From Gracilaria domingensis (Eukaryota > Rhodophyta > Florideophyceae > Gracilariales > Gracilariaceae), in the NCBI GenBank assembly GCA_022539475.1, contig VCMS01000028.1, forward strand, positions 30,534-94,533: DNA of 64,000 nt. The letters run 5' to 3'. Positions 1 through 64,000 of this stretch are shown piece by piece. Below the pieces are notes generated by a model, which worked only from the letters and a program-made list of their open reading frames with translations, ran no database searches and was not told where the DNA came from. The position numbers and the translations under genes are program-made. Numbering within the stretch: the first letter of the stretch is position 1; each line of letters starts with the position of its first letter.

Positions 1-143
1 AGTACACTCATTCCACTTCCATGTACAAGCGTACTCCGCCAATACACGTGGACCAGCGGCGCCAACGTACCGCGGCCGGGGTGTAGCGAAATCACTGCGC
101 GGACGGCGTGTTTTGGCAGGTCCCGGGAAGGCACCGGAATGTT

Positions 144-445
144 GCGATTTTATGCCCGCGGGCGAGGGGGGGTCGGTCGTGTTAGGGTACCTACCCTAAC
201 ACGACCGGACCCCCCCGCCCGCGGGCATAAAATCGCACATTTTTCAAAAAATCGCCCAAAACGTGCCCGCGGGCCGGGGGGGTCGGTCGTGTTAGGGTAC
301 CTACCCAAAAATCGTCACCCTCCGGAGACCTCCCAAAACACTCCTCCCGGCACTTCTTGTACCTACCCTAACACGACCGGACCCCCCGCCCGCGGGCACG
401 TTCTGGTCACATTCCGGCGCCTTCCGGAGACCTCCCAAAACACTC
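144..445. repeat. GC-rich palindrome array between divergent promoters
   Basis: Inverted arms built from a GCCCGCGGGC core, a G/C run and a GTGTTAGGGTA/TACCCTAACAC centre. The clearest palindrome is about 144-236, centred at 190-191. Partial arms follow at 254-307 and 360-399, with CCGGAGACCTCCCAAAACAC blocks between them. The same array in copy 2 (31340-32150) is much longer and arranged differently. Likely to form cruciforms; its role is unknown. Confidence 0.8.
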
Positions 446-589
446 CTCCCGGCACTTCCGGCAGTGATTTCGCTGCACACGCCGTACACATATATCAAAC
501 TAGAGAAAACTAGCGCTTCACACCCACTTGATCCGCGACTTTTAGCACAATACGGGACCGTTGCAATAGCTCCGAATCGCGACGTGGCC

Positions 590-746
590 GACACGCGACG
601 CTATCGCTCCGACACGCGACGCTATCGCTCCGAGCGGACACGGACACGGACGAGACTGGCAGTGCGCTGGGAGGAGCTGCCGAAAGCGGGGGTGCCCAGC
701 GTAAGTCGCCATTTAAAGGCTCGCCTCCGTTGTTTGCGCTGAAGCG
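590..746 (+). promoter_or_regulatory. Probable promoter of the methyltransferase-SET gene
   Basis: A 21-bp unit is repeated in tandem at 590-610 and 611-631. A GC-rich block of about 100 bp follows and ends in a TATA-like TTTAAAGG about 35 bp before the ATG at 747. The same block occurs in inverted orientation upstream of the divergent basic-protein gene in copy 2 (30980-31080). Sharing by two divergent genes is the reason for calling it regulatory; no transcription start is visible. Confidence 0.55.
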
Positions 747-3158
747 ATGGATTCCACCGATGTTGGAGAGGAGATACATCCTATCGACATGAGTGCTCCG
801 CCTCCGGCGTTCCATGCATATGTCAGACTTTTCTTGGTTCTTCGCGATGCTTTGGCAAACAGCGATGGAGGCCCTGATCGGCCACGGGACGTGGGGTTTA
901 GAGGGTTAATAGAGTTCTGCGCCGAGAACTATAAGGATATTCCGGAGGCAAGGAAGATGTTTGAGGAGGCCACTAACTCCAAGAACCTGCAGAACTTGAC
1001 ACTGCAACAGCTGCGAAAGAGTGTTGTGAATAACAAACCTGTGGAACAGCGATATCTTGTAACGAAGCTTCTTGACAAGAAGGACGGGGATGAGGACCAG
1101 AGACTGCGCGATTTTTTCCTTCTCTCTATGGATATGGGTATATACCTACCGGTGCGATGCCTGGTTGGTTATTTCATGACCAGGAGAAAGCAGGTTCTGA
1201 AGACGACAGTGTTCATCCCACCAACAGCTGTGAACCCATTTGAGGTCGTTATATACTTATCATACCTCGGCCACATAATGGGAGAGAACGACAACATCCG
1301 AATGATGAAGAAGAAACAACCGAAAAAGAAACGAAAAGTGAACCATGCACCAGCTGTGTACATACCCACTTTTACGTCGTTCTCCAAAGACAACTGTGAT
1401 CGACTGGGATTCGGTATCAGTGAGGTCGTATGGGCATGGAGTTGTTTTGCGGCTCATCTTGGATACACGAACGTTCAGCACATGGTGAAACCATACATTT
1501 ACATGAATATGCAGACGTTGAAGTATACAGCGCTAGAGACACGGGAGTCTGGTTATGCCCCGCCGAGCCAGAGTACTCGATTCAACACAAAGGATGTGCC
1601 ACAGAGCAGTACTAGTGGATCGGTGGAGACCTTGAGTGATGAATGCGATACAAACCTGCGAATACTGGCTAAGGAGTTTTTGACAGACCTCGAAACCATA
1701 TGCACCCACGATAGCCTCTATAGCTTACGGGTTGATCAGATGAGGAACTGGATAGAGTTTTCGGAGATACGGATGGATACCGTATCTAGCTCTGACTCCG
1801 GTGAGTTGCCTGCTCGATTTCAGAAGTTTTCGGAGTTGCTATGGAAACCGATACAGGATATGCGTCATGCGGCAGGGTTCCATGTCGGCATTCACGCGAA
1901 ACCTGATATTGAACTGACGAAAACCCCTAAAACTTCCGGTAATGCCGAACCTTCTTCGACCAAGTCTGCCCCACCCCCACCTCGTCGAGAGTATATGAAC
2001 CTCGTGAGCTCCGATAGCGACGAGTTCGAGAAGCCGGTGAATCTTGCGGAGCATGAATCTCGGGTTGCTGGTTACAACATCCAAAAGACTGGTATTGAGC
2101 CGCCCATGAAGGGGATATCCAGTCTCCTTCGAATGAATATGGACAAGGTGTGGAAGGGGATGAGAAAGTCACACTTTGTAGCGTACAACTGTGACATGAA
2201 GGACCTGAGGCACACACACGAAACGTTTGTGAATCAGAGTGAGATTTTATGGGGTGAGGCACAGCTTGTCCTAACAGACCCTCCCTTTAACACTCGAAGG
2301 AAGAGGAACAAACGGAATAGTGGTCACGATGTCTTCAGTGAGGAAGACATGATCCGTACGGCTGACTTAATAAGTTCCGCGCTTCGGTCAGGTGGGCACT
2401 TCATTATATTCTGTGCCATGGCACAGTTTCATGTGTGGCACAGGATACTTTCGGAAACGGCGAGTACGAAAGATGAAGCTGGAAGCGAAGGTAAACCAGA
2501 ACTCATGCCTTCGTTTAAAGTGGATGCGAATCCACTGGTGTTCATCCGGGATCGCAGTAATGTTGGAGGGAATCCACGGAAGTTTGGGATACAGCCCGTA
2601 ACGGAGTACGCCGTTCATGGGGTGAAGCGTGGATTGCGACCATCGGAGGAAGCCAGTCTTACTCCATTTGAGGAGAACAATTTCATTCCTTCCACTTTCC
2701 CGGCTAACAGGAATGTAATTGACCGGGTGCCCAAACCGAGGGCGGGGGAGTGGTTGACATGGAAGGTACATGAGCCAGGTAGCTCAGTACCAGGTGGGCA
2801 GTACATAAGACCGGAGCAGAAGTCGAGGGAGTTGATGAAGGAGTTGATATGTCGCTTCACAAGACCGGGTGATCTTGTCATGGACATGTTCGCGGGAACT
2901 TTTTCTACGGGTATGGCGTGCCTATCGCTGACAAAGCATAGGAAGTTCTTGGGGTGCGAGAAGAATAGGCCATGTTTCAGCCATGCGAAGCACCATCTAA
3001 CGACTCTTATGGCCGAAGTTATTCGGGGGGGAAGAATGACATCCTGGTTGAACAGGAGGTGGTGGATGCGGCTTCAACGACCTATGAACGGGTTCCACAT
3101 CGGGACCGAGGTCGGCTTGAATGGGAGGCTCCATTTGGTTACCCCCAGTACCAAGTGA
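747..3158 (+). CDS. Transposon-encoded DNA methyltransferase (beta-class N6A/N4C type), N-terminal part of a probable MTase-SET fusion
   Basis: The C-terminal half has the permuted beta-class order. Motif IV is DPPF (residues 511-514). It is followed by a region with a conserved EQKSRELM-type motif X and then the SAM-binding motif I, DMFAGTFSTG (713-722). DPPF favours adenine-N6 over cytosine-N4 methylation, but specificity is inference. Residues 192-198 read PKKKRKV, a classical monopartite nuclear localisation signal, so the protein should act on nuclear DNA. The N-terminal ~450 residues are unrecognised. The start ATG follows a promoter block shared with a divergent gene. The last ~45 residues (after about 3020) look like out-of-frame sequence beyond a G7 run; reading in another frame leads into the SET region. 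Copy 2 keeps only the first ~640 residues. Confidence 0.85.
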   Translation: MDSTDVGEEIHPIDMSAPPPAFHAYVRLFLVLRDALANSDGGPDRPRDVGFRGLIEFCAENYKDIPEARKMFEEATNSKNLQNLTLQQLRKSVVNNKPVEQRYLVTKLLDKKDGDEDQRLRDFFLLSMDMGIYLPVRCLVGYFMTRRKQVLKTTVFIPPTAVNPFEVVIYLSYLGHIMGENDNIRMMKKKQPKKKRKVNHAPAVYIPTFTSFSKDNCDRLGFGISEVVWAWSCFAAHLGYTNVQHMVKPYIYMNMQTLKYTALETRESGYAPPSQSTRFNTKDVPQSSTSGSVETLSDECDTNLRILAKEFLTDLETICTHDSLYSLRVDQMRNWIEFSEIRMDTVSSSDSGELPARFQKFSELLWKPIQDMRHAAGFHVGIHAKPDIELTKTPKTSGNAEPSSTKSAPPPPRREYMNLVSSDSDEFEKPVNLAEHESRVAGYNIQKTGIEPPMKGISSLLRMNMDKVWKGMRKSHFVAYNCDMKDLRHTHETFVNQSEILWGEAQLVLTDPPFNTRRKRNKRNSGHDVFSEEDMIRTADLISSALRSGGHFIIFCAMAQFHVWHRILSETASTKDEAGSEGKPELMPSFKVDANPLVFIRDRSNVGGNPRKFGIQPVTEYAVHGVKRGLRPSEEASLTPFEENNFIPSTFPANRNVIDRVPKPRAGEWLTWKVHEPGSSVPGGQYIRPEQKSRELMKELICRFTRPGDLVMDMFAGTFSTGMACLSLTKHRKFLGCEKNRPCFSHAKHHLTTLMAEVIRGGRMTSWLNRRWWMRLQRPMNGFHIGTEVGLNGRLHLVTPSTK

Positions 3159-3882
3159 TGCCTGGACATATTACTCAGTTCCTAGGAAGATACTGGAAGG
3201 ACTGGGACTTTGTCGACAAGTGTGGAGAGCGTACTGTAGATCTTTGGGAGGGGAAGTACCGAGGAGCTCTGAATCTTATGGATATGCATATGCTGTTGAC
3301 TGTTGAAGCCAATCGCTATCGCTTACATATAGCATCTTCTAAGATCCGACATCCCCGTGCTGGTATGGGGGTGTTCACGGAACATAAGATATTGGCTGGG
3401 GAAACTATCTGTCATTTCTATGGAACTTTGGTATACACGGATCTGACGAACCGGAAGGAAAGACACTTAACGTATGGAAGTGGCTGTCTCGGAGCAACTC
3501 CAGTGCGGTACAAGTTGTTTTCTATGATGGTCACTGTGACTGGTACGGAGTTTCTGCACCTGAGGAACAGACCAGGACAGGCTCAGGATAGAAAGGAGAG
3601 CGAAGTCTACATTGTCCCGGCGCCTTTTTGTATCGGGGGCTACATTAACGACGCCGATATCATGCCGAGGATCCCGATTTATCGGAGCCCCGGTCAAACA
3701 GGACTCGAAGTGCCAATGTGCAGGTGGTGGAAGCGAAGTCCGTGATACAGTTTAAGTCAGACCTTTCTAACTATGCTCTACTTCGTTGTAGAGCAGTAAG
3801 AGATATTGAGAGGGGCGAAGAGTTGTATTTCAACTACGGAGAGCAGTACGCCTGGGACTGGGCTCTGACATTGGAGCAATAG
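2972..3882 (+). pseudogene. SET-domain protein (histone lysine methyltransferase-like), frameshifted; probably fused to the upstream MTase
   Basis: From about 3340 the reading gives a SET N-terminal strand (HPRAGMGVFTEHKILAGETI) and then GGYIND. After a frame change near 3650-3660 it continues through KSDLSNYALLRC and RGEELYFNYGEQY to a stop at 3880-3882. GG-IND and ELYFNYG are typical SET cofactor and catalytic motifs. Two frame changes are needed, one at the G7 run near 3026-3032 and one near 3655. Both have the direction expected of a one-base deletion. The ATG at 2972 lies in sequence that codes for the MTase C-terminus in the other frame, so I doubt it is a real start and favour one MTase-SET polypeptide of about 1040 residues. 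Whether the breaks are mutations, assembly errors or recoding is unknown. The region is deleted from copy 2. Confidence 0.75.
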
Positions 3883-4061
3883 ATGAGTTCAGTAGCGAAT
3901 AGAAAGTAAATATGCTTGTGAGTGTTGCAGCTGCCTGCAATACGCGTTGTTGTACATGTACACTGGAGCTCTTCATCTGTAACGGCGATATTTGCGACCC
4001 ATTGGGCACCTCAAATTCCTAAAAAGCAGGAACTGCGGAGTCTCCCGGAATATCTGAACCA

Positions 4062-4134
4062 TGCACCCCCCCCCCCCCACCCCCTCCCCCCCTCCCCAAC
4101 AATTTCGTTTCATTACCCTGTTTATCTCCACAGC
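4062..4134 (+). promoter_or_regulatory. Poly-pyrimidine tract and possible 3' splice site upstream of the basic coiled-coil gene
   Basis: Nearly pure C/T runs at 4062-4100 are followed by TTTATCTCCACAG just before the ATG at 4135. This has the layout of a polypyrimidine tract plus AG acceptor of a 5'-UTR intron, but no donor is identified. A plain promoter tract is equally possible. Confidence 0.3.
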
Positions 4135-5352
4135 ATGGGTATAACGCCGAGAAAGCGAAATAGTACGCAGCGGAACAAGAGTGGACAGAAGAAGAGAAGA
4201 GCATCGGATGATACGAATCAGGCTACAAGCACCGCACTTCCTAAACGGAAGTCGTCCTCGACGAAGGAGAGAGTCAGTGGGCGTCCTTCTACAGGACTCT
4301 CTCGCCCATCTCGCAGCGGAGCGTCTTCCGGGATTGCGTCAAGAATTCGTGGATCAGCGAACGATGTCGTGCCGTCAACTGCCGATAATGCAAATCGTGC
4401 ATCTGTCTCTGCTCCTCAAGAAGATGAGGTAACTCGGCCCAGCGGGTCAGGACAGGAGGCCATGACAACTGGAACCGAAGAGGTTCGTATGACACCAAAA
4501 CCTTCATGTCCCCGGCCGATATCGAAGACCGGAACTACTGGGGCGCGGGTTACGCCGCCCAGTGGATCTGGACAACAAGGGACGATGACGAGAAGTCGTG
4601 AGAGTCCTAGTATATTAAGATCGTCACGTCCATCCCTCTCTTCTAGAACTGGGGCCGCTATGAATCGTATCATGCCTCGCAATGGGTCCGGACAAGGGAG
4701 AAAGACAATAAGAAATCGAGAGACAACTGATAGACGAGTTACTTTTCGACCTTCCCCTCTTTCCAGAACGGGGGCCGTTGCAGCTCGTACGAGGCCCAAT
4801 TCATCTGATATACCATGCCATGGAGGAGGACATACACGGGAGTTGGAGCTCGGAGCCGTGCCAAGGGTGGACACAGAACGCCTGCAGCCTCTCGTGGCTA
4901 AGGCTATGGCACATGAGGATAGTTCCGATAACGAAATAACACCGAATCCTGCGGCATTACCGGGGCCTGTCGCCGAAGAAGCTAGGGAAATAACGGAAGA
5001 TATCCAAACTGGTGTGAATTCAAGCTCTATGAACAGACCTGATCTTTTAAATGAACTGAATTGCTTGAAAGAAAAGGTTAAGACGCTACAAGAGGACTTG
5101 ATGGTTCGGGGAATTCTAGTGAAGGTCGCCCAAGAGCAGAGTACGGCTTTGAAAAAGAGGCTTGAAGAGAAGGATCTAGTCATTGAAGGGCTAAGAGGGG
5201 CACTGAAACAGGAGGGAGATAGGAGTACACGTGCTGGTGAACCTGGGCAGACAGGTCGAAAGAAGCATAAAATTGAGGTGTGCGACGAGTTTCGAGGGGT
5301 TGCTCGAGCAGTGTATCACAATGCTGACGTGGGCAAGGAGAGAAACAAGTGA
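4135..5352 (+). CDS. Basic, Ser/Arg-rich repeat protein with C-terminal coiled coil, unknown function
   Basis: The 405-residue reading starts at the ATG at 4135, right after a pyrimidine tract; the in-frame stretch back to 3922 is low-complexity translation of that tract. The N-terminus is strongly basic (RKRNSTQRNKSGQKKRR), consistent with a nuclear or DNA-binding protein. The middle holds about three imperfect repeats of ~37 residues marked by SGSGQ and SRTGA. Residues ~303-360 form a charged coiled coil. No family was recognised. The 3' end overlaps the next ORF in another frame, so the two could be one split gene. The gene is absent from copy 2 because of the internal deletion. The divergent basic protein at 30919-29969 has a similar low-complexity Ser/Thr/Lys style, without clear homology. 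Confidence 0.6.
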   Translation: MGITPRKRNSTQRNKSGQKKRRASDDTNQATSTALPKRKSSSTKERVSGRPSTGLSRPSRSGASSGIASRIRGSANDVVPSTADNANRASVSAPQEDEVTRPSGSGQEAMTTGTEEVRMTPKPSCPRPISKTGTTGARVTPPSGSGQQGTMTRSRESPSILRSSRPSLSSRTGAAMNRIMPRNGSGQGRKTIRNRETTDRRVTFRPSPLSRTGAVAARTRPNSSDIPCHGGGHTRELELGAVPRVDTERLQPLVAKAMAHEDSSDNEITPNPAALPGPVAEEAREITEDIQTGVNSSSMNRPDLLNELNCLKEKVKTLQEDLMVRGILVKVAQEQSTALKKRLEEKDLVIEGLRGALKQEGDRSTRAGEPGQTGRKKHKIEVCDEFRGVARAVYHNADVGKERNK

Positions 5353-6529
5353 GCTATGGCTCGAAGGTGAGTCGCTCACCCGAAATTGGGGTAACCGTGC
5401 CGAGAAGGTGGAAGACGCAACTGAGAGTGGGGAAGGGCTTATTGAGCCGGAGGAAGGTGGTTCATACATGGTTCCTAAAAACCCCGTGGAGCTCTTGGGC
5501 AGTTTTGGCATGTTCACACCGTCGGTAGAGGGGGGGCCAGATGCTTTGCTGAAGAAAATGGTTGAAAGCGAGTTGAAGGAGTTGAGCTGGGAAGGTATTA
5601 GAAAAGCATCTCTTACCGACAGGTGTATACTGGAACTTTGTGCAGATATGTGCCTTAGGCAGAGAATGCGGCAGACCATGAGTGACGTCGTGGGCGTTCG
5701 TAAGAGAAATACGAGGGATAAACTATTTCTGCTCCTGGGGTACGATCTGATTTGGAGAAGAACAAAGCTGGTAGAAGAGAATGCTGACGAACTCACAATG
5801 CAGTTGAAGGAAGCGCAGGAGAACATACCGCGTCTTGACGAAAATGGTGTACCGAACACTTCATGGTGGAGAAAAGCCCCATTTCTTCGTCTAAAGTACT
5901 CCAATGCGGACAATGTCGAGGATATGCCGACGGAAGATCAAGACTTGTTCTTCCGAAACCGTGTCGGGGTACAAGTGCTGAAGGAGTTTATTGGGTATGA
6001 TCTGGAAGACAAGGATACGGGCACCTTTTTAGATGGCACAATACTGTTGCTCGCACGTTTGGACGCTTGGGTGTTGACGGTTGTGAGCCTTCTAAGTACG
6101 GATGTGTCAAGGGGTGGCCAGAGACAGAAACTGTTTACAAAGAAGTTTGCTGAACTGCTACCTCTGTGTTTAAAGAATGTTCTGGGGGATGTTAGGCAAC
6201 ATGTCTTGAGGACCAATTCCAGCGAGTTTCATAATTTTGGAACGACAACGGAAGATTGGACTAAGGTTCTTGGTAATGACATGAGAGAGGCTACATTTGG
6301 GTATCGAATGCCGTCGAACGGAAGACTTTACCTCACTGTGAAAGAACAATTTTTTATTGACAGTGTGAGCCGAAGATTGGGGTCTATTAGCGATTGCTTC
6401 GTTGGTGAATGCGAGGAAGGGGATATGGAGTTCAAGGAAATGGACATGAACGATTTAGGAATTAACACAGGATCACAAGAAAAGGCACCACAAGGTGAAC
6501 ATGTAGAGGATGGAGCCCTTAATGTTTAA
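5321..6529 (+). CDS. Transposon accessory protein of unknown function, about 402 residues
   Basis: The first ATG is at 5321, overlapping the upstream ORF by 32 bases; the frame is open upstream to 5231. The protein is acidic and predicted helical, with a dense helical stretch rich in Lys/Glu/Leu around the middle. No known domain was recognised. Copy 2 carries a near-identical version that lacks this ATG and has a one-base deletion near 35241, so it is broken there. The stop TAA (6527-6529) overlaps the stop of the convergent transposase gene in TTTAA. High conservation between copies implies a recent common source but does not prove function. Confidence 0.65.
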   Translation: MLTWARRETSELWLEGESLTRNWGNRAEKVEDATESGEGLIEPEEGGSYMVPKNPVELLGSFGMFTPSVEGGPDALLKKMVESELKELSWEGIRKASLTDRCILELCADMCLRQRMRQTMSDVVGVRKRNTRDKLFLLLGYDLIWRRTKLVEENADELTMQLKEAQENIPRLDENGVPNTSWWRKAPFLRLKYSNADNVEDMPTEDQDLFFRNRVGVQVLKEFIGYDLEDKDTGTFLDGTILLLARLDAWVLTVVSLLSTDVSRGGQRQKLFTKKFAELLPLCLKNVLGDVRQHVLRTNSSEFHNFGTTTEDWTKVLGNDMREATFGYRMPSNGRLYLTVKEQFFIDSVSRRLGSISDCFVGECEEGDMEFKEMDMNDLGINTGSQEKAPQGEHVEDGALNV

Positions 6530-9500
6530 GGCTGTACAAGATCAACGTGCTCAGTTGGTCCTTCATCTGAATCATGATAGAATCGATTGATGTAGAATCG
6601 GTGTTGGAACCATTGAAGTGGAGGACAAAAAGGTGGAGCAGGGTAGTTTGATCGAACAACATGGACAGTTCCCTGTAGTGCAGAAGCCGGAACCATTCCG
6701 TACCAAGGAGTTAACTCTACGATAGTCTCCGCTTTGGAATGACGAGGGAACGGAAGAGTGTGGTTCTTTTCATCGTTTGTAGCCCACCGTAAAGATATGC
6801 ATTTCAATATGTGGTCGATGTTTGTTGCGGGGGGTAAAACCTCGAAATACCGGACGAATGCCACCTCTGGTGCGGTAAGTGCAGAATCAAGGAGAGATAT
6901 TCGAATCAGAGCGACTACCTGGGCAACCCAAGTCTCTGAATCTTCTCCGCTTACCAATACAGTGGAAAACTTTGGCTTTCTACTGGGACCAAATGCTGGA
7001 GAAGCGAAGACACGTTGGATGATGGGGTATTTGGGTCGTCCCAGCTTAAGTGCCTTAGAAGACGAATCGAAGTGTTCAAGAGTCGGAACGAAACCGCCTT
7101 TCACGACGGCCGAATTCACCAGAGTTATCCTTGTCTTTTCTGGGAAGTATGTAATAGAGTGCTCATCCAGTGTTTCTTTCACGAGACTGAGGAAAGGAGG
7201 AAGGGCCTGTTCACCAATTTGATCAAGAATCGACCTTGTGTCCGTACTTGAGAACATTTCTCTAACAGCAGTCCATGTTTTTGAACTGGACATATTTGAA
7301 ACACAATGTTGAAGAGCTCGTAAAGTGAAAGAACGCCCTCTCATTGCAAACCGAGGAAGCTGTGTGGAAGTTCCTGGTAAACCTGGATTACGCTGGTAAG
7401 GAGTATTGCCATTCCATTGCTTTCTAACATGTCCGTGCTCAATGGAGCGAATAGTCTCCTCCACAGCCGTTGCTGTTCTTCTGGACGTCTTTTTGTAGTG
7501 TCTTTTAAATAGCAGGTGTGCATGTTCGTATATGCCTGCGTCGTAATACTTGATACTTCCCAGACGGCGAATATCGTCCACGAGATGATCGAGAAGATGA
7601 AACTTCAGAGTTCCCAGTCTGGAGGGATGAAAATCCGCCAGAGTCTTTGTTGCGGAACGCTTGAAGGCTTCAATCTCCGAACTAAGACACAGGAGAGAGC
7701 TTTCAGTCCAATACGGGTCACGATTGTATCTGAATAAGGTCGAGAGCAAGTCCGAGTACTGAGAGAAAACGGTTGTGATTGGGGCAACGTCCTGTTCTCC
7801 ACAGCATATGTCAAAGAATGCTCCTATGAAGGGAAAGACCATGTCAAGTGCTTTGTACTTTTTGGCCTCCAGCATTCCACGGAGACCGTCTTTCGTGAAG
7901 ATACCATTCAAAGATTTGCCTTTCTCCTGCGTGGAGAAATCGATATGTAAACCTTTGGCAGGAGAATCGCGTTCTATGGCAGCTAGAATTGCGTTTGCAT
8001 GGTTGAGGAGTTGGGTGCGTATCGTTCGAAATGAACGCGATGCAGATGTTCCTATTGTGGTGCACAGGGTGTCTGACTGCAGTCTCTCGATTGTGGCCGT
8101 TTTTATCAACTTTGAGATGCCGAGATGCAAGTTGTGTAATGGTTCGAATAAGAACAGACTGTATGGAGACAATCCCGGGATCATTCCAAGGCTTACGGAA
8201 GTTTCGAGGAACGAAGGAATGAGAGATATGGAATTTGAACGCATCAGAGTATCCGCTTGAGATCTCCTCTCCCTCGCACGACGTGGACGTCTTTCCGCCT
8301 CGTCTTTTTGTGCATGTTGCAAGATAGCTGTGTATGTCTTTCGGATGCTTTTCGTGTGCTTTTGAGAACGTCCGTTGAATGAGGTGGGAATAGGACTGCA
8401 TAAAGATGAGCGAGGGGCTTTGCATCTATGACACGGGCTTTCCGTTTTGGTCCCATGAAGAATGGACAGAATGTCCTTAGCCTCAGGAATATCCGCACAA
8501 TAACTTGCAAGCAGAGGATGGCACACTCGACTTAGTTTGTCTTCGCCGATGAACTGAAAACCTTTCTGCGTGAGATTTAGAATGGGCTCCAGGACTTGAC
8601 GAAGAGATTCTTGAAGGATTTGCATCCTGGACTCGCGTAGAGACTTGCTAGAAACAAATGGCATTGCGTCTGCTTCAGATGCGGAAACCTCGATCAGTGT
8701 GGTAGGGAAGTATGCCAATACTGTGAGGTCATCACGGATACACTTACGGCGAAGCTGGTCGGAGAAGTTGAGAAATATGAGGTGAAGAGGATAGGCGGTA
8801 ACCGATGTTTGCTTTAGAGTTGTTGAAGACTTATCGGTGTATACCTGCAGAAGACCTACGAAAGATTCACTGTAACTTATTTCTTGGGAGTACCACACTA
8901 TTCTACTATCCAAAGAGCCCATGACCATTTCCTTAAGTTTTGAGGTGGCGTCTCTTGCGAGAGAGCCGGACATGGGGTGAGATATTTTCGTGGAGTGGGT
9001 CTGAGGTATAGGGTGGAAGAATGTGTTTTCGTTGTTAGCCAACTGGAGCTGTTTCACAAGTGTCTGAACGGGGTCTCTCGTGTAGAGGGTGGCGCTGAAC
9101 TTACATCCTTCTGGCGAGACAGTTCTGCGATTGAAACCGTCCTTTGAGGCGTATCGTTCGAAAATGGCCTTCTTCAGTTCTGTACAGCGCTTGGAACTTG
9201 TTATGGTCTCGTTGAATCGCTTTTGCGAGAATCGCGGGTCCCGAAGTAGCCCAATTAGCTCGTCCGCCTCACGATGACCAAGGTTGGAAGCTACTGAAGC
9301 CAGACAAACCGTGAGATAATCCATATGCAAATCACCGAGGGCCTCCTCAGAAGGCACTGGGCGGGAACTGCTTCCGTGTTCTCGCTTTAATGACGCGGGA
9401 GCCGGGGAAGGAGAAACACAATGCGAAGTGTCCGGAATGGGAGGGGCGCACGGAGTGGGGTCGACGATGTCCTCGGACACTGGAGGCTCGGGAAGGCGAC

Positions 9501-9801
9501 AAGGGGCAGTGACCGTTTCGGAAGATGCGGGCGCGGGTGCGGAAAGCTTGAGACGCTTGCTTCTCCGAATGGGCCGGCTATTGTCGTCTTCCAGCGCTGC
9601 TTTCAGACGAAACGGGCAATGGTTGACATGCTGTTGAAGGGATAAGACTCCTCGGCGAGTAACGAAGGGGCACCCACGCTTCTTATGTGTACAGTAGTAG
9701 ACCATGGGAAGAAGAACTGAACGAGAAACGACGACAAAGACTGCAAGGGAAGGGCGTCCGAAGGGAGAAGGAGGTGGAGCGACAGTCAAGATCGACGTCA
9801 T
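6526..9801 (-). CDS. Plavaka/CACTA-like DDE transposase
   Basis: 1091 residues. The N-terminus has a zinc-finger-like C37-x6-C44-x13-H58-x3-C62 pattern, followed by a basic patch. The catalytic core resembles the Plavaka branch of CACTA-type transposases: VYTDKS at 320-325 supplies the first Asp. A CHRC knuckle lies at 457-460 and EPLHNLHLG at 553-561. KFHLLDHL..DDIRRLG followed by YEHAHLLFKRHY (733-769) probably supplies the last Glu (E759). The position equivalent to the usual Asp in the D-x-x-H-x-x-x-LG motif is Glu553; I cannot say whether this affects catalysis. An internal ATG at residue 33 (CCATGG context) could be the true start. The copy 2 protein (1088 residues) is nearly identical and intact, so this is the best candidate for the active mobilising enzyme. 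Confidence 0.85.
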   Translation of the reverse strand: MTSILTVAPPPSPFGRPSLAVFVVVSRSVLLPMVYYCTHKKRGCPFVTRRGVLSLQQHVNHCPFRLKAALEDDNSRPIRRSKRLKLSAPAPASSETVTAPCRLPEPPVSEDIVDPTPCAPPIPDTSHCVSPSPAPASLKREHGSSSRPVPSEEALGDLHMDYLTVCLASVASNLGHREADELIGLLRDPRFSQKRFNETITSSKRCTELKKAIFERYASKDGFNRRTVSPEGCKFSATLYTRDPVQTLVKQLQLANNENTFFHPIPQTHSTKISHPMSGSLARDATSKLKEMVMGSLDSRIVWYSQEISYSESFVGLLQVYTDKSSTTLKQTSVTAYPLHLIFLNFSDQLRRKCIRDDLTVLAYFPTTLIEVSASEADAMPFVSSKSLRESRMQILQESLRQVLEPILNLTQKGFQFIGEDKLSRVCHPLLASYCADIPEAKDILSILHGTKTESPCHRCKAPRSSLCSPIPTSFNGRSQKHTKSIRKTYTAILQHAQKDEAERRPRRARERRSQADTLMRSNSISLIPSFLETSVSLGMIPGLSPYSLFLFEPLHNLHLGISKLIKTATIERLQSDTLCTTIGTSASRSFRTIRTQLLNHANAILAAIERDSPAKGLHIDFSTQEKGKSLNGIFTKDGLRGMLEAKKYKALDMVFPFIGAFFDICCGEQDVAPITTVFSQYSDLLSTLFRYNRDPYWTESSLLCLSSEIEAFKRSATKTLADFHPSRLGTLKFHLLDHLVDDIRRLGSIKYYDAGIYEHAHLLFKRHYKKTSRRTATAVEETIRSIEHGHVRKQWNGNTPYQRNPGLPGTSTQLPRFAMRGRSFTLRALQHCVSNMSSSKTWTAVREMFSSTDTRSILDQIGEQALPPFLSLVKETLDEHSITYFPEKTRITLVNSAVVKGGFVPTLEHFDSSSKALKLGRPKYPIIQRVFASPAFGPSRKPKFSTVLVSGEDSETWVAQVVALIRISLLDSALTAPEVAFVRYFEVLPPATNIDHILKCISLRWATNDEKNHTLPFPRHSKAETIVELTPWYGMVPASALQGTVHVVRSNYPAPPFCPPLQWFQHRFYINRFYHDSDEGPTEHVDLVQP

Positions 9802-10073
9802 GCTGAGAACGGAGAATATATTTTGAGTTTAAATCACGTGCTTTCGTTCAAAAAGGAACGTAGGTACACGTCGACCTCAACACAAGGGTGTACTTCTCGT
9901 ATTATCTACCACTGGTTATAAACCTGTGGTTTCCCAACGTTGTACGCTGTACACTTGTCCAATCTCGCACAGAAAAATAAATCTCTTCCCTTCGCCGCCG
10001 CCGCCGCGCCTCCGACGTCCGAACTTCCGTTACCGTCGTGAGCCATGCCATCGATATCATCGCGTTATACTCC

Positions 10074-10150
10074 GCTCCGTCGTACTTTTTCCCGCCCTCC
10101 ACTTTATGGAGGCTCCATAAAGTAGAGGGCGGAAGAAAGTAGGACGGAGT
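10074..10150. repeat. Long hairpin in the right arm of copy 1
   Basis: Inverted repeat with arms CCGCCCTC...GAGGGCGG and an apical part ACTTTATGGA/TCCATAAAGT. The corresponding hairpin in copy 2 (39106-39177) keeps the outer stem but has a different apical stem (CGCACT../..AGTGCG), which also pairs. The 9802-10073 interval between the transposase start and this hairpin holds no gene that I can support. Confidence 0.7.
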
Positions 10151-10426
10151 CATCCGTATCTCAGGGATGTATTCCGTGCAGTCTTTTCGTACGTTCTTCC
10201 ATATCCTTCCACGTATCTTTGCTCTAAACTAACCAATCCTCACCGCGTTTCTTCGCGCTCTGCGACATGGAAACGGCAGGAAATAAGCTAATCACCCTCA
10301 ACTTCTTCTATTTCTTCAAGATATAGAACGAGTTGAAGGGTGAAAACGGGAACCCGGTAACCCAAACCGACGACTGTAAGTACGCGACCAATAGTTCATT
10401 TCGTTGCGCCATAGGCTCTAGCTCTG

Positions 10427-11180
10427 CCTGTTCGGGATAGGCGATTCTGGTACTTGGTTGAGACATAGGTTTCTGTCTCGTTTATCGCATCTTGCGGTAT
10501 GTTTGCTGCATGGGCATTCTCGGTGTCGTTGCTTGTGAGTTCTTGCTTCGAGACCTTTCGCGTTTTACGATGAATGGATTGCTGGTAATCTAACCGATCA
10601 CTTTCCTTCTTCTTCTTCCTTTTGCGAGTTACTAGGTCCCTCGACTTTTCTAGCGCAACGTTTCTGTTTTGCTTTATCAATGGTACGTTCCATCGCAATT
10701 CAAATGTTTCCAACGGAGCATTGACTAACTTATGGATACTTTCTGCTTGCGTATACAGGTAAACGACCAATTTTATTTCATCTCTCCAGATCCATCATCG
10801 ATCTTGAGAGACAAAATGAAATTGGTCGTTTTACTGTCTGACTGTTCGGGATAGGCGATTCTGGTACTTGTTTGGGATATAGGCTAGATTCTCGTTTATC
10901 GCGTCTTGCGGTATGTTTGCTGCATGGGCATTCTCGGTGTCCTTGCTTGTGAGTTCTCGCTTCGACACCTTTCGCGGTTTACGATGATATGGTGGGCTGG
11001 TAATCTAACCGATCCCTTTCCTGCTTCTTCTTCCGTTTGCGAGTTACCAGGTGCCTCGACTTTTCTAGCGCAACGTTTCTGTTTCGTTTTATCAATGGTA
11101 CGTTCCATCGCATTTCAAATGTATCTAACGGATCATTGACTAACTTATGGATAATTTCTGCTTGCGTATACAGGTAAATG
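10427..11180. repeat. Two direct copies of a ~340-bp unit with an inverted link
   Basis: A block beginning CTGTTCGGGATAGGCGATTC recurs at about 10427-10762 and 10842-11178. Between them, 10763-10831 forms an inverted repeat (AAACGACCAATTT.. / ..AAATTGGTCGTTT). Copy 2 has one complete unit (39607-39952) and one truncated unit (39420-39590). No gene is supported here. Confidence 0.75.
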
Positions 11181-11219
11181 ACTTTTGATGCGGACGTAGC
11201 TCACGAGTTGCAGGTGCAG

Positions 11220-11371
11220 GTTCCTCAAGTAGGGAACCATGCATCTGGGCACGGTTCCCTACATGAGGAACGGAGAGGATGAGGCGCTTCGCGCCTCATC
11301 CTCTCGGAGTGCGTATGTGTTCTACCGATACAGCCGATGGTAGAGATGCCCTCTGCGGCATCTGCCGCAGA
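11220..11371. repeat. Three consecutive hairpins near the right end
   Basis: Stems at 11220-11238/11253-11271 (GTTCCTCAAGTAGGGAACC pairing with an imperfect inverse), 11273-11287/11291-11305 (a perfect 15-bp stem with a TTC loop) and 11352-11360/11363-11371 (TCTGCGGCA/TGCCGCAGA). All three are conserved in copy 2 at about 39998-40150. Their position about 430-580 bp from the right end suggests a structural or regulatory role in transposition. Confidence 0.8.
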
Positions 11372-11666
11372 TTGCGCCTACACCCGCTCCATTATGGGGA
11401 AATGGTACATGTAATATAGCGAAGTAGTGGTTAGCAAAAGCGGTCGATAGAAGAATAGATACGAATAAAACGGTATGATTTCAGAATGGGCATCATCTGT
11501 ACTAGCACTAGTATTCCATGCGTTGCAGGGTATCATTCCGCAGAAGGTATCGTGTAATGTGCACCTTAATGGAAACTGAACCTAGACTTCGCGAAATACC
11601 GTTCAGGTAGCCCTCGACTAAAGCACTAGCACGAGTGGAAAACCCCCCAGTATTTACTGCACAGAG

Positions 11667-11798
11667 ATTCTGGACGACCCAAGCAATTATCTGCAAATTT
11701 TGAAATAATTGATCTCGATATTTTTTCAAAAAATTTACTGGACGACCCTTGCCAATTTCTGGACGACCCTCGCCAAAAACTAGCATCTGCAAGAGACA
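11667..11798. repeat. Subterminal repeats and right terminus of the transposon (copy 1)
   Basis: Three direct repeats with core CTGGACGACCC occur at 11667-11680, about 11736-11747 and 11757-11770. They are followed by CTAGCATCTGC and the terminus AAGAGACA at 11798. Clustered subterminal repeats are typical transposase-binding sites of CACTA-like elements. The inverse of CCAAAAACTAGC near this end resembles GCTAGTTTTGG near the left end of copy 2. Confidence 0.75.
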
Positions 11799-13152
11799 GA
11801 TGCGGGTTCGGCTCTGGACTAGTTTCGCCTACGCGAAGTGCACCACTCCTCCTGGAGAGTCACCGCGTACGGTACGTTCTAGCTCCATCCCTCGGGATCA
11901 TTCAGGCAATTCTGATCATTTGTGGCCATTGCACTCGGACTAATTCTGTCTTCCGACACCTTTCATTGCGCAGATACCTGCTTAACCACAAGTGGTAGGA
12001 CTACCAACTCTGTATAGAGATCTTTGCCGCGTGGGCTGAACACACGTCTCCGTCACCCGCCGCCGGGTCTGTTGCCGCTTTCCGCACGCCCCGCCGGGGG
12101 TTTCTTCTTGTTTTCCCCTTTTTTCCTTTTTTTGCTTAGGGTGTCCACTGTTCACCCTATAAGAAATTTTTTAAATTTTGTGAACGTAACATAAAGGAAT
12201 TCGGATGTGCCGGACCCTCACATTACACTCGTTCAGCCTTCCGCGCGACCTCCTTTTTGACACGGTGCATATTAAATTCTCAATTTTTTCAATTTTTTGA
12301 GTGTCATTGGAGGGTCCATTATGGTTGTTCTCGTTGCACATTATGCTATTGTGAGTGTCATGTACCACCAGCACTATCCTTCGACACTCCTTCCATATTC
12401 TTATCGTTTTCTGTTTTGACACCCTAGGTGGGGCTGTATGGCACGATTTTATTGATCCATTTCACTACCAAGCCCTATAAGAAATTTTTGCAGCTTGCGG
12501 ATCACGCGCGGATGTAAATTGGATAGTTTTTCAAAAATAGGAGCGCACTATGTGATGGAATGGAGGATTAAAATCGCCTCCTATGACCTCATTTAGGGTG
12601 CCAAAAGGGAGTGTGCTGTGAGTTTAGGACGAGTGGGAAAGGATAGTGCAAGTGTCATAACGCACTCAGAACAGCCTATCATGCAATGAGAACAACCTGA
12701 GCACACCCTCATATGACATTCACAAAATTGAAAAAAATTGAATATTTAATATGCACCGTGCCAAAATGGAGGTCGCGCGGAAGGCTTAACGAATGTAATG
12801 TGAGGGTCTACAACATCCGAGTACCTTCATGTTACGTTCACAATTTTGAAGAAATTTCTTATAGGGAAGCGCTCTCCAATTTTTGAAAAAGCCTCCAATT
12901 AATATCCGCGCGTGCTCCACAAACCACAAGACTTTTTTATAGGTCACTGGTGCCGCCCACCACTATCGTCTCCGTTTCCGGATCTTTGCCTAGCCTGTTC
13001 CTCGTCAACCTCCGAGGTATATCCCGAGGCACGGGCGGTCTTACACATGCCATTCTCCGTGCACGGAGGGCTCATTCCTTCAGTCTACCTCCCTTAGGGA
13101 GCAAGGACTCGAACGCCTTGAGTGTCTCTCCGGTTCCCGGGTTTGCACTACA
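11799..13152 (+). mobile_element. Partial gypsy-type LTR (LTR F), split by a MITE
   Basis: 11803-12143 aligns, with divergence, to the internal part of the element A LTR: GTTCGGCTCTG, the CACCGCGTACGGTACG block and CTCTGTATAGAG. 13005-13152 aligns to its 3' end (CACGGGCGGTCTTACAC, CAAGGACTCGAACGCCTTGAG), finishing in CACTACA. A MITE-rich insertion occupies about 12134-12930. The 5' part of this LTR would lie left of transposon copy 1, outside the window. No coding sequence is present. Confidence 0.65.
12155..12866. mobile_element. MITE with ~170-bp terminal inverted repeats
   Basis: The left end CCCTATAAGAAATTT and its inverse at 12866 continue into inverted arms of about 170 bp that include TTGTGAACGTAACAT and GCCTTCCGCGCGACCTCC. 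A third copy of CCCTATAAGAAATTT at about 12475, and matching inverted sequence around 12490-12540 and 12867-12920, show that a second related MITE is nested with it. No ORF; internal sequence unassigned. Confidence 0.75.
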
Positions 13153-15136
13153 CCTTACTGAGAAGTCTTGCGTTCCAATGAGCAAAAATGATCTTTTGTG
13201 TCCTTCTCTCACTCATCTTGCTCCGATATTTTATGTGTAGGCGCCCTTGAAGGCTGAAACTGCGTTCCGCTGCACAGAAAGAGGGAGAGCACGACAAAGT
13301 TCTGCATGCGAACTCGACTAGCTCTTGATTGCGTTGGTCAACAGCCCTGCGCCACCAAACCAATGTTGCACCCCGATACTGTTGCAAGTATCGTACACTT
13401 TCAACATTCATTGACCTCTGGTCATGCCACCGCAGCACCTGCGCATCATACTGACACAAAATCCTGTGCGACAGAGTCATGGACTCATCACCTCCAAAGG
13501 CACTGCAATAATGGCAAAGATGTGTTTTAAACGGTTCCATGTACGCCGTTGTCTCTCTCGGACACTGCATGGTATCCAAAAAGTAGGCTGCGAAGTGTAT
13601 ATCGTCCAATATATAGAACTTCATTCTTCAGAAGGCACGCTCTCTCTGCTGTCTCCTCTTCCGAACCTGAAAAACCACCAAGATCTCTTGCTTTCTGTAC
13701 ACAGTAAGATGGCTTCCCGTTGGTACCCCAATAAGACTTCTTTCCTATTCCAAGGTCTTCGGAACAACATCCGCCACTGAACAGTTTTCACTGTCAAAGA
13801 AGCGCAAATATTTGCGTACAACACGCAACACTCTTCGAATATCCCGCGTTTCTTCGAGTAGCTCATTGCCGTTGATTGCGTTATCAAAGAAAATAACTCT
13901 GTCCTGTTCTGCATTCTGAGAACGAGTTCGATAGAGAGTAGTGCGATAATCGACTTCAGAAATAGCCATAGAAAGAACAGGGTGGCAACGTATATAAGAC
14001 TCCAGCATGTCCTCCACAACCGCAAATCGAGTAACGTAATGCCTGCGGGGAAGAACCGTAAAGAAGTTCGTCAAATCTTCGTCGCTATCACCCCTCGATC
14101 GTGATCGCAGCAAGCACCTGTTGTTAAGACTTTCGTCGTGCGCATGAATTAAACATTTGACCCTGGCCAGGAACAGTTTTTGGTTTCTCGTCTCCGTAAC
14201 GACGTGGGCAACCCGAAAAAGAACCTTTTTGAGCCATGGAAGCTTTCCGATATCTTCCATTAGCAAGTCGGACACATGCGCTTGATCCTGAATCCCTACG
14301 AGCTCTTTATACTTCAGGGCCAGTGCCTTCTTTGCATTAACACATGCTTGGGCATTGTCACTTACCACGCCACATATTCGTTCCATCCCACCAAGTGGTT
14401 CGACGGCATTCTCTAAAACTTGCACATACTTTTCTGCTCCAGCAGTGATGGACCCTGTAAAAACAAACTCAACAAAGAACGAGAGTCGTTGACACCTCTG
14501 CTGTCCCTCGCTTCGGAGTAGTACATTCACAACAGTTGATGAATTTGTATCTTCCCATGCATCGAAAATAACCGTACCAAAATCAGACTGCAACCTGCTG
14601 CACATACCCGAAAAAGTAATTCCTTTCTTTTCATCAAAGTAAGAATCCAAAAGTTCTCCCGAGAGTCTCTGAGAAGACGGCAGGAATCGATGCACATGAT
14701 CAGGTCGCAACTTCCTAAGAAACTGCACAAAGCCATTCTCCTGCCCTTCTTGTTTGTCTACTAAACTAAAGGGCCATCCACGTTCACAAACGGCTGCAAT
14801 CAAAAGCCGGTTGATTTCCGCTGCTTCCTCTGTAGAGCACTGATCAACCGTTGGCACTTCCAACTTAATCTTCTTGTACAAGGAGTGCTCCTTATCGAGG
14901 CTTGATCTATTAATCCACCGCACACCAACAGAACCCTTTTCGAAGTCAATTAGTTCCTGTTTTGCAACAGTTTCTCCATCTGCGCTTGATCATGATTCAA
15001 CCATCTCTTTAGGTAGAGCTCTGCATCCTACGCTGATTGTCTCTCTTTCAGGAGGGCTCATCGCAAAGCAACGCACGTTATGCAGAGCCTGTTTGGTGGC
15101 GTGATCTGTATCAAGTAGTGAGTTGCAATTCTTGCA
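13148..15136 (-). pseudogene. hAT-family transposase, decayed (hAT-1)
   Basis: Reading leftward from 15136, a BED-like zinc finger (CKNC...H...C) is followed in the same frame by a TGA at 14992-14990. The main 392-residue body (14923-13745) then has hAT core motifs: a DAW strand, GVVSDNAQACVNAKK and DQAHVSDLLMEDIGKL. After frame changes between 13745 and 13624, the C-terminal dimerisation region follows (13624-13148), with AAERSFSLQGRLH and the conserved R..M..RR tail. At least one stop and two frameshifts make it non-functional. It is head to head with hAT-2. Confidence 0.8.
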
Positions 15137-15348
15137 CTTTCACGATTTGCTACCGAGATCATCCGCTTCAAGCCAATGATGTGGCCAATATGCAAGTCGC
15201 CGTTAACTTTGCTTGTTCGATTGAGAACCACTAGATGTTTCTGAGTGACCAGTTTGCCCTTGCGAGTGGGGGAGCCGAGTGCTAACACGCAAAGAGGCAG
15301 AAGGGTGAGAGAGTGCTTGTGATGTTCTTGGAGCTGTTGGTTCATTAG

Positions 15349-16848
15349 GTGATGGAAGTTGATCTTCTATGTCTTCTTTGTTTTCCATTTGGTGCACTGG
15401 AGCCTGAGCAAGATGTAGTACGTCAGATATTCTCTCGTGATACAATATCGATTGAACGAGAGATTACGATTGATTTGTTGTCAACAGACTGTAACTGTGA
15501 GAATGTTGTGAATGTCCTCCTGACAAATACTGGGGTTAACTGTTCGAGACTTACTTATTTTCTAAGATTAGTGTATACGGGATCTTCGAGCTGCGACGTG
15601 ATGTTTTATGCTGACATTGTTGACTCTGTATTCAAGGACTTTGGGGATATGAAGCGAATTACGGGCGTCGTGAGTGACAACACTGCCTCTTCTGTCAAGG
15701 CGAAGGAAGAAATCGTAAGGAGGTACAACCAAGTCATCGCTTGGCAGGACCAGACCCATGTTGCTAATCTCCTTATGAAAGATGTAGGAGGGCTACAGTG
15801 GGTATCGGATATACTGGCTACAGTTTCTGGGGTAGTGAATGATTTGCGCAAACATTCAAAGTTGTACTTTCGCTTTAAGCACTTGAAGGATTAGTTCAAC
15901 GTCGGTCTCCGTAATTCTGGGTACGTAACAAGTAATAGGGAGTTGGACCAGTATGGAAGAGTGGCTCCAACAAGAACAGCAGTCCTGCCCATGAAGATGG
16001 CCTCCACGCGTTTCGCAAGTGCGGAAGGAATGTTACACTCCTTTATCGGAGGTAAGCCTATTTACCAACAGATAGTGGACTGTACTGACTTTCATAGTAG
16101 TCTTTATGGCAACAGAAACACCCGCCGGCGAGAAAACTTTGAAGCTATTATTCGGGATAACACTTTTTTCGAGAAGTGCGGGGACATATATTAAGTACTT
16201 CGGATCATTTGGCAATACCTGCGCATATTCGATGACGACAGCTCCGTCATATCCGAAGTATTTCCTGCCGCGCGAGAGCTTCAGCAGAAACTACGAGTTC
16301 TGCCACTGACGTCGTACTTCACATTAGAGCGAAGGGAGGAAGTTCTGGCCTGCTTCCACAGTCGAATGAAGGACGACTGGCGAAAAATTCCTTTACTGAC
16401 ATCTCTTCACTTGGTAGCGTACGTGCTGGACATTCGCAGCCTAAATGATGACGTGACTGATTATAATGCGCAGCTGCTGAAGCTAATCCGCGTTTTCGTT
16501 TGCTCTGAGGTGTTCCCGCCAACGCAGAAACTGCCCAGCTCAGATGGTGTGGATGACGCCGTTCACCGGATGTTTGAAGAGTTCAGTTTCACGCGGTTGG
16601 CTTGGCGATCTCAGGCCGATATCCTCACGCAGAGGGAATCATTGATGGCATTTAAGAACATCCCCGTTCTGTATTGGATGCAGTTTCGGGGTAATTTGTG
16701 CTTAAGAGAACTTGTTCTTCGGGTTTTGTCAGAAAGCCCGTCATCGTCGAGTGTTGAAAGGAGCTTCAGCCTCCAGGGAAGGATCAGAACTCCCTCCCAT
16801 AATAGACTCCACCCACTCAGTGGAGAAAATGATATTCTGTGCGTTTAA
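15349..16848 (+). pseudogene. hAT-family transposase, decayed (hAT-2)
   Basis: One reading frame spans the whole interval with two in-frame stops (TAG at 15892-15894, TAA at 16192-16194). It shows GVVSDNTASSVKAKEE, DQTHVANLLMKDVGGL and the C-terminal SSSSVERSFSLQGRI dimerisation motif, paralleling hAT-1 at low identity. No BED finger was found in front, so the N-terminus is missing or degraded. A frame change near 16800 would extend the tail to 17113 (EKMIFCAFNRALNSRKRR in the second frame). Confidence 0.75.
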
Positions 16849-17113
16849 TCGGGCCCTGAACTCCCGAAAACGACGGTCTCAGGAGAGCGCATTGAGACCT
16901 TCACGCACTCTCGTGGTCGACGCGAGAGGATCGAGCGCTCCACAGCACACAGTTCCGACACCATCAGAAACGCCAGTGACGAATCCAGTTGGTAGAGAAG
17001 ACTTCGTTTCCTATTTCAAAATAGACCCAAGCGTTCAAGCTATCAACGAAGAGGTCAATGATGAGGACACTATAACCGAAGTCATCGTAGAGTCAGCATT
17101 TTCGGATGTCTAG

Positions 17114-18554
17114 AATGAAGAAAGCGAAGCTCGCCTGCCTGACTCAGATATTATACGCCGCCTGTTTAGATAGATAACTTTCTTGATAGCTATCTTCGTT
17201 ATTTCCATGCGCTTGTACCACGTCAGATGCGTGAAGCTGAGGCGTTTTCGATTGGAATTCGTGCAGTCATGGATAAAATTGAGCCCACAGCGTCGCTCTT
17301 GGAATGCAGAGCTGCTTGCGTTGGTAAGCAAGGGAGACTCACTCACGGTTTATCTCTCGTTTGCAACGGTATTGATACAACTGTTAGTACCATGGTGTCT
17401 CTTTCTAAGAAGGCGAATAATGCAACACTAAACTTGTGCAGGCTGTGCTCGTCAACGCCGCTCTTGTAGTTGATCTGCCACTGGTACTTTTGCTTGCTGC
17501 TCTATCCTTCTTGGGCTTATACTACACTGACCGGCTGTTCAGCGACGTGATCACGAGAACGAGGTCTACTCGGCATCTGCCATTTATGGGCAATGGGCTG
17601 GTAAACACTGATAGCATCTCCGTAGAGTTAGACCACGGTAGATTCTCAGGGCGGAACGGATATCAAGAGGATGACTCACCTGTCGACCGGAAGCAGGAAA
17701 CGATTGAAACCTCCCTCCCCTGCATGGGTGCTCCACCTTCTGAGACTGCCGGCTCTTCCGAGAATCACAGAAAGAAGAGAATTGCAGATATGAACACGCC
17801 TGCTCAAAGCAGCGCGGATGCGCGCTCCGTACATGCGGTAGCAGGTTCCTCTAGTGATGTTCGGGGTCTTGCCGGAAGGGAGAAACTGCAGCAGAAGATG
17901 TAAGAAGGGCGCCCTCTCGTCAAAAGAGACACCATGTGTCCTTCGAGAACCAAGGTGTTCCTTGAATGTCTAGGAAGAGCCAGGTCGCAAGGCAGTCTCG
18001 AAACCAGCCGACCAAAGGTGTAACCGAGGGATCAGAAATGATGTTTAATGGTTATCAAGAGCTATCGATAAGGCTCACAGGCCATATTGTGATTTGCACG
18101 ATTGGACGTATGGCTCTTCAGAACTTGGGTTATTTCTTGTAGCCGGTTAAAGTTGAAAGGGGCTTTTCAAAAGGCAAGTCTGCATTGGTAGCCATTTGTT
18201 CCCGCCTTTCTGAAGAAGAAGAAGTGGAACTAGAGCTGTATGCACCTAATAGTGGTATCCTATAATCTGACAGGCGTCGGTTTCCGACGAAGAGGAATCA
18301 GAGTCGCAGCGGAGTCAGAATCGCAGCATCCATCATTGGCAGTGATCGAGGGAAATTCTGTAAGCGCGAAGACGCTGCGCCGAGCACAATTTGAGAAAGC
18401 TGAAGCAGTCGTGATCCTTGCCTGTGAAGATGAACGACATTGAACATATGGACCGGAAGGCCATCTTCACGGGCATGAATCTGGATTGTCTTCTGGGAGA
18501 AAACTCGGAGACTTTCCTGTGCACTATGCTTGATACGGAGGAGTCCATGCATGC
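17114..18554 (+). other. Unassigned region with a possible hAT tail fragment
   Basis: An ORF at 17436-17903 (155 residues, hydrophobic start then Ser/Glu-rich) has no recognisable family and may be a relic. About 18140-18260 reads VKVERGFSKGKSALVAI, resembling the conserved ERxFS tail of hAT transposases, so this may be a third degraded hAT. Nothing else is supported. Confidence 0.35.
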
Positions 18555-18585
18555 ATGGACTCCTCAGCATCAAGCATAGTGCACA
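18519..18585. repeat. Near-perfect 66-bp palindrome
   Basis: Arms centred at 18551/18552 (GAGTCCATGC|ATGCATGGAC core) extend to GTGCACTATGCTTGA and its inverse, with a 2-3 base asymmetry in the arm. No loop is present, so it would extrude as a cruciform. It could be a joined pair of element ends or a MITE core. Confidence 0.75.
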
Positions 18586-19088
18586 TTGCGCAATTGCTAC
18601 GAGCGCCGGCGCATCCAAGATGTCCTGGAGCAGTCCTGGGAACAGTCCCGGAAGAGAGCATGGAGCTCGCTGTGACAATGTCAAATGTGGACGAAGTGCG
18701 TCGAACACAGTCGAAAAGCCGCTTTGGAAAGTTCAATAATAACTACAAGAATGCACTGAACTCCACTCAGAGTTTTCCAAATCGAACATTTAGTTATCCT
18801 GCCATAACTGCAAATGGACGTGTTCCTCCATCTGTCTCGTTTCTGTGCGATGGAAGCTTCGGAGCAGGGAGTGTAGCTCTCCGAAATTACCCGCAGAGCT
18901 TGTCGCAGAATATCTTTAGTGCACGGGTGCCTTACGCCACATCATTTGGAGGGCTGCAACTAGTTCGGGATGGAGATGACGCTGCGTTAATGCAAAATCC
19001 ATCGTTAGATGGAGACTCGGCCTTCAGAATTCTTTTTGGGTCCATCAGCGAACGAGGGCTTTGGCAGCGACGACACTCTCAGAGATGA
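18555..19088 (+). CDS. Hypothetical ORF, unknown
   Basis: 177 codons starting inside the palindrome. The C-terminal two thirds have an ordinary, non-repetitive composition (for example FGAGSVALRNYPQSLSQNIF), which argues weakly for a coding relic. No family was recognised and no neighbour suggests a role. The first ~30 codons overlap palindrome sequence and are unlikely to be original. Confidence 0.25.
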   Translation: MDSSASSIVHIAQLLRAPAHPRCPGAVLGTVPEESMELAVTMSNVDEVRRTQSKSRFGKFNNNYKNALNSTQSFPNRTFSYPAITANGRVPPSVSFLCDGSFGAGSVALRNYPQSLSQNIFSARVPYATSFGGLQLVRDGDDAALMQNPSLDGDSAFRILFGSISERGLWQRRHSQR

Positions 19089-20445
19089 AAATGAAAAGAG
19101 GAGGGCTATGAATGTGTTAGGGCACGGTTTTCGGGATGAATTATTTTAGAAGACAAGGTACGCTTCTGGAGGGATGGTTATTTCGTCAACATATATGTCA
19201 TTGCTTATCCGAGAATTAGCGATGCCCGGGCAAGTTGCGGTGGTGAGAACGATTTTTGGGACGACAAGCGGGAAGCATACAAAGCCGAAACAAATCTGGA
19301 TTCGAACAAAAAGCATCACCGCCAAGTGGATTGGCAATGCGCAACGGATATATGTGAAGGTCTTTGAGGTTCCAACTAGGTACAGCGCGATTTCCATCGG
19401 CTTAAATCGCTCTGGAAATGCGAACGTCCGTCTACAGTTTGTTGCTGGCTCTGAATGCAGTAGCTAGTCATTGTCTAGCAGTAGCTCTCAATCATACGGG
19501 AGTTTTATTGAATCTAACCTTACAGGCAACTCGCGAAGGTCGCCTCATGATATCTCAAATGAATGGCGGACTATAGTGAAGACGTTTCTGATATCGGTCA
19601 TGACGTATCTCAACCACTGTGTGCACTCAACGAGCAAAGCAGGTTGCTGAGAACGCATGCTGGGCAGAGCGGCAAGGAGTATGGTACAGCAAGGTCGCAA
19701 ATTATATATGCTATAGACGTGCAACCACACTAATTGGATAAAGAGACATCATCTTTTGCTTCGTTCGAACTGGCTTTCACTTCATTTCCCGATTTGTGCG
19801 CCACGCTATTGACAGTACTGGCTCTTCTTCCCTTGGTTTCCTTGTCAACGTTATTGTACCTGGTTTAGAACATGTAAATTAGATTAGGATGATAGATCAA
19901 GAATGAAAATCAACCCGTTCTTGCTGTATACGTACATGGAAATATGTAGACATCCACTTTCCAAGTGGCATCTTGTTGACAAAATTTTTTTTATGAAATC
20001 TACAAGTTTTATTAGTAACGAACCCCGTTATATACAATGAACTATCGGTAGGAACGTGCGGGCTGGTTCTGTGTAGCAATCTTGTCCGTGATTGAATTGA
20101 ATCAGACACAGTCTTTTGCGTATTTGATTCGGTCTTATCCTGCATAGTGAGGACCTAGTATTCGGCAGTTAACGCGATAAAACCTTTGGAGAAAGTGTGC
20201 GAAGACGAAAACAAATGAAAGGTGGTAAAGTTGAAGTATCTCAATTTGCATCCAGATTGAACTTACGTAGTTGAAAATGGAACGCAAACACTTTGAATTC
20301 GGAAGTGTTGGCGTTTGCTATCTGTATGATTGCTTTTTTTATCAAGGAAAATGAATACAACAGTGTTGTGTTGTTCAACTTTCATGATATTGTCCTTCTA
20401 TTGGTGTAAAAGGTGACGTACTGCTAGGTAGAGTCACTCTTCATA
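19089..20445. other. No supported gene
   Basis: AT-richer sequence with scattered short ORFs only. A 97-codon ORF at 19174-19467 has no recognisable motif. I see no clear repeat or RNA gene. Confidence 0.4.
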
Positions 20446-20633
20446 TGTGTGGGGCAAATTGGGAAAAGTGAAAACCCACCAGACTGTCCGAAGATCTGCT
20501 CTCTTGCGAGATAGTAAACCAGTGACAAAGCCCTCTGTACCACCGTAGCTTGGGTGTAAGACCGAGGTGGCGACTGGCTATACCTACAGAGGTGCCAGGT
20601 ACGATCGTGGGGAAACGATGAGAAACTTCAGAG
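20446..20633 (-). mobile_element. Antisense LTR (LTR E), part 1, interrupted by element A
   Basis: Read on the minus strand, this segment resembles the 3' end of the element A LTR family (GTAGGTATA, CGGTCTTACACCC, then a terminal CACACA). Its continuation is at 57926-58510 on the other side of element A, as expected if A inserted into it. Boundaries are approximate. Confidence 0.5.
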
Positions 20634-20638
20634 ATGGG
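20634..20638. repeat. 5-bp target-site duplication of element A, left copy
   Basis: ATGGG immediately precedes the LTR start TGTAGAGC. The identical ATGGG follows the 3' LTR at 57921-57925, more than 37 kb away. Confidence 0.9.
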
Positions 20639-21618
20639 TGTAGAGCAAAACATGCTCGCCCGATACACGGGGATTGTTTTCATAAACCCCTGGTAAGGAT
20701 GATTCCGGGTACCCGAAAGGTATGAGTATTGGCCCACGGATGGGATGCTTTCCGCAGTATTGAGGTACCGTACTCTGAGGGGTCCGCCATGACGTGGCAC
20801 AGATGAGTGTTGGTCGCGTGGACGCGTGTGTAGGAATGGGTGTGTTCACACATGTTTTGTTATGATTGTCGGATATTTTACTGGCCGCCGCCGGGGGTTG
20901 TCACGTGCACCACGTGTATGGACATGCTTAGGTGTGCACTAGATTATTTAATTTAGTTTGACTAATTTATCGGTTACGATATAAGAGGTGACCTCCCGGT
21001 CACCTCCTCCTTCAGTAAAGGGTAACCGAGTTCGGCTCTGAACTAGTTCGCCATCGCGAAGTGTACAACTCCAGCCCGAGGGTCACCGCGTACGGTACGA
21101 GTTAGCTTCATCCCTCGGGATCACTCAGGCAATACTGACAATTGTGGCCTTGCCCTCGGGCTTATTTATTCCGTGTCTTCGGACTTTCTGTTTCGTTTAC
21201 TGTGCAGTTGTACTGCTTTCACCACAATTGGTAGCGTTTCTGTCTCTGTATAGAGTTGTGCCGCGTGGGCTTAATACACATCGTCGTCTCCCGACGCCGG
21301 GTCTGTTGCCGCTTGCTGCACGTCCCGCCGCGGGATTCCTCTCTTTTCCTCCTTTGGTTTCCCTTCCTTTCCCCCCCTTTTGCCTAGGGCTTACACCGCT
21401 CTACGGTACCTTCCCTCTCGACCATTCCGTCACTTTTCGCCGGATTCCTGGATCAGGCCCGTTCACCCCTCAACCTCCGTAGGTATATCCCCTACCACGG
21501 GCGGTCTTACACCCGCACTATCCGTGTTCGGAGGGCTCACCATTGAGTTCACCTCGTCTAGAGGGCAAGGACTCGAACGCCTTGAGAGACGATCCCATCG
21601 CTGGGGTTTTTCTCTACA
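20639..21618 (+). repeat. 5' LTR of element A
   Basis: 980 bp, beginning TGTAGAGCAAAAC and ending TCTCTACA. It matches 47082-47926 joined to 57781-57920 at high identity, with dispersed substitutions. The internal CTCTGTATAGAG and CAAGGACTCGAACGCCTTG blocks recur in the divergent LTR F. Confidence 0.9.
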
Positions 21619-21620
21619 AG

Positions 21621-21638
21621 TGGTCTCCCGACTTAGAA
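21621..21638 (+). other. Primer-binding site of element A
   Basis: TGGTCTCCCGACTTAGAA starts two bases after the 5' LTR and is complementary to a tRNA 3' end in CCA. Elements B and D have the same site with one base changed (TGGTCTCCCGACCTAGAA), so all three share one primer tRNA. Confidence 0.8.
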
Positions 21639-21993
21639 CGGGTTGGATTTTTTCTTTCGTTCTCGTTCTTGTCGAGGAGTCTCACGATTAGTGATCAATT
21701 GGTTTTTGGGAAGCTAATGTGGAACAGTGGACTCTCTAGAGTGTTTTATTTGTTGTTCTTTACTTACTCTTTGGAGTATCGAGACCTCTCGTTGTTAATT
21801 TGATCTTACCGCTGTCCGATACACCGTGGCCCGGTATGGCGCCACCTGCGCCGAACCCTCGAAACGCTGTGGCCAGAGAAGCTGGTGTGCGTCCGCCTAG
21901 GCCTCCGCGTTCTCGCGCATCCGTACCTGCAAGTCGCCTGACAATGAACAGGTCCCGGAACCCCGGAGAGCTTCGTCAGTCACGTCGGGTCCG

Positions 21994-23799
21994 ATGGCCG
22001 CTCCTACGGCAGGAGCTCCGCCCGTTACGGGTACTCCGGCCACGGAGAGACCAGACGATGTGGTTGAAACCCCTCGATACTCGTACCTCGAGGCTCAACT
22101 CCGTGTCAGTCAGCTCGCGCAAAACTCGTTGTTCGAGGATCTGCAGTATCTCAGACGGAAGCTTGACCAAGCTGAAATCGGAGATCCGACCAATGAAATT
22201 CGTGTCTTACGTCAAGACGTGAATTCCATTTTGGAAAGTCTGGGTGCACCAGCCGCTTTTGTTCAAGCTTACCATTCCTCTATTCAGGAGCATCGAGCTG
22301 AAATCGATCGCCTTAGCACTCGGTTGTCTACTCTCGAAGAGGTCATCCGGATGGATAACGCATCTGATGCGAAGCATGCTAAGGAAGAAGCCTTTAAGCG
22401 CTCGGCACGCCAGTCTCCGTATCACGGAAATCGACGATCCAAAAAGGAACTCCGTTACGACTCGGATTCGTCTAGTTCCAATTCTAGCGTTCGCTCTGCG
22501 AAATCTACTTCATCCAGTTCTTCGGACAGTGAGGAAGACCGAGAACGGTATGGGAGTCGATCCCGCGGAACGAAGTCGAAGGCGACATATGCCACTCAAG
22601 GGGTGATTCGCTCTCGCGAGAAAGGTAGAGGTCATCTTGGACTCAAGGAGTTGAAACCAACGAATCTTCTCTACAGGAAGCTGTTATCGTATCGTTATTA
22701 CCGAATGGACGATTCATCGTGACGTCGCACCTCGCGAAGCACCGGTAAGGTGAAGGACCACATCAGGAGACTGAATATCGTCTTTACGAAGAAATTCGAT
22801 GGCGAAGATCCGATTCTGGTTCTGGACTTCCTGGCCCGCTTTGTGCAGGAAGCCGACATTTTCGGTATGAACGAGGCCCAAGCGTTTCTCGCTTTACTCT
22901 ATTTTCTGTCAGGGATGGCTGAAGATCAGTTTAACTCGGTTCGAGGATCGTCCCGTGCATCTGAGGGAGGTGTTAGTTGTTGGCCGGAAGCGGTCCAATA
23001 CGTCATGAGGTCCTATGCAAAAGGAAGCGCGATGCACAATGCGACGCTCGCTATGCAAGATACTAAACAGAAGACTGAAGAGACCGAAACGGTTTACTCA
23101 ACTCGGTTGAACAAAGCGTTTCATCGCTGTGGGAATGTGTACTCCGCTCAGGAGAGATGCACGATGTTCGTGGATGGGTTGGACCCTTCTATCAAGGCTT
23201 TGGTTGCGCGATATCGCTAAGAGAAAAGTAGGATTACGTATCTGGAATTGGTCCAGTACCCCCAGGCTGAAGGCGAAGTCCTCCGTGCTCGGCACCCGCC
23301 AAAACCCCGTCACTTAAGGGCGTTGCTCGTCAACGAGTCATCTCCATCTCTTTCCTTTGAACGTGGAAACTCCGTGAACCCGGATCTGGATAATGTCCAC
23401 TTCGTTGGAAAGTGCTCCCGATTCGTACGGGTCTTCTGACATTCCGTCGTCGTCGACTCCGCTCTCGGAAGGTGACCCCGCACTCTCTATAGGAGGAACA
23501 CGGGTGCAGGCCGCTCCACTCGCTTACGCGACCACGGCAGCCGTTTCTAACGCCCAGGATGGGTGAATGCGCAACCGTAGCGACGGCCAGATGGTAATCG
23601 ATCTTTCGATAAGTCGGTGACGACCATCTGTCATATTTGTTCCCGACCCCGTCATATTGCACCTGTGTGCATGTTGCCCGCTCGGGAGTTACCGAAAAGT
23701 ATCGGGTGGTATGAGTCCTTGTCACCAGCTGACCGTGCTCGCGTTCCGAGTAAGAATTATGAAGAGCAAAGGGCCAAGTTTGGCAATCCTGTTACATGA
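21994..23799 (+). pseudogene. gag: Element A gag (decayed)
   Basis: The ATG at 21994 opens a frame with a coiled-coil N-terminus and a Ser/Asp/Glu-rich linker. After an in-frame TGA (22720-22722) comes a retrotransposon-gag core region (22750-23217), then a TAA (23218-23220). Further frame damage precedes a CCHC zinc knuckle (CHICSRPRHIAPVC) at 23629-23670. The order capsid-like core then nucleocapsid knuckle is standard for Ty3/gypsy gag. The TGA is explicable as CGA to TGA. Confidence 0.8.
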
Positions 23800-23933
23800 C
23801 AGAACGTTCGAACTGAGTAACCTCGGAACCAGGCTGAAAAGGTAACTGTGACCAACCCTGAACCCGGGAATTCTGTTTCCCACTCTGAGCAGAGTTTGCC
23901 GTCGCCGGCCAACCCCGCCCAGAAAAACTAAAC

Positions 23934-25195
23934 TTGGGAGTTCCCCCTGCGGGAGGGGCGTCTCCTGAGCCAAGGTCGGAGACGCCCGAGGCGCCGCCGC
24001 GTCGCTCCCAGGTCACTTTCCTTAAAAGGAAGATCCTTACGAGGAAGATGGCTCAATCTGACGTGGACTCAGAGCTTTTAACGGTTCTCCGTCGTCCGTG
24101 GGTACGGTCCCGAAATTTCCGTAACCCGGATAGAGTCCTTGTGATGGCCAAGAGGAATTATAAGGTTTACGCCGACCTCGGCTTATCACACCAATTTATG
24201 GTTCGTCAACTGTCCGTGTTGGACACGGGCGCTGCGCCAAATCTCATTCACTCTTCGCTAGTGCCCCCGGCACTTCGGGAATTCGTTCGCTATGGTCCAG
24301 GCTTGGATGTCGCTGACGCGAACAACAACCCGTTGCGCACGGTTGGTTACTTAACTCTCACAGTGAGACTTGGCACCTACGTGGTGAAACTTGAATTTGT
24401 TGTCTGTGATTCACTCGCTGCACCGGTTATACTCGGTTGTGATTTTTGCGACGGTTTTGTCGAAGCGATACGCCCAAGGGCGAAAACCGTGGAAATGGAA
24501 GACGGTACAACCATTCCTTGTTCGGAAGCCGTTGAGGCGCGCAATCCGGAAGCGCGTTCCGTTACATATGGCTCAGGAGGTTCCAAATGTGGAATGCGGA
24601 TCCCAAATCAACAAAGCTTCGCATAGCGAAATCCGTTTCAATCCCGCCGGAATCCCAGGTGTGTGTGCAATGCGTCTCCAAACAACATGGAATTCGACTA
24701 GTTCAACCGTCTTCATCGCTGTACGATCAGCGACAGCTCGCTTTAGCTAATGGTGTTGTTTCTATCGAGCCCGATCAACCTTTCAAGGTACTGGTTGCCA
24801 ACTTTGGCAAAACCACTCAGTGGCTAGTCGAACACCAGGTACTGGGTTCGGTCCTGCCACATCCGAAGACGCTCGTCCAGACGAGAATCCCAACGTCCGA
24901 GGTTCTCGGTGTGCCCGAAGCCAAGGAGGGGGAGGTGCGTCCTGGAAACTCCGTTTTGTCGGATTCTTCCAGAAATAGAAACTCCGCCGTACCGGAAGCA
25001 GTCGCTACTGAAGAGGTGAATCTAGTTAGTTCGGGTCACGAACGACCGTTCATTCCGGTTAAATCAGCGCTACCCCCTGGCACAGAACACACGAATCCTG
25101 TTGAGGAATTAGAGAAGTTGAATCTGGACTATGTCCCAGCGTCTCATCGCGAGAAGTTGCGAGACATGCTCAGAGAATTTACTCCCATGTCGGAC
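23934..25195 (+). pseudogene. pol: Element A aspartic protease and start of pol (decayed, interrupted)
   Basis: The protease active site LDTGAAPNLI and the later hydrophobic motif APVILGCDF identify a retropepsin. A frame change near 24590-24626 passes to a second frame that runs to REFTPMSD at 25195. There the sequence is cut by transposon copy 2. The normal continuation, VGTIGITEHRIDLLP, is found at 40577, immediately after the transposon. No ATG is obvious; it was probably translated from gag by recoding. Confidence 0.85.
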
Positions 25196-25672
25196 TGTTC
25201 CCTTCGTCTGTGTTCTGCAAAGTGGAATATAGTCTGTTCGCTTTGGAAACTAAGCTAGTTTTGGGGCTATTTGGGGCGCGCGAGGGGGTAGCAGAGGCGG
25301 GCACTCAAAATATTAAGAAATTTTGGAATATTAAATTCCATTTCGCGCAGTTTAGTTCTTGGGTCCCCTAGTTTTCGTAGAGGTTCTACTTCGCCGCACC
25401 ACCCCATTCACTCTTTTCCGCGACCCTCTCTCAAAACTGCACTCGTGCTAGTTTGCGTTTCCATTTTCTCCCATGTTGCAATGCCAATCGCAACTCATCC
25501 CACCTCAATCATCCCATCACTTCTTCCCAGTCCACACCACCCCCGCTATTTACCCATTTCTCGCCCATCACGCGTTCCCATCCTCTCTCTCCGTCTCCGC
25601 AAACGTCATTTTGTGGAAGTCAGGTGGACAACCCTCCCCCTTCTCGTATACCCGCCTCGCCCCAAAACGGCT
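25196..25672. repeat. Left terminal region of transposon copy 2
   Basis: Starts TGTTCCCTTCGTCTG. Contains GCTAGTTTTGGGGC about 45 bp in, and CTTGGGTCCCCTAG further in, which resemble in inverted orientation the right-end CCAAAAACTAGC and CTTGGGTCGTCC motifs. No gene. Confidence 0.6.
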
Positions 25673-26600
25673 TCAAATCCCTCCCATCCTTCTCTCCTCC
25701 TGTCCCCTCAGAATCCCCTTCGCAGTCCGCGCTACCTCCGCCGCACTTCTAAACCCAGTCACCACCGGAGCTCCCACTCCCTCCCGCGGCACCTCCTCCA
25801 ACACCTTCTTCATCTCCTTACGCCTCTTCTTCAGACGGCTCTTCCCATCCCCAACCCCACCACCCTTTGTCTTCGGTGCACAGGAGACCCCTTCTGCACC
25901 GCCACCCTTCCCACACTTCCCTTCTCCGTCTTTCCCTCCACACCTCCTTTCACCGTCTCCTCTTCCACCTATCTTTGCCTCTTGCACAGCTCCTTCACCT
26001 CCTTCTCCAGCACGTCCAACCTCTCGTTCAGAACCCTATTCTCCTCCCGCAACTCTCCAACCTCCCTTCCCGCACACTCCACTATCCCATACACATGATT
26101 TCTCATCTCCACTCCCAATATCGACAACGAATTCCGCAGGCTCGAAATCGCCTCAACCGAAACACCACTACCACCCCCACTCAGCACCACACCGCCCATT
26201 TCCGTTACAATCTCCACAATTCCATCGTCCAGTTGCTCCTTCATCCCAACCCCAACATCCCCACCCTCGCCTTTATCTCCCCCACAAACCGCATCTCCCT
26301 GTCACCCTCTCCGTCCCCACTCTCTATCTGGTCTCCAACCTCTAACTGACTCAGATGCACCGCACCCCTTCTCTCCATTGCGACCCCCTCCACCTCCAAT
26401 TCTACCCCCTTCTCCACCTCATCACCATCCCCTCTCCTCGCCTCACACTTCTTTCCTTCATCAGCCACTTCCTTCTTCTGCGACATCCGACCAGCCGCCG
26501 TAATCACGTCTTCTTCCCGCTTTGGTGACGGCGTCTGCGGTACCTCCTTCCCCTCCAACAGCGCCCACAGCTCCTCATCCTTCACGTATCCGTTCGACAT
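25673..26600 (-). pseudogene. Acidic coiled-coil protein gene, frameshifted
   Basis: Reading leftward from the ATG at 26600 gives MSNGYVKDEELWALLEGKE and a Lys/Glu/Gly-rich segment to a TGA at 26241. The next frame starts at an overlapping ATGA (26244) and contains a coiled coil (REENRVLNERLDVLEKEVKE). A third frame continues to 25673. I read this as one gene with two frame changes. The strong C+T bias of the plus strand here is the mirror of this purine-rich gene. Family not recognised. Confidence 0.4.
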
Positions 26601-26929
26601 CTTCAGAAGAAGAAGTAGTAGTTGGATCGAAGTTTCCGCTGTGATACAGTGCAATCGAGCTAAACTGTGCTGTCCACCCCCACTGTCCAACCACACGGGC
26701 TATATCCAGCACCATGATTGTCCCTGTTTCCCTCATCCCATTTCCCGCCAAAAATTCTACTGTACACCTTCGCACCTTCCACTATTTGAGCGCCACCTCT
26801 CTGTCTCCTCTTTCGCGCTCACATAATCCCCACCCACCTCGCCTCGACCGGCGATATTTTTCTCTTCCACCATAACCCCACTCGATGGTTATAGCAAAAC
26901 AGGAAGATATTGCCAGTGGAGGCAAGCTA

Positions 26930-27195
26930 GGGACTAGTGATTGTACTTAGAGTTGCTCACCCTCTGTCTCGACTGGGGGCATGTTCTTCTTCCGTCACAT
27001 CCTGTGTGGGTTGTGACAAAAAAAGAATATGTCACCACTCGACACCGGATGGGTAACAATGATAGCACGTAGAGTAGTTCATCCTCCCTTTCAGCGTCCA
27101 CTGGGGATATATTGATGTTCTCTCACATCCTTTCCCGGTTGTGATACAAGAGAAATACATCTCCAATGGACACGGAGAATATAGTCGTGATAACA
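26930..27195. repeat. Two degenerate tandem units with internal hairpins
   Basis: Units at about 26945-27055 and 27070-27180 share the order CTCACCCTCT/TTCATCCTCC, CACTGGGG-like, TCACATCC, GGTTGTGA and CACCGG/ACACGG. Each contains an inverted arrangement around GTGACA/TGTCAC. The flanking 26697-26929 shows no gene. Confidence 0.4.
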
Positions 27196-27234
27196 GGTAA
27201 AGGTAACAATGTAATAAACAATAAATTTATGCTA

Positions 27235-27558
27235 CTATCTATAACCAACCTTTCGAAAACCAGCTATGACATGAGCTGGGTTACTCGAGCCAAAGATGGC
27301 AGATCCTGCAATTGAAATGTTTGCACCGGCCTTCACTACTCCTTTCACAGTACTCAGTCCAATACCCCCATCCACCTGTATCCCTATTCTTGGGTACAAC
27401 TCCCTTGCATGTCGCACCTTATCAAGAACACCCTCCATAAACGCCTGTCCTCCAAACCCTGGCTCCACCGTCATCAACAATAACATGTCTACAACTCCTT
27501 CCTTCATAAGTGCTTCTACGACCTTTATAGACGTATTCGGGAGCAACCCAACTCCATC
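27235..27558 (-). pseudogene. Ribulose-phosphate 3-epimerase, C-terminal fragment
   Basis: About 107 residues match the C-terminal half of RPE. LLPNTSIK corresponds to the substrate-side loop, MTVEPGFGGQ is the family signature, VDGGI carries the catalytic Asp, and AGSAIFG is the phosphate-binding loop. The N-terminal half (first metal-binding and catalytic residues) is missing. Upstream in the reading direction, an in-frame stop lies just before the fragment, and a possible continuation (RIAIIKRMELG) is in another frame. It could instead be a last exon behind an AAAAG acceptor, but no earlier exon is visible. In the intact enzyme the reaction interconverts ribulose-5-phosphate and xylulose-5-phosphate. 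Most likely a captured host-gene fragment. Confidence 0.75.
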
Positions 27559-27958
27559 CTTTTAATTATGGCAATCCGAGTGAAGCTATAAAACCCGTTC
27601 ACGTCATTTATGAAGCCAAAATGGCTCCTTTCATCCTGTATTCAAGCTCCCCGTAACTTGTACTTTACAACTACTTTACAACTCAGGTTCGAAATCAGTT
27701 TCATTCATTGTACACTTTCTACTCTTCCACCTACTTTTCATAAAACATCATCACACTTTGTGGCTTGTCGTCTCATACAAGCCCTATCATTCATTCAGTA
27801 CAATCACATATCATACATTTCGCTCACTTTCACAAAGTGAACCATGTTCCCGTTCTGCGCTTCCCAACCCTTTGTACTTAAGTATCACTCTTTACCCCAG
27901 CAGTTCTCCGCCCCATCTTCCATTTCTATCGTCACACAAAAACATTCGAACACTTGCA

Positions 27959-28861
27959 ATGAACTCCCAGTCCGACATGCCTCCCACTCCGCCTCCGAGT
28001 CCCAGATACTCTGACGTCCCTCAGGCCTCATCTCCCGCCCGAAGGACTCGGGCCGTTATTGTTGGAAGGGGGCGTATAGGTACCATGCTGGCGAACGAAG
28101 AAGATACGGTCATTTCCGCACACGAATTCTGCAGCATGGCTGCTACCTCTCATCTTTCTGATGTACCGATACTAGTTTGTGGAAGAACGAACACCCTGGA
28201 GACCGTAATTCAGGCTTGCTCTTATTCGCTCAGAGAGAATCTCGTTTTCTTCCAGAATGGAGACATCATACCATTGGTTTCGAAGCTCGGTGTGGACAAA
28301 TGTTCAAAAGTTGTCCTATACGTTGGTGTCCCCTCAAGAAACGCAGCTCCGCAGGATGGTGTCACTCCTCAAAGTCCGGATGGTCTCACTGTCGCAACAG
28401 GAAAGTGGGCCTCCAACGTTGCAGACAGGTTTAGGTCTATGGGTCTCACTTGCGGGGTTGTCGACGAAGACACATTTCTCGTAAGCTATTATGAGAAGCT
28501 CGTGTGGCTATCAGCGTTCAACATCGTCGGGGCCTCAAGAGGTTTCATTCCTATGGACGTAGTCGCTACGGAGTGCAGTACGGTTGTGCTCACAATAATG
28601 AAAAAGCTGTTGAAGATAGTTTCGCTTAAGACAGGTACTACTTTCAACCTGGAAGAGACCGTTGGGCGAATTCTTGCATATGGGAAAACTCTCGTTGGCT
28701 TCCCTACTTCTTTCTCGGACTTTCAGTTTAGGAACACGTACTTCTACGACTTTTCCCGCCAAGAAAGAAACATCGTAGGCTTTGACCCCGCTCCTTTTCA
28801 TACAAACTACGTCAACGTTGTTAAGGAAAATTTATCCCGCTCCCCATTCTCCCAGCTTTGA
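27959..28861 (+). CDS. Ketopantoate reductase-like NAD(P)-dependent protein (transposon cargo)
   Basis: 300 residues from the ATG at 27959. After a Pro/Ser-rich leader (~35 residues) comes a Rossmann start, RAVIVGRGRIGTM, with a glycine-rich turn. ENLVFFQNG and EKLVWLSAFNIVGA fall where ketopantoate reductases have their N-x-G and K-x-x-x-N motifs. The family reduces 2-dehydropantoate to pantoate in pantothenate synthesis, but related proteins act on other substrates, so the substrate is uncertain. The gene is uninterrupted, unlike its neighbours, suggesting recent capture or selection. It lies between an RPE fragment and a HAD fragment in the transposon's left arm. A pyrimidine-rich upstream leader is present. 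Confidence 0.65.
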   Translation: MNSQSDMPPTPPPSPRYSDVPQASSPARRTRAVIVGRGRIGTMLANEEDTVISAHEFCSMAATSHLSDVPILVCGRTNTLETVIQACSYSLRENLVFFQNGDIIPLVSKLGVDKCSKVVLYVGVPSRNAAPQDGVTPQSPDGLTVATGKWASNVADRFRSMGLTCGVVDEDTFLVSYYEKLVWLSAFNIVGASRGFIPMDVVATECSTVVLTIMKKLLKIVSLKTGTTFNLEETVGRILAYGKTLVGFPTSFSDFQFRNTYFYDFSRQERNIVGFDPAPFHTNYVNVVKENLSRSPFSQL

Positions 28862-29487
28862 GGTTAGAATACATGACTTTTCGGTGTTGTAAACCTTTTA
28901 GAGATAGTTACACAAAAAAGTTACTTTATCGAAATGACCTGTTCCTATTACATTACTTATATTGTTCGTCCTTCTGTGGTTCAAATATGCCCCTTTAAAT
29001 CTTACATCCCCTATCACTAATACCTGGCTAAGTTTTTGCTAGATGGAAAAGGGTCATTCCACATCATTAAAGTGCACGATACTAGTAACAAAACAAGTAC
29101 AAAATTGTGATATTTCTGAAGAACTAAGCCTTCGCAATACTTGGGGCACCCGTATAAAGTAAGGTAAACCTTTTATGGGTTTCAACCCTTAATGGAGGTT
29201 GTTTTACTGATCTTGATTTCTAAGCTCATGTTGAAGATATACATAGTTTTCTTTACCCACATGAACCCATACATATAATTTATGACTAAATCATCCTTTC
29301 TTTACTGCAAATCGATGCAAAAGCTTCTCGTCGTAGTAACGTTTTAAAACAGTACTACAATACCCGTATATGGTCGTTCTTAGACTCTTTTTATACTACG
29401 AAACACCTTGTGAACATCAATCACATCCTTCTCATTCGTATACCCACACTTATGTGCAAAACGAACCCTTTCAAAAGCTTTCAAAAC
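28862..29487. other. AT-rich intergenic stretch, no gene seen
   Basis: Low-GC sequence between the reductase stop and the HAD fragment. Short ORFs only; it probably contains the polyadenylation region of the reductase and the promoter of the HAD gene. No repeat or RNA gene recognised. Confidence 0.5.
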
Positions 29488-30000
29488 ATGTATAGCTCAG
29501 AAGTTAGATCCCAAGAAGTAGCTCCTCAGCAGCTGGCTAACGAAATATTCGAAAATGGCTACGCCGTGATTAGTGATATTGACGGTACTCTGAAAAGAGC
29601 TGGGGAGAACATTCATGCCGAAACAGTCAAATGCATGAAGTACATCAATGCACGCGTTGGTTTCGGAGTTGCTACTGGGCGAGATATAGAGGATGCCGAG
29701 AGTTTCATGGAGCACCTGCGTGGCTACAATTTTGGAATCTCTTGAAACCAAGCCGCACGGGTGAGATTATCCAATGGTACCGAAATTGATCAGGACCTTG
29801 ACAGGGAAGGCTACGAAAGATGTGCAGCCGAACTTGAGAGACTTGCACTCTACTTAAATGAATCGCACGAACTTCACGAAGAGCGTCAACAAGCAGTTGT
29901 GAGCACTAGAAAAGACAGTGGACTCCCTAACTTCACGTACAATGGACTGTCGAAGTGGAAAACAGAAGTTAACTCCGGTATTTCAAAAGTGTTTGATTGA
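29488..30000 (+). pseudogene. HAD-superfamily phosphatase, N-terminal fragment with in-frame stop
   Basis: From the ATG at 29488, VISDIDGTL carries HAD motif I (DxDxT), followed by GFGVATGRDIEDA, the Cof/sucrose-phosphatase-like strand. A TGA after NFGIS (29743-29745) interrupts the frame. The same frame then continues with LSNGTEIDQDLD to 30000. Motifs III and IV are absent, so only about half of a typical HAD protein is present. The tail overlaps the convergent basic-protein gene by 32 bases. The TGA could derive from CGA. Substrate unknown. Confidence 0.65.
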
Positions 30001-30919
30001 GGTTCACCTTTGGTACCTTCTGACGAATTCGTCTGTACGTCTTGCTCCGAGTACGTGTCCCTTGTGTTCCAGACCGCTCGCCAGAAACACTTGAACGTGC
30101 CATTCTTGCGGACAGAAGCACAACGTCATCGTCCTGCTGCTCCGCAGTTTCTGGTGCAGTTTGGGGTACAGATGGACCATCTCCTTGCGCGGATTGCGCA
30201 TCCGCGTCTGGAAGGGGACCTTTCATGATCTCATCTTCCTCCTCTTGCACAGCCGTCCCCTGCTGAACCGTCTGTTTCGACGCAGAAGTTCCCCTTGTGT
30301 CGACGGTCTGATTCATCGCAGGAGAAGCCCTTTTCGATGCAGTGGGCTTCGTAGCGGAGGTAGACTTTGTTTGACCTGTCCGCTTCGTAGCTGGGGATGC
30401 TCTCGTCTCCATAGACCGCTTCGTAACAGACGACGGACCTGCCCGCGGAGGTGCTACTGATGCGCTACCTCTCGGTGTTGATGAACTTCGAATTGGCTCC
30501 GTGCGGCTTGTCGGCGTCATCACCTCACTCATAGCGCTCACCGTTCCTCGCTTCGACGCCGGAATTCTGGCTGCCACCGGTTCCATCATTTTCTCATCCC
30601 AAGGAGCGGCCGTCCGGAGATCCTGGATATATTGTGGAAGATCCAGGCCCTCCGCCCGGTAAGGGTAGAACGTCTGACCGCTTCGACTGATGAGAATATT
30701 ATGAACCACCACAAGACCTGGGTCCAATTGCTTCCCGTGCAACTCGCGGCGTAGAACACTTCCAATTCCATGCAACAACGCTTCCCCGACTATCACCTTT
30801 CCTTCATCCTCAATATCCATCTGCAGAGAAACCCGCATTCCACCTTGCAATAATCGAGTGCTCCGCCGAGTGCGAGGAGTCACGCTTTGCGCACGCTTTC
30901 GAACACGAGTTGGCTTCAT
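29969..30919 (-). CDS. Basic, low-complexity repeat protein transcribed divergently from the methyltransferase
   Basis: 316 residues. The start is very basic (MKPTRVRKRAQSVTPRTRRS). A ~100-residue globular-looking segment (residues ~25-115, with GEALLHGIGSVLRRELHGKQ and LDLPQYIQDLRTAAPWDEKM) follows. Then comes a long Ser/Thr/Lys/Ala repeat zone (TKRSxxTxAS-type units) and a basic C-terminus. Composition suggests a nuclear chromatin or DNA-binding protein, but no family was recognised. Its upstream block (30980-31080) is an inverted copy of the methyltransferase promoter, so the two genes are probably co-expressed. Copy 1's counterpart would lie outside the window. Confidence 0.6.
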   Translation of the reverse strand: MKPTRVRKRAQSVTPRTRRSTRLLQGGMRVSLQMDIEDEGKVIVGEALLHGIGSVLRRELHGKQLDPGLVVVHNILISRSGQTFYPYRAEGLDLPQYIQDLRTAAPWDEKMMEPVAARIPASKRGTVSAMSEVMTPTSRTEPIRSSSTPRGSASVAPPRAGPSSVTKRSMETRASPATKRTGQTKSTSATKPTASKRASPAMNQTVDTRGTSASKQTVQQGTAVQEEEDEIMKGPLPDADAQSAQGDGPSVPQTAPETAEQQDDDVVLLSARMARSSVSGERSGTQGTRTRSKTYRRIRQKVPKVNLNQTLLKYRS

Positions 30920-30979
30920 GTTGAACAGCTATTGCAGTGAAAGGTGTATATCAACAATACGCTCGCTCTGGACGATACA

Positions 30980-31080
30980 ACAACGGAGGCGAGCCTTTAA
31001 AAGGCGACTTACGCTAGGCACCCCCGCTTTCGGCAGCGCCTCCCAGCGCACTGCCAGTCTCGTCCGTGTCCTGTCCGTGG
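30980..31080 (-). promoter_or_regulatory. Probable promoter of the basic-protein gene (inverted copy of the MTase promoter)
   Basis: On the minus strand this block matches about 32352-32452 over roughly 100 bp with few mismatches, including GGACGAGACTGGCAGTGCGC and the TATA-like TTTTAAAGG, and stands a similar distance from its ATG. Confidence 0.6.
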
Positions 31081-31339
31081 CCGCTCGCACACTGATTGTA
31101 CGCTCTAGAGTCGTGGAGTTCGCGCAATGATGACTCACGCGAGCAATGGTCGCGTTCTCTAATCATGCTCTTCAAATGCTTTGCATAATAGTCAAGAGTA
31201 CACTCATTCACTTCCATGTACAGCCTACTCCCGCAAATACACGTGGACAGCGGCGCCAACGTACCGGCGGCCGGGTGTAGCGAAATCACTGCGCGGCGGC
31301 GTGTTTTGCGAGGTCCCGGGAAGGCACCGGAATGTGGCC

Positions 31340-32150
31340 AGAACGTGCCCGCGGGCGCGGGGGGTCGGTCGTGTTAGGGTACCTACCCTAACACGACCGG
31401 ACCCCCCCGCCCGCGGGCATAAAATCGCACATTTTTCAAAAAATCGTCCAAAACGTGCCCGCGGGCGGGGGGGGGTCGGTCGTGTTAGGGTAGGTACCCT
31501 AACACGACCGGACCCCTCCGCCCGCGGGCATAAAATCGCACATTTTTCAAAAAATCGCCCAAAACGTGCCCGCGGGCGGCGGGGGTCGGTCGTGTTAGGG
31601 TACCTACCCTAACACGACCGACCCTCCCCGCCCGCGGGCACGTTCTGGCCACATTCTGGCACCCTCCGGAGACCTCCCAAAACACTCCTCCCGGCACTTC
31701 CTGTACCCACTGCGTCACCTTAGTGCACCATCCCGTCATCTTCACCCTCCAGACACTCCCTAATTTCCGGGATGGTGCACTGAGGTGACCATCCCGTCTT
31801 CTCCACCCTTCAGACATTCCCTAATTTCCGGGATGGTGCACTGAGGTGACGCAGTGGGTACAAGAAGTGCCGGGAGGAGTGTTTTGGGAGGTCTCCGGAG
31901 GGTGTCAAAAAATCGTCCAAAACGTGCCCGCGGGCGGGGGGGGGGGGGGGTCGGTCGTGTTAGGGTAGGTACTCTAACACGACTGGACCCCCCCGCCCGC
32001 GGGCATATATTGAACGATTTTTTGAAAAATGTGCGATTTTATGCCCGCGGGCGGGGGGGTCCGGTCATGTTAGGGTAGGTACCCTAACACGACCGGACCC
32101 CCCCACCCGCGGGCACGTTCTGGTCACATTCTGGCGCCTTCCGGAGACCT
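31340..32150. repeat. Expanded GC-rich palindrome array (copy 2)
   Basis: At least four GCCCGCGGGC/GTGTTAGGGTA palindromes (centres near 31384, 31494, 31605 and 31970) plus a larger inverted repeat. Its arms, about 31660-31735 and 31829-31905, contain CCGGAGACCTCCC and CACTGCGTCACC. Between these arms a ~60-bp unit ending GGGATGGTGCACTGAGGTGA is duplicated in tandem. Copy 1 has a much shorter version at 144-445. Confidence 0.85.
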
Positions 32151-32306
32151 CCCAAAACACTCCTCCCGGCACTTCCGGCAGTGATTTCGCTGCACACGCC
32201 GTGCACATATATCAAACTAGAGAAAACTAGCGCTTCACACCCACTTGATCCGCGACTTTTAGCACAATACGGGACCGTTGCAATAGCTCCGAATCGCGAC
32301 GTGGCC

Positions 32307-32463
32307 GACACGCGACGCTATCGCTCCGACACGCGACGCTATCGCTCCGAGCGGACACGGACACGGACGAGACTGGCAGTGCGCTGGGAGGAGCTGCCGA
32401 AAGCGGGGGTGCCCAGCGTAAGTCGCCATTTAAAGGCTCGCCTCCGTTGTTTGCGCTGAAGCG
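32307..32463 (+). promoter_or_regulatory. Probable promoter of the truncated methyltransferase gene, copy 2
   Basis: Same as 590-746 of copy 1, including the tandem 21-bp unit (32307-32327 and 32328-32348) and TTTAAAGG before the ATG at 32464. Confidence 0.55.
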
Positions 32464-34401
32464 ATGGATTCCACCGATGTTGGAGAGGAGATACATCCTA
32501 TCGACATGAGTGCTCCGCCTCCGGCGTTCCATGCATATGTCAGACTTTTCTTGGTTCTTCGCGATGCTTTGGCAAACAGCGATGGAGGCCCTGATCGGCC
32601 ACGGGAAGTGGGGTTTAGAGTTTTAATAGAGTTCTGCGCCGAGAACTATAAGGATATTCCGGAGGCAAGGAAGATGTTTGAGGAGGCCACTAACTCCAAG
32701 AACCTGCAGAACTTGACACTGCAACAGCTGCGAAAGAGTGTTGTGAATAACAAACCTGTGGAACAGAGATATCTTGTAACGAAGCTTCTTGACAAGAAGG
32801 ACGGGGATGAGGACCAGAGACTGCGCGATTTTTTCCTTCTCTCTATGGATATGGGTATATACCTACCGGTGCGATGCCTGGTTGGTTATTTCATGACCAG
32901 GAGAAAGCAGGTTCTGAAGACGACAGTGTTCATCCCACCAACAGCTGTGAACCCATTTGAGGTCGTTATATACTTATCATACCTCGGCCACATAATGGGA
33001 GAGAACGACAACATCAGAATGATGAAGAAGAAACAACCGAAAAAGAAGCGAAAAGTGAACCATGCACCATCTGTGTACATACCCACTTTTACGTCGTTCT
33101 CCAAAGACAACTATGATCGACTGGGATTCGCTATCAGTGAGGTCGTATGGGCATGGAGTTGTTTTGCGGCTCATCTTGGATACACGAACGTTCAGCACAT
33201 GGTGAAACCATACATTTACATGAATATGCAGACGTTGAAGTATACAGCGCTAGAGACACGGGAGTCTGGTTATGCCCCGCCGAGCCAGAGTACTCGATTC
33301 AACACAAAGGATGTGCCACAGAGCAGTACTAGTGGATCGGTGGAGACCTTGAGTGATGAATGCGATACAAACCTGCGAATACTGGCTAAGGAGTTTTTGA
33401 CAGACCTCGAAACCATATGCACCCACGATAGCCTCTATAGCTTACGGGTTGATCAGATGAGGAACTGGATAGAGTTTTCGGGGATACGGATGGATACCGT
33501 ATCTAGCTCTGACTCCGGTGAGTTGCCTGCTCGATTTCAGAAGTTTTCGGAGTTGCTATGGAAACCGATACAGGATATGCGTCATGCGGCAGGGTTCCAT
33601 GTCGGCATTCACGCGAAACCTGATATTGAACTGACGAAAACCCCTAAAACTTCCGGTAATGCCGAACCTTCTTCGACCAATTCTGCCCCACCCCCACCTC
33701 GTCGAGAGTATATGAACCTCGTGAGCTCCGATAGCGACGAGTTCGAGAAGCCGGTGAATCTTGCGGAGCATGAATCTCGGGTTGCCGGTTACAACATCCA
33801 AAAGACTGGTATTGAGCCGCCCATGAAGGGGATATCCAGTCTCCTTCGAATGAATATGGACAAGGTGTGGAAGGGGATGAGAAAGTCACACTTTGTAGCG
33901 TACAACTGTGACATGAAGGACCTGAGGCACACACACGAAACGTTTGTGAATCAGAGTGAGATTTTATGGGGTGAGGCACAGCTTGTCCTAACAGACCCTC
34001 CCTTTAACACTCGAAGGAAGAGGAACAAACGGAATAGTGGTCACGATGTCTTCAGTGAAGAAGACATGATCGGTACGGCTGACTTAATAAGTTCCGCGCT
34101 TCGGTCAGGTGGGAACTTCATTATATTCTGTGCCATGGCACAGTTTCATGTGTGGCACAGGATACTTTCGGAAACGGCGAGTACGAAAGATGAAGCTGGA
34201 AGCGAAGGTAAACCAGAACTCATGCCTTCGTTTAAAGTGGATGCGAATCCACTGGTGTTCATCCGGGATCGCAGTAATGTTGGAGGGAATCCACGGAAGT
34301 TTGGGATACAGCCCGTAACGGAGTACGCCGTTCATGGGGTGAAGCGTGGATTGCGACCATCGGAGGAAGCCAGTCTTACTCTATTGGAGAGAAACAAGTG
34401 A
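32464..34401 (+). pseudogene. DNA methyltransferase, truncated by internal deletion (copy 2)
   Basis: Nearly identical to copy 1 through residue ~639, including the PKKKRKV signal and the DPPF motif. It is then cut at 34384 by a deletion with a 4-base filler (TATT), and ends after five foreign codons. Motif X, the SAM-binding motif I and the whole SET region are gone, so it cannot methylate. It could only act as a non-catalytic fragment. Confidence 0.9.
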
Positions 34402-35577
34402 GCTATGGCTCGAAGGTGAGTCGCTCACCCGAAATTGGGGTACCCGTGCCGAGAAGGTGGAAGACGCAACTGAGAGTGGGGAAGGGCTTATTGAGCCGGA
34501 GGAAGGTGGTTCATACATGGTTCCTAAAAACCCCGTGGAGCTCTTGGGCAGTTTTGGCATGTTCACACCGTCGGTAGAGGGGGGGCCAGATGCTTTGCTG
34601 AAGAAAATGGTTGAAAGCGAGTTGAAGGAGTTGAGCTGGGAAGGTATTAGAAAAGCATCTCTTACCGACAGGTGTATACTGGAACTTTGTGCAGATATGT
34701 GCCTTAGGCAGAGAATGCGGCAGACCATGAGTGACGTCGTGGGCCTTCGTAAGAGAAATACGAGGGAAAAACTATTTCTGCTCCTGGGGTACGATCTGAT
34801 TTGGAGAAGAACAAAGCTGGTAGAAGAGAATGCTGACGAACTCACAATGCAGTTGAAGGAAGCGCAGGAGAACATACTGCGTCTTGACGAAAATGGTGTA
34901 CCGAACACTTCATGGTGGAGAAAAGCCCCATTTGTTCGTCTAAAGTACTCCAATGCGGACAATGTCGAGGATATGCCGACGGAAGATCAAGACTTGTTCT
35001 TCCGAAACCGTGTCGGGGTACAAGTGCTGAAGGAGTTTATTGGGTATGATGTGGAAGACAAGGATACGGGCACCTTTTTAGATGGCACAATACTGTTGCT
35101 CGCACGTTTGGAAGCTTGGGTGTTGACGGTTGTGAGCCTTCTAAGTACGGATGTGTCAAGGGGTGGCCAGAGACAGAAACTGTTTACAAAGAAGTTTGCC
35201 GAACTGCTACCTCTGTGTTTAAAGAATGTTCTGGGGGATGTAGGCAACATGTCTTGAGGACCAATTCCAGCGAGTTTCATAATTTTGGAACGACAACGGA
35301 AGATTGGACTAAGGTTCTTGGTAATGACATGAGAGAGGCTACATTTGGATATCGAATGCCGTCGAACGGAAGACTTTACCTCACTGTGAAAGAACAATTT
35401 TTTATTGACAGTGTGAGCCGAAGATTGGGGTCTATTAGCGATTGCTTCGTTGGTGAATGCGAGGAAGGGGATATGGAGTTCAAGGAAATGGACATGAACG
35501 ATTTCGGAAGTAACACAGGATCACAAGAAAAGGCACCACAAGGTGAACATGTAGAGGATGGAGCCCTTAATGTTTAA
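34386..35577 (+). pseudogene. 402-residue accessory protein gene, broken copy 2
   Basis: Matches copy 1 from base 5337 on. The deletion removed the copy 1 ATG (5321), and one T is lost near 35241, splitting the frame into 34346-35257 and 35116-35577. The stop again overlaps the stop of the convergent transposase. Confidence 0.85.
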
Positions 35578-38500
35578 GGCTGTACAAGATCAACGTGCTC
35601 AGTTGGTCCTTCATCTGAATCATGATAGAATCGATTGATGTAGAATCGGTGTTGAAACCATTGAAGTGGAGGACAAAAAGGTGGAGCAGGGTAGTTTGAT
35701 CGAACAACATGGACAGTTCCCTGTAGTGCAGAAGCCGGAACCATCCCGTACCAAGGAGTTAACTCTACGATATTCTCCGCTTTGGAATGACGAGGGAACG
35801 GAAGAGTGTCGTTCTTTTCATCGTTTGTAGCCCACCGTAAAGATATGCATTTCAATATGTGGTCGATGTTTGTTGCGGGGGGTAAAACCTCGAAATACCG
35901 GACGAATCCCACCTCTGGTGCGGTAAGTGCAGAATCAAGGAGAGATATTCGAATCAGAGCGACTACCTGGGCAACCCAAGTCTCTGAATCTTCTCCGCTT
36001 ACCAATACAGTGGAAAACTTTGGCTTTCTACTGGGACCAAATGCTGGAGAAGCGAAGACACGTTGGATGATGGGGTATTTGGGTCGTCCCAGCTTAAGTG
36101 CCTTAGAAGACGAATCGAAGTGTTCAAGAGTCGGAACGAAACCGCCTTTCACGAGGGCCGAATTCACCAGAGTTATCCTTGTCTTTTCTGGGAAGTATGT
36201 AATAGAGTGCTCATCCAGTGTTTCTTTCACGAGACTGAGGAAAGGAGGAAGGGCCTGTTCACCAATTTGATCAAGAATCGACCTTGTGTCCGTACTTGAG
36301 AACATCTCTCTAACAGCAGTCCATGTTTTTGAACTGGATCTACTTGAAACACAATGTTGAAGAGCTCGTAAAGTGAAAGAACGCCCTCTCATTGCAAACC
36401 GAGGAAGCTGTGTGGAAGTTCCTGGTAAACCTGGATTACGCTGGTAAGGAGTATTGCCATTCCATTGCTTTCTAACATGTCCGTGCTCAATGGAGCGAAT
36501 AGTCTCCTCCACAGCCGTTGCTGTTCTTCTGCAGGTCTTTTTGTAGTGTCTTTTAAATAGCAGGTGTGCATGTTCGTATATGCCTGCGTCGTAATACTTG
36601 ATACTTCCCAGACGGCGAATATCGTCCACGAGATGATCGAGAAGATGAAACTTCAGAGTTCCCAGTCTGGAGGGATGAAAATCCGCCAGAGTCTTTGTTG
36701 CGGAACGCTTGAAGGCTTCAATCTCCGAACTAAGACACAGGAGAGAGCTTTCAGTCCAATACGGGTCACGATTGTATCTGAATAAGGTCGAGAGCAAGTC
36801 CGAGTACTGAGAGAAAACGGTTGTGATTGGGGCAACGTCCTGTTCTCCACAGCATATGTCAAAGAATGCTCCTATGAAGGGAAAGACCATGTCAAGTGCT
36901 TTGTAGTTTTTGGCCTCCAGCATTCCACGGAGACCGTCTTTCGTGAAGATACCATTCAAAGATTTGCCTTTCTCCTGCGTGGAGAAATCGATATGTAAAC
37001 CTTTGGCAGGAGAATCGCGTTCTATGGCAGCTAGAATTGCGTTTGCATGGTTGAGGAGTTGGGTGCGTATCGTTCGAAATGAACGCGATGCAGATGTTCC
37101 TATTGTGGTGCACAGGGTGTCTGACTGCAGTCTCTCGATTGTGGCCGTTTTTATCAACTTTGAGATGCCGAGATGCAAGTTGTGTAATGGTTCGAATGAG
37201 AACAGACTGTATGGAGACAATCCCGGGATCATTCCAAGGCTTACGGAAGTTTCGAGGAACGAAGGAATGAGAGATATGGAATTTGAACGCATCAGAGTAT
37301 CCGCTTGAGATCTCCTCTCCCTCGCACGACGTGGACGTCTTTCCGCCTCGTCTTTTTGTGCATGTTGCAAGATAGCTGTGTATGTCTTTCGGATGCTTTT
37401 CGTGTGCTTCTGAGAACGTCCGTTGAATGAGGTGGGAATAGGACTGCATAAAGATGAGCGAGGGGCTTTGCATCTATGACACGGGCTTTCCGTTTTGGTC
37501 CCATGAAGAATGGACAGAATGTCCTTAGCCTCAGGAATATCCGCACAATAACTTGCAAGCAGAGGATGGCACACTCGACTTAGTTTGTCTTCGCCGATGA
37601 ACTGAAAACCTTTCTGCGTGAGATTTAGAATGGGCTCCAGGACTTGACGAAGAGATTCTTGAAGGATTTGCATCCTGGACTCGCGTAGAGACTTGCTAGA
37701 AACAAATGGCATTGCGTCTGCTTCAGATGCGGAAACCTCGATCAGTGTGGTAGGGAAGTATGCCACTACTGTGAGGTCATCACGGATACACTTACGGCGA
37801 AGCTGGTCGGAGAAGTTGAGAAATATGAGGTGAAGAGGATAGGCGGTAACCGATGTTTGCTTTAGAGTTGTTGAAGACTTATCGGTGTATACCTGCAGAA
37901 GACCTACGAAAGATTCACTGTAACTTATTTCTTGGGAGTACCACACTATTCTACTATCCAAAGAGCCCATGACCATTTCCTTAAGTTTTGAGGTGGCGTC
38001 TCTTGCGAGAGAGCCGGACATGGGGTGAGATATTTTCGTGGAGTGGGTCTGAGGTATAGGGTGGAAGAATGTGTTTTCGTTGTTAGCCAACTGGAGCTGT
38101 TTCACAAGTGTCTGAACGGGGTCTCTCGTGTAGAGGGTGGCGTTGAACTTACATCCTTCTGGCGAGACAGTTCTGCGATTGAAACCGTCCTTTGAGGCGT
38201 ATCGTTCGAAAATGGCGTTCTTCAGTTCTGTACAGCGCTTGGAACTTGTTATGGTCTCGTTGAATCGCTTTTGCGAGAATCGCGGGTCCCGAAGTAGCCC
38301 CATTAGCTCGTCCGCCTCACGATGACCAAGGTTGGAAGCTACTGAAGCCAGACAAACCGTGAGATAATCCATATGCAAATCACCAAGGGCCTCCTCAGAA
38401 GGCACTGGGCGGGAACTGCTTCCGTGTTCTCGCTCTAATGACCGGAGCGGAGAAACACAATGCGAAGTGTCCGGAATGGGAGGGGCGCACGGAGTGGGGT

Positions 38501-38840
38501 CGACGATGTCCTCGGACACTGGAGGCTCGGGAAGGCGACAAGGGGCAGTGACCGTTTCGGAAGATGCGGGCGCGGGCGCGGAAAGCTTGAGACGCTTGCT
38601 TCTCCGAATGGGCCTGCTATTGTCGTCTTCCAGCGCTGCTTTCAGACGAAACGGGCAATGGTTGACATGCTGTTGAAGAGATAAGACTCCTCGGCGAGTA
38701 ACGAAGGGGCACCCACGCTTCTTATGTGTACAGTAGTAGACCATGGGAAGAAGAAATGAACGAGAAACGACGACAAAGACTGCAAGGGAAGGGCGTCCGA
38801 ACGGAGAAGGAGGTGGAGCGACAGTCAAGATCGACGTCAT
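35574..38840 (-). CDS. Plavaka/CACTA-like DDE transposase, copy 2 (intact)
   Basis: 1088 residues, nearly identical to the copy 1 protein. A short in-frame deletion in the Pro/Ser linker near residue 135 and scattered substitutions are the only differences. VYTDKS, CHRC, EPLHNLHLG, KFHLLDHL and YEHAHLLFKRHY are all retained. Although the same element has lost or broken the other right-arm genes, this one stays open. That fits a transposase required for its own or related elements' movement, or simply recent insertion. Confidence 0.85.
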   Translation of the reverse strand: MTSILTVAPPPSPFGRPSLAVFVVVSRSFLLPMVYYCTHKKRGCPFVTRRGVLSLQQHVNHCPFRLKAALEDDNSRPIRRSKRLKLSAPAPASSETVTAPCRLPEPPVSEDIVDPTPCAPPIPDTSHCVSPLRSLEREHGSSSRPVPSEEALGDLHMDYLTVCLASVASNLGHREADELMGLLRDPRFSQKRFNETITSSKRCTELKNAIFERYASKDGFNRRTVSPEGCKFNATLYTRDPVQTLVKQLQLANNENTFFHPIPQTHSTKISHPMSGSLARDATSKLKEMVMGSLDSRIVWYSQEISYSESFVGLLQVYTDKSSTTLKQTSVTAYPLHLIFLNFSDQLRRKCIRDDLTVVAYFPTTLIEVSASEADAMPFVSSKSLRESRMQILQESLRQVLEPILNLTQKGFQFIGEDKLSRVCHPLLASYCADIPEAKDILSILHGTKTESPCHRCKAPRSSLCSPIPTSFNGRSQKHTKSIRKTYTAILQHAQKDEAERRPRRARERRSQADTLMRSNSISLIPSFLETSVSLGMIPGLSPYSLFSFEPLHNLHLGISKLIKTATIERLQSDTLCTTIGTSASRSFRTIRTQLLNHANAILAAIERDSPAKGLHIDFSTQEKGKSLNGIFTKDGLRGMLEAKNYKALDMVFPFIGAFFDICCGEQDVAPITTVFSQYSDLLSTLFRYNRDPYWTESSLLCLSSEIEAFKRSATKTLADFHPSRLGTLKFHLLDHLVDDIRRLGSIKYYDAGIYEHAHLLFKRHYKKTCRRTATAVEETIRSIEHGHVRKQWNGNTPYQRNPGLPGTSTQLPRFAMRGRSFTLRALQHCVSSRSSSKTWTAVREMFSSTDTRSILDQIGEQALPPFLSLVKETLDEHSITYFPEKTRITLVNSALVKGGFVPTLEHFDSSSKALKLGRPKYPIIQRVFASPAFGPSRKPKFSTVLVSGEDSETWVAQVVALIRISLLDSALTAPEVGFVRYFEVLPPATNIDHILKCISLRWATNDEKNDTLPFPRHSKAENIVELTPWYGMVPASALQGTVHVVRSNYPAPPFCPPLQWFQHRFYINRFYHDSDEGPTEHVDLVQP

Positions 38841-40573
38841 GCTGAGAACGGAGAATATATTTTGAGTTTAAATCATGTGCTTTCGTTCAAAAAGGAACGT
38901 ACGTACACTTCGACCTCAACACAAGGGTGTACTTCTCGTATTATCTACCACTGGTTATAAACCTGTGGTTTCCCAACGTTGTACGCTGTGCACTTGTCCA
39001 ATCTCGCACAGAAAAATAAATCTCTTCCCTCCGCCGCCGCCGCCGCCCGGGCGACGTCCGACCTTTTGTTACCGTCGTGATCCGTGCCATCCTCGCGTTC
39101 TACTCCGCTCCGTCGTACATTTTTCCGCCCTCGCACTCGCTACGAAGTGCGAGGGCGGAAAAAAGTACGACGGACTACGAAGTAGCGTGCTGAGAATGGA
39201 TTCCATTAAGCGGACATGAAACGTACCTCATTCTCTTTCTCCGCCCTCGTCGGACGCCTCCATAAAGCGGACAGCATCCGTATCTCACGGATGTATTCCG
39301 TGCAGTCTTTCCGTGCAGTCTTTTCGTACGTGCTTCCATTTCCTTCTACGTATCTTTGTTCTAAACTAACCAATCCTCACCACGTCTCTTCGCGCTCTGC
39401 GACATGTAAACGGCAGGAAAAAGGCTTTGGGTTACTTTTGCGAGTTACTAGCTCCCTCGACTTTTCTAGCGCAACGTTTCTGTTTTGCTCTTATCAATGG
39501 TACGTTCTATCGCATTTCAACTGTATCCAGCGGAGCATTGACTAACTTATGGATACTTTCTGCTTGCGTATACAGGAAAACGACCAATTTCATTTTGTCT
39601 CTCAAGATCGATCTCTGGCTGTTCGGGATAGGCGATTCTGGTACTTGGTTGGGACATAGGCTGCTCTTTCGTTTATCGCATCTTGAGGTATGTTTGCTGC
39701 ATGGGCATTCTTGGTGTCCTTGGTTGTGAGTTCTCGCTTCGACACCTTTCGCGCTTTACGATGATGGTGGGCTGGTAATCTAACCGATCCCTTTCCTTCT
39801 TCTTTTTCATTTTGCGAGTTACTAGGTCCCTCGACTTTTCTAGCGCAACGTTTCTGTTTTGCTTTATCAATGGTACGTTCCATCGCATTTCAAATGTATC
39901 CAACGGATCATTGACTAACTTATGGATACTTTCTGCTTGCGTATACAGGTAAATGACTTTTGATGCGGACGTAGCTCACGAGTTGCAGGTGCAGGTTCCT
40001 CAAGTAGGGAACCATGCATCTGGGCATGGTTCCCTACATGAGCAACGGAGAGGATGAGGCGCTTCGCGCCTCATCCTCTCGGAGTGCGTATTTGTTCTAC
40101 CGATACAGCCGATGGTGGAGGTGCAATCTGCGGCATCTGCCGCAGATTGGGCCTACACCCGCTCCATCATGGGGATATGGTACATGTAATATAGCGAAGT
40201 AGTGGTTAGCAAAAGTGGTCGATAGAAGAATAGATACGAATAAAACGGTATGATTTCATAATGAGCATCATCTGTACTAGCACTAGTATTCCATGCGTTG
40301 CAGGGTATCATTCCCCAGAAGGTATCGTGTAATGTGCATCTTAATGGAAACTGAACCTAGACTTCGCGAAATACAGTTCAGGTAGCCCTTGACTAAAGAA
40401 CTAGCACGAGTGGAAAACCCACCAGTATTTACTGCACAGCGATTCTGGACGACCCAAGCAATTATCTCCAAATTTTGAAATAATTGATCTCGATATTTTT
40501 TCAAAAAATTTACTGGACGACCCTTGCCAATTTCTGGACGACCCTCGCCAAAAACTAGCATCTGCAAGAGACA
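38841..40573. repeat. Right arm of transposon copy 2: hairpins, ~340-bp repeat, subterminal repeats
   Basis: Corresponds to 9802-11798 of copy 1. It holds a hairpin at about 39106-39177 with a different apical stem, one and a half copies of the 340-bp unit (39420-39952), the three conserved hairpins (about 39998-40150), three CTGGACGACCC repeats (about 40443-40546) and the terminus AAGAGACA. No gene supported. Confidence 0.75.
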
Positions 40574-43500
40574 GACGTTGGAACAATTGGAATTACGGAG
40601 CACCGTATTGATCTACTCCCAGATACTCGCCCAATCGCGCAACACACGTGTCGAACACGCTCGAAGCGCGTGAAGAAGAAAAGTCTCACGTCGAGAAGAT
40701 GCTACGTGCCGACGTAATTGAGCCAACTCAAACGTCATGGGCATCGCCCGTTGTACTTGTTCCGAAGTCGGATGGATAGTGGCGTTTTTGCGTCGATTAC
40801 AGGCGACTTAACGACGTTACCGTCAAAGACGTGTATCCGATTCCACGGATGGATGAGTACATCGACTCGCTGGGAAGCGCCAGAGTATTTACCGCCCTTG
40901 ACGCCAATTAGAGTTACTGGCAGGTTCCAATTTGAAAGGAAGATCGCGACAAGGCGGCGTTTGTATGTCACCAAGGACTGTACCGTTTCAAACGGATACC
41001 CTTCGGGCTAACGAATGCTCCCGCTACGTTTCAGCGCGCGATTGACATTCTGTTGGCCAGATTCAAGTGGAAGACTTGTCTTGTGTACTTGGACGACATT
41101 TTCGTATTTTCCAACAGTATGGATGAACATATGTCCCATGTGAAGGAAGTGATGCAAGTTCTGCGTGACGCAGGTGTTACCTTGAAGCTCAAGAAATGCG
41201 AATTATTTACCGACTCGGTGAAATACCTGGGCCACATTATCCGCCCAGAGAAACTCTCGGTCGACGAGGTAAGGGTGAAGTCGCTGAAGGAAGCGAAACA
41301 TCCGACAACTCAAACGGAACTCCGATCATTTCTCGGTTTGTGTAACGTCTACCGTCAGTTCGTCCCGAATTTCGCTGATAATGCAGCTACTCTCAATTCT
41401 CTCCTCAGGAAAGGACAGCCAGTTAAACTAGAACCATTCGGCGATGCCGAAGCATCCGCCTTTCGTCGTTAATCGACGCTGTTACGTCTGCGCCGATTTT
41501 GGCGTTGCCCACTCCAGGACTTCCATATGAAGTTGATACTGATTCCAGTGGCCACCAAGTGGGGTGTGCATTGTTTCAAGTCTCGAAGGAAGGCGAGCGA
41601 CGTCCAGTTGGATACTGGTCTCGTTCATTGAACGTGCATGAGCGTAATTACTCAGTCTCTGAGAAAGAATGTCTCGCCGTCGTTTGGGCGCTGTCTACCT
41701 TAAGACCCTATCTTATGGGAACCTATTTTCAGTTAAATACCAATCATTAGGCTCTCCGCTGGCTTATGGAGATCTTCGAGCCATCGGGTCGCCTTATGCG
41801 TTGGCGTCTCCGTTTATCGAAATTCGATTTTGATGTCCGGTACAAACGGGGCATCCTGAATATGCAGTCTGATGCGCTTTCCCGCATAGGAACGTCTGGA
41901 GAAGCAGAACCTGTCGACGACGACGACATACCATGCTTCTTGGTGGAAGACTGGGAGGAAGACCCCGAAATTACGGATGACGTCTGTGACGATATTCTTG
42001 CCGCAGAAACGGCCGAGACACCGCCTGGCTCATTTGAACCCATTACCGCTGAAGAGGTAATACGTGAACAACACGGGGATCCTTTCTGTACCCAGATAAG
42101 GGCCCGACTCAACGGGGGACTCAAGATACCCTTTCTAATCAACGATCAGGGATTCCTTGTTAGGATTGTTGGGCCACGCCCTCAAATTGTGGTTCCACAC
42201 TCCCTACAATGGAGGGTTCTCCATATATCCCACTATGCAAAGATTGGGGGACACCCTGGTGGAAGGAAGTTGTATCTAACTCTCCGAAGAGACTTTTATT
42301 GGCCAGCCATGGCATTCGACTGCTACGCAGTACGCCGTTCATGCACGGAAGGCGCCAAGAACAACGTCAAACTTCGACAAAACTCGAAGTAGATGACGCT
42401 GTTCCCAGCCCGGGCTCCTTTGGAGTTCGTCGCTATCGACATTCTGGGCGAATTAATTCGAGCCGCACGCGGTCACAGGTATCTCCTGGTTATCACGGAC
42501 AGGTTTTCGAAGTTAATGCGAACGGTCCCGTTGAAGCGGATCACTGCAGCAGCAGTTGCACAGGCATTTGTGACGCATTGGGTCTTCACTTACGGGCCAC
42601 CCGTTAATCTGCTTTCAGATAATGGCTCGCAGTTTGCGTCAAAGTTCTTTATGGACGTATGCCGTATCTTGGATGTCAAGAATTTGTTTACAACAACCTA
42701 TCATCCCCAGTGTAATGGGCAGGTAGAACGATTTAATCGTACAATGCTGAACGCATTACGATCCTATGTTGCGGATCACCCAAAGGATTGGGACTTGTAC
42801 ACCGATGCTATTACGTACGCGTATAACACCCAAGTGCATCGAGTAACGAAGCTTTCGCGGTTTGAACTCGTTCTTTCGAGGATACCGCCACCGGTAACAA
42901 TCGAATCACAACCCACGCTAGCGTTTTTCCCGTCACCACGGATGTACAAGGCCACCTGGAAAAATTGGTTAACCAAGATGGTACCGGTATCCCGGAAGGC
43001 CATGGACAAGGCCCAACTTACGTACAAGCGTAATTTCGATCGCCGAATTCGCGGTACACCAGTGGTGGTAGAGCCAAACGGCTTTGTGTTCCTTCGGAAG
43101 GAGTATTACAATCCTGACAAGGAAAAGAGACATAAGCTCTCCCCCATCGCTGATGGACCATATCGCGTCATTTCCGTCAATCCGGATACCGTCGTATTCG
43201 ACATTGACGGACGTCATGAACGAATCTCGCGTGACCGCGTTGTGCCCGCCTCGACGCCACCCACCGCAACCGGGCCCACCTCAACCAATACCCAATCAGG
43301 GGATCCTCAACAAGAGGCAGAACCGTCAACAGCCGCTACATTACCGTCGCGCCCGGCGATTCTTCGGCATCCGGATCGAGGATTAACTGATCTACCTACA
43401 GTAGGTACTTCTGACCACAGAACTACTTGGACGAATTTCACCGACTCCGCACGAGTATTTACAAGAGTAACCCCCCACCCCATCTCCCGATGGAGCCCGT

Positions 43501-43855
43501 GGCGCCACCTAAGGAGGGGGAGGATACCGCAGTTGCTGCGAATGGCACTGACGCTCCGGTGTCGCCCGGTTCCCCAACCACGGGAAATGTGATCCACACT
43601 GACAATCCAGTCGCTCCCGTGGGAGAATCTAGTGGCACAGTTGCCTTGTCGCACCCCAACCGTGAGGACTCCACCGTATCGGTCTCCGTTACCACGGAAC
43701 GTGCCTGTGAGAGGCGGAACGTCGCCGCAGAAGCAGCTACCCATCATGGGATTGCTAACCGCTCGAAGTCGGGTAACCACGTCGAGAATGACATTCGAAC
43801 TGTGAAGACAGTTTCCGCTGATCCGGACCAGCCGCTGCACGCGGAAGAATAGCAT
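40574..43855 (+). pseudogene. pol: Element A pol: RT, RNase H, integrase (decayed)
   Basis: Continues the protein interrupted at 25195, with VGTIGITEHRIDLLP at 40577. The RT has several stops and frame changes, but the YLDD catalytic site is intact at 41086-41097. RNase H begins at VDTDSSGHQVG (about 41530). The integrase has an H..H and partly preserved C..C zinc region. Its DDE triad is D in VAIDILGEL, D in LLSDNGSQF and E in NGQVERFNRT. The 41499-43592 frame is interrupted by TAG at 41748-41750, where relatives read His-Gln-Ala-Leu-Arg-Trp, and by TAG at 42390-42392. After 43592 another frame carries a Pro/Ser/Thr-rich tail to 43855. Confidence 0.88.
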
Positions 43856-44568
43856 CGCAACCCTGAAATGGGAAGCCTCGTGAACGAGTTGTGCTGAGTA
43901 TTACCACACATTATGGATTCCCTTGTGGGACTTTTAACGCTTTCTTGGAAGCCGACACTCTATAGTGTGAACCACATTGCGTGTGGAGACTTGGAACTCC
44001 GCCGCCACTGCAAGAAGTGCAATCTCCGTGACACGGGGCCTGACAGAACCAGGCGCGTGCCACGCGACGCACGTTACAACGTGGAAAGCCCTAATGAGCG
44101 GTCGGCGACCTTTCGCGAACGGATGGCCGAGCACGGCACTCGCACGATTGTCGTGGTCGCCAATCTGTGTCATAGAGCCAATCAAAGCTCTTGTCACAAT
44201 CCCCGTGGACCGGGTGAACCGCCGCCCTGCCAAGGGAGTGCCGTGCGCACCTCCGTCACCGAAATGGTTATCCCCGTGAAGGCCGGGAGATTCGTCAACC
44301 GGAAGTAATACCGTTTGTCGGTCTCTCGACTCTCGTCGAATAACGTGATACGGTTGGACTCGTCTGATCGAGAGCTTTGCAAATACCTCCCTAGCTCAAG
44401 GATAGGACGCGTAGGACGCGAGTTGCAGTACGGCCGCCACAGCGGAATGCCTGGAAAACTGCGGAAGTAAGCCCGTCTCCAACACTTGGAAAGCTTCACC
44501 TGCGTGATTGTAGGCAGCTACAGAACCTCTTCAGGTGAAACTGCGTCAGCAGGAGTGGCCCATAAGCC
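43856..44568. other. Decayed pol 3' tail, no clear ORF
   Basis: Short ORFs in several frames link the integrase tail to the chromodomain. Likely former linker coding sequence; nothing specific recognised. Confidence 0.4.
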
Positions 44569-44802
44569 ATGGAGGCCCGCGAACGGGAAGTGTTCCCACA
44601 GGAATTCGTTATCGAACGCATCGTGAGTCACGTCGTGAACCCCGAAAGAGAGACTGAATACCAAGTCCTTTGGTACGGATACTCCCCTGAGGAGGATACT
44701 TTCGAGCCGATCGAACATCTGCCTCGATCGAAGGTTCTCGCCTACTACCGGCGCAAGCGCTTACCGCCACCTCCAAACTTGGACGCAGCCCAGGTAGGGT
44801 GA
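44569..44802 (+). pseudogene. Chromodomain at the C-terminus of element A integrase
   Basis: The 77-residue ORF holds a canonical chromodomain: EFVIERIVSHVVN, then EYQVLWYGYSPEEDTFEPIEHL with the aromatic cage positions (V/Y, W, Y). Chromodomains at gypsy integrase C-termini direct integration to methylated-histone chromatin. Here it is disconnected from the integrase frame. Confidence 0.8.
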
Positions 44803-45191
44803 CAGTACTACTGTGCCGTGAGGTGAACCGACGGGCCCACTTGTGGGAGAATTATTGATGGTATTACCAAGAAATTTGGGTTGTTCCTACGGAAGAAAGT
44901 ATTGAAGGGATGAAAGAAGAAAGATGATTTCCGTCTAACGGACGCCGATTTATCGGAAAGAAGCGAACTACCGTCTAACGGTCCATGTTAACATGTCGTG
45001 AAGCTACACACGTAATGGAGAATTGTACTGGAACGATGGTGCGCCAAAGGCATTGAACCGTAATCCGGTTATGAAGGAACTGATATCGAAGTCGATTTTA
45101 TTCTAAGGAGAAGTTGTACCGCTAGCTATTGCGCAGTGCGTTGGTCGCAGAGCCTACCACAGCCCATCATGGAGGGAACCCACCGTTGGGA
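44803..45191. other. Non-coding stretch of element A
   Basis: Between the chromodomain and the antisense gene. Contains two ACCGTCTAACGG-like direct repeats (about 44932-44943 and 44971-44982); otherwise nothing recognised. Confidence 0.4.
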
Positions 45192-47001
45192 TCACTGCCA
45201 TCCTGTCGAAAGAACGGCACCTCCAGGGTTGGACGGCACCGCTTTGGGAGGCTGACTCGCGAAAGCCTGCGCGCCCAATGCCAACAGCTGGCCGAGGTCG
45301 TACATATCCGGTGGAACCCACCCAAGTCCGAGGAGTTGGTTGCGCATCGCAATCTCGCGAGGGTCAATATTACCCTGCGAAGGGCCCACGCCCCAACCGA
45401 TAGGAGCAACTGGCGCAACCGCCCCTCCGACAACCGGAACTCCTGCGGAAGCCGCTGACGGGCCTCCCGTTGCCAGGTCTCCCACAGTGTCATCCACCAT
45501 TGGATCGTCCTCCTCCGCTACGGAGTAATCGTTGTCGGAAAACACGAACCCAATAGGGTGATCGCTCGGAACCACTCGAGGAAGTCCGCGTAGGACGAGA
45601 GCCCGCTCCTTCGGGACGGTAACTCCCTCCCAGGGATCGTAGTACACGAAGTCACCGGCACTCGGATGTCTTCGCCCTGGCGAACGGTCGTAGTGCGAAC
45701 GAGTGCCCCTGGGGACGTTCTCCGCCGGAACGGTACTCCAATCAATGGAATCGATGAGATCGATAAGGCTGATGGCCTCGCTGACGTTGTCGTCCGAACC
45801 GAGCGCGGTGTATAAGTTCAGTAATCTAATCACATTCCGTAACCTCGGAGGCAAATACCAAACACGGTTCTGGCCGTATGCTCCCCATAACATAAACGCG
45901 GCAACGCGAGCGGCCCATTCGGCGATGAAGAGCATCCAATACTCAGAGTGCGGATTCGCAATCATGCGTGAGCCCACATAGGAGATGCACGGAGGCAATT
46001 CCGGGAAACACCGACGTGGTACCTAATAGTGAGCCCACCACAATGGAAGTGGAGCGAATCGACCCGCTAATGCGTCCGGACGCAAACCTTCAACCTCCAT
46101 GTTCTGGTGTGGAATCAGATACCCGAACCGGGATCTCCACTTGCGTTCGTTTCGCAATCGGTCGAAGAAGCTTCCCTCTCCCGAAGGGCGATATAGATAT
46201 CGGAACTCCGCTCGCAGGATAGGCATGTTGAACAGGAGAATGTCCGCTGGCATCGACTCCGGAAAGTTTTTTTCCGCTTGGAAGTCCGCGAGGTTTGCGC
46301 CATACTTGATCTCTCCGTAAGTTCGGAACCGGGAAAGGTCGAACCCGTATGACTCGGGGATCCTCTCGGGGAAAGAGGCTCGGTCCTTCCGAAAGTAAGC
46401 CAATAGCGCCATAGCCGCGGGCTTCATCCAGCGTTTCGTATCGACGGCCGCGCCGCTTTCGTGACAACACCTGAGGTGCAACCGCCACGCGGTGTCTCCA
46501 ATCGCAGGAATCCACCATATCTCGGTGTAGTCCGCCAGACAGCACACCGTTCTCGGTGCATGAATCCATCAACGCACTGTTTCGAACCGCTGTCGGGTGA
46601 AAACAGGGCGCTCTGGAATAGGCTCAGCTTCCTCCGGTAGTCGTATCTTGAACACGAAGCGATTCATGCGCTATCCAGCCAGCTGGAGTCGCCAGTAAGG
46701 GCACCGCCTGAGCGGAATTCCACGCCGCGACGTCGACCGGATTCGGTGTAGAGGTATGATGTTGACTCTGAGGCAGAGGAGCGGAGGAGAAACCGCCGAG
46801 ATACCCTGTCGCAGGGGTTGCGGGACCCGAAACGTTCGGAACCCCGGCTTGGGAATGCTGCTCGTCACCCTGGTGAGGGTTCATCGAATCGTCGATCGCA
46901 GAAGAAAGTTCAAGTACTGAATCGTCTGAGTGCAGAGAAGTTGAGTGCGGTTGCGCGTGTGTCTCGTTGTAACGAGGAACCGGAATCTTGGATATGTCCA
47001 T
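45192..47001 (-). pseudogene. Antisense accessory gene of element A, decayed
   Basis: Opposite to pol and located just inside the 3' LTR. The first segment starts at the ATG at 47001 (MDISKIPVPRYNE, Ser/Pro/Gln-rich) and ends at 46624. After a frame change, a segment rich in Trp/Phe/Tyr/Arg runs to a single TAG at 46025-46023 (GFDLSRFRTYGEIKYGANLADF). The same frame continues as a further 268 codons (YDPWEGVTVPKERALVLRGL) to 45192. Total coding potential is about 600 residues. No family was recognised, though extra antisense ORFs in this position are known in some plant gypsy elements. Ordinary amino-acid composition over 1.8 kb argues against chance. Confidence 0.6.
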
Positions 47002-47067
47002 GGTGGACCACACTTATATGCGAACTCGCTGATGAGTCTCCACTTGCAAACCGGATGTTTCCTGCGC

Positions 47068-47081
47068 TAAGGAGGGGGATA
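47068..47081 (+). other. Polypurine tract of element A
   Basis: AAGGAGGGGGATA directly abuts the 3' LTR start TGTAGAGC at 47082, the expected plus-strand primer position. Confidence 0.75.
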
Positions 47082-47926
47082 TGTAGAGCAAAACGTGCTC
47101 GTTCGATACACGGGGATTGTTTTCATACACCGCTGGTAAGGATGATTCCGGGTACCCGAAAGGTATGAGTATTGGCCCACGGATGGGATGCTTTCGGCAG
47201 TATTGAGGTACGGTACCCTGAGGGGTCAGCCATGAAGTGGCACAGATGAGTGTTGGTCGCGTGGACGCGTGTGTAGGAATAGGTGTGTTCACACATGTTT
47301 TGTTATGATTGTCGGATATTTTACTGGCCGCCGCCGCGGGTTGTCACGTCCATCACGTGTATGGACATGCTTAGGTGTGCACTAGATTATTTAATGTAGT
47401 TTAACTAATTTATCGGTTACGATATAAGAAATGACCTCCCAGTCACCTCCTCCCTCAGTAAAGGGTAACCGAGTTCGGCTCTGAACTAGTTCGCCATCGC
47501 GAAGTGTACAACTCCAGCCGGAGGGTCACCGCGTACGGTACGAGTTAGCTTCATCCCTCGGGATCACTCAGGCAATACTTACCATTGTGGCCTTGCCCTC
47601 GAGCTTATTTATTCCGTGTCTTCGGACTTTCTGTTTCGTTTACTGTGCAGTTGTACTGCTTTCACCACAATTGGTAGCGTTTCTTTCTCTGTATAGAGTT
47701 GTGCCACGTGGGCTTAATACACATCGTCGTCTCCCGACGCCGGGTCTGTTGCCGCTTGCCGCACGTCCCGCCGCGGGATTCCTCTCTTTTCCTTCTTTGG
47801 TTTCCCTTCCTTTCCACCCCTTTTGCCTAGGGCTTACACCACTCTACGGTATCTTCCCCCTCGACCATTCCGTCACTTTTCGCCGGATTCCTGGATCAGG
47901 CCCGTTCACCCCTCAACCTCCGTAGG
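47082..47926 (+). repeat. 3' LTR of element A, first part
   Basis: Matches the 5' LTR from TGTAGAGC to CCTCCGTAGG. It is interrupted there by element B and resumes at 57781. Confidence 0.9.
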
Positions 47927-48441
47927 TGTCGTATAGCCACGGGCGGTGTTCGTCGGTTGTGGGGACCCAGCGAGGGCTCAACCTATAAAGTACGAAGTAG
48001 GAGACGAACCACGACGGTAGATGAGCACCTGAATACCAAGTGGTACAGTAGGTAGGATTGCTAGCTCCGGCCGTATCGGAAACGGCAAGCGAGAGCGCAA
48101 GCGTACGCACAAGACCTTAGCGGTGGTAGTTCTTAACCAAAAAGGCAAGAGTTTACAAAGTTGGTGCTTACTTTACAATCTGTAGAAGACGCGGACCTCG
48201 GCAGCGCCCAAGTATGGCTGCCGGGTCAACGAGATCTCGCACACGTGTCAGACCTATTGTCTGGTGCACCACGTGCGTCTCTAAAATATCTACATAATTA
48301 AATAAATTACCTAAATTAATAACTAGTTAGTAGAATGTTCCCAAAACCGTCAACACCCACGTGGTAGATCTGCAGAGACTCGACAACCTCCACATGGTCC
48401 CCGTTGTAGAAAAACCATTAGATAAAACTAATTGTACGAAA
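47927..48441 (-). repeat. 3' LTR of element B
   Basis: 515 bp, matching 57266-57780. Begins TGTCGTATAGC on the plus strand and ends GTACGAAA, where the other copy has GTACGACA, so the terminal dinucleotide is mutated. The polypurine tract GGAAGGGGGTC (minus strand) abuts at 48452-48442. Confidence 0.9.
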
Positions 48442-50594
48442 GACCCCCTTCCTACCTTTAGAAACGCCCCGTGGCTCCTGAATACCTTCTCGGTTGTTGA
48501 CTATCACCAATTTGGATCTTTTTCCGCTCTTATACCAGGATGGTGAGAAACTTTCAGCTTTTTTTTTCCTTAGCCTAAGCGTGATGCTGATGGGTCGCGC
48601 GGTATGTGGCTAATACCTTTGAGGTTGCCAATAAACGGTACCTCTCTTCTCTCTTTTCCATTACCAAGCTCTGCTGCTTTCCACATACAGCCGGTTTCAT
48701 CGCGTGCCAATATGGTTGACTCAGTCTCTCGCCAGAAAGGTTGCGATAGTTCTCTTCGACCAATTGATAGTCATCCTGCGGTGCGAAATAACTACTCAAA
48801 GACACCGGTTCCGGTTTCTTCTCGCTCAGTTTGTTTTTACTACTGCCTTCGTTCGTCTGACCCTTGAGGCTCCCGGGTGGCACGCACTGATGGTGTACCA
48901 ACTATTGGATTCGCCATTCAACCGGTTTGGTTTGCAATGTAGAACCGTCTTGGTCAATTGTGTGCTCCTGAACACTTCATGGGTTCAATTCAGTAACGGT
49001 TTGGTAACTCAAACTGGCTCACCACGTGGTTCTGGTTGCCTCTTGGCACCCCCCTTGTTTCCTGTCTCAGACCACCCAGTGGTTCGATCAACATCGGTAC
49101 ACCCTTGCGGTTTTTCTTTCCACTTTACCAAGCCGTTGACACACCCCCTGTGCACCCTGTTCAACACGGGACTCTAACCATTTGAATCTCTAGCGTGAAC
49201 CAACTTGGTTGCTGGGTCACACTCGTCCGTAACGGTTACCATTTGGTTAGCTTAAAGAAACTCCTACCAACCGGTCTTCAACTTTTCACCGTAAGGTTGC
49301 TAACACATCGGAGTACGGTTCAGGTTTGTTTCTCAAACAACTTTGAGATAGTAGCTACATTACCCTTACGGTCGACCTATCGGTGGAGTTAATCCGTTCG
49401 GTGCAATTCCGAAAACCTTCTTGGTTGGTCTCCGTTAATTCGTTCCTTATAGATTACCTCATGGTAGAAGCAGAGTCCTCCCATCTGGCTAGAGTTCCTT
49501 CTTCAGCAATTGGCTTAGTTCTATCTTCCATCAAAACCTGTTGGCACCGATCCCGTATCTCTTCAACCAGTTTGGTTCCCAATGTATACGCCATCTTCTC
49601 TAAGAGGTCTTCAAGACACCATGAGGTAGTCGCAGACATCCTGCGAGAAACCTCCTCTCCCCCTTCCTTAGGCCAGCGTACCGCGCTGGTAAAAAACTCT
49701 GGACCATAAGGTAGAGATTGAGTAAACCAAGCGGAAATTGTGCCATGTCTTCTCCCTTCGCTATCGAATGCGCATTTCTATACAACCATTTCGGTGTTCA
49801 GTGTTCTTCATTACCTTTAAGGAGAGCTGCGGTGCCCACGAGACGTTGCGCTGTACCAACCCGGTTGCTTCACGCGCTGCGCGCTTTGAAGTGGCGTCCA
49901 GCGATGTATCTGCAAGGATATGCATTACCTCTAGGGCTGAATGTGGGCGCGCGCGGCGCCAAGACCATGAGGTTACTTGCAAGGCGAATCAAAATATTTG
50001 AAGCCAAAATTACCCCACCAAATGGTATCAAAAACGCCGAAATACCTTTTGGTGGGTATCTCGGAATCCAGGCGGTTTCAGAGGCTGAGAATGCCCGATT
50101 TGGCGTCACGCCAGCTGGCGACGGTCGCCGCGCGGTCAAAATACTTGAATTTTTTGACTGAGCGTGCGCGTGCACGCTACACACAATAGTGTATACCGAA
50201 TCGGTTACTCGCGCCAGGCTCGAAGCATGATGCGCGTGCACTCTTGCCATCTGAAAAAGGCAAATTTTTTTGATTTCCACCATTTGGTATTGCACGCGTG
50301 AGGGGCGTGCCCGGACCGGGGTGCGTGCGTCGCTTGGTGCGGCACGTGCTACGCACGACCTCCACGGCTCCATATAAGCGTCGCGTCTTCATCATTACTG
50401 ACCATGGGCGCCATCTCCCTTGATGTTTCTTCACCACCAACAGGTGCGTTCTTTTATGGTTGCAACTTTTCGCGAATATTCCGTTTGGTTAGTTACCTCA
50501 TGTTACCAATTGGTTTTAAGTTAGTAGCAACAAAAGAGGGGGGAGACTATGTCCCCCCCTTCCTTAGACGAGTCAGCAGATGTTGTTAGACAAG
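48442..50594 (-). other. Long 3' non-coding region of element B
   Basis: 2.15 kb between the end of pol and the polypurine tract. No ORF has recognisable similarity; a 108-codon minus-strand ORF at 48901-48575 is unrecognised. ACCANNTGGT and looser ACC-N4/5-GGT palindromes are dense, with exact examples at 49021, 50017, 50279 and 50505. Confidence 0.6.
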
Positions 50595-53500
50595 TCAACC
50601 GTCCGATGGCATAGGTTCCCCTCGCCTCCGCCAGTATCGGATGGCGAAGTTCCTAGGGATAGCTGAGGGTGGCTTAGGAGTGTCACCCTCCGGCCCCCAA
50701 CCATACCACCTTACGCGGTACTTAAGACCTTCTGGTGTACGTTCGTGACCGACGATGGATTCCGCTGGGTATTCATCCGACTCCTGTGCGTCTACCACTT
50801 GGTTCTCTGCGTTTGTCGCGATGTCCTTCAAGGTTTTCCAAGCTTCAGTATCAGGGTCACTTGGCTCCTCCACGGGTGGGATGTAGTCCGGATCGGTTCC
50901 GCCTTCGTCTTCACCTACCTCTAAAGGTTGTTCTTCACCACTTGGTGTGACGCAAAGCTCAACCGCACGGCGATCTCGCGCGCGTTCTCCCGCATCCCTA
51001 CGGTGTTGAACCGTCTCCGGTGCCACCGATACGCGGTCAACTGACACAGTATTGTGCACACTATCTTGAAGTATTGTCACCGTCTGGTCAGTAGACTTCA
51101 GAACCTTATAGGAACCCGTAGAGTTTGGGAGTAACTTAGAGTTAACCTCGCGGTCAATCTTTTCGTCATCTGCCTCGTCACCAGGCCTTGGTCCCGAACC
51201 TTTTGGCGGTACGTCTAGGTAGACATACTGACCCGGTTCTACCGATACCACTCGATTTACTTTTTGGTCGTAGTCTGCTTTGTAGCTTCGCTGAGCGGCA
51301 GTGAGCTTGCTCTGCGCGTACTTCAAAGCTTTCCTCAACCTCAATAAGGTATTCCTCTTCACCTGAGCGGGACTTAAAGAACCAGTTGGTGCCTCCCCTG
51401 TGGGTTAACCTTGAAGAACAATACCGGAGGGGTGCCGCGAGAGCACCAAATCAAACGGTGTTGTCTGCGTAGAGCGATGCACCTGCAGGTTGTAGGAGTA
51501 GGTAGGCGGCTGAACCAGCTCATCCCAACCAGTTTGGTGTTCCTCAGTGTAGTGGCGCAACCTCGAGACCAACGTTTGGTTAAACCTCTCTACTAGCCCA
51601 TTGGTTTGCGGGTGGTAGGCGGTAGTGAAGTAGTGTTTGATACCTAAAAGGTGACAAACAGCTTCGAAAAACTTCGCCCCGAGGTTCGAACCATTATCGG
51701 TCAGCAAGTAGAGTGGCGCACCATATGGGTAAATCCAATTGTTGAGAAACGCAACAGCTAGAGTGGTACTCTTCGTGTCCTTCAGAGGTATAGCTCGACT
51801 TAGTTTTGAGAACCGATCGGTGATAACCATAATATGTTGGTACCCCCTTGAGGTTTTTGGTAGTGGACCTAAAAGGTCAATAGCGACAAACTCCATACGG
51901 CCCGCTGCTGGAAACAGCTTGAGGTACTTCCTATGTTTGCGCACACCACCACGGGTTCTCAAACATGACTCACACTGTGCCACAAAGGAATACATATCGT
52001 GTGCCATATGCGGCCAGTAGAACGGCCTCCTCAGGGTGTAATAAGTCCTCGCACCACCTGGGTGACCAGCCAGCCTGGGAAAGTGAGTCAGGTAAAGGAC
52101 TCTAGGCCGCAACGAATTCGGTACAACGTTTTGGAGCAGACCATCGAGGTTCGACTTTCGTACCAAATATCCGTTTCAATTGATGTCAAACTGAGATCCC
52201 TTCTTACCAACGTGGTCTGCCAACGACTTGCAATACGCGTCGTTTGCTTGCTCCCGAAGGAACTCCTCTCTTAGGATGGGCGTGAGGTCTATCTTCTCGA
52301 GAGCCATGACCTCTTGGTACAGATTCTCATTCCACAGCTCACCTTCACCAGGTAGCTCCCACACTCCCTGAACCGTATCTTTCAAATTACCACTTGGGTC
52401 AGTTGAAATCGTGAAGCACGGTATGTCGTCTTCCACCGGTTCGGTATCTAACCCAACGGTACTCAGACGAGACAGAGCGTCTGCGACTTTTTGCTTTACA
52501 CCAGGATGGTACTCTACGTCGAAGTCCATCTCGGATAGACGTAAGCTCCATCTGGCCAACCGACCGGACGCATCTGATAATCCCAGTATCCACTTAAGGG
52601 AGTCATGATCAGTCCGCAAGGTAAAACGTTCACCATATAGGTAGAGACGGAGCATCAGTATGCTCCACACTACCGCTAGGCAATCCTTCTCAGTGACAGT
52701 GTAGTTCCTCTCCGTTTCGGTCAGTGCTGGACTCCAATAACCAATAGGTAGCTTTTCGCCGTTTTCTTGCTCCTGCATGGGGCAGCAACCAATTTGGGCG
52801 TCGGAAGCGTCGGTATCCAGCGTGTAGCGGTAACCAGCTTTGGGTAGCGCCAATATTGGTGGGTTCAGAAGCGCTCGCTTGAGCGTTACGAACGCGTCCA
52901 TCTCTTCGTACGAGAGGATCTCAAACCTCATGGGCTAACCTTTTAGGAGCTTTCTATTCAAGGGTGCCGCAATGGTCGCGAATCCTTTGATGAACCTTCT
53001 GTAAACATTACAGAGACCAATAAAGGATCTCACCTCGGTCTGGGACCGCGGTACTTTCGCTTCCTGTACTGCTCGCAAATTGCGCTTTGCAACCGAAAGG
53101 CGACCTGCGCTAGTTTTGTGGCCCAGGTATTCCACTTTGGTATCGAAAAAGAAGCACTTGCGGAGCTTCAACGTTACCCCTGCGGTCTTTAGTAGTCTCA
53201 ACACCTGACGGACATGAACGAAATGTTCTTCCACTGATCTGGAATAGATGATAACATCATCTAGATATACCAATGCGGTTCTCCACTTGACCTTTGAAAG
53301 GATAATATCTAACGCTCGCTGAAAGGTAGCGGGTGGGTTACAAAGACCAAAAGGCATCCGAGTAAAACGATAAAGACCAGCATGGCAGGTGAAGGCCGTT
53401 TTGTCTCGGTCCTCTTCCCTTATAGGCATCTGCCAATAACCGCAATTGGCGTCCAAAGTGCTAAATATTTGTGCATCCCCAAGGGAATCAATGCACTCAT

Positions 53501-54872
53501 TCATCCTAGGTATTGGGTACGAGTCCCGTACGGTGACATTGTTCATCTTCCTATAGTCTATACAGAACCTCATTCTAGGATCTCCCCTTCTCTGAACCAG
53601 CACTACTGGGCTGGCCCATTCAGATCGAGCCGGTTCAATCACACCTTCACGGAGCATCCGTTCCACCTCCTCCAACTCCACATCGCGGGCTTTCGGACCT
53701 GCACGGTAGGGTTGTTGCCATAATGGTTTGAAGCCAGGCACCAGTTCGATGCGGTGCTCGGCCGCCTTGATCTCACCTAATTGGCCCGACCACATGGTTT
53801 CGAATTCCTCAAGGAGACGGAGAATACGTCGCTTGTTGTGACAGTGGTCCTCACCTACATCGACTTCCTCTCTCCAATCCCTCACTGGGTCTAACTCCAG
53901 TTTCTTCCTGGCTTCTATCGCATAGGTCTCGGTGTCAGCCAGTACGTTCTTTTCGTCAGCATTCGTCGATACCACTTGGTTGTTCGGAAACGATTTCCTC
54001 CCCTCTTCCTTAGAGTAGGTGACCTCGCCAGACTCGGTTGGCATGATGAATACACAACTTGGGGCTGGTAGAGCGACACCTATGACGGTATTCTTCGACA
54101 AGTTCCTCGTGTGGTTTCTGAAATTGCTGAGGTATACCTGAAATGGTCTGTGCGGTACGTTCTCAACAATTCCGTTAGCCATTAAGGTAAGATGTCGTTC
54201 CGCTGTCCTCGGATGGTTCTGCAACGTTACCAGTCCTGGTGTATCGCATGAAACCGTTACGGTAGTCTGGTGCATAGGCGGTATGGAAACATTCTTGGTG
54301 AGTCTAACCTTGTTGGAAACCGTATTGGTTGGGAGTTTCCTTGTTGGTGTTCGAGCCCATCCATTCTTGGTCTTTGTGTGACCTTGAATGGCAACCCTAC
54401 CACCGTAGCGCAGCAAGATTGTCTGCGATCCTGGTAAGATTGCTCTGACATGGTTGTCAATGAAGCTGGTTCCCAGGATGCAATCCGCAGCCCACCGGTC
54501 CACCACGTAGAACTTCACTCGTACCTTCCAAGTTCCAATTTGCACCATCGTGGTCAGCGTTCCTCTGATTAGCAGAGGGCGGTTGTTCGCATCTACCAAA
54601 GGGTCGGGTGTGGCTTCCTGCTTGAGTGTATCCAATACCGACTTGGGGACCATACGGGCGTTCAATATGCATGGACTGGCACCGGTATCGAGTACAGAAA
54701 CTGCAGGCACCGCATGGGAAGGTGAGAAACAAAGCGAAACACCAACTTTATAGTTATTGTACTTCATGAACATAACCTTCATTGGTGCACTGTTCTCGTC
54801 CTTCACGGTGTCATCCAATCCTTTCGGTATCGAATGGCCTTCCAATTTCCGGTTGGGTGTGGCGTCAATCAC
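50595..54872 (-). pseudogene. pol: Element B pol: protease, RT, RNase H, integrase, chromodomain-like end
   Basis: One continuous frame from about 54872 to 50595, interrupted by only three stops: TAG at about 52937, TGA at about 52178 and TAA at about 51407. Protease VLDTGASPCIL, RT YLDD within ALVYLDDVIIYS, and RNase H YTLDTDASDAQIG are present. The integrase has H..H and C-x2-C (CESCLRTRG) plus VAIDLLGPL, LLTDNGSNL and NGLVERFNQT for the DDE triad. The C-terminal GLKYRVRWYGWGPEGDT is chromodomain-like but lacks the usual W/F-E-P. Domains are otherwise complete. The start at 54872 is GTG; the frame is open further upstream. Confidence 0.88.
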
Positions 54873-54880
54873 AACCGGTT

Positions 54881-57015
54881 TTAGTTTTCCTCCTGCTTGG
54901 GAGCAGAGGAAGTTTCCAAGATCCGTTCCTGTTCCACAAGGTTGACCTGACGGGATCCAGATGGTCCTGTCCTGTTACCAGTTGGTTCGTTCCGGTCTGG
55001 ACCGAATAGGTGAGAATGGTTTTCCTGCCTGGCGTGCACGAGATTATCTCGTAAACCAGGCGGTAGCTTATCGCACCTATAGGCAACGTGATCACCCGAG
55101 AGGCAGAACCAGCAAAGCAGACCCCCTGTGGTTGGGTCCCTCATTACCCTCGAGGTAGACTTCCTTTCCCCAGTGTTTGCCGTCGCATAAGACGAATTAG
55201 AACCAGTTGGGCATTCCTTTGACGGATACCGACGGAAGCAGATGACTGTGTCGCGGCCCTGGTCGGTGGCGTGACAGACTGAGGAGTGCCAATTGGTGTG
55301 GTTGACCAGTTCCCTACCGTAGAGGGTCGGGAATTTCCATGTGGTGCAGCAAACAAGTGAATTGCAGTACCAGTTGGTATCCTGATCAAAGAATCACCAT
55401 CTGTGGTAGAGTTCTCTTCGATTTCCATCAAGGACCGTTTCGGTTTCTCCCTTGTGGTAGGACCATGAGTCGGTTTCTTACCCATGCGGAGCGTGTCGCC
55501 CAGACCCTGAGCGTACCTGGCAAGGGCATCGTAGTCTACCTTTCGGTTAGTCGTCAAATAATTACGTACCTGAGAGCGGATGGCTCTGTCAACATTGTCA
55601 GAGAACATTGACTTTAACCTCGTGGTAGTGATCACGTTCCCGCATCGCGTGGCTAGGTTCCACAAGGCAACTGAGAATTCTACTTGGGTTAGGCCTGACC
55701 TTTGACGGTAAGCGAGCAACTCCGAGCAGGACTCCTGTATTACCTCATCGGTCGCATATGTCTCCAACAAGAAATTAACCACTTCAGGGTAGCTCTCCAA
55801 CATTTCTGTCTCTTCGTCGTCAACCACTAGGGTATTTCCTCGAAGGCGCCCCTGCAGGCGGTGGTAGGCTTGTCCTTTAAGGTAGAACTGGAACAACCAC
55901 ACAGCAGCCCCTTCGGAAAAACCATTCTGGTCATAGGCGATCTTGAATTTCTGCAGAAACTCAATCACCGCGATGGGAGCCTCACCGGTAAATACAGTAT
56001 CACCCATCTGAAAGCTGAGTTTCTTGTGATGCTTAGTAATTTTCTGAGCTACCGCATCGGTGTAGTCAGAATCCTTGTTCCGTAACCTGTAGGTCCTGTA
56101 ATCAACTGCTTTGGTGAACAGGTCGTTCAACGGCTGAATTACCTCCAGGTCCGAAACGGTGCCTGATTCGGTATCAGAATCATTCCTTCTTTTCCTACCC
56201 TTGCGAGTTCCCTTAGAATTTCTTCTAGACCTCTTGGTTTTGTTCCTTCTCCTTCTCTTACCTTTACGGTCGTCCTCCGAGGACTCCGAATCGGTATCTG
56301 AACTCGACGAAGTAGAACTCGAATCCCCTTTCCTCTGCCTACCTCGACGGCTCTCCTTTCTCTTACCTTTATGGTTTCTTCGCCGCTCATACTCCGAGTC
56401 AGACGAATCACCCTCATGGCCACCTCCTCCGGCACCCTTACGAGCGATACCAATTGGTTTGGGCGAATAGTAACCGATCGGAACATCTGCTGCCCAGCCC
56501 TTGCGGTCACATCCCAATGAACCCTTGTGGTCCCCATTGTCAGCCGGAAAAGACTGAGGATATTGTAGCGAACCCCTCGGGACCTCATGAGGTTTTGTGC
56601 TTACCATGTTCACCCTAGATGGTTTTCCTTCTGCGTACCCTTCGGCAACCCATAGGTCTTGAACTACGCCGTATATCTCACCTTTGGCGTCCGTCCATAG
56701 GTACTCGCGCACCATTTTCGGTAACATTGCCCTAACTTCCACAACCACGCGGTTAATTACCACTCGGGTAATTGTGTCCACGTCCAAAGAGGGTTCACCT
56801 GTTCCACCTTCAAGGTCTACCTTATTGGTTGTGGCATCCTTCACCACTTGGGTCACGAGATATCGGGCTCGCTCCTCAAGACCAGGACAGATCTCCTCAA
56901 CCATTTCACCATAAGGGTTGATCTTCACGGTATCCGACGGCGCACTCGCCACCGGGTCGCCGGGACGGACAGCTTTACCTCTTGGGTTACGTAGCAATTC
57001 CTCCAGGTTATCCAA
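54881..57015 (-). pseudogene. gag: Element B gag with zinc knuckle (frameshifted near its 3' end)
   Basis: A 623-codon frame (57015-55144) holds an acidic N-terminus, a Lys/Arg/Ser-rich linker and a capsid-like core (NDLFTKAVDYRTYRL, NGFSEGAAVWLFQFYL, VNFLLETYATDEVIQ). A frame change near 55150 leads to the CCHC knuckle CWFCLSGDHVAYRC and a stop at 54881. No ATG is present at 57015 (TTG). The frame upstream has a TGA just before, in the region homologous to the start of element D gag. Confidence 0.85.
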
Positions 57016-57242
57016 AATTGGTTGTACCGGAGGTACAGAAGGTCAACCTGAAAGGCTTGGAAGGGGCACTAGACCCTTGAATAGACGTCTTAGGTTTCAT
57101 CTTTATTTGTCTGATGGGGATAGCCAATTGTTTCCTTGGTATTCCAACTACCGAATTGGTTTGAATCCCTTTCGTCATACGAAAGGCTACTTTTTCCAAG
57201 TGGTCACGACAAATACTTACTAGGTGTTATCCAACAACAACC

Positions 57243-57260
57243 TTCTAGGTCGGGAGACCA
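57243..57260 (-). other. Primer-binding site of element B
   Basis: Minus-strand TGGTCTCCCGACCTAGAA, five bases inside the 5' LTR. Identical to element D's site and one base from element A's. Confidence 0.8.
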
Positions 57261-57265
57261 AAATA

Positions 57266-57780
57266 TGTCGTATAGCAACGGGCGGTGTTCGTCGGTTGTG
57301 GGGAGCCAGCGAGGGCTCAACCTATAAAGTACGAAGTAGGAGACGAACCACGACGGTAGATGAGCACCTGAATACCAAGTGGTACAGTAGGTAGGATTGC
57401 TAGCTCCGGCCGTATCGGAAACGGCAAGCGAGAGCGCAAGCGTACGCACAAGACCTTAGCGGTGGTAGTTCTTAACCAAAAAGGCAAGAGTTTACAAAGT
57501 TGGTGCTTACTTTACAATCTGTAGAAGACGCGGACCTCGGCAGCGCCCAAGTATGGCTGCCGGGTCAACGCGATCTCGCACACGTGTCAGATCTATTGTC
57601 TGGTGCACCACGTGCGTCTCTAAAATATCTACATAATTAAATAAATTACCTAAATTAATAACTAGTTAGTAGAATGTTCCCAAAACCGTCAACACCCACG
57701 TGGTAGATCTGCAGAGACTCAACAACCTCCACATGGTCCCCGTTGTAGAAGAACCATTAGGTAAAATTAATTGTACGACA
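57266..57780 (-). repeat. 5' LTR of element B
   Basis: 515 bp, TGTCGTAC...TACGACA on the minus strand. About 98% identical to 47927-48441. Contains one ACCAAGTGGT (57374-57383). Confidence 0.9.
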
Positions 57781-57920
57781 GTTGGTATATCCCGTACCAC
57801 GGGCGGTCTTACACCCGCACTATCCGTGTTCGGAGAGCTCACCATTGAGTTCACCTCGTCTAGTGGGCAAGGACTCGAACGCCTTGAGAGACGATCCCAT
57901 CGTTGGGGTTTTGCTCTACA
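57781..57920 (+). repeat. 3' LTR of element A, second part
   Basis: Begins with the GTTGG duplicate of GTAGG and continues TATATCCCGTACCACGGG to the terminal TTGCTCTACA. With 47082-47926 it equals the 980-bp 5' LTR. Confidence 0.9.
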
Positions 57921-57925
57921 ATGGG
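57921..57925. repeat. 5-bp target-site duplication of element A, right copy
   Basis: ATGGG, identical to 20634-20638. Confidence 0.9.
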
Positions 57926-58510
57926 GTGGTATCGGCAACGATGCGTCGCGACCAATGACGGATGTAGTCCCGAGAGAAAAAGCAACAAACAACAACAACA
58001 AACAACGAACACCCACACGCGACGGGTAGAGCGTTCTCAGCACTGTGCCCGGAGCGGGGCGAGATCCTTCAACAGGGATGTACGGGGTTCCGTAACCACG
58101 ACGAAACTCTATACAGAGTCGGATCACTTCGAAATCTAGTCTGATACCTCTTTGGTATGACTCGCAAGTCTTGACATCAATGACAGATGTTCCTCAAGGG
58201 TGGCGAGAGGGTAAGACCACCGTAACGAGACGCGGCTATACTCGTGAGAGTGATAACTTACGTAGGTGGTTGGCGCCAGAGCCTCACTCGTGTAGAGTGA
58301 ACTCAAAAGAGCGTCACTCGACAAAGAGTTCACTTGAGGAGTGCTCGGGTTGACTTTAAAAAGATGTTCGCGACGGCGAGGTCGAGCTCACCTAAGTAGG
58401 TCTAAACTATCTATATTCACGTAGTGCAAACCCGCATCGCTCCGTAAACGTGGCGAATTCAGTGTCAGGTGCCTCAGGTGCACCACCTATTCTTTAATAT
58501 TATGCACACA
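57926..58510 (-). mobile_element. Antisense LTR (LTR E), part 2
   Basis: On the minus strand it contains CTCTGTATAGAGTTTCG, like the CTCTGTATAGAG block of LTR A, in the correct order relative to part 1 at 20446-20633. The outer boundary near 58510 (TGCACACA) is a guess, and no flanking duplication was found. Confidence 0.45.
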
Positions 58511-59105
58511 CGGTCGTGTTATACAAGCGTCTACCTAACGGTGGTAGCTAGCAATGGAAACCTTGATTACAGGTAAAAATCTTGGAAAGCGATCCAAAAG
58601 TAACCTTAAAATTGGGTTCTACCTATACATTGGAAATGCATCCTCGTAGACTCATACCGGGATATATGAGTTGCATCATTCCGATAACCACGCAGTGTGC
58701 GTTGCTCTACAATATGCATGAATTTGGAAAGACTGTAACAAGTTTTAAATATTTTCTGAAATACAAGAACATTGTGAGAGACGAATGTTGTCAAACAGCA
58801 TTACAGTGATCAGCTGTACTTAAGACACACGACGACGGTCAGAAAGTAAAGAAGAGCCAGTGCACTCCTTCCATAGGTTATGGCCCAAAGACGCTAACCG
58901 CTACGTCCAACCTCTCCTCCCCGAACCTCCACCACACTCCAAGATCAACCAACCTACCCGCAGCGCCCGTTTCCTCTGGCGAGCTCTCGGCCAAGACCCG
59001 TACATACAAGACCTATATACCAACGCCATCCAAACAGCCAACGATCATCACCATCCCTTAGACACCACTCAGCACAGCACCACTCCCACACATATCGCAG
59101 CACCA
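58511..59105. other. Unassigned; upstream region of copia element C
   Basis: Probably includes the 5' LTR or leader of the copia element, but no LTR pair can be recognised because the 3' LTR is outside the window. No gene supported. Confidence 0.35.
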
Positions 59106-59950
59106 ATGAACACCGATCACCACCACCCCATCCCTGAGCTCAGCGGAGCGAACTATGCCCCATGGTACCTCGCATTCAAAGCCTACGCCACCACCATTGA
59201 CGCCTTATCGCATCTCACTGGCAACCCTGAAACGCCCATAGACCCGCAAGCACTACAAAACTTCAATAAAAGGCACAAAACCAAGTCCTCGCAGCCATCC
59301 TCAGCAGTGTCCCCACAAAAATTACTGGAGTTCTCATTGTCCCTGAAACACAACCAACGCCGTACGAACTTCTCCAGAGCATCATAGCTTACATCAACCG
59401 ATCCACTAAGGATGACCACAAATTCCTCAAAACTGAAGCAGAAACGGTCGTCTTCGAAGACAACATCGACGAATACATTGAAGCCCACATGAAAATTCGC
59501 CAGAAGATGGTCGCTGCACGCTACCCCAATATCGAAGATGAAGACACCAAGGTAGACTTTTTAGTCAACGGTCTAAAAACCATAGCCACCCTAAAACCCA
59601 TTCTCGCACCCATCGCCGCCACCAAGCCGAAAACAATACGAGAGTTCACCCAACTCTTCAAAACGCTGTACAGCATCTATCAACCGGCCCTCACCTCTCA
59701 GCAACCATCCAGCTCCCAAGGATTCACCGGGGATTACGGTCACCCACCACGTCAATACCAACTACGCCAGCACCCACAGCAGCACAACTACGCTCATCCC
59801 CAACAACCAGCCTATGCCCGCTACCCTCCGGCTCCCAAAAGGGTTCCGTTTGCTCAGCTCTGCAGTTACCACAAGGCCCTAGGCATCCGCTGCAACCATA
59901 CCGATGCCCAATGCCGCGATCAAGGACACCCGAAGCTTAGAAACGTGTAA
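59106..59950 (+). pseudogene. gag: Ty1/copia element C gag, one frameshift
   Basis: ATG at 59106. The first segment contains ELSGANYAPWYLAFKAY, the W-x-x-x-F/Y signature of copia gag N-termini. A frame change near 59265 (ALQNFNK to AQNQVLAAILSSV) restores the UBN2-type helical gag: YELLQSIIAYINRSTKDD, DEYIEAHMKIRQKMV, KVDFLVNGL. The C-terminus is Gln/His/Tyr-rich with a partial C..H zinc motif (CSYHKALGIRCNHTDAQC). Stop at 59950. Confidence 0.75.
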
Positions 59951-60034
59951 CCTCAAGCCAACTATCAACACGACGGTCCGGCACCCGTCTTCCAATACAA
60001 CCCCCACCTACTCCCTTCTCCACCGCAATGCACC

Positions 60035-61685
60035 ATGATTCCCCCGCCGCCCCCACAGATCCCAAACAACCCTGAGCCCACCACCGAAACGGACAGTGAA
60101 GCTCCCGGTACGTTCATCTTGGACAGTGGTGCTCACCCCACACACATCAACACACACACACCTGACATGAACCCCCTTCCCATTCCTCTGATGACACAAT
60201 CGGCTACCGCACAACAGACCCCCTGTACGCACAGTGGAACGCTTCGTCTGACAACCACCAGGAATAAGACCCTCCGTACCTACGCGCTGGCAAACAAAGC
60301 CATCAAGCACAACCTATTATCCGTGAACGATCTTGCCACACGATACGGTCTAGTCGCATTCACAGCCAATAAAGGGTACATCATCGATACTCGCCCATCC
60401 ACACCATCCATCATAGCCACCGCCCCTTGGCGCTCCAATCGATACACAATACAATTGCAAACCTCCACCACCCCAAGAGCCAGCACAGCCCGCACAATAC
60501 CCCACCGACGCACAGCACCACCACAAAAAAACAAACACTGTCCCCCCCACGACATAAACAGCCAAAGCGGACAGACACGAACAGCAGACAACGACCAACC
60601 ACTCCGAAGCAGCTCCAACAACCGATCACACAGAAACGCAAACAAATCACAACCACACAGGATCTCAGCCACTTACACAACCGGGCAGAACAACCCAAAC
60701 GTTCCAATATACAGATACAAGCTCAGAACTGGCATCTGCGCCTCAATCATGCACACCCGCGCAAACTGGCAGTTACAGCCAAACAACGCCTCATCCCACT
60801 CATGCCCACTACGATACCAGAAGACGTCCGGCTCACATGCAGCTCCTGCCGACATGCCAAAACGCACCGTCACCACATCGACGTAAGATACAGAACTATC
60901 CTGTGGGAGCCTACATCAGCTCGGACACATGTAGACCCATCAAACCCACCTCCCGCCATGGCAATAATCATATGTTACTCCTCGTATGTGCAATGAGCAA
61001 ATTCGTTATGGCGCATTTTGGTAAGGAACGAAAAGACATCCCCTCACACATCCACCAAACACTCCACCATATCAAACACAATCTCCAATATCCACTCACA
61101 CATTTTCGATCTGACAATGCCAAGGAGTATACCTCCTCAAAAATACGTCAAGTCTATGACAACTATCACCTTCAACACCACCTCCGAACCTCACACCAAC
61201 CGCAAGAAAACAGCATACCCGAACGGCTAAACCAAACCATCATGAACTCAGTCCGAGCATTACTACATACAGCAAAACTGGACGACACTTACTGGGAAGA
61301 CGCAGCCCGAGACACCATATTTAAATACAATCTCATGCATCACACCACAGCACAATCATCGCCCTACCATCTATGGTACAACTCCTTCCCACAGCTCAAA
61401 CGTATCTATACGTTCGGTCAACTAGGAACAATCCCGATATACTCCCCGAAATCCAAACTGCAACCACGCGCAGATCCAGCGAGATACATGTACGCCACCA
61501 CACTGAGTCACATAGTAATACTCAACCTACGCACGGACATATATCAAACGATACGCGCAGAGGAATTCCACCCCTACCACAAAGCCATTGATCCAACCGC
61601 TACTCAACCATATGTCTTCAAAGCCAGAAGCTCACGAACCCAACCAGCACCCACCACAATTAGCATCAACACGCCTCCCCCGAAG
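60035..61685 (+). pseudogene. pol: Ty1/copia element C pol: protease and integrase, truncated by element D
   Basis: Protease active site FILDSGAHPTHI and the copia hallmark KHNLLSVNDLATRYG come first. After a frame change near 60700, the pre-integrase motif WHLRLNHAHPRKL followed by C-x2-C appears. The integrase core then follows with Asp in ISSDTCRPIKP, Asp in HFRSDNAKEYTS and Glu in NSIPERLNQTIMN. The reading breaks at 61686 where element D begins; RT and RNase H would lie beyond D. Confidence 0.82.
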
Positions 61686-62257
61686 TGTAGTATAGCTCGG
61701 CCAGATCAACGGGGGCTCTACAAGACCAAGTGGTGACGTCACGGGCTCCCGGGCACGTGTGCCTCCTGTACCACGTGGGACGCGCAAGCGCAGGCTTGGA
61801 CAAGACTAATTAGTTTATTCTCGTTAATTTAGAATTAATATTTACTAGGTAGTGTAGATATGTGGCCGGGGTGATGCACCACAAATGCACCTCCCGGTGG
61901 CCCACGTGGCACTAGGCCCGTGAGAGCCGGAGGGGCGCTCGGGTGTACTAAACCCCCGAGACGCCAACCTCCCACACCAAATGGTAAAGTCAAGCACCAA
62001 CTAGGCTAATTTGACACCAGTTCGGTTCTACAGTCACCAATTGGTAAGTCTAGTAGTCCTCTAATAGTTTTGCTGACCTCGAGGGTTATACGTGCCTGCC
62101 GCACACCAGTGCAGGCGTATTTACCACTTGGTCACCGTGCACTATAGGCAACGGTGGGTGCTGCCGACCTATTAGGTGTCACGTGTTTCACTCCTCCGCC
62201 GGGTCGAGCCCACGCAGGGCTCCCCACTAGCAGCTCGCACCGATCGGCTATACCACA
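61686..62257 (+). repeat. 5' LTR of element D
   Basis: 572 bp from TGTAGTATAGC to TATACCACA. Contains ACCANNTGGT at 61725, 61976, 62036 and 62123. Shares only short motifs with LTR B, mainly at its 3' end. Confidence 0.8.
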
Positions 62258-62262
62258 TATTT

Positions 62263-62280
62263 TGGTCTCCCGACCTAGAA
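62263..62280 (+). other. Primer-binding site of element D
   Basis: TGGTCTCCCGACCTAGAA, five bases after the LTR, the same spacing and sequence as in element B. Confidence 0.8.
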
Positions 62281-62390
62281 TTTGTGGATTACCAAGTGGT
62301 TTTTGGAAAGGGGGGATTTGGAAGTCACGAGATACCTGAGTGGTTTGGTTGCCGTTGCCGAAGCAATTTGCTCCGACACCAGTTACCTAA

Positions 62391-64000
62391 ATGGAGAAAC
62401 GGAGCGTCCGTCACCCAAATAGGGCGCCGAGCGCTCCACCAAGTGGTCACCCCATACGGGGTTCAGTGTCCTATCCGGTGTTGGATAACCCGGAGGACCT
62501 GATTAGGAAGGAACGCCCACCGAGGGGGAAGAAGGTAGACCGAGAGGCTGGGGGCCCCTCGACCCTTCCCCGGGCTGACCAAGTGGACGGAGGAGCAGGC
62601 TCCGCAAGGGCGGAGCCCGCTCCTGTAACAACCCCAGTGGTAGACCAAATGGAGGTGCCAGTCGGACCGCGACTGGACTTGGACGAGGTCACCCGAGTGG
62701 TAGTTGATCGAGCCTCCCAGGAGGTCCTCGACAAGGTACCTGTGGTGGTGTTACAGTACCTCAAAAACGAGGTGCGAGGACACATCGACCGATTGGGTAT
62801 GCTGGCTCTGCAGCAGCAGGGGGCTAAGCTTCAACCTGAGATGGTGGCCCAGGCCGCGCTCATGAAGCAAGCTCCCCCGCCTGCAGTAGACGCCACCAAA
62901 CCACTTGGTATTCTCCACCCTAACCTTCCTACAAAACCGACTGGTGAAGGATTTATCGACCGCATGGGGAAAGGGGCCGAGCCTCCAGGGATGGAGGGCC
63001 CGAGGTACGTTTACCTCCCCCAACCTACTGGTGTAGCTCCGTCAGGACCAAGTGGTGGAGACCCTGATGGAGATTCGTCGAGCTCAGGAGACGAGCGTCG
63101 ACGTAAACCAAATGGTAAGAAGAAGAAAACCAAAAGGGGAAAGAGAAAGAGTCGCCGGTCGGACTCGGACTTTTCGTCCTCAGACACCGATTCGGATTCG
63201 TCAGGAGACGACGACCGTACAGGTTCACGACGCAAGAGGAAGGACTCTCGCAAGAAGAAAGGAAAGAATCCCCGCAAGGGTAAGACCAAAAGGTATAACG
63301 ATTCGGACTCAACTTCCGACGAGGAGACTGACCTAGAGGTGCTTACGCCGCTCAATGATTTATTCACCAAAGCGGTTGACTATCGTACCTATAGGTTAGA
63401 GAACAGACAGGCTGAGTATACCAAAGAGGTAGCTCAGAAGATAACGAAGCATCATAGGAAGCTTCGTTTCCAACTGGGTGAAACTCGCTTTAGCGGGGAT
63501 GACCCTATTGCGATCATTGATTTCCTTCAAAGGTTCAAGATCGCTTGTGATCAGAATGGGTTTTCAGAGGCAGCAGCCATGTGGCTGTTTCAATTTTACC
63601 TAACTGGTCAGGCTGGAGCGTTGCTCCACAGCCGCCTCCAAGGGAACACCATGGCGGTGGACGAAGACCAAACGGAAATGTTGACAACATACCCACAGGT
63701 GGTTAACTTCCTACTGGAAACCTACGCGACCGATGAGGTAATCCAGGAGGCGTACGCAGAGGTGCTTGCGTACCGCCAGCGCGCGGGACAAACCGAATTG
63801 GAATTCGCTCGCTCCTTATGGGCATTAGCCTCCCGCTGTGGAAGCGTCTTTACTACCAAAAGGTTGAAATCGATGTACGCCGACAACGTGGCGAAGTCTA
63901 TCCGATCACAGGTTCGTAACTACCTAGCTACCAACCGCACGGTCGACTACAACGCACTAGCCCGCCATGCACAGGGACTAGGCGACACCGTTCGGTCAGG
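62391..64000 (+). CDS. gag: Element D gag (intact so far, runs off the window)
   Basis: The ATG at 62391 directly follows an in-frame TAA, and 536 codons are open to base 64000. An early segment has VLDNPEDLIRKERPP (compare element B, LDNLEELLRNPRG). Then LDEVTRVVVDRASQEV, a Lys/Arg/Ser/Asp-rich linker and the capsid-like core NDLFTKAVDYRTYRL, NGFSEAAAMWLFQFYL and VNFLLETYATDEVIQE follow, all shared with B. No stop or frameshift is visible, so this may be the most intact retroelement ORF in the window. Confidence 0.85.
   Translation, partial: MEKRSVRHPNRAPSAPPSGHPIRGSVSYPVLDNPEDLIRKERPPRGKKVDREAGGPSTLPRADQVDGGAGSARAEPAPVTTPVVDQMEVPVGPRLDLDEVTRVVVDRASQEVLDKVPVVVLQYLKNEVRGHIDRLGMLALQQQGAKLQPEMVAQAALMKQAPPPAVDATKPLGILHPNLPTKPTGEGFIDRMGKGAEPPGMEGPRYVYLPQPTGVAPSGPSGGDPDGDSSSSGDERRRKPNGKKKKTKRGKRKSRRSDSDFSSSDTDSDSSGDDDRTGSRRKRKDSRKKKGKNPRKGKTKRYNDSDSTSDEETDLEVLTPLNDLFTKAVDYRTYRLENRQAEYTKEVAQKITKHHRKLRFQLGETRFSGDDPIAIIDFLQRFKIACDQNGFSEAAAMWLFQFYLTGQAGALLHSRLQGNTMAVDEDQTEMLTTYPQVVNFLLETYATDEVIQEAYAEVLAYRQRAGQTELEFARSLWALASRCGSVFTTKRLKSMYADNVAKSIRSQVRNYLATNRTVDYNALARHAQGLGDTVRS

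Follow-up and report, generated by a model that had tools for sequence, protein, structure and literature searches.

A predicted DNA methyltransferase-SET domain fusion gene in a giant Plavaka-family transposon of a red alga

Do a DNA methyltransferase (MTase) and a SET domain that lie end to end in an algal transposon belong to one gene, and if so, what might their joint product do for the element? The question arises from positions 747 to 3882 of a 64,000-nucleotide stretch of Gracilaria domingensis DNA (contig VCMS01000028.1; the whole stretch is called the window here), where an earlier note had described an MTase followed by a SET domain within a transposon gene and had considered that the parent gene might have been a fusion. 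The order of the two domains is borne out by a Pfam scan. The MTase part occupies 747..3155 on the plus strand, within a frame (717-3158) whose first ATG is at 747 and which codes for 813 amino acids; this frame matches PF01555 (N6_N4_Mtase) with an E value of 2.1e-15, at approximately 2262-2975. The linker and the first half of the SET domain follow in a second frame (2969..3745, plus strand), and the end of the SET domain, which carries the motif ELYFNYG, lies in a third (3649..3882, plus strand). Each taken alone, the two SET halves score 13.7 bits (E = 0.084) and 21.2 bits (E = 0.00041), both below the Pfam SET cut-off of 22.4.

Comparison with other copies in the 77.9-Mb genome assembly explains this arrangement. 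The best evidence comes from locus L012, which has one uninterrupted frame of 1,055 amino acids and is the one read-through copy that was put through the Pfam scan; both N6_N4_Mtase (E = 3.9e-15) and SET (E = 1.8e-7, 32 bits versus the cut-off of 22.4) exceed their Pfam cut-offs there. Aligned with L012, the window copy differs in length by one base at two points, and the 50-base bins in which these fall agree with the positions that the earlier note had given for its frame changes, namely, the G7 run near 3026 and a site near 3655. The window gene at 747-3882 is therefore a frame-broken copy of a fused MTase-SET gene.

The fused frame is not confined to one locus. Because only the best candidates were scored, the counts from the genome searches are lower bounds. 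A search with the 813-amino-acid window frame returned at least 55 scored copies that are 89 to 100% identical, and among the matches listed for this query, the 1,055-amino-acid frame appears in 16 of the 55, 9 of these 16 having no stop within the match. From the genome, 25 copies were collected and 20 were aligned, the other five (W2, C179, C182, C346, and C564) being left out since none of them matches along the whole gene. Nine of the 20 aligned copies read through 1,055 codons from stop to stop, which upholds the idea of a fused parent gene by the homologue check that the earlier note had recommended; two more stop at 1,046 and 1,040, and nine are broken earlier, well before the end. Three of the broken copies (C50, C211a, and C323) have an estimated start or one that borders an N run, which makes their first stop unreliable, but each also has a length difference further on. 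Some of the breaks may be very recent slippage events or homopolymer errors in the consensus, as C591 and C597 are free of substitutions relative to each other wherever they align, and still only one of the two has an open frame throughout. In a midpoint-rooted tree of the aligned copies, the fused state is found in deep branches (C328, C257, C47, and C171) as well as among young copies.

Searches with each domain on its own give a broader picture of how often the two occur together. The SET query returned at least 150 scored matches, 88 to 100% identical, and the Pfam methylase model likewise returned at least 150. Neither a general absence of SET from other copies nor a stop between the domains of intact copies, the two patterns that the earlier note had set against a fusion, was found: 74 of the 150 scored MTase matches are followed, on the same strand and within 1.5 kb, by a SET match, the gap being 272 to 366 nucleotides and mostly 286 to 292. 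The two domains share a frame in 51 of these 74 listed pairs and are in different frames in 23, and in 33 of the 74 the frame listed for SET reaches back to cover the MTase match as well, although for 5 of these 33 spanning frames a stop is listed within the SET match, and 3 contain only the end of the MTase domain. Among the 150 listed SET matches, 33 are in short frames of 253 or 304 amino acids, as in known frame-broken copies, and 9 are in frames of 1,055. As for the 76 listed MTase matches that are unpaired, 32 belong to a second size class (approximately 684 to 696 nucleotides), possibly a different methylase family that lacks this SET domain, and the others include broken copies, for example, the window's own.

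The predicted product is thus a single polypeptide with a beta-class amino-methyltransferase domain and a SET lysine-methyltransferase domain. The beta class follows from the order of the methylase motifs, DPPF preceding the SAM-binding DMFAGTFSTG, together with the PF01555 domain. Motif I deviates somewhat from that of DpnA, since DMFAGTFSTG replaces DPFMGSGTTG, with GTF in place of GSG. The best solved relatives of the methylase part are DpnA, CcrM, and MboIIA, and its target is probably the N6 position of adenine because DpnA and CcrM are adenine methylases and the motif is DPPF. Catalytic SET domains usually carry the motifs GxG, NHS, and ELxFDYG. The SET part of the fusion has GMG and ELYFNYG, with IND where NHS is usual, and its best solved relative, KMT2A, is a weak match (E = 0.0046) that gives no substrate. 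Structure prediction for the methylase piece of the window, run with no alignment, reached a mean pLDDT of 30.2. A viral relative is not supported, as one scan of viral_contigs gave no match. Among 50,697 phage records, four match, in the methylase part only, three of them at 28.9% identity and one at 44.3% over 70 amino acids.

Has the gene been maintained by selection? Changes shared by at least two copies were compared with private changes found in one copy, and the ratio of nonsynonymous to synonymous changes (N:S) was set against a neutral expectation in 400 simulations. For the nine fused copies, shared changes numbered 17 N to 21 S versus an expected 27.8 to 9.1, and none of the 400 simulations was as low; in 19 copies (C50 being left out for its N run), the shared ratio was 18:25, again with 0 of 400 as low. 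Divided by domain, shared changes in the MTase part were 2:8 in the nine fused copies (1/400 as low) and 3:10 in the 19 (0/400), while those in the SET part were 2:3 (80/400) and 2:4 (28/400). Private changes came to 126 N and 64 S in the fused copies (expected, 131.1 and 51.3; 18/400 as low), with 44:26 in their MTase part (14/400), and to 175:86 in the 19 copies (expected, 183:71.9; 23/400). Private changes thus lie near the neutral expectation but are slightly depleted in amino acid changes too, and so the contrast between private and shared changes is not clean. The depletion among shared changes indicates that the gene was under selection during the spread of the element, and purifying selection is evident in the gene as a whole and in its MTase part; for the SET domain alone, it is only suggestive.

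The carrier of this gene is a giant DNA transposon of the Plavaka family, approximately 23.5 kb long, in a red algal host. Its length is a sum of parts that includes a 1,945-base N run in copy 1, and the left 3.7 kb are taken from copy 2. In copy 1, to which the gene at 747-3882 belongs, the Plavaka transposase is a 1,100-amino-acid open frame on the minus strand (6526..9828) that matches PF18759 with an E value of 1.2e-18 (67.9 bits versus a cut-off of 26.3). At least 42 genomic copies of the transposase were scored; they are 98 to 100% identical, and 38 of these 42 list no stop. The right end of copy 1 (11672..11802) has subterminal GGACGACCC repeats and the terminus CATCTGCAAGAGACAG. Copy 2 (25205..40577, plus strand) retains both ends and is inserted in a gypsy pol gene. 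It is collinear with copy 1, apart from two internal deletions, and it has a transposase frame of 1,097 amino acids that is also open (35574..38867, minus strand). Its MTase gene (32434..34397, plus strand) is truncated by the deletion in which motif I, SET, and ORF2 were lost.

The boundaries of copy 2 rest on its flanks. A TT lies immediately to the left (25203..25204) and another to the right (40578..40579), and joining the flanks restores a continuous gypsy frame, ...MSDCSLGTIGITEHRIDLLPDTRP, so that the 2-bp TT target-site duplication is seen in this one copy. These ends, the duplication, and the transposase support the earlier view of a transposon gene. The left end at 25205 recurs elsewhere: among 39 other listed matches, 21 start exactly there, 17 start up to 5 bases before it, and one starts 22 bases later. 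Position 22536 of contig C28 was also considered as a left end and was ruled out, as two other copies share the sequence beyond it on the left. The ends of the element form a short inverted CGTCTGT...ACAGACG, with partial sharing of the next bases. The right-end 16-mer, with up to one mismatch, occurs 269 + 301 times in the genome (control, 0), and inspection by eye of 100 listed places revealed no inverted partner at a fixed distance, as a long exact terminal inverted repeat would give. Fungal Plavaka elements end in TGT..ACA (type A) or CATCA..TGATG (type B); since the termini here match neither, the element is not filed under fungal Plavaka A or B. Target duplications described for the fungal elements are 2 bp (A) and 2 to 3 bp (B) (PMC12730594), and the TT of copy 2 agrees with these in length. 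Phycobilisome-linker matches, found on eight contigs in addition to C680 (apparently plastid DNA), and matches to light-harvesting genes mark the host as a red alga and rule out the fungal host that the Plavaka match alone might suggest.

From the left, the genes that could be assigned are a Rossmann-like gene, a HAD-type hydrolase gene, a ParB-like gene (minus strand), MTase-SET, ORF2/ORF3, and the transposase gene (minus strand). The Rossmann-like gene, read from GRGRIG in the left part of copy 2 (27614..28861, plus strand), has no significant family match, and the same is true of ORF2/ORF3 (4135..6529, plus strand), which consist of overlapping frames (3922-5352 and 5207-6529) in the window, are convergent with the transposase gene, and form one 832-amino-acid frame in copy C171. 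The HAD-type hydrolase matches PF08282 (E = 1.2e-9), and an inverted second copy is below the cut-off (E = 0.062). The start of the ParB-like gene is found at 29969..30928 in copy 2 (minus strand), and a longer gene was read in copy C465, at locus L022; it is a separate gene, divergent from MTase-SET, with a weak match to phrog_3264 (E = 7e-4) and nothing over the cut-off in Pfam. Between the ParB-like gene on the left and the MTase-SET gene is an array of the palindromes TTAGGGTACCTACCCTAA and GCCCGCGGGC, at 138..458 in copy 1 and, with the same palindromes, at 31347..32123 in copy 2. Within the 64-kb window, these palindromes are confined to the two regions where the ParB-like and MTase-SET genes diverge, and the number of units varies among the 10 other element copies searched. 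We infer a putative parS-like role for the array.

What, then, might the fusion do? We propose that it is an accessory chromatin writer acting on the chromatin of its own element, probably to counter silencing, a proposal to which we give roughly even weight. The fusion protein would reach element DNA, possibly with the ParB-like protein, bound to the intergenic palindromes, as its recruiter. Its substrates would be that DNA, probably at N6-adenine, and a nearby histone or other protein, and the outcome would be element chromatin that still allows transcription and transposition. Whether the effect runs against silencing or toward self-silencing is the least certain step. Anti-silencing is favored because N6-methyladenine (6mA) accompanies H3K4me3 in permissive chromatin, as described for other eukaryotes (PMC12695648), and because KMT2A is the SET part's best, if weak, solved relative. 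The 6mA of that study is made by AMT1, from an enzyme family that differs from the methylase of the fusion. CpG decay was not seen in the copies (29/336 CpG sites versus 96/1231 other C/G sites, P = 0.65), and so there is no trace of 5mC silencing that the fusion protein might oppose. A more specific version, in which a single protein of the transposon deposits adenine methylation on DNA as well as a lysine mark on histones, with the ParB-like partner directing it to the element's palindrome array, would amount to a self-marking epigenetic cassette; we consider it rather doubtful.

Other explanations must be weighed against this proposal. The fusion might restrain the element by writing repressive marks on it, DNA methylation along with a silencing histone mark, so as to limit its activity, much as if the N4CMT-SETDB1 loop of bdelloid rotifers were contained in one protein. 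Precedent exists in those animals, where a DNA amino-methylase is coupled to a SET enzyme in silencing, but the bdelloid enzymes are described as host genes that silence transposons (PMC8885841), whereas here the element itself carries and keeps the gene. The best solved relative of the SET part is also KMT2A rather than an H3K9 enzyme, though this match is too weak to decide, and we consider self-restraint unlikely. A role in transposition itself appears less probable still: cutting would be timed by a strand or replication mark that the methylase sets, or the methylase would shield element DNA from nucleases, and SET would be a binding module. Selection is clearest in the MTase part, and bacterial elements time transposition by adenine methylation, both of which speak for such a role, but it leaves unexplained that diverged copies have retained SET in the reading frame.

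It is equally improbable, in our judgment, that the two domains are captured passengers with no present function and that the element spreads without the fusion. The early breaks in 9 of the 20 aligned copies, the 23 of 74 listed pairs with MTase and SET in different frames, and the open transposase of copy 2, which has lost motif I and SET, are all as expected of a passenger. However, not one of the 400 simulations was as depleted in amino acid changes as the shared changes are, non-autonomous copies can ride on the proteins of others, and at least one break, between C591 and C597, has no other change beside it and so is either very recent or a consensus error.

Several parts of this arrangement have parallels in other eukaryotes. 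One is Sola1-1_Ec32 from Ectocarpus, a giant transposon of 21.5 kb that carries an accessory protein with ParB and N4/N6 DNA-methylase domains (PMC12477816). Like it, the Gracilaria element is a giant algal DNA transposon that encodes both a ParB-like domain and an N4/N6 methylase of prokaryotic type; unlike it, the element belongs to Plavaka rather than Sola, its ParB-like gene is separate and divergent instead of being joined to the methylase in one 1,104-amino-acid protein, and its methylase is fused to SET. According to the same source, red algae have similar ParB-methylase proteins and also giant EnSpm elements, among them the giant EnSpm of Bostrychia (Petroll et al. 2025, via PMC12477816), which shares the red algal host, the giant size, and the presence of accessory genes. 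Plavaka transposases are described as similar to those of EnSpm (PMC12730594), and Plavaka giant repeats occur in Amoebidium (PMC11244446). The Amoebidium repeats have many tyrosine recombinases, whereas none was recognized here among the gene models scanned, with 1,945 bases of copy 1 being N and the left 3.7 kb read from copy 2 only; the terms "SET domain" and "adenine" are absent from the main text of that paper.

Transposon-encoded chromatin enzymes are also known from other lineages. HarbingerS and MuDR elements of Phytophthora likewise encode a SET methyltransferase but belong to other superfamilies, and their description in PMC12730594 does not mention a DNA methylase fusion. PlavakaB of Agaricales, treated in the same source, is also a Plavaka element with an epigenetic enzyme and a 2- or 3-bp target duplication; its enzyme is a TET/JBP dioxygenase, not a DNA or histone methylase, and its termini are CATCA..TGATG. 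Bdelloid N4CMT is another prokaryote-type, beta-class amino-methylase tied to histone marks in a eukaryote, but it is a host gene with a chromodomain reader instead of a SET writer and SPPY instead of DPPF (PMC8885841). Already in print, as far as these sources describe them, are giant transposons with accessory genes, algal transposons that encode ParB-methylase proteins, and transposons of other kinds that carry SET. In the literature searches, none of the listed titles and abstracts dealt with a transposon that encodes an MTase-SET fusion; as Petroll 2025, Iyer 2014, and Iyer 2011 lie outside this comparison, we do not claim that such a fusion is unreported.

The algal case described above pairs its methylase with a DNA-binding ParB domain, and SET would extend the marking to histones. 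Use of 6mA by red algal transposons thereby becomes testable; the terms "red alga" and "rhodophyt" are absent from the main text of an 18-species survey of 6mA (PMC12695648). If the reading proposed here is true, the joining of a DNA-base writer with a histone-type writer on a mobile element would offer a natural way to ask if a transposon can impose a chromatin state on itself.

Besides its fused methyltransferase-SET gene, the giant Plavaka transposon carries accessory genes. A gene for a HAD-type hydrolase is present twice within the element, the second time in inverted orientation (373 to 1203 and 1494 to 2425 of L046, another locus of this genome), and a further accessory gene with a Rossmann-like start occupies 27614 to 28861, for which family searches gave no significant match. 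Inside the first copy of the element, the assembly contains a run of Ns (L021:3056-5000) that adjoins the left edge of the window. The window also holds hAT transposon remnants with DUF659 and the hAT dimerisation domain (13745 to 14989 and 16195 to 16848), as well as a minus-strand Gypsy-type retroelement (50595 to 57042) with reverse transcriptase and protease matches within 52938 to 54974.

Among the N6/N4 methylase matches listed genome-wide, 32 of the 76 that have no nearby SET match form a second size class, exemplified by G000:C266:90487-91182 and C12:74729-75424, which suggests that another methylase-bearing family exists without this SET. Contig G000:C382 has listed methylase matches at three places, in frames of 1169 to 1170 amino acids.

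The right-end 16-mer of the element occurs 570 times across the genome when at most one mismatch is allowed. Because this count exceeds the number of scored gene copies in any of the gene lists, it suggests that the genome contains many deleted or nonautonomous derivatives of the element.
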